IMG/VR virus record: IMGVR_UViG_3300006641_000049
Coordinates: 1 to 44,207 of that record
From: a virus
Length of the DNA stretch: 44,207 nucleotides
Reading direction: 5' to 3' (one strand)
Below are positions 1-44,207 of this stretch, piece after piece. The notes below the pieces were generated by a model. It ran no database searches. It was not told the origin of the DNA and saw only the letters and a list, made by a program, of their open reading frames with translations. Positions within the stretch are counted from its first letter, which is position 1. Each line of letters begins with the position of its first letter. Both the position numbers and the translations under genes were made by a program.

Positions 1-985
1 TTTCGTCCAACTTTTTCAGGAAGTCTGGTGTGAAATATGTTGTTGGTGATTCTGCAATCTTATTAGCTGTTGCTGTTTTTTCAAAACCGGGAAAGAGATA
101 TCGACCATTATTATTTTCAACCATACCAGCATCGACTGCCATTTCCAAAATACCATGGAAACGATCAAGTCCACCCGAATACGAAATACGTACTTCTACC
201 TCAGAGTTTTCTTTGCTGAGACGTGACTTTTCCATTCTGATTTTCACAATGTTCCCGACGACATTACGTTCCTTGTCGCGTTCCTTTGACTTGGAAAGCA
301 TCGCAATACAATCACTGGCGTAAATTAGCCCACTACCACCGCTCAGTGCCTTGGTGGGAACATACGCGCCGACGACAGAATACACATGGTTGGTGACGAC
401 CATCGGCACATTCGCTTTAGCGAGGCGCAACCGAAGCACACGGAAAGTGCCGCGAATCAAACCAGCCTTCGTCATGTCGCGAGTGTCTTTCTCAGCACGA
501 ATGTCTTCCACTTCCTTTACGGAAGACAGATTACCGAGTGAGTCCAACACGATCAGCAATGGCTCTCGCTGCTTGATTGGTACTTCCATATACTTATCAA
601 GTAGCTGTAAAATTGTTTGCCGAAACTGTTCAATCGTTTCAGGTTCGGATTTAATTACGCGGGTTAAATCAATCCCTCGGTCTTCAAGCATTTTATTGGT
701 GACCGCACTTTCCGTGTCACAATAAAACACATACCCTTCCTTGTTATCAGTAAGCCATTGCTTGATAATACCCAGCACAAAGAATGTTTTACCGGTTGCG
801 GGGTCACCTCCAAATACGGTCACTTTGTTATTTGGGATTCCATTAAAAATGGAACCGCTCAATGCCGCATTTAATGTATAACTGCCGGTATCGACATACC
901 CATCAAATTCAGATGAGCTTGTGCCATCCACCGCCATTGAAGTCATTGCTGGAAGATCCTTGATAATCGATTTAAAAAATGACAT
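1..985 (-). CDS. uvsX: UvsX-like RecA-family recombinase (C-terminus cut by window edge)
   Basis: Strand-exchange ATPase of T4-type recombination-dependent replication, forming filaments on ssDNA. About 328 codons are present from the ATG at 985; T4 UvsX has about 390, so the C-terminus lies outside the window. The Walker A motif GGDPATGKT is at residues 59-67 and a Walker B-like LLIVLD at about 143-148. The N-terminal lead into Walker A (YVDTGSYTLNAALSGSI) resembles cyanophage UvsX more than T4 UvsX. AGGAG lies upstream of the ATG, and a TTAACA/TATACT promoter sits in the 49-bp gap to the polymerase gene, so it may be transcribed separately. Identification is strong from the motifs and from its position next to gp43. 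Confidence 0.93.
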   Translation of the reverse strand, partial: MSFFKSIIKDLPAMTSMAVDGTSSSEFDGYVDTGSYTLNAALSGSIFNGIPNNKVTVFGGDPATGKTFFVLGIIKQWLTDNKEGYVFYCDTESAVTNKMLEDRGIDLTRVIKSEPETIEQFRQTILQLLDKYMEVPIKQREPLLIVLDSLGNLSSVKEVEDIRAEKDTRDMTKAGLIRGTFRVLRLRLAKANVPMVVTNHVYSVVGAYVPTKALSGGSGLIYASDCIAMLSKSKERDKERNVVGNIVKIRMEKSRLSKENSEVEVRISYSGGLDRFHGILEMAVDAGMVENNNGRYLFPGFEKTATANKIAESPTTYFTPDFLKKLDE

Positions 986-1008
986 AGTCTTTTGTTCTCC
1001 TGTTGCTT

Positions 1009-1038
1009 AGTATACTAGATATTTTTATGAATTGTTAA
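1009..1038 (-). promoter_or_regulatory. sigma70-like promoter for uvsX
   Basis: -35 TTAACA (1033-1038), 18-bp spacer, -10 TATACT (1009-1014). The -35 overlaps the last codons of the downstream polymerase half. Confidence 0.6.
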
Positions 1039-2117
1039 AATAGCGTGACGTTTGGATGCACCGACCAATTACCATACGCAATAATTTTTTCGAGTGGTGC
1101 AACGAACGTCTTCTCAAATTGTTCACGACGGTCAATAAACTTTTCTAAATTCAACTCGGTCGGTAATATATGCGGTGCCGCGATAACGTTACAACCTAAC
1201 GGATTGCGTTCTTTGAGATAGCAAAATCGAATCTTTTCACCTTCACGGATGAGTGGATACTTTTGTTCAAGGTTAAGTTCATTGATGAGTTTGTTATAAA
1301 TCAACGAACCTTTCACTTGAATAGGCGTTTTTAGGCTGAACGCCCCATTCGGTAATATCGGATATTTGTCCATCTTGCTACAGGTGCGCGGCGATGCAAT
1401 ATCTGTAAATGGGCGAGTCATGAACTCATGCTCAACGGTTTCAATGAGTTTATAAAAACTATCTTCATCACGCAAAATAAAGTATTCAATCGCTTTCTTT
1501 AAATGATCACGCGCAATCTTTGGGGTGGACGAGCGAACAACTTCAACGCCTACTGTTTTAAGCTTTGGAGGATCGTATCGTACACCTTCATTGTCATGTA
1601 ACCACAAAAGATATCGCTTCTTCGCAGTCCAAATGCCATACTCAGCAATGGCTTCCCGCTTCATCGCTAGTACGTTTTCTTGAGTGTTGAAGACATAACC
1701 AATCTTTTTAAACGCATTATCAATGACTTCTTGAAGCTCGGTTTCACAATACTTATCAAGATACTCGATAATAGCATCGGTATTTGTCATATTGGCAACA
1801 GCTATAGATAGTTTTAAATACACACTATCGGTATCACTGGCGATAACATAGTCTCGGCTCGTCCCGAATTGTTTGTTCAAATATTCATTGATTGAATTTG
1901 CGACAAATCGAATAATAGTTTGTCCGACCATGGTAACTGCTTCCGCTTGCCGCAAATCGAAAAACCGAAAGTATGGACTGCCATATGAACCATACACAGA
2001 ATTTAAGACGGTTTTTTGCGTAGTTTGCTGAAGGTTGGCGCGAATAGCTAACGCCTTAAGTTCACTACGTTTCTTTAATAATTCTTCAGTCGATAACTCT
2101 TCAAGAGGGGGTTCCAT
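1035..2117 (-). CDS. 43B: DNA polymerase gp43, C-terminal half (palm/fingers/thumb)
   Basis: Carries the second half of a family B polymerase. Motif B is NSVYGSYG (about residues 39-46) and motif C SDTDSVYL holds the catalytic Asp pair. The thumb follows, with KKRYLLW, VEVVRSSTPK and LKERNPLG, all with clear T4 gp43 counterparts. Motif A and the exonuclease are on the preceding ORF, so neither half could polymerise alone. The ATG overlaps the upstream stop as TAATG, and GAGGAG lies about 11 nt upstream, both favouring independent initiation. The break falls between the two finger helices. Caution: adding one T to the TTTT run at the junction would fuse the two frames, so a homopolymer error must be excluded. 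Confidence 0.93.
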   Translation of the reverse strand: MEPPLEELSTEELLKKRSELKALAIRANLQQTTQKTVLNSVYGSYGSPYFRFFDLRQAEAVTMVGQTIIRFVANSINEYLNKQFGTSRDYVIASDTDSVYLKLSIAVANMTNTDAIIEYLDKYCETELQEVIDNAFKKIGYVFNTQENVLAMKREAIAEYGIWTAKKRYLLWLHDNEGVRYDPPKLKTVGVEVVRSSTPKIARDHLKKAIEYFILRDEDSFYKLIETVEHEFMTRPFTDIASPRTCSKMDKYPILPNGAFSLKTPIQVKGSLIYNKLINELNLEQKYPLIREGEKIRFCYLKERNPLGCNVIAAPHILPTELNLEKFIDRREQFEKTFVAPLEKIIAYGNWSVHPNVTLF

Positions 2118-3790
2118 TAAAATTGTACTCCTCGTTCTTTTAGAATATGCTCAATGCGCTCAACTTCTTTGCTGGCATTTGTTGCAATTTTTTTATTTGC
2201 AGACCGTTCATTATATAACGCGGCCAACATTTCCGACAAAAACCCAATATGGTCAACGCGAAATGCTTGCTTGTTTGGAGACACTGTGACTGATAATACG
2301 CGCAGCCACGGCCATGGGTCATCATGCGCGGAGATATCACGCAACATACTATCGATATCACTGGTTTCGAGATATTCGATGAGTGATTGTAATGCCCACC
2401 GAACAATTTTTATATCGTCCGATGATACGTTCGTAATCCATTCTCTCGGAGTGCATTCTTCACTCGAAAATACTTGAATATCTGTGTTAACGTCTTCGTA
2501 TTCAATTTGGGTCAACCGATTACGCAGCCATTCGATGGATAAATGCCGGTCTGGACTGATGTTCCACTGCCGCATGATAGACGGATATAGTGAATTCACG
2601 TCGAAAGACACCACCCATGAATGTTCACCAACAATCGGAACTTTTACATATGCACCCATAAAATCGACATTTTTTTGTTGGTCGATCTTGGTAGGGACAG
2701 CAATGTGTTTAGAGAACAACTCGTAATACATCATGGCATCCCACAAACGGACAGGTTTGAATGTGTCCACATAATTGGTGCGGGCACCATAGGCAATCTG
2801 CACACACAAGTCTAGATGGTGCAACTTATTATTCAGCGCCCGTACGAGTTCAACGTCGGTGATGTTATACGAAATGAATTTCTGATAATCCTCTTCCGCA
2901 AGTTTTTGCAACGACCCATACTCGTCGTATGACAATTTCTTCTTACCAAGTTCAGCTTCAGCAATAGCATCCAGTCGGTATGATTCTCGCTGCGTCGAGC
3001 TAAACTTCTTATACAAATCAAGATAATCTAACGAGGCGACACCTACGATGTCAATCAATTCTTGTTCGCGACCCATGATAGTAATGGAACGAGAGGTGAT
3101 TTTTCTCCATGGCGATAAGACACGCGCATCCCACTTCAGATGACCATCCTTATGCAGTAGATTAATTCGTTTGATAATATACGGAATGTCATAACCCGAG
3201 GTATTCCACCCCGTAATAATATCAGGATAATCTGTTGTCCACCATTTAATGAACGACGTAAGTAACGTGTTTTCATTCTTACATTTTGTGTAATTAATAT
3301 TTTTAGCTGTAGGTGTGTAATCACCAAAACCCCACACCCAATACGTTCCCCAAATCTCTACAGTGATGGCGGTCACGGGCTGGTATGGGTTTTCTGGTGT
3401 GGCAAATCCTCCAGTGGTTTCCACCTCAATATCCAGAAACGCAGCGCGAATGGAATCAAATGGAACCCCACACTGTGATGTGGTGTAGGACGCCATAAAC
3501 TGATGCATCGGAGAAATGACCCCAAAAATCTTTTTTCCTTCTGCGGCGGCTTGGTCAACGTAGATATTATATGTTTTGATATTTTTATGCACTCGCTGCC
3601 GAAGTGGTGTGCCATCAAGCGTTTTCCACCCATCGGTCATGTGTTCTGACGACGTTAACGAAAACGTTGTTGGTGTGAAGTCGGTGATTTTATAATACTC
3701 ACCGTGTTTTGTTTCAGGATGGCGAAGACGGATACAAATATCGTTATTAATTACCGCAATATTTGTGTATGTATCATAAAATGATGGCAT
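2117..3790 (-). CDS. 43A: DNA polymerase gp43, N-terminal half (3'-5' exonuclease, palm motif A)
   Basis: Family B replicative polymerase, N-terminal part. Exo I is AFLDIEVETTGG, Exo II ITGWNTSGYDIPYI and Exo III YNITDVELV, so proofreading looks intact. Motif A is SFDVNSLYPSI, followed by the first finger helix, where the ORF ends. Similarity to phage gp43 begins at about FYDTYTNIAVI, just after the ATG at 3790. A start at 3841 would add 17 residues encoded by a perfect hairpin. Neither start has a good Shine-Dalgarno, so the true start is uncertain. Nuclease and polymerase motifs A to C are thus spread over two ORFs in a TAATG-coupled pair. Confidence 0.93.
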   Translation of the reverse strand: MPSFYDTYTNIAVINNDICIRLRHPETKHGEYYKITDFTPTTFSLTSSEHMTDGWKTLDGTPLRQRVHKNIKTYNIYVDQAAAEGKKIFGVISPMHQFMASYTTSQCGVPFDSIRAAFLDIEVETTGGFATPENPYQPVTAITVEIWGTYWVWGFGDYTPTAKNINYTKCKNENTLLTSFIKWWTTDYPDIITGWNTSGYDIPYIIKRINLLHKDGHLKWDARVLSPWRKITSRSITIMGREQELIDIVGVASLDYLDLYKKFSSTQRESYRLDAIAEAELGKKKLSYDEYGSLQKLAEEDYQKFISYNITDVELVRALNNKLHHLDLCVQIAYGARTNYVDTFKPVRLWDAMMYYELFSKHIAVPTKIDQQKNVDFMGAYVKVPIVGEHSWVVSFDVNSLYPSIMRQWNISPDRHLSIEWLRNRLTQIEYEDVNTDIQVFSSEECTPREWITNVSSDDIKIVRWALQSLIEYLETSDIDSMLRDISAHDDPWPWLRVLSVTVSPNKQAFRVDHIGFLSEMLAALYNERSANKKIATNASKEVERIEHILKERGVQF

Positions 3791-3809
3791 ATGGATTGGA
3801 CAAATAGAA

Positions 3810-3838
3810 CCAACGGAAGTATAGCATACTTCCGTTGG
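3810..3838 (-). promoter_or_regulatory. Perfect hairpin in front of the polymerase gene
   Basis: Inverted repeat with 13-bp arms (CCAACGGAAGTAT at 3810-3822 and its complement at 3826-3838) and a 3-nt loop. It lies between the upstream stop (3851) and the ATG at 3790. It could be an RNA operator comparable in position to the T4 gene 43 autoregulatory hairpin, or a terminator; the following TTCTATTTG is only a weak U-tract. Confidence 0.6.
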
Positions 3839-3850
3839 CATGACGAACGA

Positions 3851-4189
3851 TTAGTCGGTTAAACTAATACGAGGGCCGGGAGAATTCGTTGGGAGTTCAA
3901 TACCGGCGATATTGGCGAGATAGTGTGTTTTGAACTGCTCGTCGGGGTCCATCATACACGTCACATGCAAACTTGCCACTGTGACCTGCTTGTCGGCGTT
4001 GCCCGCGAGAGAAAATGGTGTGAGTGCCATGCCAATCTTATCACCCTGCCGAACAGGCTGCACAGTGAGAGGTGATTCAAGCACATACACAATACCGTCG
4101 CCGCCGATCACTCGCGCAACGACTTCCTGCCCTGACATAAACTTGATAATCTTAATCTGCGGTCCCAATTCTGCTGTTTCTGGATTCAT
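3851..4189 (-). CDS. Possible Sm-like (LSM-fold) phage protein
   Basis: 112 residues. The N-terminal IKIIKFMSGQEVVARV and later GIVYVLESPLTVQPV match the pattern of small Sm-like proteins common in T4-like cyanophages: a beta-strand, a GQEV/GEEV turn, then a bent sheet. RNA or protein binding would be expected but is not shown. It lies between the endolysin and polymerase genes, in the same direction. The ATG is 8 bp from the endolysin stop, with GAGGAC upstream. The LSM assignment is from remembered sequence pattern only. Confidence 0.6.
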   Translation of the reverse strand: MNPETAELGPQIKIIKFMSGQEVVARVIGGDGIVYVLESPLTVQPVRQGDKIGMALTPFSLAGNADKQVTVASLHVTCMMDPDEQFKTHYLANIAGIELPTNSPGPRISLTD

Positions 4190-4196
4190 AGTGTCC

Positions 4197-4655
4197 TCAT
4201 TTTGAAAATAATTGATATTCTGCTTTTCTGCGTCGTGTTAGCCCATTAGACACGACCAGTTTTCCGTCGTTTCTAATTTTATTCCATGCGGTAAAATTAT
4301 CCTGCGTCACCGCTGAAGGGCCGAGTGCCGGATCATTGATTTTTCGTAAAATGGTCGATCCGGAGAAATTACCACTGCCAATATTATAGACGAGACAGAC
4401 GAGCGCGTCAAACTGATTTTGTGTTAATGGTTGTTTGCACAATGTTGACACGGCACGTGTTGCCGTCATCATATCCGTTTTGAGCCATACTTTTGCGTCA
4501 TCTTCGGTACACACTATTCCCGGTTTGACGGGCTGGCCATCGATAACTGTCGTGCCATACCCAATTGTCCAAACGCCCGCGCCATCTTGATATGCGGTGT
4601 TTCGAAAGCCTTCAAATTCCGTGATCAGATTAATGCCCGTGTCACTTATATTCAT
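4197..4655 (-). CDS. Endolysin, T4-lysozyme type (GH24)
   Basis: 152-residue muramidase cleaving the peptidoglycan MurNAc-GlcNAc bond at lysis. The catalytic set is E15 (EFEGF), D24 (AYQDG) and T30 (WTIGYG), spaced E-8-D-5-T as in T4 lysozyme E11/D20/T26. The second lobe has QFDALVCLVYNIGSG and the C-terminal GLTRRRKAEYQLF typical of the family. There is no signal peptide, so export by a holin is expected; none was recognised in the window. The ATG overlaps the regA stop (ATGA). A lysis gene inside the replication cluster is unusual. Confidence 0.93.
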   Translation of the reverse strand: MNISDTGINLITEFEGFRNTAYQDGAGVWTIGYGTTVIDGQPVKPGIVCTEDDAKVWLKTDMMTATRAVSTLCKQPLTQNQFDALVCLVYNIGSGNFSGSTILRKINDPALGPSAVTQDNFTAWNKIRNDGKLVVSNGLTRRRKAEYQLFSK

Positions 4656-5119
4656 GACACATGAATCTTTCCAATTTCATATTTGGCTTTGAGTTCCCAA
4701 TTTTGCTTGTCTCGGTATGAAATGATTTTGATGGTTTCAATGGGCGCTGGTTGTGGTGTATGAACACGCATTGTATCGAGGATTTCGATAAGACCCCAAT
4801 CTTGTAAAATTAGTGCGATAGCATTACGCCGAGCTAGATCATTTTCGGTAATGATAGTGCGTGATTCTTTACCATCTAACAAGAACATTTCTTTGAAATG
4901 CACTAGCCAATACCGTTGTTTTTTATGTAAGATGTGGCATGATTGCCATAAAATCTTTGTTGTATCCCCTTCAGGGGTTTTTACATATGCGGGTGCGCCA
5001 ATACGTGTTAAGGTTTCTTTTACTTTTAAAAAATTATCGGCTGGAACGTGTTGACCGTTCGCATATATAATCGGAAATTTCACCTCGATGAAACTTGATT
5101 CGTAATTATATAAACTCAT
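4652..5119 (-). CDS. regA: RegA-like translational repressor
   Basis: 155 residues from the ATG at 5119. T4 RegA binds the initiation regions of early phage mRNAs and blocks ribosome loading. Nearly colinear matches include DNFLKVKETLTRIG, WQSCHILHKKQRYW, VHFKEMFLLDGKES, LILQDWGLIEI and WELKAKYEIGK. An N-terminal extension of about 30 residues precedes the conserved core. A TTG start at 5161 is possible, but the ATG follows GGGG at good spacing and starts 16 nt after the gp62 stop. Its place between 62 and 43 is the T4 order. Confidence 0.93.
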   Translation of the reverse strand: MSLYNYESSFIEVKFPIIYANGQHVPADNFLKVKETLTRIGAPAYVKTPEGDTTKILWQSCHILHKKQRYWLVHFKEMFLLDGKESRTIITENDLARRNAIALILQDWGLIEILDTMRVHTPQPAPIETIKIISYRDKQNWELKAKYEIGKIHVS

Positions 5120-5135
5120 AGAACTGACCCCATCG

Positions 5136-5552
5136 CTAAATTCGCGATGGTTCAGCACCAAGTTTCAATACTTCCTTCATCGCGGTTATTTGTTCGGCTG
5201 TGTGGAGTCGCGCATGAAGAGTAGCTTCACGACGACCCATTCCATAGTATTTAGCGATAGTAGCAACATCGTCTTGTTCTAACGACTTAGGCCATTTTTC
5301 AAAACGACGACGTGGGCGCAAGGCATGAATATAAAACGACGCTTGAATGTCTGCATCCAGATGCCCGCGCAAATTCATTAGAGACGCAGCTAACGCCGAA
5401 TCTTCAGACAACGAAAACGCCCGATTCACCAGAAACGGTTCATAGGGCGCGTTCGCGTCTTTCAAATCCTTATACGTAAGAGGTCGTGTCTCTGAAATAG
5501 CTTTGATAGTGGTAAATGTCGTGTTTTTGGTTTCGGAAGTTTTCTTACTCAT
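5136..5552 (-). CDS. 62: Clamp loader small subunit gp62
   Basis: 138 residues. The T4 gp62 signature is clear: PFLVNRAFS, then HLDADIQASFYIHALRPRRRF-KW, then a C-terminal helix with AKYYGMGRREA and an ITAMKEVLKLG end. Partner of gp44 in loading the gp45 clamp onto primer-template. The ATG at 5552 overlaps the upstream stop (ATGA). An upstream in-frame ATG at 5567 would add five residues. It is shorter than T4 gp62 (187 residues), as usual in distant T4-like phages. Confidence 0.93.
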   Translation of the reverse strand: MSKKTSETKNTTFTTIKAISETRPLTYKDLKDANAPYEPFLVNRAFSLSEDSALAASLMNLRGHLDADIQASFYIHALRPRRRFEKWPKSLEQDDVATIAKYYGMGRREATLHARLHTAEQITAMKEVLKLGAEPSRI

Positions 5553-5767
5553 TCGGGGTCCACCCATTCAGTTGTTTGATTTACCCAGTTATGAACTGTT
5601 GAAGGAATATTCAGAGCCACCGCATATTCACAACAGGGCCATTCATAACAGGTTTCGTCAATAGGTAAATCATCCCATTCGACGCACCAATGTGCGCCGA
5701 TTCCGGTCAGAACTTCACCACGAAACGTGAGACAGTCTTCTTCCCAATCTTTACTTGTATCGGGCAT
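5549..5767 (-). CDS. Unknown 72-residue protein between gp44 and gp62
   Basis: Not recognised. It starts at the ATG inside the end of gp44 (17-nt overlap) and ends by ATGA overlap with gp62, so it is translationally locked into the clamp-loader operon. It is acidic with four Cys (DCLTF, HWCVEW, TCYEWPCCEY), the last pair possibly metal-binding. In T4, genes 44 and 62 are directly adjacent, so this is an insertion. A link to the clamp loader is suggested only by context. Confidence 0.65.
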   Translation of the reverse strand: MPDTSKDWEEDCLTFRGEVLTGIGAHWCVEWDDLPIDETCYEWPCCEYAVALNIPSTVHNWVNQTTEWVDPE

Positions 5768-6695
5768 TGTGCATAATCTCCAGAACATAGGCGGCGAGAT
5801 GCACATGAGGGTCGATTGCACTCAAATGCTTGTATTGATAATCCGCCGTCAACACAATGAGTGTCGGCAGTGTCGTTTCATCAGCGTTCTCGTGGAGCCA
5901 ATCAAACACGGCTCGATACAAACTCGCCGCGTCGATATTCGCATTCTGGCCAATCCATGCACGAGCGTCTTTGTAATTTCGTGTCTTGATAGCATTCCAC
6001 AGAGAATCATACTGCACGTCATTATGCTTACCCAGCACACGAGGCGTTAAGACACCATCAGAACACGCCAGTTGAATCTCATTGATGGTTTCACGAATAT
6101 CTGGCCAGAAACGCTTGATTGCCCCGATGATGAGCTTCTCATCCGCCGTAATCTTCTCTTCTCGCAAAATATATTGAATGCGATCTAACGTCTTCAACTT
6201 GAGTATCTTCTGTTCATCTGGTGAAGCTTCAAGATTGATGTTGGTACACCGTGACTGTAATGCAGGAATAATACGATTATTATAGTTGCACGTCAGAATA
6301 AACCCGCAATTGATTGCAAATTCCTCAATTAACCCACGCAGCGCAGGCTGAGTCGAATTTGGATTCAAAAAGTCCGCTTCGTCAATAATGACATACTTGC
6401 GTTTGCCGTCGAGAGACAAGGCTGCGGCAAAGTTTTTAATCTTTGTCCGCAGCACATCAATACCGCTTTCTTCCGACCCGTTAATAAACATGGTCGTTGC
6501 GTTCAGTTCTTTACACATCGCCAACGCCAGCGTCGTCTTTCCGATGCCGGGGTTGGTCGATGACAGAATCATGTTCGGTAAATCACCCTGTGCGATAAAA
6601 CTCTTAATCGTGTTCTTGGTATCGCTAGGTAAAATACAGTCGTCAATAGTCGACGGTCGATATTTTTCAGTCCAAATAAATTGTGTGAGAGCCAT
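5751..6695 (-). CDS. 44: Clamp loader large subunit gp44 (AAA+ ATPase)
   Basis: 314 residues, against 319 in T4. ATPase that opens and loads the gp45 clamp. Walker A is NPGIGKTTLA (about residues 47-56), Walker B YVIIDEADF, and the arginine-finger SRC motif is ALQSRCTNI. The N-terminal WTEKYRPSTIDDCILP is the classic clamp-loader opening. The ATG is 18 bp after gp45. A TTGTAA/TAGGAT promoter in the end of gp45 would start transcription at or next to this ATG, giving gp44 a possible separate message. Confidence 0.96.
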   Translation of the reverse strand: MALTQFIWTEKYRPSTIDDCILPSDTKNTIKSFIAQGDLPNMILSSTNPGIGKTTLALAMCKELNATTMFINGSEESGIDVLRTKIKNFAAALSLDGKRKYVIIDEADFLNPNSTQPALRGLIEEFAINCGFILTCNYNNRIIPALQSRCTNINLEASPDEQKILKLKTLDRIQYILREEKITADEKLIIGAIKRFWPDIRETINEIQLACSDGVLTPRVLGKHNDVQYDSLWNAIKTRNYKDARAWIGQNANIDAASLYRAVFDWLHENADETTLPTLIVLTADYQYKHLSAIDPHVHLAAYVLEIMHNARYK

Positions 6696-6701
6696 AGGTC
6701 T

Positions 6702-6730
6702 ATCCTACCACACTTATCGAGACTTTACAA
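6702..6730 (-). promoter_or_regulatory. Possible internal promoter before gp44
   Basis: -35 TTGTAA, 17-bp spacer, -10 TAGGAT; 6 bp from the gp44 ATG. AGGA inside the -10 may also act as Shine-Dalgarno if a longer transcript is used. Confidence 0.4.
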
Positions 6731-7451
6731 CATGTCCTGATGTCAAATAGGTGACCTTTCGCGTAGGGTCGTTCAGTGTCAGAAACATTCCAAACAGTTG
6801 ACGTGTGGTACCGGCAATACTGATATCTCCCACTCTCACGGTGTAATCACCGGGAATAAGCTGAAGCACATCAAACTTGACGGCCCATGTGTTTGGCTTA
6901 TCATCTACGATATTTGTATTTGGCATGTTGTAGGTCGCCACGCCGGTCGAATCACTACCCTTTTCTTCATTGACCAGATTGACCTGAAGTTTTCCGTCAT
7001 CGTCAATAATAATGTACAGGGCATTTGCATCAAGAATCGCTGCCGTCCTCTTCATCTTCGCCCACATGGCGGCTGGAAGATCAAATGAGGCAATTTCGTG
7101 ATCCATACGATACTGATTGTCTGGAAGCTTGGTCACCACATCCGCATGAGCATATGGAATCGTCACACGACCATGATCATGTAGTACCGTCAGGGATGCG
7201 TCTTCAAACAAAATCGACGGTAGCGAGGTTCCCTTGCACGTGTCAATGATGCCGAGCAGACGATTCAACTCATACAACGAGCATTCAACGGGAAGCGGGT
7301 CTGATAGTTCTACGTCTGCGATAAAATTACGGCTCTGATTGCAAGCCCGTTGAAATGTTCCGGCTTTAAACGTTGCCTGTGTGTTAATATTGGCGAAGTT
7401 TTTCAGAATTTCAAGGGTCGAATCGGTCAATGTATAGGGTGTATTCATCAT
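6714..7451 (-). CDS. 45: Sliding clamp gp45
   Basis: 245 residues (T4: 228). Trimeric ring that gives gp43 processivity and, in T4-like phages, activates late transcription. The N-terminal LTDSTLEILKNFANINTQA and the central VTIPYAHADVVTKLP are typical of gp45. First gene of the core run 45-44-x-62-regA. GAGG lies before two consecutive ATG codons (7451, 7448). The late-promoter octamers found at 9.8-19 kb fit the presence of this clamp. Confidence 0.92.
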   Translation of the reverse strand: MMNTPYTLTDSTLEILKNFANINTQATFKAGTFQRACNQSRNFIADVELSDPLPVECSLYELNRLLGIIDTCKGTSLPSILFEDASLTVLHDHGRVTIPYAHADVVTKLPDNQYRMDHEIASFDLPAAMWAKMKRTAAILDANALYIIIDDDGKLQVNLVNEEKGSDSTGVATYNMPNTNIVDDKPNTWAVKFDVLQLIPGDYTVRVGDISIAGTTRQLFGMFLTLNDPTRKVTYLTSGHVVKSR

Positions 7452-7458
7452 ATAATCC

Positions 7459-8082
7459 TCAAGTATGCTGTTCTAACCAGTTGTCTATTGTAGCATACAA
7501 CCGGTCAAAACTACCATCGTTAATAAACACGGTATCGTGTACAATGTTTGGTTCTGTAATCCATTCCCATTCGGATGGATGTAATATCTCACTGGTCACG
7601 GGTTGACCTGCATGTTCCCACAATCGGTAATGTTCAGGTGTCCACTTATCTTGTCGATGAATAATAATAAATGACGCACCTAATGACTGTAGTGCTGTTT
7701 TTTCGTTAATAAAACGGACATCATCCACAACCACGTTTGCGTCTGCTGGTAATTGATGCAACCGTGCGATGAGATTGTTCACCCAAAATGTTTCTAACAC
7801 ATGGGTTCGAAAGACGTTAGTGCCAATGTATTGCAGCGCGGTTCTTGGCGTGAACGGGCGTTGAAAAATCTCAGACCAGAATGGATCTGGCGTTTCTCTC
7901 CATTCTCTATCGAGAGATGAGATGCCTTCCATCTTCTCACGCGGCCAACCGAATGCCGCTGCGGTAACTTCTTTCAAGGCGTGTGCAAAACTTAGTCGAT
8001 AAAAATTATGATATTTGACTAAGTATTCAGAGGTTGTGGATTTGCCTGCACCGGCAAATCCACATAAACCTATGACTCGCAT
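7459..8082 (-). CDS. 1: Deoxynucleoside monophosphate kinase (T4 gp1-like)
   Basis: 207 residues, ATP-dependent phosphorylation of dNMPs for phage DNA synthesis. P-loop GFAGAGKSTT at residues 8-17; LSFAHALKEVTAAAFGW and the lid-like EWRETPDPFW and RTALQYIGTNVFR follow the phage dNMP kinase pattern, with VVVDDVRF as Walker B-like strand. It is shorter than T4 gp1 (241). It lies 8 bp upstream of gp45. The phage-type kinase is clear; substrate range is inferred. Confidence 0.87.
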   Translation of the reverse strand: MRVIGLCGFAGAGKSTTSEYLVKYHNFYRLSFAHALKEVTAAAFGWPREKMEGISSLDREWRETPDPFWSEIFQRPFTPRTALQYIGTNVFRTHVLETFWVNNLIARLHQLPADANVVVDDVRFINEKTALQSLGASFIIIHRQDKWTPEHYRLWEHAGQPVTSEILHPSEWEWITEPNIVHDTVFINDGSFDRLYATIDNWLEQHT

Positions 8083-8085
8083 TCG

Positions 8086-9168
8086 TTAGCCCTTCATATC
8101 TTTGGCCAGCAAGGTCAACATATCTGCGAGAGAGTTGTCCGGAACCATACGGACCCATTCCTTGATAAAATCTTTCGACTTCTCAATGAGCGCGTCCTTT
8201 TCGACACCAACCTGTGCGGCAACCGACTCTGCAATCCCTTCGATTAACGATTTGCGTTTCGTGGCCGAGGTTTCATAGAATGCCTTCACCGTCAGTGGTG
8301 GGGCTTGCTGCGGCTTATTTGAACTAGCGTCCATACGAACAGTCGCGGGGACTGGGTCATTCCGCTTAATACGCTCGTTGACCACGCCAGCCATAGCCGG
8401 AATGCTGCCGCTATAGATATACGTGCCGTGATGCTTCACCACCATCCATGGTGCCAGCCACACGGACATACCCGCCGCACGAGCCTTCTGGCAGAACCAA
8501 TAATCTTCGCTCAGATAGCGACCGCGTTCGTTTTCAATTTCCGCTTGGAAATACATATAAATCTTACGGCTTCCATCAAACGCCGACGAACGATTATGGT
8601 CGGGCACATACCAATATTGCGGATAGGCTTCTGCGAATTTGGTGAACACGCTACGTTCAATCATCATGAATCCTGTGCCAATCTCTAACACTTCGGCAGG
8701 TTCATTCAGCTTGATTTCAGTGGTGCCGGGAACCGCGTTAAATACGAAGTCGCCAGCGAATTCACTCAGTTGCCCACGATTGTCATTGGGCACAAAGCCG
8801 TAGCGAACTGCGTCATATAAGTTTTCCCATGCGATGCACTTCTTGGGATATGGGCCACCAACAATCGGCTTGTTGAGCGCCAGTAACATCAGCACATCCA
8901 TCGGATTAAAATCGATGTCGCTGTCGATAAACATCATATGCGTATGGTTGCTACGCATAAATTCGTCTACCAAATAATTTCTTGCGCGGGTAATCAGCGA
9001 TTCGTTAAAAATGAAGGAGAACTGAATGGCGATGCCGTGGGCCTGACAGACACGCGATAAATCGAGCAGTGATTTTGTATAGGAGCCGAAGCATTGGCCA
9101 CCATACATGGGTGTTGCTACAAATAAACTATATTTCTGCAATTCACTGACGGGAACACTTAAATTCAT
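8086..9168 (-). CDS. GT-A-fold (family 2-like) glycosyltransferase
   Basis: 360 residues. The N-terminal YSLFVATPMYGG-F--SYTKSLLDL and the metal-binding FIDSDIDF (DxD-type) mark a nucleotide-sugar transferase. A later LSEDYWFCQKARAAG matches the ED base region of GT2 enzymes, and a final AxxVKHHGTYIY holds a His that may bind metal. The last 90 residues lack recognisable motifs. The acceptor (DNA, virion protein or host envelope) cannot be told. The start was taken at the second Met, after AGAGGT, with a TATACT element upstream. Confidence 0.82.
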   Translation of the reverse strand: MNLSVPVSELQKYSLFVATPMYGGQCFGSYTKSLLDLSRVCQAHGIAIQFSFIFNESLITRARNYLVDEFMRSNHTHMMFIDSDIDFNPMDVLMLLALNKPIVGGPYPKKCIAWENLYDAVRYGFVPNDNRGQLSEFAGDFVFNAVPGTTEIKLNEPAEVLEIGTGFMMIERSVFTKFAEAYPQYWYVPDHNRSSAFDGSRKIYMYFQAEIENERGRYLSEDYWFCQKARAAGMSVWLAPWMVVKHHGTYIYSGSIPAMAGVVNERIKRNDPVPATVRMDASSNKPQQAPPLTVKAFYETSATKRKSLIEGIAESVAAQVGVEKDALIEKSKDFIKEWVRMVPDNSLADMLTLLAKDMKG

Positions 9169-9205
9169 AATACCTCTCATGGAAATGAAATCAACTATGG
9201 TATAT

Positions 9206-9214
9206 AGTATACCA
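9206..9214 (-). promoter_or_regulatory. Extended -10 promoter for the glycosyltransferase operon
   Basis: TGGTATACT, an extended -10, with no convincing -35. The same TGGTATACT occurs before the HTH gene (10191) and near 13323. Confidence 0.45.
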
Positions 9215-9218
9215 AAGA

Positions 9219-9764
9219 TTATTTGTTTTTATCTTGGGTTTCTTTAGATTTTTCTGTTTTGGCGTGTTGTTTATGAAAACGTTCAAATGTATAATCTTTG
9301 CCTTTGAACTTTTCAAATAACGCGGGGAATTTCTCAAACGAGAATTGCCCGAATTCTTTCTTCACGCCTTTTCCGGGCCATTTGTCGTTCGTCATACCAA
9401 CAATAAACATCTTCGGTGTGCCTGATGGTTTATATATAAATGCGGGTTGGTTGTATTGCACACTTAAATGAAATAAGTGCTTGACAAAGGCGTCTGTTTC
9501 CTGTTCTTTCTTGGGTAAAATAAGGAATGCGAGATCCGGTAGTTCTTTTGTGTTGTCCTCATCTTTAGAGGCGATTTCATAGACACCGTGTATCATGACC
9601 GATGGTTGATGACTCTTTGCCAAATGCATTTTGAGCTTCTGGCTGTCTTCTTCGCTTGTGGTTGAAATGACGCCAAATGATGAGGTAGGATCAAATAATT
9701 CTTTGACGGAGTGAGATTTTTCTGTCAATGAATTAATAATATGTTCGTATAATTGTACAGGCAT
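9219..9764 (-). CDS. Unknown phage protein, faint DUF3293-like pattern
   Basis: 181 residues from the ATG that follows AAGGAA. The order FGVISTTSEEDSQKLKMHL, then VMIHGVYE, then LPDLAFLIL and LFHLSVQYNQPAFIY resembles the small DUF3293 fold, but this is a weak visual match. The C-terminus is Lys-rich (GKGVKKEFG, FEKFKGKDY, ending in DKNK) and may bind nucleic acid. A perfect TATAAATA late octamer lies 20 bp upstream, so late expression is likely. Confidence 0.7.
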   Translation of the reverse strand: MPVQLYEHIINSLTEKSHSVKELFDPTSSFGVISTTSEEDSQKLKMHLAKSHQPSVMIHGVYEIASKDEDNTKELPDLAFLILPKKEQETDAFVKHLFHLSVQYNQPAFIYKPSGTPKMFIVGMTNDKWPGKGVKKEFGQFSFEKFPALFEKFKGKDYTFERFHKQHAKTEKSKETQDKNK

Positions 9765-9783
9765 AGATATTCCTTTGTACAAT

Positions 9784-9791
9784 TATTTATA
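9784..9791 (-). promoter_or_regulatory. T4-type late promoter
   Basis: Exact TATAAATA, 19 bp before the ATG at 9764, with AAGGA between them. Confidence 0.65.
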
Positions 9792-9841
9792 CAACAGGAC
9801 GCCGACGAGTTGCCGAGTCGCCAGCGTCCCATTCACGCCGA

Positions 9842-10105
9842 TTAGCTAACGCGGAACAATGATGCGCCACCAACTTCGGCAGCGAACGAAATGATTTCGG
9901 TTGACGCGTCGCCGATAAAATACGTGTTGTTGGTGGTATCGCGAATGACCGGATACCCAGCAAGCCGAAGCTCACCGATCAGGCGGCGAACCGAAGGCTC
10001 TGGCGCGTTGATACGCTTCGCCAAGGTGCGAGTGGGAAGGCCGTAGTAGGCGCTATCGAGAACGTTGAGGAGTCGCTGCTTCTGAGTCTTCTTCTTTGTA
10101 GCCAT
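9842..10105 (-). CDS. Winged-helix/HTH DNA-binding protein
   Basis: 87 residues. Basic start (ATKKKTQKQRL), then a helix-turn-helix: LLNVLDSAYYGLPTRTLAKRI followed by APEPSVRRLIGELRLAGY as recognition helix, then a wing (PVIRDTTNNTYFIG). Likely a small transcription regulator. It has its own strong promoter and a leader of about 80 nt. The Shine-Dalgarno is weak. Confidence 0.78.
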   Translation of the reverse strand: MATKKKTQKQRLLNVLDSAYYGLPTRTLAKRINAPEPSVRRLIGELRLAGYPVIRDTTNNTYFIGDASTEIISFAAEVGGASLFRVS

Positions 10106-10190
10106 AATTAATGTTGTCTCACAAACGCCGAGAGTTTAAAACCATGAACATTTGCGGCGTATTCAAATGTGCATTTGCTAACGTGAAAAC

Positions 10191-10219
10191 AGTATACCAA
10201 GATCAGGGTTCGGTGTCAA
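10191..10219 (-). promoter_or_regulatory. Strong sigma70-like promoter for the HTH gene
   Basis: -35 TTGACA, 17-bp spacer, -10 TATACT with TGG extension. Confidence 0.75.
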
Positions 10220-10223
10220 CCAC

Positions 10224-10736
10224 TTATTTGTGGCCGGTTGAACCAAATCCACCAATACGTTCTGTGGTGAACCAGTTCTCATTATCCACGGTCTTGAACG
10301 AAAAGTCAACATCCGTGAATGGCTGATACATTTCGCCCTGACAGATACGCATTCCATGTTCCAGACGCACTGATACACGAGACGTATTAATGAGCATGAC
10401 AAATACTTCATGCCGATAATCTTCATCAACCACCCCAACAGCATTACCAAGAACGATACCGTTCTTTAATGCAAAACCAGACCGAGAAAATAGCCGAAGT
10501 GCGTAACCAGAAGGACATTTGATCGCCCAACCTGTTGGGATTAAATAGCGTTCGCGTGGTGCAAACATTAGACTCGGTTCTGTGAGTTCGCGAATAATTT
10601 GCTGGTTGGCCCCATTGTAGCTGGTCACCTTCGTGCCAACAGGCAGACAGGCGGAAATATCAAAGCAGGCTGATGCGGGAGTGCCGAAGGTCGGAAGAAT
10701 GGCGTGTTCAGATAATTGTCGAAGTTCGATGTTCAT
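10224..10736 (-). CDS. dut: dUTPase (trimeric Dut family)
   Basis: 170 residues; hydrolyses dUTP to dUMP and PPi, keeping uracil out of phage DNA. All five motifs are visible: I ASACFDISA, II LFSRSGFAL, III GVVDEDYRHEV, IV HGMRICQGEMY, V ERIGGFGSTG at the C-terminus. An insertion of about 20 residues lies after motif I. The start at 10736 follows AAGGTGA. Its promoter overlaps a 14-bp hairpin. Confidence 0.95.
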   Translation of the reverse strand: MNIELRQLSEHAILPTFGTPASACFDISACLPVGTKVTSYNGANQQIIRELTEPSLMFAPRERYLIPTGWAIKCPSGYALRLFSRSGFALKNGIVLGNAVGVVDEDYRHEVFVMLINTSRVSVRLEHGMRICQGEMYQPFTDVDFSFKTVDNENWFTTERIGGFGSTGHK

Positions 10737-10765
10737 AGTCACCTTTGTGAAAGAAAGAGATGACT

Positions 10766-10795
10766 AGTATACCCCATTGAGGTATTTGTTGTCTA
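10766..10795 (-). promoter_or_regulatory. dut promoter
   Basis: -35 TAGACA (10790-10795), 18-bp spacer, -10 TATACT (10766-10771). The spacer lies inside a hairpin arm. Confidence 0.55.
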
Positions 10796-10808
10796 TACCT
10801 CAATGGGG
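10772..10808 (-). terminator. Hairpin between the GP88-like gene and dut
   Basis: Perfect 14-bp arms (CCCCATTGAGGTAT and complement) with a 9-nt loop, 16 bp past the GP88-like stop. There is no U-tract on either side, so termination is uncertain; it shares sequence with the dut promoter spacer. Confidence 0.5.
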
Positions 10809-10824
10809 CGTATGTGGTCTGCTA

Positions 10825-12273
10825 TTAATGGAAGAGAAGGAACGTACCCTTCACATCTTTCCGGTGAGCGGAATCGTCGCCGTCGCCGGGGGCAACATAC
10901 ACATTGTATTTCGGTTCATTACCACTGGGGAGTTTCATCATTTCTGCATACGACACGAGCGTTTCGTCATTCGGAATGTGGAATTCCTTCGAAAGTCGTT
11001 CGCGGAACATGTCCTTTGACGCCTCATCTTTAAAGATGAATTTACCATTCGCGTCTTTAACACGCTTACCTTTCGGTGTGCGTGGGTACAAATCCTTAAA
11101 CAAATCATATGGTACAGTCACGGAATTCTTGCCATACTTCGAGAACAAATCTTTTCCGTACTTATCCATTAATTGCTTCACGCGAATCAGTTCTTGTGGT
11201 TTGGCACCAATGCTGAAGTTGGTGATGAAATTATCGGGTTTGTTAGAACCGACATGAACGCTACCCATTTTTGTATATGCATAGAAATTAATATCCGGAA
11301 ATTCTTTTGCAATATCATAGGCAATTTTTAAATATTCCGGGCTAAAAAAGTCGCCTGCGTCATGCCAACGAACATACACATTTTCGATGTTATTTTTGTT
11401 AGCGTATTTTTTTGCTTTTTCAATTTCTTTAATCGTCGCTTGTTTGAATTCTTGTGGATAATTAACCACAAAATTTAACACTTTCGATAATGCTAAACCA
11501 GCTTGCGGAACACGCACATAATTCCCCTTTAATGCATAGCATGTCAACGCGCATTCACCAGCGCCGGGGCAAGTATCTACGATGACAAATGGCTTTCCCG
11601 GTGCGTGTTCGTCAACAATTAGTCCCTTTAACGCAGGTAAACCAATGTTGTACATGATGTCAAATTTTCCGCCGCTATGCTCAATCTTTTGATTCCGACG
11701 TAAAATTTGACGAGGTTTCTCCATAATAGAGGCTCTCAGTCGTTCTGGATCATACTCAATATCACCTTTGTCTGGATTGACGAATTTGATGTTGGTGTCT
11801 TTGCCGGGTTCTGTTGCTTGAAAGGTTGATTTATGCACGGCTGGGGTTTTCATTTGCACCCGCGACCGGTCGCGCCATTGCTGATCCAACACATCCTTTT
11901 GTTTTTGTAATTCTTGGGCTTTTGTTGGATTTTTTTCTTTAATTTTTTCGATTTGTTTTTTCAGGGATTCCCGCTTTCGAACAAGCGTCGAAAGATCGGG
12001 GGTGGTACGACGGATCTCGGCGTTTTGTGCGAGTTCTGCGTCACTGACTCGTTGTGAATGAAAACCGGTTAATGGGCCAGAACCTTTTTCTGGGGATGAC
12101 GGACGGCGAAATGTTAATGGATAGTCTTCCTCGTCAAGTGGTTTGCCTGCTTTATAATTTGATTTGTCGGCCAAAAAATCATCAAGGCTCATAATTTCGA
12201 ACCCGTTGATTTTGTCTGTGCCGACCGATTCTTTAAGTCTGTGTAAAAATTTTGAGAATGACGAAATGGCCAT
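10825..12273 (-). CDS. GP88-domain protein
   Basis: 482 residues. An N-terminal 180-residue part is low-complexity and charged, with a coiled coil near residues 98-135. The C-terminal part has VDTCPGAGECALTCYALKGNY, the Cys pattern of 'Gene product 88' proteins of phages, followed by VRWHDAGDFFSPEYL and INFYAYTKM. Four Cys could bind an iron-sulfur cluster or zinc; no biochemical role is established to my knowledge. An exact TATAAATA late octamer lies upstream, and AAGGA precedes the ATG. Confidence 0.8.
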   Translation of the reverse strand: MAISSFSKFLHRLKESVGTDKINGFEIMSLDDFLADKSNYKAGKPLDEEDYPLTFRRPSSPEKGSGPLTGFHSQRVSDAELAQNAEIRRTTPDLSTLVRKRESLKKQIEKIKEKNPTKAQELQKQKDVLDQQWRDRSRVQMKTPAVHKSTFQATEPGKDTNIKFVNPDKGDIEYDPERLRASIMEKPRQILRRNQKIEHSGGKFDIMYNIGLPALKGLIVDEHAPGKPFVIVDTCPGAGECALTCYALKGNYVRVPQAGLALSKVLNFVVNYPQEFKQATIKEIEKAKKYANKNNIENVYVRWHDAGDFFSPEYLKIAYDIAKEFPDINFYAYTKMGSVHVGSNKPDNFITNFSIGAKPQELIRVKQLMDKYGKDLFSKYGKNSVTVPYDLFKDLYPRTPKGKRVKDANGKFIFKDEASKDMFRERLSKEFHIPNDETLVSYAEMMKLPSGNEPKYNVYVAPGDGDDSAHRKDVKGTFLLFH

Positions 12274-12320
12274 ACTTTAATCCTTAAAATAACGTAACCA
12301 TGTAACTGATTATCTCATTA

Positions 12321-12328
12321 TATTTATA
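12321..12328 (-). promoter_or_regulatory. T4-type late promoter for the GP88-like gene
   Basis: Exact TATAAATA, 47 bp before the ATG at 12273. Confidence 0.65.
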
Positions 12329-12348
12329 AGGAGAGAAAATTATATTGA

Positions 12349-12510
12349 TTATTGGAAGAGATGAATGATGACCATGGCAGAAAAAATGCCGCCGACGATT
12401 AATATGGTCAAACCACATAATGCTAACCCGTCCAGTAGACGTTGCATCCATTGTCGGCGGCGAATTCTTCGCACGATTCTGCGTTCAATTTCATCGAGGG
12501 TGTCTGACAT
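12349..12510 (-). CDS. Small membrane protein (53 aa)
   Basis: N-terminus amphipathic and strongly basic (RRIVRRIRRRQW), then one transmembrane helix (LALCGLTILIVGGIFSAMVI). Topology with the Arg patch in the cytoplasm is expected. It begins 14 bp after the preceding membrane-protein gene, with a weak GGTG ribosome site. Function unknown. Confidence 0.6.
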   Translation of the reverse strand: MSDTLDEIERRIVRRIRRRQWMQRLLDGLALCGLTILIVGGIFSAMVIIHLFQ

Positions 12511-12524
12511 GACACCAGTATTTA

Positions 12525-12752
12525 TTATTCGTCGTCGTCTGAAATTGCACTTGGTGCGACATATGCTTCAATATTTGTTTTAATTTCTTCGCAGGATTCC
12601 GCCCACATATCTTCGTCACTCATGGGCTTACCAAAAATCCGACGAATGCCTCGGTATGCGATACTTCCAATAATCACGGCAAAGAATGAAACTCCGCCCA
12701 TAATACCGCATAATGCAGCTAACGCTACAAGACCGTCAATAAATGCCGACAT
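12525..12752 (-). CDS. Small membrane protein (75 aa)
   Basis: One or two N-terminal hydrophobic helices (FIDGLVALAALCGIMGGVSF, then FAVIIGSIAY), a basic turn, and an acidic cytoplasmic tail. AGAGGA precedes the ATG. Same operon as the 118-aa gene that ends 1 bp before it. Role unknown. Confidence 0.75.
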   Translation of the reverse strand: MSAFIDGLVALAALCGIMGGVSFFAVIIGSIAYRGIRRIFGKPMSDEDMWAESCEEIKTNIEAYVAPSAISDDDE

Positions 12753-12753
12753 A

Positions 12754-13110
12754 CTAATTTTCCTCTCGAATAGATCGTTTTGATTGATAAGAACGGACGC
12801 TATCATGTTCATATTCTCGCCAACTTTGGGACAGACCAATATCTTCGCTCGTGACGGTTTCCTGCTGCGCGGCCACGTAGGTTGATTCAGACGATACAAA
12901 TGACGGTACGTATTCATACTGACTTGACGACACGGGAATTGAAATATTGTCCACGTGAATCATCGGCTGATTGGTCACCGGAGATGCGGTGTTCGCATGA
13001 ATTTTTGTGATAGTTCCACCTCGTGCCAAAAATTCTTCAATCGTTTCTTTATGAACGTATTTCGGGTCATCGACAAAAACGGGCTGTTTGAACCGTGGTT
13101 TTCTCATCAT
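12754..13110 (-). CDS. Unknown phage protein with IEEFLARGGTITK motif
   Basis: 118 residues. Residues 20-45 (ETIEEFLARGGTITKIH) match a short motif seen in many phage proteins without known role. The rest is Ser/Thr/Tyr-rich and probably disordered. The ATG overlaps the upstream stop (ATGA), and AAGGA is at good distance. Confidence 0.72.
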   Translation of the reverse strand: MMRKPRFKQPVFVDDPKYVHKETIEEFLARGGTITKIHANTASPVTNQPMIHVDNISIPVSSSQYEYVPSFVSSESTYVAAQQETVTSEDIGLSQSWREYEHDSVRSYQSKRSIREEN

Positions 13111-13301
13111 GCGCGTTCCTTCCACGGTTCCAGCCGAACATCGCCGCCAAACGCAGTGTCTACCGTGAAATACAGTGTTTCGTCGCCGCCATCTGTCGGT
13201 TGAATGGAAAACTTGGGCAATCCACCATTATCCAACACCCGCACGGCATACGTCGTATTATTACGAGTCAATCCATTCCTAAATAATTCAGTCAATGTCA
13301 T
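13107..13301 (-). CDS. Unknown 64-residue protein
   Basis: Predicted compact beta-rich protein (TYAVRVLDNGG, ETLYFTVDTAFGGDVRLEPW). ATGAGGAG upstream gives a strong ribosome site. First gene of a four-gene minus-strand run ending in two membrane proteins. Not recognised. Confidence 0.75.
   Translation of the reverse strand: MTLTELFRNGLTRNNTTYAVRVLDNGGLPKFSIQPTDGGDETLYFTVDTAFGGDVRLEPWKERA
13279..13285 (+). promoter_or_regulatory. Late promoter-like element for the ArdC-like gene
   Basis: CTAAATA, 62 bp before the ATG at 13348, on the plus strand inside the divergent 64-aa gene. Confidence 0.45.
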
Positions 13302-13322
13302 AAAATGCTCCTCATGGGAAGC

Positions 13323-13328
13323 AGTATA
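13323..13328 (-). promoter_or_regulatory. -10 element for the 13301 operon
   Basis: TGGTATACT with no clear -35, 21 bp before the ATG. Confidence 0.4.
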
Positions 13329-13347
13329 CCATGAGAAAGGAAACGAT

Positions 13348-14643
13348 ATGTCAGATTTTTTACGTATTACAAAAAAACTTCTTGCTGAAATGCATCAACG
13401 ACAAACTCGTCGCGAAAAACTTCGGAATATTCGCACGACGGTCGAACAAGGTCGTTTATTACCAGAAAATCTGATCGTGAAGCGAGATACGGCGAACAAT
13501 CGATTGGTGGTGCAATCCGATAAGGATACACCAAACGCTCGGGCCAAAGAAACTATTGCGTTATCAAAAGAATTTCGAAAGATTGGTTTAGACTTTGATC
13601 GTTCGTTGGGTATGTGGGTGGGTGATATTAACAAATTTGATGTGATTAAACAATTCATCACTCAACATAACGCCAAGACTCCTTCAGCCGATCCTACGGC
13701 TAAAGCCTTAGATACATTAGAAGACCTTGAAGATTTTATTCAAGATGCTGACGTACCCAGCACAGACAAAACAACAATACTCGATAAGTTGGATGCCTAC
13801 ATTGACGAGTTAGCCAATGCCACTGATCAAGCGGCCATGGATCAGGCTATTACCAAATATTTGGATTTCTATAAAAAATTCTATAAGTATAGTTGGACAA
13901 ATTCGTGGTTAATTTTCTTGCAACGTCCAGATGCAAAACAAGTTGCTGGTTTTAATAAATGGAAAACCATGCATCGCGTTGTTAAGAAGGGTGCAAAGGC
14001 CATTTGGATTATTGCGCCAATCGTCACAAAAGCCAAAGGCAAAGATGCAACTAGTGATGATTATAGTGACGTAGATGACGCAATTAAGAATAAAACACAG
14101 ATTCGTGGGTTCCGCCCTGTTCCCGTCTTTGATATTGCAGACACGGAAGCAACCAGCGCAAAGGGTGAAATTCCAGACGAGCCGAAGTGGTTCAGCGATA
14201 ACACGCCAGACGAAGTAGCCGCACAACTGACCGAACGTCTCAAAGAATTTGCGCAATTGAATAATATTACCATTACAAAAGAAGCGTCTCGTGGTGGTGA
14301 AAAAGGCTTCAGTGCCGGTGGCCATATCAATCTCTCGTCAGATGTACAGGGTGTTGGTGAGGCTAGCACACTTGTGCATGAAATCGCGCATGAATTGCTC
14401 CACTGGAAAAAGTCCTCGATTTTCCATATTGATGACGAAGAATCAAATACTCGTGCAATGAAGGAATTGCAAGCTGAATCCGTGGCGTATGCGGTCATGA
14501 AATATTATGAGTTTGATGTCAAGCATCAGCCTACATATCTCGCCCTGTGGAAAGCCAATAAGGATTTGATCAAGAAGAATCTGAATATTATTACGAAGTG
14601 CGCCCGTTATATTATTGACGGGGTGGACAGCCTCAAATCGTAA
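13348..14643 (+). CDS. ArdC-like antirestriction protein with zincin metallopeptidase domain
   Basis: 431 residues from the ATG after AAAGGA. The N-terminal 100 residues are basic with an unusual DKDTPNARAKETIALSKEF stretch. The middle has the ArdC-N pattern: a helix with KFYKYSWTNSWLIFLQRPDA, VAGFNKWKTMHR, VKKGAKAIWIIAPI, then RGFRPVPVFDIADTE. The C-terminus has a zinc-protease site LVHEIAHELLHW with a downstream Glu helix (ELQAESVAYAVM). ArdC proteins of plasmids and phages bind ssDNA and protect incoming DNA from restriction. One of three plus-strand genes in the window. Converges 1 bp from the 14645 gene. Confidence 0.82.
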   Translation: MSDFLRITKKLLAEMHQRQTRREKLRNIRTTVEQGRLLPENLIVKRDTANNRLVVQSDKDTPNARAKETIALSKEFRKIGLDFDRSLGMWVGDINKFDVIKQFITQHNAKTPSADPTAKALDTLEDLEDFIQDADVPSTDKTTILDKLDAYIDELANATDQAAMDQAITKYLDFYKKFYKYSWTNSWLIFLQRPDAKQVAGFNKWKTMHRVVKKGAKAIWIIAPIVTKAKGKDATSDDYSDVDDAIKNKTQIRGFRPVPVFDIADTEATSAKGEIPDEPKWFSDNTPDEVAAQLTERLKEFAQLNNITITKEASRGGEKGFSAGGHINLSSDVQGVGEASTLVHEIAHELLHWKKSSIFHIDDEESNTRAMKELQAESVAYAVMKYYEFDVKHQPTYLALWKANKDLIKKNLNIITKCARYIIDGVDSLKS

Positions 14644-14644
14644 T

Positions 14645-15361
14645 CTAGGCGCGGTGTTTGAAATACTGCACTTGACGTTCTCGGCGCATGGCTCCTGCTT
14701 TTGTAGGATATGTGCCGAGATTCTTTCCCGTCTTTTTGGATACCAACCGATACTTCGACCCGACCTTCACAATACGTTCACACAACTCATCCATGATCGA
14801 TTCGGCCATGGTCCGTTTTTTCTTAGGCGTGGGTTTTTGCGGCGGCACATCTTTAATAATGACATCGCCTTCGTTACTCACGATGGCGAATGTTGTAAAC
14901 ATCGGCAGTTCACTCATGCGGCGAAGCCGGTCGTTAAAATCTGCTGGAACATTCCGTCCGTATTTCTTTAAATCAACCGGATTCACGGAATTGCGGGCAT
15001 ACGCTACCATAACCACTAATTTTCGTGGATTATAAAAAAACAATAGCGGGGTATAGGTAAACGACGACGAAAATTCAGGTAGTTTCTCACGAACAACACG
15101 AGCGACGGTTTCATGGGGTGCGCCGTCTCTATTCCAAATAAACACATGGTCGTTCCACAGCAATCCCCCTACGGTGTAAAAGGTATCACCAAACATCGTA
15201 CGATAGGAGGTATTCTTTTTCAATGACGCAGGAATTTGTTCGGGCGGAAGCTGCTTGAGAAGAATGCGGTCCCATTCATCCTGCGACGGATCAATATACA
15301 CATCCGTGGAATGTTCTTTATCAACGGACGCTAATCCGACTCGTTTTTCAATGATGTGCAT
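14645..15361 (-). CDS. Unknown phage protein with C-terminal YPTKAGAMRRE motif
   Basis: 238 residues. The C-terminal SKKTGKNLGTYPTKAGAMRR resembles a short motif that ends many phage structural or assembly-associated proteins. The N-terminal 160 residues are mixed alpha/beta and unrecognised. No Shine-Dalgarno: a GATAAATA late-type octamer lies exactly 6 bp before the ATG, suggesting a leaderless late transcript. Confidence 0.75.
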   Translation of the reverse strand: MHIIEKRVGLASVDKEHSTDVYIDPSQDEWDRILLKQLPPEQIPASLKKNTSYRTMFGDTFYTVGGLLWNDHVFIWNRDGAPHETVARVVREKLPEFSSSFTYTPLLFFYNPRKLVVMVAYARNSVNPVDLKKYGRNVPADFNDRLRRMSELPMFTTFAIVSNEGDVIIKDVPPQKPTPKKKRTMAESIMDELCERIVKVGSKYRLVSKKTGKNLGTYPTKAGAMRRERQVQYFKHRA

Positions 15362-15367
15362 ACGATA

Positions 15368-15375
15368 TATTTATC
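15368..15375 (-). promoter_or_regulatory. Late promoter-like element placed for a leaderless mRNA
   Basis: GATAAATA (7 of 8 to TATAAATA), 6 bp from the ATG at 15361. Confidence 0.5.
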
Positions 15376-15399
15376 TGGACGAAGACGCCAGTCTTGCAT

Positions 15400-15406
15400 C
15401 TAAATA
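15400..15406 (+). promoter_or_regulatory. Late promoter-like element for the matrixin gene
   Basis: CTAAATA, 29 bp before the ATG at 15436. Confidence 0.5.
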
Positions 15407-15435
15407 TTAATAATCATAAACACAGAGGAAGTATT

Positions 15436-16035
15436 ATGCGTTTGCTGTACCGCCGCGTGGGAGCGGCGTTGCTCAGTAGTTGGGTGTGCGTCTCATCTGT
15501 CTCTGCGGCACCCGTGTGTGTATCCCCGCCTATCGTTGCACATCATATTGCTCCGCATACGACCGTCACCTATTTTCATTATACCTATGGAGCGGCAACC
15601 CAACCCACTCCGACGATGATGACGTGTGTCAATCGAGCCTTTGCCGCATGGACCGTTGCCTTAGCTCCTGCGGGCATTACGTTTCGCGAAACCGCCCTGC
15701 GTGATCATGCCATGCTGGTCGTGATTCCTACGGTCTTACCGGCGTCCGTTGCCGGGGCTGTGACGGCGTTGTCCCTTCGACCCGACGCGTCAGTATACCG
15801 TGCGGCGATTGCGATTACCACAGACACGACAGTGGCCTCAAGTTGTGACGCCTACACCAAAATTGCGTTGCATGAAATTGGACATGTGTTAGGGTTAGGC
15901 CACGCGACCACGTCACAACCTTCAGTCATGCACATGATGGCGACTCCGAATGATATCACACATCAACTTCCCGTGTCACCCTCCGTCTGCGACCAACAAC
16001 ACGCCTTGACATCGTCCACAACTGTGCTACACTAG
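15436..16035 (+). CDS. Secreted matrixin-like zinc metalloprotease
   Basis: 199 residues. Signal peptide: basic MRLLYRR, hydrophobic VGAALLSSWVCVSSV, probable cleavage after SAA or SAAP. The mature part carries the metzincin site ALHEIGHVLGLGH (HExxHxxGxxH) and a Met-turn SVMHMMAT about 14 residues on, as in matrixins (M10A). The mature part has four Cys (VCVSP, MTCVN, SSCDAY, VCDQQ) that could form disulfides, fitting periplasmic or virion-external location. There is no propeptide Cys switch. AGAGGA precedes the ATG. It may cut envelope proteins during lysis or entry; the target is unknown. Confidence 0.85.
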   Translation: MRLLYRRVGAALLSSWVCVSSVSAAPVCVSPPIVAHHIAPHTTVTYFHYTYGAATQPTPTMMTCVNRAFAAWTVALAPAGITFRETALRDHAMLVVIPTVLPASVAGAVTALSLRPDASVYRAAIAITTDTTVASSCDAYTKIALHEIGHVLGLGHATTSQPSVMHMMATPNDITHQLPVSPSVCDQQHALTSSTTVLH

Positions 16036-16054
16036 TGGCCAAGGAGATACGGAT

Positions 16055-16432
16055 ATGCCAAAAATGAAAATTGTGTTTACGGAAGGAATGGATCTGGGAT
16101 ATTACGATGAACGACAGATTGTTCGTGATATGACGGATTGGGAAGAGGTGACGGACGAAGAACTCGCGTTGATTCACAAATACAAGTATTACATCGGGTC
16201 GCGGTGGACTGGTATGGGGTTGACCCCGCATCTCGTGGTGCAGGATGAACACTCCGTCTCGAAGAGAGTGAACGACATTCGTGAGTTGGTCCGTCAGGCC
16301 GAAGAGCAAGCCCGTCTTGCAGAGAAGAAAAAGGCCGAGGCCAAGAAGAAGCGGTTGCTCTCGAAAAAAGAAAAAATGAAGCAGGAATTCGAACGGCTCA
16401 AGAAAAAGCTGGGCGAAGATTCGGACGAATAA
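16055..16432 (+). CDS. Unknown phage protein with Lys/Glu coiled-coil tail
   Basis: 125 residues. The N-terminal half (IVFTEGMDLGYYDERQIVRD, WEEVTDEELALI, KYYIGSRW) is a small globular domain. Residues 75-120 are a charged helix rich in Lys, Glu and Ala. AAGGAGATA precedes the ATG. Lies 19 bp after the matrixin gene on the same strand. Overlaps the tail of the convergent 16398 gene by 35 bp. Confidence 0.8.
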   Translation: MPKMKIVFTEGMDLGYYDERQIVRDMTDWEEVTDEELALIHKYKYYIGSRWTGMGLTPHLVVQDEHSVSKRVNDIRELVRQAEEQARLAEKKKAEAKKKRLLSKKEKMKQEFERLKKKLGEDSDE

Positions 16433-17030
16433 ATCCAAACATCTCGTCGGGTTTGATCATGCCCATTTCCAGTTCATCGAAGGCTTCTACAGCCCCGCCA
16501 CGAAGGGGACCACCGTTCTCAATCTCATCGCGTGTGGGGGTGTATTGAAGCTGTTGCATCTGTTGCTTGGCTTCAGGATGATACACACGCCAATACCAAT
16601 ATAAGCCTGCAATCATTTCACTGAGGGTCCATTCATATCCTTCTCGTTGCGACTTACCGGCAAAGGGCGGCAGTGGCTTCACGGTTTTCGCGGGCGTCAG
16701 GAAGGTTTTCTTCGTGGCGGGATCATACAACTTGACCCACGTATTTGTCGTCGTGCGTTCTAAATCGGCCCACGACCATGTTTCGTCTTTATACGACCCT
16801 TTTTCTGCATCCGTCATGTCTTCGGCATCAATATTCGCAATCGCCGCAGCCGCATCTTGGGGGGTGCGAATCCGTTGTGATAACACATAAATGTCGTCCA
16901 CGCGCATGGGGGTCATTCGATTGCGCGTCGTATTGTGATACAACACAAAGTCATCGATGCCGACCCGTTGGTCGTGTTTAGTCATCTCTGAAAGAACGTG
17001 CATCGCGGCGGCGACGAATGGTGAAGACAT
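16398..17030 (-). CDS. Unknown phage protein (210 aa)
   Basis: Not recognised. Acidic and basic mixed, with a Trp/Tyr cluster (EWTLSEMIAGLYWYWRVYHP). The start is the ATG at 17030, 9 nt after AAGGA; a TTG at 17039 is possible. A CTAAATA element lies upstream. Similar in style to its neighbour 17062, with which it is probably co-expressed late. Confidence 0.75.
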   Translation of the reverse strand: MSSPFVAAAMHVLSEMTKHDQRVGIDDFVLYHNTTRNRMTPMRVDDIYVLSQRIRTPQDAAAAIANIDAEDMTDAEKGSYKDETWSWADLERTTTNTWVKLYDPATKKTFLTPAKTVKPLPPFAGKSQREGYEWTLSEMIAGLYWYWRVYHPEAKQQMQQLQYTPTRDEIENGGPLRGGAVEAFDELEMGMIKPDEMFGFIRPNLRPAFS

Positions 17031-17061
17031 GGGTGACAATCCTTATACAAAGTTGTTATAA

Positions 17062-17970
17062 TTATTTAGCAGTTCGTTTTCGTTTTAGCGTAAACACCAC
17101 GGACCCATCCATACCAACGTCTCCGTCAACGGTCGCTTTGTAGGCTCGTAACACAGGGTCTGTTGAATTGGCCAATTGTTGTGACCATTGGTCATACATC
17201 TGTTGTCTCAAATTTCCGCAGGCATCAAACCGAATACCTGATGGTTGTTCGTCGTGTATAAAGGACTGCATGACATGAGTGACGGTGCTAAACAAGGTGA
17301 AGACTTCTGGTAATGATAATCCGCGAGGCACATCATCAGATGACCACTTCCCACCATCGATGCGCGTTTCAAAATCCACAAACCATAAGGTGCTTGGAGG
17401 TTTGTGATAGAACAAGACGCGCCCATCCACATTTCTCAAAGAGAATCGTGCTTCTTTATAATTTTTATTATTCATCACCCATCGTATGGGTAATGGTGTT
17501 CGACGCATAGACCGTTGGAGCGAAAAACCAATTTCCTGAATCAATGATTCTGCCAATGAGGGCGCAGGCACCAGATAGCCGTGTTGTTTGGCGTGGCGTA
17601 TAGAATCAGCATCCATACCGACTGGAATCGGCGTGATGCCGGTGTTACGTAAATAGGCCATGCGATGCCGACCGTCTGTGAACCCCACGCGCCCGTTCTT
17701 ATCCACCACGACGCTCGACACTTCCAGCGGCCACGTTCGCGCCGAAGGTTTGGCCATGGAGTCCGCGAGTGTGTCATACTTCATATCGCGAGAGGTGTCT
17801 GACAGATAATGCGGGTCGGTGCGTTTCCACACACGGTCAAACGGTTGGGCGTCCACCCAGACCAGATATCGAACGGTGGGATCTTTTTCCGTAGGAAATT
17901 TGACGTGGATGTCTTTGCGATAGGGGCGACCGTCATCGCCAGACAACATGAGAGAACCAGTCGTGCGCAT
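17062..17970 (-). CDS. ParB/sulfiredoxin-like GRHR protein
   Basis: 302 residues. Residues 86-115 read VVVDKNGRVGFTDGRHRMAYL, the nucleotide-binding GRHR box of the ParB N-terminal/Srx fold, preceded by a Pro/Leu-rich strand (TWPLEVSSVVV). The remaining 180 residues are unrecognised. CTPase, ATPase or nuclease activity is possible in this fold; none can be assigned. No Shine-Dalgarno; GTTAAATA ends 6 bp before the ATG, predicting a leaderless late mRNA. Confidence 0.72.
   Translation of the reverse strand: MRTTGSLMLSGDDGRPYRKDIHVKFPTEKDPTVRYLVWVDAQPFDRVWKRTDPHYLSDTSRDMKYDTLADSMAKPSARTWPLEVSSVVVDKNGRVGFTDGRHRMAYLRNTGITPIPVGMDADSIRHAKQHGYLVPAPSLAESLIQEIGFSLQRSMRRTPLPIRWVMNNKNYKEARFSLRNVDGRVLFYHKPPSTLWFVDFETRIDGGKWSSDDVPRGLSLPEVFTLFSTVTHVMQSFIHDEQPSGIRFDACGNLRQQMYDQWSQQLANSTDPVLRAYKATVDGDVGMDGSVVFTLKRKRTAK
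17063..17069 (-). promoter_or_regulatory. Late promoter-like element
   Basis: CTAAATA overlapping the last codons of the 17062 gene, 32 bp before the ATG at 17030, which has a ribosome site. Confidence 0.4.
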
Positions 17971-17976
17971 AGTGAG

Positions 17977-17984
17977 TATTTAAC
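17977..17984 (-). promoter_or_regulatory. Late promoter-like element placed for a leaderless mRNA
   Basis: GTTAAATA, 6 bp from the ATG at 17970. Confidence 0.45.
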
Positions 17985-17987
17985 TTA

Positions 17988-18248
17988 TCAACGATTGGAA
18001 TGCATTAATGGCAGCACATCTTCTTCTGGTTCGCAGATGTCTGTTTTAAAATTATAAAACTCATTTTTTCCGGTGGTGGTGTTGCGTACAGACAAATACC
18101 ACGTGCCGTGTATTTGTACAGGATGTTCGCCGGGTATCAACGTATAGGGGTTGCCGTCCCAACCTTTGTCCCAATTGGTGGGGTATTGATTGGATTGGGC
18201 CATCTCCTGAAGAATATGATGTGTAATCTGAATAAAATTATCTGCCAT
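17988..18248 (-). CDS. Unknown 86-residue protein
   Basis: Compact, acidic, with a conserved-looking centre (NPYTLIPGEHPVQIHGTWYL). AAGGA precedes the ATG. Its AATAAATA element lies in the end of the upstream gene. Not recognised. Confidence 0.7.
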   Translation of the reverse strand: MADNFIQITHHILQEMAQSNQYPTNWDKGWDGNPYTLIPGEHPVQIHGTWYLSVRNTTTGKNEFYNFKTDICEPEEDVLPLMHSNR

Positions 18249-18282
18249 ATGATTAGTCCTTCGTTGAATAATACACTACAGA

Positions 18283-18290
18283 TATTTATT
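18283..18290 (-). promoter_or_regulatory. Late promoter-like element
   Basis: AATAAATA, 34 bp before the ATG at 18248. Confidence 0.45.
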
Positions 18291-18924
18291 GCCGGTGGTC
18301 TTTCAGGTAGGCTAAAATTTCATCGGCGTAGATGTCCTCAGATGATAGCTCAGAGTAAATCGTCCATCCATCTTTTGTCAGATAGCGTGTTGGGAAATTG
18401 TCACCGTCAACAGATTTTTTAAATTTAAATCGGAGTGTCTGTAATGCTTGATCAATGGTCATACTCGGCCATTTATTTCTATTCATAGGTTGTGACAATA
18501 GTGCATCACCACCATGGTCCTCCTTACGATTCATCAAATAGGCATACAATCCTGCACGAATATCACGGACAGGTATTAATTTTCCAGAGTTCCATGATTT
18601 ACCATAAAACGGATGACTCCAATCCGTGCCTTCTTTATGTTTTCCACAATTATCACAACTATTCCAGTCACCCGGCTCAACGGTTGCTTCTAATGTTTTG
18701 TCGCTGGTGTCGTATCGTCTGCGGTTTTCGAGTTCTTGCAACACACCAACCGCGCAGGCTGGGCAATATATTCCATAAGTTGCTGGTGTGGTGACGACAA
18801 ATTGACGTTTGTGCTTTTTTTGCATTTTTTCTGCAAATGCTGGGGCGCTGTGTATATCATCACCGGTAAAGTGAGTGACATTTCCGGTAGTCGTGATTTC
18901 TTCGATAAGTTTCATGTATAACAT
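18286..18924 (-). CDS. Unknown protein with two Cys pairs
   Basis: 212 residues. IYCPACAVGV (about residue 54) and NSCDNCGKH (about residue 89) form a four-Cys zinc-ribbon candidate. The C-terminus is alpha-helical and charged. AGGG precedes the ATG; a second in-frame ATG lies three codons on. Transcription probably starts at CATAAATA upstream. Nucleic-acid or protein binding is possible. Confidence 0.72.
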   Translation of the reverse strand: MLYMKLIEEITTTGNVTHFTGDDIHSAPAFAEKMQKKHKRQFVVTTPATYGIYCPACAVGVLQELENRRRYDTSDKTLEATVEPGDWNSCDNCGKHKEGTDWSHPFYGKSWNSGKLIPVRDIRAGLYAYLMNRKEDHGGDALLSQPMNRNKWPSMTIDQALQTLRFKFKKSVDGDNFPTRYLTKDGWTIYSELSSEDIYADEILAYLKDHRQ

Positions 18925-18957
18925 AGAGTCAACCCTGATACGGTAAAATATTGTACA

Positions 18958-18965
18958 TATTTATG
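18958..18965 (-). promoter_or_regulatory. Late promoter-like element
   Basis: CATAAATA, 33 bp before the ATG at 18924. Confidence 0.5.
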
Positions 18966-18970
18966 TGTGG

Positions 18971-19210
18971 GGGGACTCCTAGACGAATTTTTCTGTGAAA
19001 TATAAAGTCTGTTGTGAATGGTGTTGAATGGTGTTGAATGGGGTGGATATTTTTTGGGGAGTCCCTAGATGGATTTTTCTGTGAAATATAAAGTCGGTTG
19101 TGAACGATGTGGACGATGTGGACGATGTGGACGATGTGGGGTTGTTTTTTTCTAGGAGTCCCTAGACAAATTGTTGAATGAAATATAAACAGGGATAGAC
19201 GAGAAACGAT
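18971..19210. repeat. Three imperfect direct repeats with internal microsatellites
   Basis: Units start near 18971, 19056 and 19155. Each holds GAGTCCCTAGA-like sequence, then an AT core GTGAAATATAAA (GAATGAAATATAAA in the third), then a short tandem tail: GAATGGTGTT repeats after the first, four CGATGTGGA (19105-19140) after the second. Non-coding. A regulatory, origin or recombination role is possible. Confidence 0.7.
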
Positions 19211-19314
19211 GTGGGGGTTTAGGCATATGGGAACCCATGACCCCATGTCAACCCCTTTTTTATAGTCACTTTTTTGACACCCCCCTCCCCCCCTACCACA
19301 CCCCCCACCCCCCA

Positions 19315-19349
19315 GTCAAGCCCAAAAAACATATTGTTTTTTGCTTGAC
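19315..19349. repeat. Inverted repeat GTCAAGC...GCTTGAC
   Basis: Arms of 7 + 7 bp (GTCAAGC, then AAAAAAC after a 2-nt bulge) around ATAT. A second 6-bp hairpin follows at 19351-19370. Confidence 0.5.
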
Positions 19350-19474
19350 ACGGCACCCCCTGTCGTGCCGCCCCCCCTCCCCCCTACTACAGCCTGTCCC
19401 TGCCGGTCAAGCACTATTTTTCCCCTTGACACCCTCCCCCTCCCCATGCTAGCCACCTGACGCCTACACCAGCA

Positions 19475-19519
19475 CCCTCCCCCCTGTCAAGGAAAAGATT
19501 TCGCTGGACAGGGGGAGGG
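19475..19519. terminator. Hairpin downstream of the 19528 gene
   Basis: Arms CCCTCCCCCCTGTC and GACAGGGGGAGGG (13 bp, one bulge), 9 bp past the stop of the minus-strand gene. No U-tract, so rho-independent termination is not assured. Confidence 0.45.
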
Positions 19520-19527
19520 ACGGTGTG

Positions 19528-19851
19528 CTAGATGGCCAGCGCCATCTTGCGGTGCAGATCAATCACATATGATCCGCCGTCGTGGTCGATATCTGGCACC
19601 GTGCGTTCCCACGACACCCGCAATTGCCGTGTCAGATACTCGCGGGTGTGTGCGGTGGCGTCGTCTGGGCGCGACCAGTAGCGTTCCGCGTGATAGGCCA
19701 GCACCAATGCAATCACGATGAACTGAATCTGTTCCACCGGCATCGTCGGCAGTGTGTCCGCGTATTCCGTCAGCAGGAACTGCGCGGCGAACTCCAGCGC
19801 CATGCCGTAATCATTGTCGCAGAGATACAACAACAAAAAGTTTTGTTTCAT
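19528..19851 (-). CDS. Unknown phage protein (107 aa)
   Basis: All-helical in appearance (LEFAAQFLLTEYADTLPTM, IQFIVIALVLAYHAERYW) with an opening LLYLCDNDYGMALE pattern found in other phage hypotheticals. The start follows TGGAG. First gene of the GC-rich block. Role unknown. Confidence 0.72.
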   Translation of the reverse strand: MKQNFLLLYLCDNDYGMALEFAAQFLLTEYADTLPTMPVEQIQFIVIALVLAYHAERYWSRPDDATAHTREYLTRQLRVSWERTVPDIDHDGGSYVIDLHRKMALAI

Positions 19852-19979
19852 CGAATGCTCCACTGCCGCATTGCTGCGGCGGAAACGGGCGTAGCGGGCG
19901 AGAAGTCGTCTCGCCCGCCACTGCCCTATGGTTGTCGGTCGGTCGTGGCTCCTGCGGCTCCGTAGGGGCGCTAGCCCTT

Positions 19980-20207
19980 CTAGGCGAAGTAGATGGTACG
20001 AACGTCGTCGGGGTTAACGTCCATATCGGTATTGACTGTTTGGTTGTGGCTGGCGTGGACGACCGTCCAACGGACAGCCAGCTTCCAGCCGTCTTCCTGC
20101 ACGACACCGTACACGGTGCCGCGAGTGCCAGCCAGCACGATGGCGACGTGCTGTTCGCCGTTCTCGATCCACGTCTGCGAGATGGTACGAACCGCTTCGA
20201 TGTTCAT
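19980..20207 (-). CDS. Unknown 75-residue protein
   Basis: Small beta-rich protein (QHVAIVLAGTRGTVYGVV, WKLAVRWTVVHA), SH3-like in hydropathy pattern but not assignable. GGAGAAC precedes the second ATG. Not recognised. Confidence 0.68.
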   Translation of the reverse strand: MNIEAVRTISQTWIENGEQHVAIVLAGTRGTVYGVVQEDGWKLAVRWTVVHASHNQTVNTDMDVNPDDVRTIYFA

Positions 20208-20271
20208 CAATGTTGTTCTCCCAGATGAAGACGAGCAGCAGAGGTTGCCCCCTGCTGCTCAGGTTTGTAGG

Positions 20272-21072
20272 TTAGCTGACGATAGGCCGCTTGCCGGTGG
20301 CGAAGCTGCGGTCGTCGGCCTTGCGCTGCCACGTGGCCGTGACGGTCACGGTGTCGCCACGGTTGATGCCGCTCCCGCTGGGGCGAGTGCAGAACACCCG
20401 TGCGCCGTTGGGAAGCTCGACCAGCATCTTCACGACGACATCCCACGCGTTGTATGAGAAGTCGTTCTGGTATTCCTTCAGGCTGACGACGGTGCCGGTG
20501 ACGGTGGCGCGGCCTTCCGGCGCATCGCCCTTCGGCGTCAGCGCAGCCGCCGCCTTCGCCGCCGCCCGCTCGATGTCGCGGTGGAGGCTCTGCTCGACGG
20601 TGACACGCTGCCGGTCAGTGAGCGACCCGTAGCGGTTGATGCTCTCCAGCACCGAGAGGGCGAAGCCGTTGCGCCCGTGGACGGGATGATTCACGCCCTG
20701 TTCCATCACCGGCTGCGCGAGGGCGGCGAAGTCGGGATACTTCTGCCAGAACGCTTCGATGCTCTGGCGCAGACGCTGCGAAGCGGCGTGAGCGGTGGCA
20801 CGGGCCTGAAGCTTCGCCAGCAGGTATTCCGACCGGCCAGAGAAGCCCAGCTTGTCGGTGCAGATGGCACCGAAGACGACGAGCGTCTGCGTCGGCGCGT
20901 GGCGGCAGACCGTGATGTAGCGCACGGTGCCGTTGCCGCAGTGACAGCACTTGTGTGTGCTGCCGGTGATGTTGAGTGCGCGAAGCTCGACGGTGTCGAG
21001 TTGGTTGTCGAAGTAGCCGGTGACGGTGTAGTCGGTCGGGTTGAAGTGCGTCGGGTTGTGAATGGTGGACAT
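20272..21072 (-). CDS. Unknown protein with Cys pair and possible OB-like C-terminus
   Basis: 266 residues. THKCCHCGNGTVRYITVC (residues 39-56) may bind zinc. The middle is helical (LQARATAHAASQRLRQSIEA). The last 90 residues alternate strands (ATVTGTVVSLKEYQ, VVKMLVELPNGARVFCT, GDTVTVTATW), suggesting an OB-like nucleic-acid-binding barrel. The start follows AGGTGA. Assignment of the fold is tentative. Confidence 0.75.
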   Translation of the reverse strand: MSTIHNPTHFNPTDYTVTGYFDNQLDTVELRALNITGSTHKCCHCGNGTVRYITVCRHAPTQTLVVFGAICTDKLGFSGRSEYLLAKLQARATAHAASQRLRQSIEAFWQKYPDFAALAQPVMEQGVNHPVHGRNGFALSVLESINRYGSLTDRQRVTVEQSLHRDIERAAAKAAAALTPKGDAPEGRATVTGTVVSLKEYQNDFSYNAWDVVVKMLVELPNGARVFCTRPSGSGINRGDTVTVTATWQRKADDRSFATGKRPIVS

Positions 21073-21139
21073 GGTTTCACCTCAAAAGAATTTCGGTTGA
21101 ATGTGATGTAGTGGGTTTCGGTCTGAGGCGCATGCAGGT

Positions 21140-21544
21140 TTAGTTGCTGTTGCGCTCAGTCCACTCGCTGACCGGCGCAATCGCCGGTTCGAGGTTCGTT
21201 GTGTAGTCGGCAATGGCGTCCCATCCATCGTTGCCATACACAAAGTAGATGTAGCCGTCCGGAAGGTCGTTCGTATCCGTGTCCGGCTTGTAGGCGATGA
21301 GGAATTCCTCATCCACGTCCATCATGCCGTCCAGCACCTTCTGCTGGTCGGTCGTCGGCGGAAACTCGCAGCATGGCTCACCGGAATACTGCACCGAGAG
21401 CTTGTAGCCCGCCGCGAGAAGAGCTTCGACGGTGCGCGTGACCACTTCCGCCTCGATAGTGATACGGCGGCAGGTATGGCACCAAACCCGCGACCGATTG
21501 TCGGCGGGCGTTTCCTGATGCGTCGAGCAGGTGTTACGAAGCAT
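21140..21544 (-). CDS. Unknown protein with Cys motifs
   Basis: 134 residues from the ATG after GGAGA. VWCHTCRR near residue 20 plus an upstream TCSTH make a possible zinc site. The rest is acidic, ending in NLEPAIAPVSEW. No known family recognised. Confidence 0.7.
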   Translation of the reverse strand: MLRNTCSTHQETPADNRSRVWCHTCRRITIEAEVVTRTVEALLAAGYKLSVQYSGEPCCEFPPTTDQQKVLDGMMDVDEEFLIAYKPDTDTNDLPDGYIYFVYGNDGWDAIADYTTNLEPAIAPVSEWTERNSN

Positions 21545-21736
21545 GTCTGTCTCCAAATCTGAAGGCTTGCGCCTCAGACCGAAAACCACTACAATGGTCG
21601 TTCGTTTTATTCAGTTGTCAGGGAGCGCCGTTCACCGGCACCGTGCGCCGATGAAGAGATATTATCACAGATGGGCCGTCGTGCAACACAAAAACGACAG
21701 GGTGTCGAAAAAAAATTATGGATGGGGTGACGGCGT

Positions 21737-21810
21737 GTGTCCTGATTCGAGGACAGCCGCCGGTTGGTGTCCTGAAAAGTGGACACTGTCCTGTCTGGAG
21801 GATAGTGGCC
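21737..21810. repeat. GAGGACA palindrome cluster (short copy)
   Basis: Three units with right arms at 21749, 21779 and 21798. The first, TGTCCTGATTCGAGGACAG, is identical to a unit of the array at 30.4 kb. Confidence 0.7.
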
Positions 21811-21887
21811 GGAAGCGGTGCCGCCGGATATGCGTGAACCGCCATGGGCGCATTCCGCACTGGCACAGCGGCACCGCTGCCGTTGTT

Positions 21888-21917
21888 CCCCACCACCACG
21901 CAGGGTTGGTGGTGGGG
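21888..21917 (-). terminator. Hairpin after the 21935 gene
   Basis: Perfect 11-bp stem, 8-nt loop, 17 bp past the stop. No U-tract follows. Confidence 0.45.
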
Positions 21918-21934
21918 TTACTGGTGGCGAGTCT

Positions 21935-22183
21935 CTACCACACGACCCTCACACCCTTTCGCCGCCGCCAGCCCAGCACCGTCGAGGCGTCGTTGATCTG
22001 GTCGAGGTACTTACACTCGGCGTGGGCATCGCCCATCCGTGCGGCGTTCTCGGCGGCTTCGCTGGCGTCCTGCATGATGTAGCGCAGGGAGGCGTCGGTC
22101 CTGCGCCAGTAATGCTCGTGCTGAAGGTGCATCTCTGGCGCTTTCGGAATCACGTCGTAGGTGGTGTAGGTGGTCACAGTCAT
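21935..22183 (-). CDS. Unknown 82-residue protein
   Basis: Starts MTVTTYTTYD; the middle is helical and Ala-rich (DASEAAENAARMGDAHAE), ending basic. GAGGAG precedes the ATG, and the promoter lies 25 bp further up. Not recognised. Confidence 0.68.
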   Translation of the reverse strand: MTVTTYTTYDVIPKAPEMHLQHEHYWRRTDASLRYIMQDASEAAENAARMGDAHAECKYLDQINDASTVLGWRRRKGVRVVW

Positions 22184-22208
22184 TCGGCGCTCCTCAACTC
22201 TGAGAACA

Positions 22209-22237
22209 AGGATAGCACGGCGTTCTGTGCCAGTCAA
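22209..22237 (-). promoter_or_regulatory. Promoter for the 22183 gene
   Basis: -35 TTGACT, 17 bp, -10 TATCCT. Confidence 0.7.
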
Positions 22238-22261
22238 CACATTTCTGCGAAAGATATTAGG

Positions 22262-22295
22262 AGGCCCGGCCCCTTATCTATTAGGCCCGGCCCCC
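22262..22295. repeat. Paired GC-rich direct repeat
   Basis: AGGCCCGGCCCC twice, start to start 21 bp, 25 bp upstream of the promoter -35. A similar pair is at 30911-30944. Confidence 0.6.
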
Positions 22296-22301
22296 TAACG
22301 T

Positions 22302-22481
22302 TCACGCCCGTCGCCAGCTTGAGTCGCGCTCCTCGCGGTCTTCGTAGGCAGTAACGGCATCCCACAAGGCGTCCATACGGGCAACGTCCTCTGGAGTGGC
22401 AAGCCCGTCTTGTTCCTTCTCTTCTAACTCGTTGGCCTCGTCAACTGCTTTCTCGTACTGTGTGTACGTCGTAATCTTCAT
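22302..22481 (-). CDS. Unknown 59-residue acidic protein
   Basis: Helical (YEKAVDEANELEEKEQDGLA, then MDALWDAVTAYEDRE). Starts 1 bp after the upstream stop; GGGAGGG lies about 10 nt before the ATG. Likely co-translated with 22483. Confidence 0.7.
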   Translation of the reverse strand: MKITTYTQYEKAVDEANELEEKEQDGLATPEDVARMDALWDAVTAYEDREERDSSWRRA

Positions 22482-22482
22482 G

Positions 22483-22686
22483 TTATACATTCCCTCCCTC
22501 TGCCAGTGCGGCACAACGTGGACACATCTGATTGATGGACGCACGACGACCGCTGCATGTGGTGTAGTCACGTCTGCCGATACAGGGACACTGTCGCACG
22601 ACGGCCTTAAGACGTTGCACCTGCGCCTTTGTGGCGTCCAGTTCAGCCAGCAGCTTTGCGATTGACTCGTTTTGGATTTCGCCCAT
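22483..22686 (-). CDS. Unknown protein: coiled coil plus Cys cluster
   Basis: 67 residues. An N-terminal heptad-like helix (IAKLLAELDATKAQVQRLK) is followed by RQCPCIGRRDYTTC and MCPRCAAL, five Cys that could bind zinc. No Shine-Dalgarno: the -10 lies 6 bp from the ATG, so the message should be leaderless. Confidence 0.7.
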   Translation of the reverse strand: MGEIQNESIAKLLAELDATKAQVQRLKAVVRQCPCIGRRDYTTCSGRRASINQMCPRCAALAEGGNV

Positions 22687-22692
22687 GTAGAG

Positions 22693-22722
22693 ATTCTCTC
22701 ACAGAAGACGGGTGGTTGTCAA
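22693..22722 (-). promoter_or_regulatory. Promoter, leaderless placement (22686)
   Basis: -35 TTGACA, 18 bp, -10 GAGAAT; 6 bp to ATG. Confidence 0.7.
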
Positions 22723-22778
22723 TCCATCGTGAGATGCAGGTCCGCCTCGTAGGCAGTAACAGCATCCCCCCTATCGTG

Positions 22779-23192
22779 TTACGCCTTGTTGTTCATCTGC
22801 GTCAACTCCGCCGCAACTACATACGCGGCGTCCCAATCCTCACGGCTCGGATACAGCTTCCCACACCGCTTGAACGCCATCTGTGCCGCCCGCTTGAATG
22901 GCACGTTTGCCACGATCTGCACGTCCACGTTGTCGCACGACCAGACTTCCAGCGTGTTGAGGTCGAGGTAGTTGGTGGTGTATCGCTTGGTGAACCCGAA
23001 GCTCCGGAGTTCATCATGCAGCTTGTACCCCTCGCTCATTGGCATCTGAACGAAGTAGTCCCAATCGCTGGAGGGGCGGTTGGTCCCAAAGAACCGCGAA
23101 CCCGACAGGTAGAACGTGTAGGTGCTGGCGGCAAGCTTGTCCAGCGCCGTCTTCGGCTGCATCGTCTGATGGTTGTTGTCGTCAATCAGCAT
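22779..23192 (-). CDS. Minimal nucleotidyltransferase (Pol-beta superfamily)
   Basis: 137 residues. FYLSGSRFFGTNRPSSDWDY is the GSxxxG...SDxD signature, and VDVQIV supplies a third Asp. The size fits MNT-type enzymes, which transfer NMP or AMP groups to proteins, RNA or small molecules. No HEPN partner is seen nearby, so this is not an obvious toxin-antitoxin pair. AAGGAGAG precedes the ATG, with a strong promoter upstream. Catalysis and target are inferred only. Confidence 0.72.
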   Translation of the reverse strand: MLIDDNNHQTMQPKTALDKLAASTYTFYLSGSRFFGTNRPSSDWDYFVQMPMSEGYKLHDELRSFGFTKRYTTNYLDLNTLEVWSCDNVDVQIVANVPFKRAAQMAFKRCGKLYPSREDWDAAYVVAAELTQMNNKA

Positions 23193-23213
23193 TCGTCTCT
23201 CCTTGTGTAAACC

Positions 23214-23243
23214 ATTCTACAACAGGGTGTCGGTCGGTGTCAA
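23214..23243 (-). promoter_or_regulatory. Promoter for the nucleotidyltransferase gene
   Basis: -35 TTGACA, 18 bp, -10 TAGAAT. Confidence 0.75.
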
Positions 23244-23252
23244 GGAATGTTT

Positions 23253-23342
23253 TTATCCTCGTCTGAACCAGCCACGCATGAGCCAGAGGCACCAGTCGGT
23301 GAGCCAGTCCCAGCGAGACGGTCGAAGCGGTCCTACAGCCAT
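23253..23342 (-). CDS. Possible 29-residue Trp-rich peptide
   Basis: ATG overlaps the last codons of the 23333 gene. It has five Trp and ends RGWFRRG. Short, and without its own ribosome site, so it would depend on coupling. Low certainty. Confidence 0.3.
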   Translation of the reverse strand: MAVGPLRPSRWDWLTDWCLWLMRGWFRRG

Positions 23343-23701
23343 CCGACCAGCGCCAGCAGCCCGATGATGACCGATGCCATGCCGACGATGCTCATCATGT
23401 AGAGAACGAAGACCTGTTCGTCGGTGGCCCTGTTCTCCAGCCAGAGGCGATAGCGGTCACGCCACGTCAGCTTGCGTTCATGCCAGCGCCCGTCAGGGCC
23501 GCACGTGGGGAAGAACCCGTCGTCGTCCCGCTGGTTGGCGCACAATGTCTTGTGGTATTGCTCTTGTCGTGACTCGCCGGTCACGACGTTGATGTTCATC
23601 GTGAGATGCTGCTGCGATTCCGGATGGTGGCACTCGTGGTAATGAAACTGAGACGGTTGCCGATGATGTTTGCACGTGACGCAGAGCTTGATGGTGTCCA
23701 T
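23333..23701 (-). CDS. Zinc-finger-like membrane protein
   Basis: 122 residues. The N-terminus has CVTCKHH and HECHHPESQQH, then CANQ and CGPDG, a Cys/His-rich head likely to bind zinc. After a basic stretch (HERKLTWRDRYRLW) comes one C-terminal transmembrane helix (MMSIVGMASVIIGLLALVGW). A tail-anchored cytoplasmic zinc domain is a plausible topology. GAGGAA precedes the ATG. Confidence 0.78.
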   Translation of the reverse strand: MDTIKLCVTCKHHRQPSQFHYHECHHPESQQHLTMNINVVTGESRQEQYHKTLCANQRDDDGFFPTCGPDGRWHERKLTWRDRYRLWLENRATDEQVFVLYMMSIVGMASVIIGLLALVGWL

Positions 23702-23724
23702 GGGTTCCTCAGAAAGATGACACC

Positions 23725-23753
23725 AGTCTACCATGACGGCAGACCGGTGTCCA
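23725..23753 (-). promoter_or_regulatory. Promoter for the 23701 gene
   Basis: -35 TGGACA, 17 bp, -10 TAGACT. Confidence 0.65.
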
Positions 23754-23761
23754 TTCAATTG

Positions 23762-24154
23762 TTAGCCTTGCTGCATAAGGAAGGCTTCCATCGCGGGCGA
23801 CGGCACGTAGCGCGGGTTGGTGCGCTCGAAGGTGACAGGGTCGAGGCGCGGCGACGGATAGGTGATGTGCCCGCCGTCGTACTCCAGTTGCAGCCGTTCG
23901 TCTTCCGGCACGTAGTCATCGGACTCGATGTGCCATCCGATGATGAACTCTTCCTCGAAGTCTGTGTGCCGTTCAAGGCGTTCGGCGGCGACTGCGAGAA
24001 CCTGCTCCAGCGCAGCGGCGTTGATGCTGCTGCCCATCGGGATGAGGTAGGACGAGCCTCCCTTGCTCTTCCAGTATTGCGGGCAGGCACCGACGCCGTC
24101 CCAATTGTGTGCGCCGTAGTTTTCGCGGTTCTGCGTTTCCATCACCAGAATCAT
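23762..24154 (-). CDS. Unknown phage protein (130 aa)
   Basis: Contains ENYGAHNWDGVGACPQYWK and SSYLIPMG, an aromatic/Gly pattern recurring in hypothetical phage proteins. GGAGGA precedes the ATG. Acidic overall. Function not known. Confidence 0.72.
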   Translation of the reverse strand: MILVMETQNRENYGAHNWDGVGACPQYWKSKGGSSYLIPMGSSINAAALEQVLAVAAERLERHTDFEEEFIIGWHIESDDYVPEDERLQLEYDGGHITYPSPRLDPVTFERTNPRYVPSPAMEAFLMQQG

Positions 24155-24174
24155 GCTGTCCTCCACTGACAAGC

Positions 24175-24203
24175 AGTGTAGCACGGTCGTTGAGCGAAGG
24201 CAA
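24175..24203 (-). promoter_or_regulatory. Promoter for the 24154 gene
   Basis: -35 TTGCCT (in a hairpin arm), 17 bp, -10 TACACT. Confidence 0.6.
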
Positions 24204-24234
24204 GCGGAAACATTTAAAAACATTTCCGCTTGCC
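24199..24234. repeat. GGCAAGCGGAAA hairpin, copy 1
   Basis: 12-bp arms, 12-nt AT-rich loop, between the 24249 stop and the next promoter. Same arm as copy 2. Confidence 0.65.
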
Positions 24235-24248
24235 GTTGATGTCAGACG

Positions 24249-24737
24249 CTAGATGGCGTCGAGTGCCTTCTGCTCGGAGGCAGTCAGCGCCTTCGCCTTC
24301 GTCGTCGCGTCGGCCAGCATCTTCTGGCGCAGCCCGACGATGAAGTCGTTGAGCTTGATGTTTCGTGCGGCACAATGCTTCTCGTTGTCCTTCTCCATCG
24401 TGTCGAAGTCAACCCGCTCACGCCAACCCGTGCGAGACGCCGCCGATTTGACGATGTTTTGAAATTGCCACGACGCCTGAAGGTCGCAGTTCCATTCAGA
24501 GCCTTTGAACCGCTGCGTGAAGTCGTCCACGAGCTTGAGCGCAGCCCGGAACGTGTTGAACTCGTCCACCTTCGGGTGCTTTTCCGCCGCCTTGTTCTTC
24601 TCGTCCCGAATCCGCTGGCTTTCGGTCTGGTAGTCGTTCCAGATGGCCTTGCTCTTGTCCATGAGAATGGCCTGCGTCACCTTGGGCAGTCGGAACGGTT
24701 CGGTCAGTCGGTTGATGGTACGAACGTCGAGTCTCAT
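24249..24737 (-). CDS. Unknown helical protein (162 aa)
   Basis: Long charged helices (SQRIRDEKNKAAEKHPK, KMLADATTKAKALTASEQK) and WNCDLQASWQFQNIV. AAAGGAGA precedes the ATG. Not recognised. Confidence 0.75.
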   Translation of the reverse strand: MRLDVRTINRLTEPFRLPKVTQAILMDKSKAIWNDYQTESQRIRDEKNKAAEKHPKVDEFNTFRAALKLVDDFTQRFKGSEWNCDLQASWQFQNIVKSAASRTGWRERVDFDTMEKDNEKHCAARNIKLNDFIVGLRQKMLADATTKAKALTASEQKALDAI

Positions 24738-24764
24738 ATGTCTCCTTTGAACGTTGATGAAATA

Positions 24765-24793
24765 ATTCTCTCACACTACCGTGTCGTTGTCAA
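24765..24793 (-). promoter_or_regulatory. Promoter for the 24737 gene
   Basis: -35 TTGACA, 17 bp, -10 GAGAAT. Confidence 0.7.
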
Positions 24794-24947
24794 TCGTGTT
24801 TGTGATTCGCACATCGGGGTGCATACCAAACCACTCCTCCTCCGGTTCCTCGTTGGGATAGGAATCCAATGCGTCTTCCTCTGTCTCTGCGTCCACGACC
24901 CAGATTCGGGTGACCATCTCGGTGCGTTCGATTCGATACTTGGGCAT
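24771..24947 (-). CDS. Small MPxYxV-type protein (58 aa)
   Basis: Starts MPKYRIERTEMVTRIWVVDA, then an acidic helix EEDALDSY. Distant relative of the 26841 gene (MPTYKVMLTQAVYFSVEVVV), a type common in phages. GAGGAC precedes the ATG. It ends inside the promoter of the 24737 gene. Confidence 0.7.
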   Translation of the reverse strand: MPKYRIERTEMVTRIWVVDAETEEDALDSYPNEEPEEEWFGMHPDVRITNTIDNDTVV

Positions 24948-24971
24948 ACTGTCCTCGGTGGGTTGGGAGAA

Positions 24972-25007
24972 GGCAAGCGGAAAATGTTTTTTCTTTTTCC
25001 GCTTGCC
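24972..25007. repeat. GGCAAGCGGAAAA hairpin, copy 2
   Basis: Perfect 13-bp arms, 10-nt loop with a T run, just after the 25018 stop and before the 24947 gene. Confidence 0.65.
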
Positions 25008-25017
25008 GTGGTGGGAT

Positions 25018-25383
25018 TTAATCCCAGCCTTTCTCGAACGTGTTGGTTTCGGGAGATGCCCACCAAACGATGCTGCCAGTGTCAACATCCAGCGCGAACA
25101 GGGCTTTTGGCACGGATGGGTAGCTCTGTTCATTCAGACCCAGCGCCGCCATACCGGTCGCACTGCTCACCGTGATATACGACCTGCCGCGGTGGCGGAA
25201 CTTCGTTCCCGGTTTGAACAGAATCTTCGCCGCCTCTTCCTTTTCGCGCTGCTTCACGAGTTCCAGAAGCTGTTCCAATTCCTCGCGGTTCAGCGTCAGG
25301 CTCCACTTGATCTCCACGACCACGGTGTTCTTGTAGTCGATCGACAGGTCAAACCAATCCTCTTGGAATTCTTTCAGTTTCAA
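25018..25383 (-). CDS. Unknown 121-residue protein, TTG start
   Basis: The start is TTG after CGGAGA, with no ATG nearby. N-terminal strands (DLSIDYKNTVVVEIKWSL), a helix (REELEQLLELVKQREKEE), then a C-terminal beta unit (KFRHRGRSYITVSSATG). Not recognised. Confidence 0.72.
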   Translation of the reverse strand: MKLKEFQEDWFDLSIDYKNTVVVEIKWSLTLNREELEQLLELVKQREKEEAAKILFKPGTKFRHRGRSYITVSSATGMAALGLNEQSYPSVPKALFALDVDTGSIVWWASPETNTFEKGWD

Positions 25384-25422
25384 TATCGTCTCCGTGTGTT
25401 GTGCGGTGTGCAGTAGAAGAAC

Positions 25423-25452
25423 AGTCTATCACACACCGCTTCACCGTGTCCA
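25423..25452 (-). promoter_or_regulatory. Promoter for the 25383 gene
   Basis: -35 TGGACA, 18 bp, -10 TAGACT. Confidence 0.65.
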
Positions 25453-25460
25453 GTCTTTTG

Positions 25461-25538
25461 TTACCAGCGGGTGAACTTGCCGTCGCGGTGTCCCTTCGGC
25501 TTCTTGCCGTCCTTGTACACCGTCGCCTTTGCCTTCAT
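25461..25538 (-). CDS. Basic 25-residue peptide
   Basis: Nine Lys/Arg in 25 residues, ending KFTRW. AGAGGAG at ideal distance from the ATG and a near-consensus promoter upstream argue that it is translated despite its size. A basic peptide of 46 aa at 37618 has similar style. Confidence 0.6.
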   Translation of the reverse strand: MKAKATVYKDGKKPKGHRDGKFTRW

Positions 25539-25594
25539 GGTCTGCTCCTCTGAGGGAAGTGGTGGAGGGTTCCTCTCCCTCCACCATGAGAACG

Positions 25595-25623
25595 ATTCTA
25601 CAGGGTCACGATGATGATGTCAA
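25595..25623 (-). promoter_or_regulatory. Promoter for the 25538 peptide
   Basis: -35 TTGACA, 17 bp, -10 TAGAAT. A GGTGGAGGG hairpin lies in the leader (25561-25585). Confidence 0.75.
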
Positions 25624-25954
25624 GCCCATCATCGGGGATGATGAACGATTCCGGCTGGCCCGACATCGTGCGCCAGTTCGGCACCTCGATGCGCGCCTCG
25701 ATGGCGTTGTTGGCCGACTCCTCGGCGTTGTTGGCCCAGAACGCCTGTTCTTCGGCAGACGGTGCGCCCGTGCGAAGGACCGACGCGAGGAACGCCCGCA
25801 GGTAATACTGCCCCTTGGCGTTCAGGCCGACCAGCACGTCGAAGGCCGGTTCCGGCACCGTGATGACGGGTTCCGAGAGCCGCTCGGCCAGTGTGGCCGC
25901 ATCCGCAAACGACGTGAAACCGTGACCGTTGACCGTGACGACGATGTTGTCCAT
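25598..25954 (-). CDS. Unknown acidic protein (118 aa)
   Basis: IVVTVNGHGFTSFADAATLAE opens the protein; the end is IIPDDGLDIIIVTL. The start at 25954 follows GGAG, with two in-frame ATGs just upstream. Not recognised. Confidence 0.7.
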   Translation of the reverse strand: MDNIVVTVNGHGFTSFADAATLAERLSEPVITVPEPAFDVLVGLNAKGQYYLRAFLASVLRTGAPSAEEQAFWANNAEESANNAIEARIEVPNWRTMSGQPESFIIPDDGLDIIIVTL

Positions 25955-25973
25955 GTCCATCTCCATGAGAAGA

Positions 25974-26002
25974 AGTCTATCAGTGTCGAACGGAAAAATC
26001 AA
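25974..26002 (-). promoter_or_regulatory. Promoter for the 25954 gene
   Basis: -35 TTGATT, 17 bp, -10 TAGACT. Confidence 0.6.
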
Positions 26003-26580
26003 CTCTTTTTTTCTGCGGGCGTGAACACGGTGACAGCCAACGCCAGCGACGACAGGGCGGCATGGTATTCCGTGCGGGCCTGCATGTTGTCCACCAGCGC
26101 CACGATGGTCGGAAACTCGTCGGTGGTCTTCTGGTAGTATCGCTGCGCCCATTTGTGCGTTTTCGGACTCATACGAGCCATGCGCTCGAAGTCGCGCAGG
26201 TTGTCGATACGGTCCAGCAGCTTGAGCAGGGCGGCACCGTCCGTGCGGCGAATGTTCTCGTAGTACAGTGCCTTGTTCTGCGCCAGCGTGTCGTCGTTCA
26301 GGTGGTCAGGCCACCACTTCGTCAGGGCACGGACCAGTTCATACACCGGAGTGCCAAACAACGCCTCGATGGTCGCAATGGGCGTCGGTGTGTCTTCCAC
26401 CACATCGTGCAGGAACCCTGCGGCGACCATGGTGGCACTCAGCCCCAGCCGTCCTGCCATCGCGCCGACGCGCAAGGGATGGACGATGTATGGTTCGTTC
26501 AGTTCCTTGCGAACCTGCCCCTTGTGGGCTTCGGCGGCGAATGATGCAGCGGTGGCAATCAGCGTGATGTCGGTGTGCAT
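25999..26580 (-). CDS. SpoT/MESH1-like HD-domain (p)ppGpp hydrolase candidate
   Basis: 193 residues, the size of small alarmone hydrolases. Opening AASFAAEAHKGQVRKE, then PYIVHPLRVGAMAG, the metal site AAGFLHDVVEDTP (HD...ED), FGTPVYELVRALTKWW, and LLKLLDRIDNLRDFERM with the last Asp. These are the successive HD motifs of RelA/SpoT hydrolase domains. No synthetase or TGS domain. It could blunt the host stringent response early in infection, or act on another nucleotide. GGAGAAG precedes the ATG, with its own strong promoter. Confidence 0.82.
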   Translation of the reverse strand: MHTDITLIATAASFAAEAHKGQVRKELNEPYIVHPLRVGAMAGRLGLSATMVAAGFLHDVVEDTPTPIATIEALFGTPVYELVRALTKWWPDHLNDDTLAQNKALYYENIRRTDGAALLKLLDRIDNLRDFERMARMSPKTHKWAQRYYQKTTDEFPTIVALVDNMQARTEYHAALSSLALAVTVFTPAEKKS

Positions 26581-26599
26581 GGTTTACTTCTCCGCAGAC

Positions 26600-26628
26600 A
26601 GGATAACAAGAAGGGGGATTGATGTCAA
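26600..26628 (-). promoter_or_regulatory. Promoter for the HD gene
   Basis: -35 TTGACA, 17 bp, -10 TATCCT; a GGGATTGA/TCAATCCC inverted repeat overlaps the -35. Confidence 0.75.
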
Positions 26629-26652
26629 TCCCCTTTCTGTGAGAATCTGACG

Positions 26653-26781
26653 CTAGGGGCGCTTCGTCGCCCAGACGGTGAACGTCATCGGGCGGCGACG
26701 ATACCAGCCCATGCGAACCCGACCGACCTTCACGACCTTGTACGTGCGCTGCTCGTCCAGTTCGAACTTCATCAGACCCAT
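26653..26781 (-). CDS. Small basic protein (42 aa)
   Basis: RTYKVVKVGRVRMGWYRRRP core, strongly basic, ending in WATKRP. GGAGGA at good distance from the ATG and a promoter upstream. Could bind nucleic acid. Unrecognised. Confidence 0.65.
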   Translation of the reverse strand: MGLMKFELDEQRTYKVVKVGRVRMGWYRRRPMTFTVWATKRP

Positions 26782-26800
26782 GCTGTCCTCCAATAAAAAC

Positions 26801-26830
26801 ATTGTCACACATCCTGACGACTGGTGTCAA
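26801..26830 (-). promoter_or_regulatory. Promoter for the 26781 gene
   Basis: -35 TTGACA, 18 bp, -10 GACAAT. Confidence 0.7.
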
Positions 26831-26840
26831 TATTTTTGTG

Positions 26841-27029
26841 TCAGTCCTCTTCCGTCACCTCAAGCACTTCAAGGTCGCCGTAGGACGGGTCGGAACCCCA
26901 ATTGAACGGGTTGTCGTCTTCATGGTCGCGCAGGGCCATGTCGGTGGCGTCATCCTCGTTGTCTGCGTCCACGACCACTTCCACCGAAAAGTACACCGCT
27001 TGCGTCAGCATCACCTTGTATGTCGGCAT
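26841..27029 (-). CDS. Small MPxYxV-type protein (62 aa)
   Basis: MPTYKVMLTQAVYFSVEVVV, then DADNEDDATDMALRDHED, ending in an acidic tail. Relative of the 24771 gene. No ribosome site; the -10 is 6 bp from the ATG, predicting a leaderless message. Confidence 0.75.
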   Translation of the reverse strand: MPTYKVMLTQAVYFSVEVVVDADNEDDATDMALRDHEDDNPFNWGSDPSYGDLEVLEVTEED

Positions 27030-27035
27030 GAAAAA

Positions 27036-27065
27036 ATCCTATCAGATGAGTGCGGCACCTGTCAA
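27036..27065 (-). promoter_or_regulatory. Promoter, leaderless placement (27029)
   Basis: -35 TTGACA in a hairpin arm, 18 bp, -10 TAGGAT; 6 bp to ATG. Confidence 0.75.
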
Positions 27066-27085
27066 TACAGAATCGACAGGTGCCG
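27053..27085. repeat. CGGCACCTGTC hairpin, copy 1
   Basis: 11-bp arms, 11-nt loop, then a T8 run on the plus side. Confidence 0.7.
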
Positions 27086-27096
27086 AAAGATTTTTT

Positions 27097-27456
27097 TTAT
27101 TGTCCATCGAGGCAGTAGCATTCGCCATTATGGACGGCGATGAAGTCTGCAACCAGACCCACGGGAATGTAGGCGAACACGTCGGACCAGATGCCGCCTT
27201 CCTCGGCGTAATATTCCCACGATGCGGGCGCGGCGATACGCTGTCCATTCCCGTCTTCAATGAACCCGACTTCGACGTGCGTCCATGGGCCATGGTCGCC
27301 ACGAGGATGGCAGTAGTGGTACTGGCTGGCTTGCACCGACAGGGACACGCCGTCCTTGCACGTGTATCGCTCCAGCGTGAACGCATCACGCCTCGGCCAG
27401 TCGGTTGGTTCGAACACGATGCCGGTTGGCGTGGACACTGCGTTGGTGTTGGTCAT
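27097..27456 (-). CDS. Unknown 119-residue protein
   Basis: Aromatic/His-rich (QASQYHYCHPRGDHGPWTHV) with later WEYYAEEGGIWSDVFAY and a final CYCLDGQ. No ribosome site; leaderless by promoter position. Not recognised. Confidence 0.75.
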   Translation of the reverse strand: MTNTNAVSTPTGIVFEPTDWPRRDAFTLERYTCKDGVSLSVQASQYHYCHPRGDHGPWTHVEVGFIEDGNGQRIAAPASWEYYAEEGGIWSDVFAYIPVGLVADFIAVHNGECYCLDGQ

Positions 27457-27462
27457 GAGAAC

Positions 27463-27492
27463 ATCCTATCAGATGAGTGCGGCACCTGTCAA
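27463..27492 (-). promoter_or_regulatory. Promoter, leaderless placement (27456)
   Basis: -35 TTGACA, 18 bp, -10 TAGGAT; 6 bp to ATG. -35 and spacer are identical to the 27036 promoter over most of their length. Confidence 0.75.
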
Positions 27493-27514
27493 CCGGGAAA
27501 TGACAGGTGCCGCA
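27478..27514. repeat. CGGCACCTGTC hairpin, copy 2
   Basis: 14-bp perfect arms (TGCGGCACCTGTCA), 9-nt loop. Confidence 0.7.
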
Positions 27515-27519
27515 CGAGG

Positions 27520-27768
27520 TTAGATGGTGATGACGCCGGGATTCAGTTCGTCAATCCAGACGAGTCCGTCTTCCGTGAATCGCACGAGGAAGAACTCGCC
27601 GCCCGCCAGCGAGACGACATGCACCCCATCGGGAGGCATTTCGTCCATGATCAACGCCTTCTGGAGTGCTTCGACAGCGGCTTCTTCGGCGGCTTCGGCT
27701 TCCACTCGCGCCTTGGTCGCCAGCAGACGGGCCTTCAGCAGTTCACGGGTCTGTTTGCTCAGGGTCAT
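27520..27768 (-). CDS. Unknown 82-residue protein
   Basis: N-terminal Ala/Glu helix (LLATKARVEAEAAEEAAVEA), C-terminal strands (HVVSLAGGEFFLVRFTEDG). AAGGAGAG precedes the ATG. Confidence 0.72.
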   Translation of the reverse strand: MTLSKQTRELLKARLLATKARVEAEAAEEAAVEALQKALIMDEMPPDGVHVVSLAGGEFFLVRFTEDGLVWIDELNPGVITI

Positions 27769-27789
27769 GTCTCTCTCCTTATGAGAACC

Positions 27790-27818
27790 AGTCTAACAGG
27801 ACGGGTGGCACCTGTCAA
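27790..27818 (-). promoter_or_regulatory. Promoter for the 27768 gene
   Basis: -35 TTGACA, 17 bp, -10 TAGACT. Confidence 0.75.
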
Positions 27819-27837
27819 CGGGAAAGTGACAGGTGCC
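27807..27837. repeat. GGCACCTGTCA hairpin, copy 3
   Basis: 11-bp arms, 9-nt loop, T6 a few bases past it on the plus side. Confidence 0.7.
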
Positions 27838-27847
27838 GGAATGTTTT

Positions 27848-28078
27848 TTAGAACGCGATGGGCGCAATCTGTTCGCCGTAGGCCCAGTGACCGTTGTCCA
27901 GCGTGACGACGGCGTAGTTATCGGCAACGAGAGTCCATTCGACCTCTTCGACCTCGATGCCGTACTTCTCCCGAGGTTCTTCGGTCAACTGAATGCCGGT
28001 GACCGTTGCCGCCTTGAACGCTTCGGTACCGAAACAGCCGCTCCAGTACACCGAATCACCAACCTTGAGCATCTTCAT
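27848..28078 (-). CDS. Unknown 76-residue protein, SH3-like opening
   Basis: LKVGDSVYWSGCFGTEAFKA resembles the start of small KOW/SH3-like barrels, as does the neighbour 28147 (LKVGDWVMGVND). GGAGAA precedes the ATG. The pair may be distant paralogues. Confidence 0.7.
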   Translation of the reverse strand: MKMLKVGDSVYWSGCFGTEAFKAATVTGIQLTEEPREKYGIEVEEVEWTLVADNYAVVTLDNGHWAYGEQIAPIAF

Positions 28079-28097
28079 GTTGTTCTCCATGCACAAA

Positions 28098-28127
28098 ATT
28101 CTATCAAGGTGGCGCAGGGGAAGTCAA
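28098..28127 (-). promoter_or_regulatory. Promoter for the 28078 gene
   Basis: -35 TTGACT, 18 bp, -10 TAGAAT. Confidence 0.7.
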
Positions 28128-28146
28128 GCCCCCCTGCTCCAATTTT

Positions 28147-28356
28147 TTACCGCATGACGTACTTGATAGAGGAACCGTTCAGCTTGCGCCCCGACTTCGT
28201 TTCCACGATGATGTAGCGCATCTCGTAGAAGTGCGTCACGAACGAGACGGGCTGACCCTGCGGGAAGTCCGCGTCGACGTGCAACAGGCCGACGACCGGT
28301 TCGGGAAACCCGTCGTTCACGCCCATCACCCAATCCCCAACCTTCAGATACTCTCG
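28147..28356 (-). CDS. Unknown 69-residue protein, SH3-like opening
   Basis: REYLKVGDWVMGVNDGFPEP start, then VSFVTHFYEMRYIIV; basic end. GGAGGG precedes the ATG. Confidence 0.7.
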   Translation of the reverse strand, partial: REYLKVGDWVMGVNDGFPEPVVGLLHVDADFPQGQPVSFVTHFYEMRYIIVETKSGRKLNGSSIKYVMR

Positions 28357-28379
28357 CATCACACCCTCCAATACAAACA

Positions 28380-28409
28380 AGTCTAGCAGACGAGAGGGGC
28401 GGGCGTCAA
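28380..28409 (-). promoter_or_regulatory. Promoter for the 28356 gene
   Basis: -35 TTGACG, 18 bp, -10 TAGACT. A GGGGCGGG/CCCGCCCC stem spans the -35. Confidence 0.65.
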
Positions 28410-28443
28410 TGTTTTTTTCATCAACACCCGCCCCGAGAGAAAC

Positions 28444-28578
28444 TTAATATCCCGTGATGGTGATGGTGTAGTCTGTCTGGGAATGTGCCTGTGCCCGGAA
28501 GGCAATGTTCTCCTTCGTCAGTCTGGCGATAGCTTCAACCCATGTTTCGAGCGTGTCGATGTAGATGATGTTTTGCAT
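28444..28578 (-). CDS. 44-residue protein, paralogue of 29355
   Basis: Shares the pattern L-T-[KR]-ENIAF and the C-terminal TITITGY with the 29355 gene; lengths are equal (44). Leaderless promoter 7 bp away, no ribosome site. Function unknown; conservation between two copies argues that both are real. Confidence 0.68.
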   Translation of the reverse strand: MQNIIYIDTLETWVEAIARLTKENIAFRAQAHSQTDYTITITGY

Positions 28579-28585
28579 GAGTGAT

Positions 28586-28615
28586 ATCCTATCAGAAGGG
28601 GGCGGCACCTGTCAA
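28586..28615 (-). promoter_or_regulatory. Promoter, leaderless placement (28578)
   Basis: -35 TTGACA, 18 bp, -10 TAGGAT; 7 bp to ATG. Confidence 0.7.
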
Positions 28616-28635
28616 CCGGAAATCGACAGGTGCCG
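28603..28635. repeat. CGGCACCTGTC hairpin, copy 4
   Basis: 11-bp arms, 11-nt loop, T5 nearby on the plus side. Confidence 0.7.
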
Positions 28636-28646
28636 TCATGTTTTTC

Positions 28647-28970
28647 TTAGCCCTTGTAGGTGCGGTAGAAGTCGGTGCGAAGGATGATACGAGCCACCGT
28701 AGGCGACGAGACGCTCACGCCGTAGGTCTGACCGACCTTGGTGACGATCTGGTCGTAGGTCGCCCCTGCGCTGCGCCACGCACGGACGCTGCCGACGATG
28801 GTCGCCCAGTTCTGTTCCTTCAACTGCTTCCGTGCGTGGGTGATGCGAATGCGCGGCTTCAGCGCCGGTTCGGCCTTGACGACCGGCTGGTCGAACAGCG
28901 ACGGCTGCGTCAGCTTGATGGCGGGACGGGCGACGAACTTCTTGGCGTTCTTCTTGGTGGCGTTCTTCAT
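28647..28970 (-). CDS. HTH DNA-binding protein
   Basis: 107 residues. Basic Lys/Asn-rich start (KNATKKNAKKF). The C-terminal GATYDQIVTKVGQTYGVSVS followed by SPTVARIILRTDFY is a helix-turn-helix of the resolvase/recombinase-tail type. Possible regulator of the early block. The ribosome site is weak; an upstream in-frame ATG at 29018 would add 16 residues. Confidence 0.7.
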   Translation of the reverse strand: MKNATKKNAKKFVARPAIKLTQPSLFDQPVVKAEPALKPRIRITHARKQLKEQNWATIVGSVRAWRSAGATYDQIVTKVGQTYGVSVSSPTVARIILRTDFYRTYKG

Positions 28971-29029
28971 AATGTGTTCTCGTTTTTCTCTCGTATTGGG
29001 CGGAACCATTTCCGCCATTCAATGAAGCA

Positions 29030-29059
29030 ATCGTATCAGGTGACTGTGGAGTCTGTCAA
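29030..29059 (-). promoter_or_regulatory. Promoter for the HTH gene
   Basis: -35 TTGACA, 18 bp, -10 TACGAT. Confidence 0.7.
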
Positions 29060-29089
29060 CCACTTTTTTGCCAGACCCCACATTTTTTC

Positions 29090-29344
29090 TTACTGCGGCG
29101 ACCCGATGAACCGGCAGAACGTCGCGCCGAATGTGGCGTCTCGTGCCGGATACCCATCGCGCACTAGCGTCTCAGCCAGCGTTTCGTTCGGGAGCGGCTG
29201 GTACACTTTCGGAAACCCATACCGCCAACCATCTGGCGGGTCGTACATTCTCGCGGGTGGGGCGTTGCGTTCCGCCTCGGTGCAGGAGCCACACCAGTCT
29301 TCGTCGCGGGTCAGACGCCCGCACTCGCAGCGATACACGTCCAT
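29090..29344 (-). CDS. Zinc-ribbon-like protein (84 aa)
   Basis: YRCECGRLTRDEDWCGSC is a two-pair Cys ribbon at residues 4-21. The rest (YDPPDGWRYGFPKVYQPLP, GATFCRFIG) is unassigned. GGAGGAG precedes the ATG. Follows the 29355 peptide by 10 bp. Confidence 0.72.
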   Translation of the reverse strand: MDVYRCECGRLTRDEDWCGSCTEAERNAPPARMYDPPDGWRYGFPKVYQPLPNETLAETLVRDGYPARDATFGATFCRFIGSPQ

Positions 29345-29354
29345 GCTCTCCTCC

Positions 29355-29489
29355 TCAGTAACCGGTGATGGTGATGGTGAAGCGGTCAGGGGTGGTCTGT
29401 GTGCCCGTGAACGCGATGTTCTCGCGGGTCAGCAGCGCCACCGCTGCTATGAAGTCGGCCAGTCTGCTGAACGTCAGTGTGTTGTCCAT
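29355..29489 (-). CDS. 44-residue protein, paralogue of 28444
   Basis: ALLTRENIAFTG and end FTITITGY match the 28444 gene (ARLTKENIAFRA, YTITITGY). No ribosome site; leaderless by promoter placement. Confidence 0.68.
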   Translation of the reverse strand: MDNTLTFSRLADFIAAVALLTRENIAFTGTQTTPDRFTITITGY

Positions 29490-29495
29490 GCAAAG

Positions 29496-29525
29496 ATTGT
29501 CTCACAGACCAGTGGACGGTGTCAA
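29496..29525 (-). promoter_or_regulatory. Promoter, leaderless placement (29489)
   Basis: -35 TTGACA, 18 bp, -10 GACAAT; 6 bp to ATG. Confidence 0.7.
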
Positions 29526-29542
29526 TCCCCTGTTTGATTTTT

Positions 29543-29890
29543 TTATTCCTCTGGCGTCGTCTCCCAGAGATGCACTTCACGTTCCCAGATTGGTGACCCG
29601 TAGATCGGTTGCACCTCGTCCCAGCAACGCGGGTTCAGGCGGCGACCCGACTCCAGCATTTGCAGGGCCACCGCCGCAGCCCATTCGGCGTTGGCCTTGG
29701 CAGCGGCGACATCCATGATAGGACCGTCCTCTGTCTCTTCGATTGTGGCGTCCCAGTATGTGGTAGACTGCCAGCAGCGACCGGCTCGGTTGGTCAACAG
29801 GAGATAGTAGCGTGGTGCGTATTGCACCTGACCGTCTTCGTCAACCCCCACCGGCTTCGATGCATCCAGCACTTCGATGGTGTACTTCAT
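29543..29890 (-). CDS. Unknown 115-residue protein
   Basis: MKYTIEVLDASKPVGVDEDG opens; YYLLLTNRAGRCWQSTTYWD and a helical Ala-rich part follow (AAAKANAEWAAAVALQM). GGAGGG precedes the ATG. Confidence 0.72.
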   Translation of the reverse strand: MKYTIEVLDASKPVGVDEDGQVQYAPRYYLLLTNRAGRCWQSTTYWDATIEETEDGPIMDVAAAKANAEWAAAVALQMLESGRRLNPRCWDEVQPIYGSPIWEREVHLWETTPEE

Positions 29891-29909
29891 GATGCCCTCC
29901 ATGAGAACC

Positions 29910-29939
29910 ATGGTATCAGGTCTGGGTTGATGGTGTCAA
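29910..29939 (-). promoter_or_regulatory. Promoter for the 29890 gene
   Basis: -35 TTGACA, 18 bp, -10 TACCAT. Confidence 0.65.
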
Positions 29940-29979
29940 CCCCCTGTTTGCTTTTTTTATGCAGTTGTCACAGAACCCG

Positions 29980-30126
29980 GAAAACCCGCCTGAGCGGCTG
30001 TCTCGTCTTACCCTTCCTCTTCCCCCCGTGCGATACTGCCGCTCAGGTCTTTCTACCGCCGCACCAGTCACCTTGCAGGATGGCTGGTGGAGAATGCGTC
30101 AGGGCTGCAACCCAGACGCATCGTGC
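29980..30126 (-). ncRNA. Candidate small RNA
   Basis: A good promoter (30133-30162) faces a stretch without a credible ORF. About 80 nt downstream an inverted repeat (CCTGAGCGGC at 29989-29998 with 30038-30047) closes a large hairpin, followed by GGGTTTTCC. A 15-codon ORF (ATG near 30114) is the only coding alternative. Confidence 0.3.
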
Positions 30127-30132
30127 GAGAAC

Positions 30133-30162
30133 AGTGTAGCATGCACCGTGCGACCGTGTCAA
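30133..30162 (-). promoter_or_regulatory. Promoter without a clear gene
   Basis: -35 TTGACA, 18 bp, -10 TACACT. Confidence 0.6.
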
Positions 30163-30202
30163 CTTGTGCCGCAGGAGCGGCTCTGCTAGACTGGTCGTCC
30201 GG

Positions 30203-30235
30203 TCAGGCTGCGGTCGGTGGACGTGCGGTCAACAT
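30203..30235 (-). CDS. Possible 10-residue leaderless peptide
   Basis: ATG exactly 6 bp from a TACGAT -10, the leaderless spacing of nearby genes, but the frame closes after ten codons. May be a leader peptide or chance. Confidence 0.25.
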   Translation of the reverse strand: MLTARPPTAA

Positions 30236-30241
30236 GAGAAC

Positions 30242-30271
30242 ATCGTAGCACGGGAGGTGAAACGGCGTCAA
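30242..30271 (-). promoter_or_regulatory. Promoter before the 10-codon ORF
   Basis: -35 TTGACG, 18 bp, -10 TACGAT; 6 bp to ATG 30235. Confidence 0.55.
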
Positions 30272-30300
30272 GCCCTTTTTGAGATTTTTTTTCGTCCTGA

Positions 30301-30440
30301 AACGAGGACAGGGGTGTCCTCGCTGGAGGACAGGTGTGTCCTCTGTGGGTGACACGTGTCCTCATTCGGGGACAGGTGTGTCCGGTTTCGAGGACAGTGC
30401 CTGTCCTGATTCGAGGACAGTGTCCTCGCTGGAGGACACG
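30301..30440. repeat. Array of GAGGACA/TGTCCTC palindromes
   Basis: Seven right arms at 30304, 30326, 30348, 30368, 30390, 30413 and 30432, spaced 19-23 bp (mean about 21, two helix turns). Most units are TGTCC-N5-8-GGACA dyads. The left part is non-coding; the right part encodes the Ser/Glu-rich tail of the 30362 gene. Confidence 0.8.
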
Positions 30441-30832
30441 TGTGCCTGCGAATCAATGTTTTTCTCCACGATGAGGTCGTCCGAGCCGGGAAAGAAGTTC
30501 TGCTGCAACAGCCGCAGCAACGCCTCGTCCTCGTTTGGTTCTCGGACGAGCGGCACCCCTGCCTCCGTCCCATCCACCAGCCGCAACTCGCCGTCCTCGT
30601 CCTCACGCAGCACGGGCGGGCGCAGCACCCACGTCTGCATCCATGGCTCCTCATCCAGATAGCGCGTCTGCTCTCGCTCCACGCCCAGCGCATCCAGCAG
30701 GCGCACCAGCCCACGCCCTGCGTCGGTCAGGTGCCAGCCTGTGCCACCACACTCGGCGCACGTCGCCTTCTCGTCGCCATTCCCGCACTCCAGACACCAT
30801 CGTGTCTCATCGCCCCATATCTCAGCCATCAT
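30362..30832 (-). CDS. Zinc-finger protein with repeat-derived tail
   Basis: 156 residues. WCLECGNGDEKATCAECGGTG (about residues 12-32) is a two-pair Cys cluster like half of a DnaJ zinc finger. The middle is acidic and helical. The last 25 residues (HVSSSEDTVLESGQALSSKP) are encoded by the palindrome array, so the gene seems to have grown into the repeats. AAGG precedes ATG-ATG. Function unknown. Confidence 0.72.
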   Translation of the reverse strand: MMAEIWGDETRWCLECGNGDEKATCAECGGTGWHLTDAGRGLVRLLDALGVEREQTRYLDEEPWMQTWVLRPPVLREDEDGELRLVDGTEAGVPLVREPNEDEALLRLLQQNFFPGSDDLIVEKNIDSQAHVSSSEDTVLESGQALSSKPDTPVPE

Positions 30833-30910
30833 TCCCAACCTTCGTGCCCACCCATCGCACTCTGGACGGGTTGGGCACGGTGTGTATTGTTTTTCATCAA
30901 TATTGATAGG

Positions 30911-30944
30911 TACCCCGGCCCCCTAGCTAAGAGGCCCGGTCCCC
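30911..30944. repeat. Paired GC-rich direct repeat
   Basis: TACCCCGGCCCCC and AGGCCCGGTCCCC, 21 bp apart; counterpart of the pair at 22262. Confidence 0.55.
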
Positions 30945-30948
30945 TTCC

Positions 30949-31104
30949 CTAATCCATCCAATCAGGGTCATCATCATCCGACCACGGCTCATCCTCGTCC
31001 TGCCAGTAGGTATCCCGGTCCAGTACCTCATACATGTACTCATGGGCACTGTGATAGGAGGAATCCCGTTCATTCTCGTAGCGGTCGTCATCGTTGTCAA
31101 ACAT
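30949..31104 (-). CDS. Highly acidic 51-residue protein
   Basis: Starts MFDNDDDRYENERD and ends EPWSDDDDPDWMD; about a third of residues are Asp or Glu. AGGAG lies 8 nt before the ATG. Size and charge recall phage DNA mimics, but there is no sequence evidence for that role. Confidence 0.65.
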   Translation of the reverse strand: MFDNDDDRYENERDSSYHSAHEYMYEVLDRDTYWQDEDEPWSDDDDPDWMD

Positions 31105-31130
31105 GCACATCTCTCCTGTCGTGAATAGGG

Positions 31131-31352
31131 TTACGGAAGAAAAACATAATCGTGGAATTGTGTATAGGATTGCCCCAACTGGACAGTCCCTCCATGTGGG
31201 TTATCATAGCGTTTTACACTCTCGGCGTCAATACGCCACACTAGATCACCCACTTTAATCTTGATATCCGGATACCGTGCAAACCATGCGGGAATGCGCT
31301 TCACGATATCCACACGCTGCTTGATGAATTGGTAGGGGTGTTGTGTCTTCAT
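31131..31352 (-). CDS. Unknown 73-residue protein
   Basis: KIKVGDLVWRIDAESVKRY core; basic first half (FIKQRVDIVKRIPAWFARYP). Leaderless promoter, no ribosome site. Confidence 0.72.
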   Translation of the reverse strand: MKTQHPYQFIKQRVDIVKRIPAWFARYPDIKIKVGDLVWRIDAESVKRYDNPHGGTVQLGQSYTQFHDYVFLP

Positions 31353-31358
31353 GGGAGT

Positions 31359-31387
31359 ATTGTCTCATGGTTGTGTGGGTGTGTCAA
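31359..31387 (-). promoter_or_regulatory. Promoter, leaderless placement (31352)
   Basis: -35 TTGACA, 17 bp, -10 GACAAT; 6 bp to ATG. Confidence 0.75.
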
Positions 31388-31415
31388 GTGTGCATGTTGT
31401 GAATGGGTGTGGGGG

Positions 31416-31448
31416 CTGTGGAAAAGTTGTGGAAAACCTGTGGAAAAC
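31416..31448. repeat. Three tandem 11-bp iterons, possible origin element
   Basis: CTGTGGAAAAG, TTGTGGAAAAC and CTGTGGAAAAC abut exactly, followed by the AT-rich TTTAATTATAT. The unit resembles a degenerate DnaA box (TGTGGATAA). Lies in a 250-bp gene-free stretch. Confidence 0.65.
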
Positions 31449-31608
31449 TTTAATTATATCGAGGTGTACAGCCGCTTTGATGGGTCAAGTGCCCAATGTC
31501 CACTCTAACATCCACATCCGCCCACAGCCGCCCACAATAGACCACATCCGACCACATCAAACACCGTGCCTTCCCGCTCCGGTTTCATCTTCGTCTCCGT
31601 TCCGTTCT

Positions 31609-31905
31609 TTAATCATTATACACGCCTCCGTCTCCGGTTCCGTATCCGTATCCGTATCCGAATCCGCATCCGTCTCCGTATCCGTTTCCGTATCCGAGTC
31701 CGTCTCCGTATCCACGTCCGCCTCCGAGTCCGAGTCCGTGGCCGTCTCCGTCTCCGTCTCCGTCTCCGTGTCCGTGGCCGTGACCGAGTCCGTGGCCGAA
31801 TCCGTGTCCGAGTCCGTATCCGAATCCGTTTCCGTTTCCGTTTCCGTGTCCGTATCCGACTCCGCATCCGTCTCTGTGTCCGTTGTCATATGAAGTGTGC
31901 GCCAT
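31609..31905 (-). CDS. Gly-alternating repeat protein (member 1)
   Basis: 98 residues. After MAHTSYDNGHRDGCGV nearly every second residue is Gly, with Tyr, Asp, Asn, His, Leu or Phe between (GYGNGYGDGCGFGYG). DNA is a 6-bp-periodic TCCGTN array. No ribosome site, but it starts 10 bp after member 2 ends. The other frames give Thr/Asp or Arg/Ile repeats and are rejected, since dispersed Gly-rich genes keep this frame. Confidence 0.6.
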   Translation of the reverse strand: MAHTSYDNGHRDGCGVGYGHGNGNGNGFGYGLGHGFGHGLGHGHGHGDGDGDGDGHGLGLGGGRGYGDGLGYGNGYGDGCGFGYGYGYGTGDGGVYND

Positions 31906-31915
31906 AAAAAAAGAT

Positions 31916-32227
31916 TTATTCTTCGTATCCGTGTCCGCGTCCGTATCCGTATCCGTATCCGTATCCGAAACCGTCTCCGATTCCGTGGCTGTATCCGTCT
32001 CCGTTTCCGTCTGCGTATCCGAAACCGTCTCCATATCCGTCTCCATAACCGTCTCCGATTCCGTTTCCGTTTCCGATTCCGTTTTCGTATCCGTAGCCGC
32101 GACCGTCTCCGAATGCAGATGTGGCCGTGGGTTCTTTAATCATTATAGCCTCCAAAACCGGTTCCGTCTTCGCGTCCGAGTATGCGCCGACCTCGCCACA
32201 ACAGGGGCATTCCAAATAATCAGACAT
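31916..32227 (-). CDS. Zinc-ribbon plus Gly-alternating protein (member 2)
   Basis: 103 residues from MSDYLECPCCGEVGAYSDAK, a CPCC head, then from residue 40 a GYGYENGIGNGNGIGDGYG-type tail ending in EE. The ATG overlaps the stop of member 3 (TGATG). An internal ATG (MIKEPTATSAFG) with its own GGAGG is an alternative start that would drop the Cys head. Confidence 0.62.
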   Translation of the reverse strand: MSDYLECPCCGEVGAYSDAKTEPVLEAIMIKEPTATSAFGDGRGYGYENGIGNGNGIGDGYGDGYGDGFGYADGNGDGYSHGIGDGFGYGYGYGYGRGHGYEE

Positions 32228-32460
32228 CAACCGTGCCTTCCCGCTCCGGTTCCGCCTCCGAATCCGAAACCACGTCCGTATCCGGTTCCGTATCCGTCTC
32301 CGTATCCATCTCCCTCTCCGTCTCCGTCTCCGTATCCGTCTCCGTATCCGGTTCCGTCTCCGTCTCCAAGTGCGAATCCATATCCGAAACCCGTAGAGCC
32401 ATAGCCATCTGTACCACCGCCAAATCCCTCGCCGTTGTGGTATCCGTCTGTTGGTAACAT
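32227..32460 (-). CDS. Gly-alternating protein (member 3)
   Basis: 77 residues, MLPTDGYHNGEGFGGGTDGY onward, about half Gly, with Tyr, Asp and Phe. Begins 1 bp after member 4 and is stop-start coupled to member 2. Confidence 0.6.
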   Translation of the reverse strand: MLPTDGYHNGEGFGGGTDGYGSTGFGYGFALGDGDGTGYGDGYGDGDGEGDGYGDGYGTGYGRGFGFGGGTGAGRHG

Positions 32461-32461
32461 G

Positions 32462-32701
32462 TTAGCCGAGTCCCTCTCCACACGCATCACCCGTGCCCGT
32501 GCCGTGGCCGCTGCCGTCGCCCAGACCGACATACACGTCGCCCGCGCCCGTGCCACGGTTCGTGGCTCTGCAACACCCTCGGTCATCGCCGTAGCCCGTG
32601 CCTGTGGCAAATTCATGAATCACATGCATATAACCGATGCCCTGCACCGTGATGCATTCGACCGATTCACGGTCAGTAAAATTACCAAAATATGTGTTCA
32701 T
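32462..32701 (-). CDS. Protein with Gly-rich tail (member 4)
   Basis: 79 residues. Ordinary first 34 residues (YFGNFTDRESVECITVQGIG), then TGTGYGDDRG and GLGDGSGHGTGTG. Leaderless promoter; first gene of the run 4-3-2-1. Confidence 0.6.
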   Translation of the reverse strand: MNTYFGNFTDRESVECITVQGIGYMHVIHEFATGTGYGDDRGCCRATNRGTGAGDVYVGLGDGSGHGTGTGDACGEGLG

Positions 32702-32708
32702 GACGCAT

Positions 32709-32737
32709 ATGTTCTCATACGATGATTCCTGTGTCAA
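32709..32737 (-). promoter_or_regulatory. Promoter, leaderless placement (32701)
   Basis: -35 TTGACA, 17 bp, -10 GAACAT; 7 bp to ATG. Confidence 0.65.
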
Positions 32738-33198
32738 GACTGTTGTCGTCTGCGCGTCCAGAGACTCCAAAAGGCACAGGTGGACTGCACGAGTATACCA
32801 TGAAGACACGTGTCCATCACAGAGCGCGTCTGTTCGCCACGCACCGCACAGAGAAACCGCACCGGCCTCGTTCCCGGCTGGTGCGCCCACCACTGAAACA
32901 CCGAATCACGAGTGCGAGGGCTGCGAATGGAGGGCAACCATCGGATACAGTCTGGATGGAGTGGGTCGGATTCGATGCGCGTAAGCAAGGCTCGGTCGTG
33001 TACATGGTCGTCATCGTTGCCCCCACACCCATCGGCAGATTCAATACTTGCCAGTCCGCTGCCTGTGCCTGTGCCATCCTGCAAAGGGTTGCCGTCGCCG
33101 CTGGCCGTGCCGTGGCCATATCCACGGGCATGGCTCCAGCCATTGCCATTGGCACGGTGATTGCCCGCGCCGATACCTGTGTCGTCACCGCGCATCAT
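32734..33198 (-). CDS. Gly-rich N-terminus with unrelated tail (member 5, uncertain)
   Basis: 154 residues. MMRGDDTGIGAGNHRANGNG and GTGTGSGLAS are of the Gly family; the last 85 residues are not, and may be read-through of a broken gene. A further Gly-rich fragment (SGYGLESGSGNG) ends at 33210 without a start, so this end of the cluster looks decayed. Confidence 0.4.
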   Translation of the reverse strand: MMRGDDTGIGAGNHRANGNGWSHARGYGHGTASGDGNPLQDGTGTGSGLASIESADGCGGNDDDHVHDRALLTRIESDPLHPDCIRWLPSIRSPRTRDSVFQWWAHQPGTRPVRFLCAVRGEQTRSVMDTCLHGILVQSTCAFWSLWTRRRQQS

Positions 33199-33256
33199 AT
33201 TGTGTTCAGTTAACCGTTTCCGCTGCCAGATTCAAGACCGTATCCACTGCATGGTT

Positions 33257-33424
33257 CTATTCTCGCACAGGTGTGGAGGCAGGCAACACCCAAAAGACAC
33301 TACCCGCAGGGACAAAGCCCTGTGCTTGCGTGGTCACCACGCGCACGTAGCCCTGTAATTTTTGCCGAAATAATTGATCGGACTGCTGTTGTGCGTCAGT
33401 CTCGGTCGAAACAGTCGTCGTCAT
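33257..33424 (-). CDS. Unknown 55-residue protein
   Basis: TETDAQQQSDQLFRQKLQGY then YVRVVTTQAQGFVPAGSVFW. Overlaps the end of the 33396 gene by 29 bp. No clear ribosome site. Confidence 0.5.
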   Translation of the reverse strand: MTTTVSTETDAQQQSDQLFRQKLQGYVRVVTTQAQGFVPAGSVFWVLPASTPVRE

Positions 33425-33605
33425 GCAGCACCACCACAAAGTCATGAAATTCAGACGGGCGACGCTTGCGGGTGGTCAATTCACCACCACCCATCGCGGA
33501 AATAAACCAGCCCGTTTCAAACCAGCCAACCACAGGAAGATCACCATGTGTCTGCTTGAGGTGTGTCAGTTCCTCAATCAGCGTCGTAATCGTCATGTTT
33601 TCCAT
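33396..33605 (-). CDS. Unknown phage protein, HGDLPVVG type (69 aa)
   Basis: TTLIEELTHLKQTHGDLPVV matches the opening of many small phage proteins. The ATG overlaps the HTH peptide stop (TAATG); GAGG is 9 nt upstream. Confidence 0.72.
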   Translation of the reverse strand: MENMTITTLIEELTHLKQTHGDLPVVGWFETGWFISAMGGGELTTRKRRPSEFHDFVVVLHDDDCFDRD

Positions 33606-33739
33606 TATGACACGCCTCGGTTCAGCCATGCAATACGATTCGTGACGGCTTCAACCGTCATGCCGGTTTTCTTGGCAATCTGTTCGACGGTCAGCCCTTT
33701 ACGCAGCAGCTTGGCAATACGTTCGCTTTTATTATCCAT
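33605..33739 (-). CDS. 44-residue HTH peptide
   Basis: Almost only a helix-turn-helix: ERIAKLLRKGLTVEQIAKKT, then GMTVEAVTNRIAWL. Resembles a Trp-repressor/sigma4-like HTH. Coupled by TAATG to the next gene. Possible DNA-binding micro-regulator. Confidence 0.68.
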   Translation of the reverse strand: MDNKSERIAKLLRKGLTVEQIAKKTGMTVEAVTNRIAWLNRGVS

Positions 33740-33745
33740 GATCGT

Positions 33746-33976
33746 TTATGCCTCTTCGACTAATGCCCGCATCACCCGTGTCAGATGAACAATATACTGA
33801 AACGGATCGTCTTCGTCAAGGGCGGATTCGGCGTACCCTTCAATCTTGTGCAATGTCTCTGATGCCCACTCACGCCGGGACTGCGCCTCGTATTCCGCAT
33901 GGGCCTTTCCCCATGGTCGAGGGTGTTGTTCACGATAGTCGTCTAACGACATGATGTACGGCATGATGTAGGTCAT
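33746..33976 (-). CDS. Unknown 76-residue protein
   Basis: Helical, charged (EYEAQSRREWASETLHKIEG, FQYIVHLTRVMRALVEEA). GGAG precedes the ATG. Confidence 0.7.
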   Translation of the reverse strand: MTYIMPYIMSLDDYREQHPRPWGKAHAEYEAQSRREWASETLHKIEGYAESALDEDDPFQYIVHLTRVMRALVEEA

Positions 33977-33987
33977 GATGTGGCTCC

Positions 33988-34152
33988 TTAAGAAATGCAA
34001 ATGTTATCGACACACCACTGCACCGCCTTACCAATAAGCCAGCACAGTAAAAACACCGGCAGCAGCGGCAGCATCATAATCGCGACCACTCCGGTCAAGA
34101 TCGTTATAATGGCGTCATCAATCTTTCGTTCTCGTTCATATGAGCTATACAT
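33988..34152 (-). CDS. Small membrane protein (54 aa)
   Basis: Charged start (SSYERERKIDD), then a long hydrophobic stretch (ITILTGVVAIMMLPLLPVFL, LCWLIG). Leaderless promoter, no ribosome site. Confidence 0.68.
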   Translation of the reverse strand: MYSSYERERKIDDAIITILTGVVAIMMLPLLPVFLLCWLIGKAVQWCVDNICIS

Positions 34153-34158
34153 GTTGTT

Positions 34159-34187
34159 ATCCTACCCTATGTCCATACGCGAGTCAA
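34159..34187 (-). promoter_or_regulatory. Promoter, leaderless placement (34152)
   Basis: -35 TTGACT, 17 bp, -10 TAGGAT; 6 bp to ATG. Confidence 0.75.
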
Positions 34188-34194
34188 GAATGAT

Positions 34195-34893
34195 TTACCC
34201 CTGTGCCAGCAGCGTATCCACCACGGCACGAACCTTCTCGGCATACTCATCATACCACGAATCGAGCAACCCCAACTCCCGATCTTCAGGAGCCATGTTC
34301 AAACTCAGCAGTGACCTCACCGCCAGTGGGGTGATATCCGCAGAATGCACAGACAAGTCAGGTTCACAGACAGAGGCCGTACCAGACTGCACTCGAATGT
34401 TGACGACAGGCTTGGTGTCCTCATCCATACTTTCACCGCTCATCAGCGTCACATGCAGATTCAGAAACGGAAAGGCTTCGGCCAGCAGCGTCCAATCGTT
34501 CAGCACGTCTTCTACGCTTGGCCACTTGCCAACGTTATCGTTAAACCGAATCGTCCCGTCCGGATGACACCAACCATGCGGGCCGAAGACAAAGGCACAC
34601 GACCCCCAATCGTTCCGCACATACTGTGTGTCGATGTAGCCAGCGGCGTGAGGAACCATGTCCCACCACGTTTTCGGAAACGTTTCTCGAATCTCATTCA
34701 GACCCGCACGTTCGCGGTAGTCGTCATTAAAATCACGGGCGTTTCCGCCGCTGTATTCGGACGCATCGGTCAAGAATCGATCTGTTCGAAAAATAATATC
34801 CTTGGCCTGTTCGACCGTCACCGGTTCACCGGTCACAATCATCTGTGGCCACTTCGGAAGAGCGCGGCTGAGAAGTTCAAGTGTCTGTGTCAT
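34195..34893 (-). CDS. Unknown phage protein (232 aa)
   Basis: Contains IIFRTDRFLTD, ARDFNDDYRERAGL, IDTQYVRNDWGSCAFVFGPH and HPDGTIRFNDNVGKWPSVED, a pattern found in hypothetical proteins of large phages. Possibly enzymatic (Trp/His-rich centre), no family named. Leaderless promoter, no ribosome site. Confidence 0.8.
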   Translation of the reverse strand: MTQTLELLSRALPKWPQMIVTGEPVTVEQAKDIIFRTDRFLTDASEYSGGNARDFNDDYRERAGLNEIRETFPKTWWDMVPHAAGYIDTQYVRNDWGSCAFVFGPHGWCHPDGTIRFNDNVGKWPSVEDVLNDWTLLAEAFPFLNLHVTLMSGESMDEDTKPVVNIRVQSGTASVCEPDLSVHSADITPLAVRSLLSLNMAPEDRELGLLDSWYDEYAEKVRAVVDTLLAQG

Positions 34894-34899
34894 ACGGTA

Positions 34900-34928
34900 A
34901 GTCTATCCTATGTCCGTGCGTGTGTCAA
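34900..34928 (-). promoter_or_regulatory. Promoter, leaderless placement (34893)
   Basis: -35 TTGACA, 17 bp, -10 TAGACT; 6 bp to ATG. Confidence 0.8.
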
Positions 34929-35204
34929 GGTATTCACGCACCAACCGTCTGCGGTGGGAAGACCTGCGCCGTAGCCATTACCACACCCATACCCGTCCCG
35001 TGCGCTGGCTAATGCTTCATCCACAGGGAAACCGCTGCACCCCGATTCGTTGCCGCGCCCTGTTGCATCACCGCCTGCATCACCATTATAGGCGATGTAG
35101 CCATACCCGTCAAACCAACCCCTGTCACTAAATCCACGCGAGTGTCGTTCAAGATTAATGCCGTCGCCATCGCCGTATCCATGATCGGTGGTTGCATTAG
35201 ACAC
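34908..35204 (-). CDS. Gly-rich protein (member 6), GTG start
   Basis: 98 residues. HGYGDGDGINLERHS, WFDGYGYIAYNGDAGGDATG and DGYGCGNGYGAG lie between ordinary stretches. GTG start inside the end of the upstream membrane-protein gene. Overlaps the promoter of the 34893 gene. Confidence 0.5.
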   Translation of the reverse strand: MSNATTDHGYGDGDGINLERHSRGFSDRGWFDGYGYIAYNGDAGGDATGRGNESGCSGFPVDEALASARDGYGCGNGYGAGLPTADGWCVNTLTHART

Positions 35205-35325
35205 GACGCAGCGCCCGCCAGATTAGAAAATACCAGATACCGATCATCGTCAACACGCCGGTCACAAAACCAGCCAAGAACTGCACAGTTGGCATATTAA
35301 TTACCCTTTCCAAAAATTCAATCAT
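35197..35325 (-). CDS. Small membrane protein (42 aa)
   Basis: One helix (VQFLAGFVTGVLTMIGIWYF) and a basic end (RALRRV). ATGA-coupled to the upstream gene; an internal ATG at 35295 has a better ribosome site (AAAGGG). Confidence 0.62.
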   Translation of the reverse strand: MIEFLERVINMPTVQFLAGFVTGVLTMIGIWYFLIWRALRRV

Positions 35326-35546
35326 GGTGTGTATCTCACGAGCCGAAACCGCACGTCTGGATTATCGCGTTTCCATTCCGCCAGTTCAGCTCGACCCTTG
35401 CGACGACTAAACGCCACGCCAACAGTCGGTTCCCACGAACCACGACGACGGTAACGTTTCAACATGCTTCCAATAAAACACGTGGACATGTCCATCTCCA
35501 CCACCCACATATAGCGATAACGAGAGGAACGTTTCGTCTTCTTCAT
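35322..35546 (-). CDS. Unknown basic protein (74 aa)
   Basis: KKTKRSSRYRYMWVVEMDMS opens; FSRRKGRAELAEWKRDNPDV follows. Start chosen as the ATG 7 bp from the -10; longer in-frame starts would precede the predicted transcript. Confidence 0.65.
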   Translation of the reverse strand: MKKTKRSSRYRYMWVVEMDMSTCFIGSMLKRYRRRGSWEPTVGVAFSRRKGRAELAEWKRDNPDVRFRLVRYTP

Positions 35547-35553
35547 GGTTGTC

Positions 35554-35582
35554 ATTGTCTCAGAGGCTTTCGTCTCAGTCAA
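35554..35582 (-). promoter_or_regulatory. Promoter, leaderless placement (35546)
   Basis: -35 TTGACT, 17 bp, -10 GACAAT; 7 bp to ATG. Confidence 0.65.
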
Positions 35583-35584
35583 GA

Positions 35585-35893
35585 TTATTCTTCGACCGGT
35601 TCGTAGGTTGCCGCAAAGATATCAGGCTTGCAGGGATAGCGTTCACCCTTCTCGCCCGTGATAATCCAATCGCCGGGGCAGACGATGTGCCCGCCTTCAA
35701 ATGTGTCGATCCATCCGTGTTCGTTCAACAGTCGGGCGCAGTGCAGGCAGATCAATTCACCATCGATGTCAGGGCATCGGTAGTAGCGCACCACGCGCCC
35801 CTCGCGTTCCTGCGGGCCGTCCTCGGGATGATCGCCGTTGGTGTGCCACTGCGTTGCGTCAATCACGACCGGCTTTTTCCGAAACTTAGCCAC
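35585..35893 (-). CDS. Widespread phage protein, FRKKPVVI.A.QW type (102 aa)
   Basis: GTG start after GGGAGG gives VAKFRKKPVVIDATQW, a signature of many phage hypotheticals that end in GDWIITGEKGERYPCKPDIF, as here. An extra CLHCARL may bind metal. Overlaps the upstream membrane gene by 8 bp. Confidence 0.82.
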   Translation of the reverse strand: MAKFRKKPVVIDATQWHTNGDHPEDGPQEREGRVVRYYRCPDIDGELICLHCARLLNEHGWIDTFEGGHIVCPGDWIITGEKGERYPCKPDIFAATYEPVEE

Positions 35894-36035
35894 GGGTGTC
35901 CTCCCATCGTTTACGCCATGCGTCGGCCCGCCGTTCGGCGTCCCTACGCCGGTCAAACTCCAGAACCGCAATGATCCAACCTAAACCCGCCACTAGACTG
36001 AGGAACGTCAGCGTCAGGGCAACAGAGTCAATCAT
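35886..36035 (-). CDS. Small membrane protein (49 aa)
   Basis: ALTLTFLSLVAGLGWIIAVL helix, then a basic tail (DRRRDAERRADAWRKRW). GAGGA precedes the ATG. Possible spanin or holin-like size, but no lysis context. Confidence 0.68.
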   Translation of the reverse strand: MIDSVALTLTFLSLVAGLGWIIAVLEFDRRRDAERRADAWRKRWEDTRG

Positions 36036-36312
36036 GGGTATCCTCGCCTGCTGCGAGGGCGGCGCGCACGTCTTCGCAGATCCCGCACCCGCAATCCTCC
36101 ATGTCCAAGCGTCCATCGTGGTCAGCCTTGATGCGGACAAGCGCCTCTCTGAGCTTCGCTTCTCGCGCACGGGCGGCGTCCAACTCGGCCAGCAGGAATG
36201 CCGTATCAGAAGCGTATGACACCCACGCTGGGGAGAGATCGTCGCCGTGGCGCTTCGCTGAATACGACCGCTGCCGAATCTCAGACAATCGCGTCTGTGC
36301 GTTGGTGGTCAT
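36028..36312 (-). CDS. Coiled-coil protein, paralogue of 36309 (94 aa)
   Basis: FLLAELDAARAREAKLREAL shared with the upstream gene. Tail has CGCGICEDV, a Cys trio. AGGAGA precedes the ATG; ends overlap both neighbours. Confidence 0.72.
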   Translation of the reverse strand: MTTNAQTRLSEIRQRSYSAKRHGDDLSPAWVSYASDTAFLLAELDAARAREAKLREALVRIKADHDGRLDMEDCGCGICEDVRAALAAGEDTHD

Positions 36313-36575
36313 GGGTGGGGATCTCCTTCTGCGAGGGCGGCGATTCTAGTGGTCACCCACGGAGCCGCTTCGACGTTTGGGCGGAGGCGGATGCTCAGGT
36401 CTTTCAGCGCCTCGCGGAGCTTCGCTTCTCGCGCCTTGAGGGCGTCTCGCTCGGCACGGGCGGCGTCCAGTTCGGCCAGCAGGAAGCGCACGTCAGCGTA
36501 GACATCGAACAGCGCCGTTGCTGACCCACATTTCTCCCACTTCTTAATCTGCGCGATCCGTTCGTCGGTGGTCAT
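36309..36575 (-). CDS. Coiled-coil protein, paralogue of 36028 (88 aa)
   Basis: RFLLAELDAARAERDALKAR and EAKLREAL match 36028. Coupled by 4-bp overlaps to its neighbours. GGAG lies upstream. Confidence 0.72.
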   Translation of the reverse strand: MTTDERIAQIKKWEKCGSATALFDVYADVRFLLAELDAARAERDALKAREAKLREALKDLSIRLRPNVEAAPWVTTRIAALAEGDPHP

Positions 36576-36781
36576 GGGTGGGGAGACTCCTGAGACTCCC
36601 GCGCCTTCAGCATGGCGTCCGCAAACTCGTAGGCCCACTTGGCTATCTCCTTGTCGTGCAGCACCCCGGACTGCTCCATCAGACCTGTGAGCGCAGCCGC
36701 TGCGAAGTAGTCGCGCAGGGTCATGCCAGATTCCGGCTCGTGCCCGCGCTGATCGCCGTTTGGGAATGCTGATTCGTTCAT
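36572..36781 (-). CDS. Widespread phage protein, GMTLRDYFAA type (69 aa)
   Basis: GMTLRDYFAAAALTGLM and IAKWAYEFADAMLKARE are typical of a common phage hypothetical family. AAGGAGAAG precedes the ATG. Heads a chain of overlapping genes down to 35585. Confidence 0.82.
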   Translation of the reverse strand: MNESAFPNGDQRGHEPESGMTLRDYFAAAALTGLMEQSGVLHDKEIAKWAYEFADAMLKARESQESPHP

Positions 36782-36801
36782 CTCACTTCTCCTTGTGGAG
36801 T

Positions 36802-37086
36802 TCATACGGTGGCACCAAATTCTTTCACACAAAATTCTTTGAACGCATCTTCCGATGCAAACGTCTGCACCATATTCTGATGGCGCGACGACCGCAAGTC
36901 AAGACGTTTCTCGCTCCAGATCATCAGTTCGGCATCGAGGGTTCGCGCCAAACCAAACGTGATGGACCGATACTTGCCGGGACCGTCCTGACGCGCATGA
37001 ATGCCGGTCAGCACACCATACGGTGCCGTCTGCCACGTGCCAATCCATTCTGCCAGTCGCTGCTGAAGCTGTTCTCGTGTACTCAT
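36802..37086 (-). CDS. Unknown 94-residue protein
   Basis: QQRLAEWIGTWQTAPYGVLT, then KYRSITFGLARTLDAEL and EDAFKEFCVKEFG. Leaderless promoter, no ribosome site. Confidence 0.72.
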   Translation of the reverse strand: MSTREQLQQRLAEWIGTWQTAPYGVLTGIHARQDGPGKYRSITFGLARTLDAELMIWSEKRLDLRSSRHQNMVQTFASEDAFKEFCVKEFGATV

Positions 37087-37092
37087 ACAACA

Positions 37093-37121
37093 AGGTTACC
37101 TGAAGTCTTGTGAGTTGTCAA
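37093..37121 (-). promoter_or_regulatory. Promoter, leaderless placement (37086)
   Basis: -35 TTGACA, 17 bp, -10 TAACCT; 6 bp to ATG. Confidence 0.7.
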
Positions 37122-37396
37122 GGATGAATCGAATAGCCACACCCGTCATCATATCCTGAAGACGAACGACCACGACCTGTGCCTTGACCGCCACCATCTC
37201 CGTTCCCATGGCTGATTCCACGTCCAAAACCAACGGACGGAGTTCGGATGTTGGCAACATCGAAGCACTGACGAACCCAATCTTGCTCGTCGTATGTTCC
37301 AAACCCATCACCGTTGCTGTCGCCGCACCCACTACCTTGGCCTAAACCATAATATTGCGTCGTGAATAATTGAGCGGCATCTTTATAGCTAACCAT
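37118..37396 (-). CDS. Gly-rich protein (member 7)
   Basis: 92 residues. YYGLGQGSGCGDSNGDGFG and FGRGISHGNGDGGGQGTGRG around an ordinary core (YDEQDWVRQCFDVANI). GGAGAC precedes the ATG, which overlaps the end of member 8. Confidence 0.65.
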   Translation of the reverse strand: MVSYKDAAQLFTTQYYGLGQGSGCGDSNGDGFGTYDEQDWVRQCFDVANIRTPSVGFGRGISHGNGDGGGQGTGRGRSSSGYDDGCGYSIHP

Positions 37397-37628
37397 TTCC
37401 GTCTCCGAGTTCAGTTTCCCACGCAGAGATATCGCTTACGATGGAACACCCAATTCCGGTGAAATCTTTATACCCATAACCGGTACCGTATCCCTCACCA
37501 ACACCATGGCCATCGATAATGTCGATGGGGGCATCACTGATCGCTTCGCCACCAGTGCCGTCACTAAACCCGCCGCTACAGTTATCGGGCGTATGCCCGA
37601 AACCATAGGCGTAACAATTATTCGTCAT
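37389..37628 (-). CDS. Gly-rich protein (member 8)
   Basis: 79 residues. NNCYAYGFGHTPDNCSGGFS and DGHGVGEGYGTGYGYKDFTG; ends LGDGNG. AAGGA 8 nt before the ATG; overlaps the end of the basic 37618 gene. Confidence 0.65.
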   Translation of the reverse strand: MTNNCYAYGFGHTPDNCSGGFSDGTGGEAISDAPIDIIDGHGVGEGYGTGYGYKDFTGIGCSIVSDISAWETELGDGNG

Positions 37629-37758
37629 CACGCCGGTCCTTGACTCGACCCTTGTGCTTGGCCTTACGGTCCAGCACACGCGTCTTCACGGCATGGTAGC
37701 CGCCAGTCTGACGCGGCAGTGGAATACGAATGGTCTTGGCAATCTGTGCGGTGTTCAT
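37618..37758 (-). CDS. Basic 46-residue protein
   Basis: KTIRIPLPRQTGGYHAVKTR, then VLDRKAKHKGRVKDRRD. GAAGGAG precedes the ATG. Likely nucleic-acid binding by charge only. Confidence 0.65.
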   Translation of the reverse strand: MNTAQIAKTIRIPLPRQTGGYHAVKTRVLDRKAKHKGRVKDRRDDE

Positions 37759-37786
37759 GACTGGCTCCTTCTGTGTGAAATTCTAT

Positions 37787-38038
37787 TTATTCTACCACAG
37801 TTTCCACAACATCTTCAACCATTGAGGTTGTAATCATGCGACCAATCAGCACCGCACGATGTTCAGGCGCAGCACTGACCACAAAACACATACCTCGTCC
37901 GACTTGTGGGCCAAAGATCATAGACCCTTCAAACGGACCCGCGTATTTCGGATTGGTAGACCGCAGCGTTCCGGTCAGACCATTTTCCGTCTCAAAGGTA
38001 TAACGCGTATTCACTGTGTTAATCGTCATGGTGCGCAT
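37787..38038 (-). CDS. Unknown 83-residue protein
   Basis: TRYTFETENGLTGTLRSTNP, then MIFGPQVGRGMCFVVS. GGAG 11 nt upstream; a second ATG at 38029 is possible. Confidence 0.7.
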   Translation of the reverse strand: MRTMTINTVNTRYTFETENGLTGTLRSTNPKYAGPFEGSMIFGPQVGRGMCFVVSAAPEHRAVLIGRMITTSMVEDVVETVVE

Positions 38039-38072
38039 AAGAATTGTTTCTCCAAACATCAAGTATGCACAG

Positions 38073-38102
38073 AGTATAACATGTCGTGTTGACTGGCGTC
38101 AA
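38073..38102 (-). promoter_or_regulatory. Promoter for the 38038 gene
   Basis: -35 TTGACG, 18 bp, -10 TATACT. Confidence 0.65.
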
Positions 38103-38116
38103 CCATCAATCACAGA

Positions 38117-38581
38117 TTACCAACTCGACTGATAATAAAAATTGCTCACCCACCCAAATCGGTTGCATTCGTCAATCAGTGCCGTCAGACCCTTTTCGGT
38201 GTTGGTAATATCTTCCCAAAAATATTCATCGATATCAGTGGACCCGAAAAAGAATCCAGACAAGGGTGGCAGCGCCTCTTCAGCAGGCACCGTCTTTGCC
38301 AGCACAGCCCGACACAGATCACGCAGCGCAACCAGTTGTGAATCCGCGACAAAATATTCTTCGCAATCGTCCACCCCATTCTGCACATGCTTGACGAACC
38401 ATGCATGAATGGCATTGGCCTTGCGCCAGTACATCGCTTCTTCGATGATGAAGGAGATGCGGCTTGGGTTAATTACATGCGTGTGTGGACCCACCACCGT
38501 GATGGTGTGACGTTCGCCCTGTTTCATATAGTCCCAATTCTTCACATACGTCTTCTTCATCAGATACATATCCAGACCCAT
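38117..38581 (-). CDS. Widespread phage protein, MGLDMYL type (154 aa)
   Basis: MGLDMYLMKKTYVKNWDY opens; EEAMYWRKANAIHAWFVKHV and GSTDIDEYFWEDI follow, all diagnostic of a family present in many phages and some bacteria, role unknown. TAATG-coupled to the 38581 gene. Confidence 0.85.
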   Translation of the reverse strand: MGLDMYLMKKTYVKNWDYMKQGERHTITVVGPHTHVINPSRISFIIEEAMYWRKANAIHAWFVKHVQNGVDDCEEYFVADSQLVALRDLCRAVLAKTVPAEEALPPLSGFFFGSTDIDEYFWEDITNTEKGLTALIDECNRFGWVSNFYYQSSW

Positions 38582-38844
38582 TACTGTTCTCCTTGAAAGT
38601 GTTCGAACGATGATAGCGCATCTTCAGCCGTGGCGTAACGGGTTCGCAGAAAAAATTCGGCTGTACGACTCGACGGCTGTGGTTCGTATTCCCATTCGCC
38701 GTCTCGATTCATCACATACCCGTCATCTTCGCATACAATGGCCCACCCTGTCAAGCCTCGATGTTGAATCGTGATAACTGGCGGTTCAAACCCGGCGTTT
38801 CGCACAATGACGTATTTCGTGGGAAGCAATGTAAATGCAGACAT
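38581..38844 (-). CDS. Unknown 87-residue protein
   Basis: TKYVIVRNAGFEPPVITIQH and a C-terminal FFLRTRYATAEDALSSFEHF. AGAGGA precedes the ATG. Confidence 0.72.
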   Translation of the reverse strand: MSAFTLLPTKYVIVRNAGFEPPVITIQHRGLTGWAIVCEDDGYVMNRDGEWEYEPQPSSRTAEFFLRTRYATAEDALSSFEHFQGEQ

Positions 38845-38997
38845 GAAATATTCCTCTGAAAAAAGGCCCAACCGAGGTAGCGACCCTCGCCTTGTTGCGT
38901 GTGGTGCAATGGCCATTGCCCCGTCCTCTGTCCTGTATGCATCCAGAAACACATTAGCAACCGTGACGCCTGTACACTAGTTGGGCATATAACGGAA

Positions 38998-39378
38998 TTA
39001 CTGTTCCGTGTCCGTCTTCTGATAATACACGGGAACGATGGTCTTGTCAAGATAGTGAATGTAGGCGAACGGCTCTCCATTGGTGTGCGTATGGTAATAC
39101 GTGGGCGCTTTGACGACGCCAGCACTCGCATCCTTCACGCCATGAACCATTGGTGTGTCGGTCGCATTCCTATCCGAATACTGTTGATACCATCGGTCGC
39201 CACAACACTCACAATCGTAGCCAGATTCACACCCGTCGAAATACAAACCGATATCTTCGGCGCGTCGATTCGCCTCGTCTGCATTTGCCGCTTCGATGAT
39301 GACATGTTCAGAAATACCCGTCTTGTGGTCATACACGTAACGACCACCCGAATTGTTCTGCGCATATTCAAAAAACAT
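38998..39378 (-). CDS. Widespread phage protein, FDGCxxGxDCxCCGDRW type (126 aa)
   Basis: EYAQNNSGGRYVYD opens, then NADEANRRAEDIGLYFDGCE and DCECCGDRWYQ. This Cys-rich family is common in phages; function unknown. AAGGAG precedes the ATG. Confidence 0.85.
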   Translation of the reverse strand: MFFEYAQNNSGGRYVYDHKTGISEHVIIEAANADEANRRAEDIGLYFDGCESGYDCECCGDRWYQQYSDRNATDTPMVHGVKDASAGVVKAPTYYHTHTNGEPFAYIHYLDKTIVPVYYQKTDTEQ

Positions 39379-39380
39379 CG

Positions 39381-39842
39381 TTACTCCTTGGTGAGATATC
39401 TCACGATACTCGCAACATGATCCTCTGTCAACCCTGTATACAACTGCGTTTTAACGTGTGGGTATGGAACACCATGTAGCGTCTCATCATCAATGATGAC
39501 CGCCGTGCCGGTGAACTGGTGTTCATCAACCCATGCCCGAATCTCTTTCGGGCGACACCGTGACACAATATTATCATCGAGTAATTGATCTGACCATGGC
39601 GTCGTGCCAATCACACGATCCGCAATCGTTTCACCGGTCGGCAGCATCACCACCCGAAACATCGCCATGAGTTCTGGCATGTCATACAGACGCCACGACG
39701 ATGATACCACAATCCGTGCGGACGTTTGTGAAAGAATGGACACCAACGCCGCCAGACACGGCGCGTGAAGCGTTCGGGAGTCTTTCCCATACGGAATCAG
39801 CACACCATCAATGTCAAGAAAAATAATAGGAAAAGGAAACAT
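39381..39842 (-). CDS. HAD-fold phosphatase-like protein
   Basis: 153 residues. FLDIDGVLIPYG is the DxDG motif I with both catalytic Asp; IVVSSSWR is motif II; AVIIDDET near the end gives motif IV acids. Matches the small HAD domain found in phage RNA-repair-type proteins. Substrate unknown. Lies near an RNA ligase gene (42838), so RNA end repair is one possibility. Confidence 0.82.
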   Translation of the reverse strand: MFPFPIIFLDIDGVLIPYGKDSRTLHAPCLAALVSILSQTSARIVVSSSWRLYDMPELMAMFRVVMLPTGETIADRVIGTTPWSDQLLDDNIVSRCRPKEIRAWVDEHQFTGTAVIIDDETLHGVPYPHVKTQLYTGLTEDHVASIVRYLTKE

Positions 39843-39845
39843 AAA

Positions 39846-39935
39846 TTACTCTTGTGGTGTCCACGTCAGACAGGCATATATCGCCAGCGTGAAGCATATG
39901 ACGAGTACAACCCGTATCACAAATTCATATAGCAT
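39846..39935 (-). CDS. Tiny membrane peptide (29 aa)
   Basis: FVIRVVLVICFTLAIYACL helix. Start overlaps the upstream stop (TGATG). Confidence 0.5.
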   Translation of the reverse strand: MLYEFVIRVVLVICFTLAIYACLTWTPQE

Positions 39936-40093
39936 CATACACGCGTCTCTTCTGTCGTGTCAAATGTTCGCACCGTGCGTGTGCCATTGGTCAATTGCAC
40001 CCACAGATAAATCGCTGTGGCGCACGAACCAACAGCTAGACCATTGACGAACACCAGCGCATAATTAACCCATGGTTGAAGAGTCACGGTCAT
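39935..40093 (-). CDS. Small membrane protein (52 aa)
   Basis: NYALVFVNGLAVGSCATAIY helix, then a polar Thr-rich tail. Leaderless promoter. Confidence 0.62.
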   Translation of the reverse strand: MTVTLQPWVNYALVFVNGLAVGSCATAIYLWVQLTNGTRTVRTFDTTEETRV

Positions 40094-40274
40094 TCTCAAT
40101 TCTAGCAGGGCCGTGTGAGGATACACAACCAAAAAAGTATTCATTATCCTTCCACCGCAGGGCCACACCAAAGATGCCAGTCCAGACCACCGTGACATCG
40201 GACAACAGATGAAACGTAACGATCATCGGCGTTCGGTGCAGCGGGAACCAATACCACTTCAAGAGTTTTGTCAT
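40065..40274 (-). CDS. Unknown 69-residue protein
   Basis: KLLKWYWFPLHRTPMIVTFH, then VVWTGIFGVALRWKDNEYFF. GAGGA precedes the ATG. Preferred over a competing frame (40144-40398) without a ribosome site. Hydrophobic centre may be membrane-associated. Confidence 0.62.
   Translation of the reverse strand: MTKLLKWYWFPLHRTPMIVTFHLLSDVTVVWTGIFGVALRWKDNEYFFGCVSSHGPARIENDRDSSTMG
40099..40128 (-). promoter_or_regulatory. Promoter, leaderless placement (40093)
   Basis: -35 TTGTGT, 18 bp, -10 TAGAAT; 5 bp to ATG. Confidence 0.55.
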
Positions 40275-40279
40275 AGGGT

Positions 40280-40777
40280 TTATCCTCGCGGAAAGAACTG
40301 TCGTGTCCGGACAGGCGTGACCATTTCAATGCCCACTTGTTCCAGCCGTTCGAAATACCCCGTCCATGCAGATGTGGAAATAGTATCGACCGTGCCATTC
40401 TCCAACGTCACAGTAATGCGGTAGCGGTCGTCGCCACGGTTCTCGCCACGGTTCTCGTCATGATCTACGATAGCCTTCGCCACACGTTCCGCGTTTTCCC
40501 ACGTTCCGTATGCGGCGACATATTCGATACATCCGGTTTCATGATGAAACGAATCGCCGGTTGTATGTCGCGCAATCACCAGATACACCGCAGCATTGTC
40601 TTCCGGCACCACATCACACGTGACAGTAAAATATTCGTTCTTGCCCACACACGTGTAGCCGTTGATGCGCACCAGATCATGATGAAGATCATCCGCATCC
40701 CACCGGTCGGACGAATCACGCTGTCTGGTCACCACCGTTCGACGTTCATCATCAATCTTCAAATACTTTGTCTGCAT
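40280..40777 (-). CDS. Unknown 165-residue protein
   Basis: YFTVTCDVVPEDNAAVYLVI and a C-terminal RYRITVTLENGTVDTIST unit. Charged, with HDENRGENRGDD linker. Not recognised. Confidence 0.75.
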   Translation of the reverse strand: MQTKYLKIDDERRTVVTRQRDSSDRWDADDLHHDLVRINGYTCVGKNEYFTVTCDVVPEDNAAVYLVIARHTTGDSFHHETGCIEYVAAYGTWENAERVAKAIVDHDENRGENRGDDRYRITVTLENGTVDTISTSAWTGYFERLEQVGIEMVTPVRTRQFFPRG

Positions 40778-40801
40778 AAAATACTCTTTCTATACTCTAT
40801 C

Positions 40802-41293
40802 TTACACCAACGATGTTAGCGAGTCAATGGTGTGTGACACCGCATTCTTCAGTGCGTCCAGTTCGGCGTCTTTATCGTCCACTTCTTTCGTCATCCGCAG
40901 AATTTCATCGCGCATCCATTCAATGGTGTTCACACCATCAGGTGCGCCGACAACTTCCGCTGCCTCTTCCAGCAACTGTTTGGTCTGGTCTGTCTCTGTT
41001 TGAAGCTGGTATGTATTCATTCGGGCAGTTTCTAGTTCGTTACGAAACGCACCAACCGTTTTATCCAACATGTGCAGCACGTCCTTCACCCGATACGCAT
41101 CCTCGTCATTCACCTTCGCGTTTCTATATTCTGTAATTGCGTTATACAAACCACGTTTTTGATCAAACGGGTTGTATTCGTAGTTGATGTCATACCTGAC
41201 ATATGCAAGTTTATGGACGGGAATTGACGACCAATAGACACCCAACCGTTGGCATTCATCGACGCTTCTAATGTCACTGAGATATTTGATCAT
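40802..41293 (-). CDS. Coiled-coil protein (163 aa)
   Basis: Heptad-rich second half (LETARMNTYQLQTETDQTKQ, MTKEVDDKDAELDALKNAV). Leaderless promoter, no ribosome site. Function unknown. Confidence 0.75.
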   Translation of the reverse strand: MIKYLSDIRSVDECQRLGVYWSSIPVHKLAYVRYDINYEYNPFDQKRGLYNAITEYRNAKVNDEDAYRVKDVLHMLDKTVGAFRNELETARMNTYQLQTETDQTKQLLEEAAEVVGAPDGVNTIEWMRDEILRMTKEVDDKDAELDALKNAVSHTIDSLTSLV

Positions 41294-41299
41294 AGAGAT

Positions 41300-41329
41300 A
41301 TCCTACCAACACACATGGCGCTATGTCAA
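41300..41329 (-). promoter_or_regulatory. Promoter, leaderless placement (41293)
   Basis: -35 TTGACA, 18 bp, -10 TAGGAT; 6 bp to ATG. Confidence 0.75.
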
Positions 41330-41623
41330 CTAGACACCTGTGCCGTTCACATAACCACCGCATTCCGCATGACCGCAACCTTCGCCCTCTACATGATAGC
41401 CGCCGCAGCCGTCAACAAAAAACGCCAGATCATCACCATACCCCGCGCCACGATAGTCACCACTACCACTCGCGTGGCCAAATCCGTTGGTATTTCCTGA
41501 GTCGCGCATAATTCGACTGTATCCGTTCCCGCAGTTATAATCATACCCAAAACCAGAACCACGGCCACAACCGTAGTGGTCGCCAACAAAACAATAATTA
41601 TACAGATATTCGTGACCAATCAT
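41330..41623 (-). CDS. Gly-rich protein (member 9)
   Basis: 97 residues. CFVGDHYGCGRGSGFGYDYN, NGFGHASGSGDYRGAGYGDD, CGGYHVEGEGCGHAECGGY. Rich in Cys as well as Gly. Start directly follows the upstream stop. Contains the -35 and -10 of the next promoter near its end. Confidence 0.65.
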   Translation of the reverse strand: MIGHEYLYNYCFVGDHYGCGRGSGFGYDYNCGNGYSRIMRDSGNTNGFGHASGSGDYRGAGYGDDLAFFVDGCGGYHVEGEGCGHAECGGYVNGTGV

Positions 41624-41953
41624 TTATGTGTTCGTCCGTGTCCGGAGAAATAATACCACAGCAGGCGCGTCAGCGTATGTCACCGTGACGCGAAAGTTAT
41701 CGTCATCGAGTCGTCGTCGTTCCCACACATCCCAATCGCTCATGCGTCCAGCTTCAGGATGCCAACAATGTTGATCGAGAGGTTTGGACATTTCGTCATC
41801 ATCAACCGCATGAATAGAGACACACACAGACGTTGGCGTGGACCGCGTATAGGTGACGTTCACAACCACATCGTCTTTCACCTGAGTCGCATACGCGTTC
41901 GTGATAGGAAACGCCCACAACATCTGCATCAGAAATACAAACACCAGCATACG
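41624..41953 (-). CDS. Secreted or periplasmic protein (109 aa)
   Basis: Signal peptide MLVFVFLMQMLWAFPITNAYA, cleavage likely after AYA. The mature part is beta-rich (DDVVVNVTYTRSTPTSVCVS, FRVTVTYADAPAVVLFL). AAGGAA precedes the ATG. Role unknown. Confidence 0.75.
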   Translation of the reverse strand, partial: RMLVFVFLMQMLWAFPITNAYATQVKDDVVVNVTYTRSTPTSVCVSIHAVDDDEMSKPLDQHCWHPEAGRMSDWDVWERRRLDDDNFRVTVTYADAPAVVLFLRTRTNT

Positions 41954-41976
41954 GTCTTCCTTGTGAAAAACACAGC

Positions 41977-42025
41977 GAAGCAATCCTTTACTACCGTCTA
42001 TCGGGTCGTAGTAAAGGATTGCTTC
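41977..42025 (-). terminator. Perfect 18-bp hairpin terminator
   Basis: Arms GAAGCAATCCTTTACTAC and complement, 13-nt loop, starting just past the 42033 stop; GCTGTGTTTTTC follows on the minus strand. Confidence 0.65.
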
Positions 42026-42032
42026 TCGTGTG

Positions 42033-42377
42033 CTACGCCTTCCAGACAGGCACGGACGCAATCGACGCACGAGCCTCGGGCGTGACGTTGAGAATCTCAA
42101 TCGCCTCCGTCAGCAGCACCTCATCGACTTCCTCCGGAAACTTGCACTCGGACGGCTTCGTGGTGCCGCTCTGCGCAAGCTGGCTCAGGCTGGCAGCGCC
42201 CGCCCAATACCAGATACGACGGGCGTCGTTCAGCACGACTTCCTTGCCGTCGCGGGACTTGAGCGTCCCCGCAAACACACCAGCGGAATACGTGCGGACA
42301 ATCACGTACTTGCCCTTCGGGGTCGCCGCCTTCGCTGCCGTCTTCGTCGCTGCCTTGCTCGTCTTCTTCGTTGCCAT
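42033..42377 (-). CDS. DUF6948-like phage protein
   Basis: 114 residues. Lys/Ala-rich start (ATKKTSKAATKTAAKAA), then YVIVRTYSAGVFAGTLKSRD, VLNDARRIWYWAGAASLSQL, the recurring core of this family. AAGGAG precedes the ATG. Function unknown. Confidence 0.82.
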   Translation of the reverse strand: MATKKTSKAATKTAAKAATPKGKYVIVRTYSAGVFAGTLKSRDGKEVVLNDARRIWYWAGAASLSQLAQSGTTKPSECKFPEEVDEVLLTEAIEILNVTPEARASIASVPVWKA

Positions 42378-42433
42378 GTGTATCATCTCCTTGAGAAAAA
42401 GTAAATTACTAACCAACCAACACACCAAGTGTC

Positions 42434-42838
42434 TCACATCTGAGGTTCGGTGTCAACCTCATTCAACACGTCCACAAATTCCTGTGGTAGATGGACGTTT
42501 GGTGTCGCGTTCGCAAACAGAGGCGCAATCTCGGCTGGTGTGTACCCAGCCAGCCCGCATCCAATCGCGACAACACGAAAGTTCAGATAGGGATGCTTCG
42601 CTGCGTATGCCAAGAAATCTACCACATACGGTCGAATCGTGTCAACAGACAACACATTAAAATGTTCATCCTTTGTGGGAATGGCGTAGGACAACCCCTG
42701 CGGCCCAACACCACACCCGTAGATTGCGCCATAATATTTGACGGCTTCACGCGCAGAACCTGCTCCATGTTTGCCAGCGAGGTTCGACCCGAAAACAAAA
42801 ATATCAAGGGGGTCCATTTCATCAAGGAATAATGCCAT
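42434..42838 (-). CDS. Macro-domain-like protein
   Basis: 134 residues. IFVFGSNLAGKHGAGSAREA, GVGPQGLSYAIPTKD and VVAIGCGLAGYTPAEIAPLF match phage proteins annotated as macro-like/A1pp, with Gly-rich loops for ADP-ribose-type ligands. Could act on NAD-derived nucleotides or ADP-ribosylated targets. TAATG-coupled to the RNA ligase gene. Confidence 0.8.
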   Translation of the reverse strand: MALFLDEMDPLDIFVFGSNLAGKHGAGSAREAVKYYGAIYGCGVGPQGLSYAIPTKDEHFNVLSVDTIRPYVVDFLAYAAKHPYLNFRVVAIGCGLAGYTPAEIAPLFANATPNVHLPQEFVDVLNEVDTEPQM

Positions 42839-43473
42839 TACGACCCCTTGACTTTGGACTTCGGCACGTCGTCCTTGTCGCACGTGACCTTGAACATCAT
42901 GTTCGCCGCCGTATGGAAGACCACCACACCTTCAGGCTTCATGAATCCCGGCGAAGCGACACTGCCGCCTTCTCTCAGCCGACGAATGATATCCTGCACG
43001 ACAAACGTGTCGAATGCGCCACGATACAGTTCCGGCACGACGCCACAACACGCAGGACGAACCGAGTCATCGGCCCAGCGAGACACATTGAACAGGCTGA
43101 ACCGCTTGTCGCCCTTCGTCAGTCCATACCCACGCTGAATGCCGCTGCCCCACCACTCACCGTAATGGAAACCATGGCCCAGCTTGAACAGTTCTTCGGC
43201 ATTGTCGCTGACCCACTTGGCGAATCCATAATTATCATCGCCGGGAATAATATTGCGCGTCCGGCTCTGTGCAAACAGATACATCTGTGTGCCGTCCAGA
43301 CGCGTCATCGACGCGATACACAGATTCGGGTTGCCACCTTCTGCAAGAAACAGATCATACTCTGCCTGATCGATGATGCGCACCGCCGCGTTCGTGCCAT
43401 CAATCTTTTCAGTAATGACGCACTCGCGATTCAGTCGTGCCATCTTCGGAAATTCTCGAAACATCTCACTCAT
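42838..43473 (-). CDS. RNA ligase (Rnl2-like nucleotidyltransferase)
   Basis: 211 residues. Motif I ITEKIDGTNAAV with the nucleotidylated Lys, III HYGEWWGSGIQRGYG, IIIa KRFSLFNV, IV KPEGVVVFH, V MFKVT: the full set. Seals RNA nicks, perhaps tRNA cut by host defences. No C-terminal extension, so a minimal enzyme. AAAGGA precedes the ATG. Confidence 0.9.
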   Translation of the reverse strand: MSEMFREFPKMARLNRECVITEKIDGTNAAVRIIDQAEYDLFLAEGGNPNLCIASMTRLDGTQMYLFAQSRTRNIIPGDDNYGFAKWVSDNAEELFKLGHGFHYGEWWGSGIQRGYGLTKGDKRFSLFNVSRWADDSVRPACCGVVPELYRGAFDTFVVQDIIRRLREGGSVASPGFMKPEGVVVFHTAANMMFKVTCDKDDVPKSKVKGS

Positions 43474-43490
43474 GTGTTAGTCCTTTCGGT

Positions 43491-44066
43491 TTACCACGAA
43501 ATCGTAAAAGCACGTTCGCCCTTGTGCTGTTCCAGAAACGCCACCACATCAGACGCCGATTCAACAGCATACCTCGTAATGTTCGGAATGTCAAATGCAT
43601 TGGCAACCTCTGCAATGAGGTCATCCGTAATCAGCACACCATATGCTCCCTTGTCGTCAAATAGTTCTGACAGGCGTTCGATGGGGCCGGGAATATATGT
43701 GTCGTGGTCTTCCATGTGTGCCGCCTTGAGCCACGAGACTTCTCCGACATACAGATTGGGCGTCAGCGACATGATCGAGAATGAGTATTCGAGCAGCCAC
43801 GAAATACCCAGCGGGTTGTCCCGCACAAAATTTCCATTCGCATCCCAACACGCGTCCTCGTTCGCCACACGCGCTTCGTCACTCGACCACCCATAACCAT
43901 TTTTCCACAGATCGCCAATGAGACGGCACTGTTCTCGTGTGGGGTATCTATTTCGGTCATCCCGACGCCCATAGTAAGGCGACCCAATAGAATTCGAGAA
44001 AAATTCTTCCATGACCTGTTCGGTCACATACTGATTGCGAATATGAATCGTGAAGGCAGCAGCCAT
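43491..44066 (-). CDS. Unknown 191-residue protein
   Basis: TEQVMEEFFSNSIGSPYYGR, then DLWKNGYGWSSDEARVANED and YAVESASDVVAFLEQHKGE. GAAGGA precedes the ATG. Not recognised. Confidence 0.75.
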   Translation of the reverse strand: MAAAFTIHIRNQYVTEQVMEEFFSNSIGSPYYGRRDDRNRYPTREQCRLIGDLWKNGYGWSSDEARVANEDACWDANGNFVRDNPLGISWLLEYSFSIMSLTPNLYVGEVSWLKAAHMEDHDTYIPGPIERLSELFDDKGAYGVLITDDLIAEVANAFDIPNITRYAVESASDVVAFLEQHKGERAFTISW

Positions 44067-44080
44067 TATATCCTTCTCCG

Positions 44081-44207
44081 TTACGGCACCCACAGCACTT
44101 GCGTGTGGTGAATAATATAGATGATACCACGAATGGCTTCATCTAACAACACACCCGCAATAATCAATGACCCGCAAAAGATAACCAACCCACCATCGAC
44201 AAAACCA
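44081..44207 (-). CDS. Membrane protein, start outside window
   Basis: C-terminal 41 residues only; DGGLVIFCGSLIIAGVLL is a transmembrane helix, then IRGIIYIIHHTQV. Stop TAA is 15 bp before the next ATG, so the two genes are adjacent in one run. Confidence 0.5.
   Translation of the reverse strand, partial: GFVDGGLVIFCGSLIIAGVLLDEAIRGIIYIIHHTQVLWVP

Follow-up and report, generated by a model that had tools for sequence, protein, structure and literature searches.

A T4-type DNA polymerase gene divided at the fingers tip by a compact, insert-free stop-start junction in a viral genome record

Is the interruption of an essential phage polymerase gene at this locus genuine, and how did the gene come to be encoded in two pieces? 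In an IMG/VR record of 44,207 bases (IMGVR_UViG_3300006641_000049; the whole stretch was analyzed and is called the window here), two minus-strand ORFs together make up one T4-type family B DNA polymerase (gp43; Table 1). As a first-pass annotation had read from the ORFs, the exonuclease and motif A lie on one ORF and motifs B and C on the next. 43A comprises the N-terminal domain, the 3'-5' exonuclease, palm motif A and the first finger helix, and 43B the second finger helix, motifs B and C, KKRY (residue 166) and the thumb. Both halves match RB69 gp43, 43A by sequence and structure. Further matches were obtained to PF03104 (2.3e-20), PF00136, phrog_262 and phrog_2062 for 43A and to PF00136 (6.8e-11), phrog_262 and phrog_1918 for 43B. 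These Pfam, PHROG and PDB matches are well above chance level, and separate PHROG families already exist for the two halves (2062 and 1918). Every catalytic residue of the exonuclease and polymerase motifs is intact, including Exo I (DIE, residue 137), Exo II (GWNxxxYDI) and Exo III (YNITD, residue 325) of 43A. The observed split of gp43 into two ORFs is confirmed as real, and the gene is a genuine and probably functional split gene whose products presumably assemble.

Table 1 Features of the split gp43 locus and its replisome neighbors (window coordinates).
Feature	Position	Strand	Basis or size
43B, C-terminal polymerase subunit	2117-1035	-	360 aa
Motif C DTDS, 43B residues 95-98	1824-1835	-	
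43B N-terminal helix, residues 10-45 (36), second half of hairpin	1983-2090	-	AlphaFold2
Motif B KTVLNSVYG, 43B residues 35-43	1989-2015	-	
TAATG stop-start overlap, 43A/43B	2115-2119	-	sequence
GAGGAG, likely Shine-Dalgarno of 43B, within final 43A codons	2133-2128	-	sequence
43A C-terminal helix, residues 534-569 (36), first half of hairpin	2135-2242	-	AlphaFold2, pLDDT mostly 71-82
Motif A SFDVNSLYPS, 43A residues 412-421	2579-2608	-	
43A, N-terminal polymerase subunit	3841-2117	-	574 aa
regA	4652-5161	-	Pfam, PHROG
Clamp-loader small subunit, gp62-like	5136-5567	-	Pfam, PHROG
gp44-like	5751-6695	-	Pfam, PHROG
Sliding clamp, gp45-like	6714-7451	-	Pfam, PHROG

The tabulated replisome genes are accompanied by a dNMP kinase gene beside gp43 (Pfam/PHROG) and by a RecA/UvsX-like gene on its other side (assigned by eye only, from the Walker A motif GDPATGKT). 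Given these neighbors, the split gene belongs to the core replisome operon of a T4-like phage; it is no isolated fragment. A phage lysozyme gene (PF00959; 4197-4655, minus strand) sits within this operon, between regA and 43A. Elsewhere in the window, a 479-aa ORF (13204-14643, plus strand) resembles ArdC-type anti-restriction proteins (PF08401, phrog_7245). The region 19500-38000 reaches a GC content of 54-61%, holds no ORF above about 340 aa and gave no convincing gene layout under alternative codes; the ORFs sampled there had no PHROG match, except 20272-21072. Tandem arrays of the hexamers TCCGTA/TCCGTC occupy 31627-32099 and 32275-32367.

At the junction, the TAA of 43A (2119-2117) and the ATG of 43B (2117-2115) share one base, and a T run ends at the stop codon (2122-2119). 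Both the TAATG overlap and the GAGGAG ahead of the second start are present as first noted. Such a configuration could reflect a one-base length error in a gene that is really continuous, since a change of this size by the junction would fuse the frames, and relatives with unsplit gp43 do exist. In practice, this reading, which the first-pass annotation had kept as a fallback, is refuted. The junction is identical to that of the window over the 2,807 bases in three other IMG/VR contigs (L005, L006 and L007, whose source samples may overlap), of which L006 is a separate assembly because it carries one SNP elsewhere. Similar arrangements recur in other lineages, with TAATG junctions in L114, L122 and L123 and a 4-nt overlap in Aeromonas phage vB_AdhaM_G2. 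Furthermore, the extended tail of 43A and the extended N-terminal helix of 43B are of the split-gene type and lacking in unsplit relatives, and both halves belong to established PHROG families. Relatives with a single uninterrupted frame had been named in advance as evidence against a true split. They were found (L010 and L011, with a gp43 of 893-894 aa), but this does not turn the split into an artefact: L008, the twin of L010, is split and has an additional gene within its break.

The second fallback is a programmed -1 frameshift, or equally slippage of transcription at the T run, either of which would yield a fused polymerase besides 43A. It draws on the short T run right at the stop and on the single base by which the frames differ. 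By inspection, no slippery heptamer of the form X-XXY-YYZ precedes the 43A stop in the zero frame (codons GTA CAA TTT TAA). The T run is missing from the junctions of L114, L122 and L123, whereas a stop-start overlap preceded by a Shine-Dalgarno-like sequence is seen repeatedly. In relatives with inserts of about 1 kb, fusion is impossible, yet both halves are retained. Frameshifting or slippage is accordingly unsupported and, in our judgment, very unlikely.

The absence of a homing endonuclease or intein between the ORFs, as first described, was borne out. The window has no endonuclease ORF between 43A and 43B, and a tblastn search of the window for remnants with five endonuclease queries gave no credible match (best E 0.37). 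No intein domains were found at the ends of 43A and 43B, and neither the sequence nor the AlphaFold2 models contain an extra domain. An Rfam scan of the window returned no group I intron at gathering score, and there is no space for an intron between the two ORFs because they overlap by one base. P0004 had no match in the phage collection.

The fingers of RB69 gp43 are a pair of long antiparallel helices that turn at the tip. Structural alignment of the AlphaFold2 model places the end of 43A at RB69 residue 509-513, and sequence alignment places the start of 43B near residue 526 (anchored by the pairing of RB69 546 with residue 22 of P0002, a sequence that carries one additional residue at its start). 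The break therefore lies at the fingers tip, between the finger helices, in agreement with the original proposal. One finger helix closes 43A (...ILKERGVQF) and another opens 43B. The pLDDT of the 43B helix runs from 84-77 at its start to 42-54 at its end, and the 43B model as a whole is of modest confidence (pTM 0.51); both models are of single chains, with input alignments of contig sequences only.

The nearest relatives of the window gp43 share about 60% identity with it. Relative to the unsplit L010, its halves are about equally conserved (61% for the N-terminal and 64% for the C-terminal half). This bears on whether the interruption of an essential gene marks a decaying, non-functional polymerase, a reading that we consider highly improbable: the two halves are equally conserved, catalytic residues and start signals are all intact, and no second polymerase is seen within the 44-kb piece of genome covered by the record.

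Among these relatives, L008/L009 and L099 have gp43 broken at the same site as in the window, and the ORF that splits it (309 aa; 73% identical between L008 and L099) combines helix-turn-helix domains with an endonuclease-like end. Its helix-turn-helix matches are strong and a PHROG "HNH/homing endonuclease" match was obtained (1.5e-13 to 9e-9); DUF559 reached only E 0.0021, below its cut-off, and a tentative EDxHD/Vsr-like assignment was made by eye from an IEMDGVYWH-type motif. An endonuclease-like ORF also lies in the break in L100 and L102/L103, and partly in L093. Within the clade of the window, the break contains a related endonuclease-like ORF in two of the three split members. In L099, three kinds of mobile element were seen in one gp43 (4001-6614): the endonuclease-type ORF that splits the gene (4001-4930), a group I intron in motif B (Rfam RF00028, 4962-5168) and, at motif C, a mini-size intein-like insert (ASDTDS ... 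VHNSIYVK) with no evident endonuclease domain.

The split L008 and the unsplit L010 are about 99% identical, and their main difference is a short tract around the break. On the 5' side, most of the length shows only 0-2 differences per 100 nt. Approaching the break, the count climbs to 8, 8 and 12 per 100 nt over the final 300 nt, reaches about 50% at the break itself and falls from 12 to 1 beyond it. Smaller, separate patches of difference lie near 4901 and 7561. By the break, the L008 tip is 78% like that of the endonuclease-bearing L099 and 43% like that of L010, while the L010 tip is 76% like that of the unsplit L011 and 38% like that of L008. An allele exchange separates the two contigs. 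Judged from sequence, the tract has the pattern that would be expected of homing with co-conversion, or of some other form of allele exchange, and either direction would fit.

To place the split in a wider context, about 186 gp43 loci were classified, in a sample drawn by similarity and not at random. The same break was found in the window and in contigs L008, L018, L039, L093, L099, L100, L102, L114-L116, L118, L122 and L123, in cyanophages S-CREM2, S-N03 and ACG-2014f, and in Aeromonas phages 44RR, 31.2 and G2; phiAS4 and Acinetobacter phages have a split polymerase by annotation. The TAATG junctions named above belong to lineages other than that of the window, and L039 overlaps by 14 nt. 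The contents of the break vary: it may be empty or hold an endonuclease-like ORF, a GIY-YIG endonuclease, small unrelated ORFs (S-CREM2 and L018 carry non-endonuclease ORFs) or a spacer only (44RR). On a tree built from backbone columns, with most of the tip left out, the split label requires at least 15 changes of state (14 without Straboviridae), and split rows show mild clustering relative to shuffles. Two further observations concern single contigs. In L043 (2690-3250), an HNH endonuclease-like ORF interrupts gp43 at another site, just past motif A. L018 has a permuted/alphaproteobacterial-type tmRNA match near its split gp43 (18-394; Rfam RF04321, RF01849), which is a possible hint at the host.

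Split and unsplit genes also differ in tip length, measured from the finger anchor lysine to motif B, with tail and head summed for split copies. Unsplit copies other than T4 have a median of 36 aa (28-50, n = 150), and split copies total 58-80 residues, depending on the start codons chosen. Long tips are not exclusive to split genes: T4 has a tip of 76 aa and is unsplit, so a long tip is no proof of splitting, and L117 blurs the boundary further. Its gp43 is unsplit, with a 50-residue tip (about 1791-2000) that opens like the split tails (KQKLVDIESQLKNR); this gene may represent an intermediate, either re-fused or pre-split. The split tail (KQ-LVDIE-EMKRRG) is, in several lineages, at least as similar between far clades as the backbone is (L102/L123: tail 91% versus backbone 70%), and the unsplit sisters of such lineages have a different, short tip. 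The tails are short and the sample was drawn by similarity, so this resemblance across far clades is suggestive. An RRG ending does not hold for all split tails, as L008, L018, L039 and L198 deviate. At several junctions, including that of the window, the tail codons also provide the Shine-Dalgarno-like sequence for the next ORF.

From these data, we consider it likely that the window encodes a translationally coupled two-subunit polymerase, specified by a split fingers-tip allele that lacks the homing endonuclease. A single message would give rise to 43A and 43B by coupled translation through the stop-start overlap and the Shine-Dalgarno sequence in the 43A codons. The two chains would then assemble without splicing into an active polymerase by pairing of the finger helices, whose tips are longer than those of most unsplit relatives. 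We infer assembly, activity and coupling here; for phage 25, the split 43A and 43B purify together and are active as a polymerase, in the account that PMC2988022 gives citing Petrov 2010. In sister lineages, a freestanding homing-endonuclease-type gene fills this break, and recombination would carry the split allele from one polymerase gene to another; the lineage of the window has no endonuclease gene there, and its two cistrons abut directly.

The most likely origin of the window gene is a homing-type split allele minus its endonuclease. We infer the former presence of an endonuclease at this junction, and its later loss, from relatives, because the window holds neither the gene nor a remnant. 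The order of events could also be the reverse, with a simple mutation splitting a long, tolerant fingers tip and homing endonucleases arriving secondarily. Endonuclease-free breaks are common (window, L039, L114, L122, L123, G2 and 44RR), and the break may precede the endonuclease because some split genes hold only non-endonuclease ORFs or a spacer. In addition, T4 proves that long unsplit tips exist, and PMC2988022 considers this sequence of events for phages 25 and 44RR as well, leaving the question undecided for them. Since the related endonuclease-like ORF occupies the break in most split members of the window's own clade, and the L008/L010 tract is typical of homing, we consider the mutation-first order unlikely, though clearly more credible than error, decay or frameshifting.

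A broader proposal goes further, and for it we would stop a little short of an even bet. The fingers tip of T4-type polymerases may be a two-allele locus, with a compact unsplit form and a longer split form (extended helices, coupled stop-start and an optional endonuclease), each conserved and swapping by recombination across many lineages. Far from being sporadic damage, the split would then be maintained as an allele that is mobile and self-assembling. The L010/L008 contigs offer a natural pair, unsplit versus split with an endonuclease-like gene, through which the origin of gene splitting becomes testable. That the helices are consistently longer at the break hints at how an essential enzyme tolerates cutting and could be useful for protein-engineering splits. 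A split allele with longer helices that is scattered over lineages, together with the L008/L010 pair, may come as a surprise to specialists.

The arrangement is of a known but uncommon kind, and the window gp43 is a compact, insert-free addition to the few known two-chain replicative polymerases. Aeromonas phages 44RR2.8t, 31.2, 25 and phiAS4 (43A/43B), whose split gp43 was described by Petrov et al. 2010 according to the review in PMC2988022, show the same enzyme and the same division of motifs. As the first-pass annotation had stated for some T4-like phages, the site itself is a known one, with 44RR, 31.2, S-CREM2 and others broken at the same fingers tip. In those Aeromonas phages, however, a spacer or a seg/GIY-YIG endonuclease lies between the halves, whereas the ORFs of the window overlap by one base. 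Cyanophages S-CREM2, S-N03 and ACG-2014f share the break and have a 43A tail of the (K)RRG type but, unlike the window, carry small ORFs between the halves. In Acinetobacter phages Meroveus and AM101, the C-terminal half (gp43B, "split DNA polymerase") is a separate gene as in the window; in Meroveus, 43B is immediately preceded by a mobE-like gene and is not adjacent to 43A. The insertion of an endonuclease that yields two reassembling polypeptides is known from Aeh1 nrdA/mobE and T4 topoisomerase/mobA (PMC2988022), and L008 and L099 match this endonuclease-fractured layout, while the window retains no endonuclease. The compact, insert-free junction also occurs elsewhere: Aeromonas phage vB_AdhaM_G2 (PQ066597) has an abutting ORF pair with a stop-start overlap and no insert, although its overlap is 4 nt long and its identity to the window polymerase is only about 31% over the aligned backbone.
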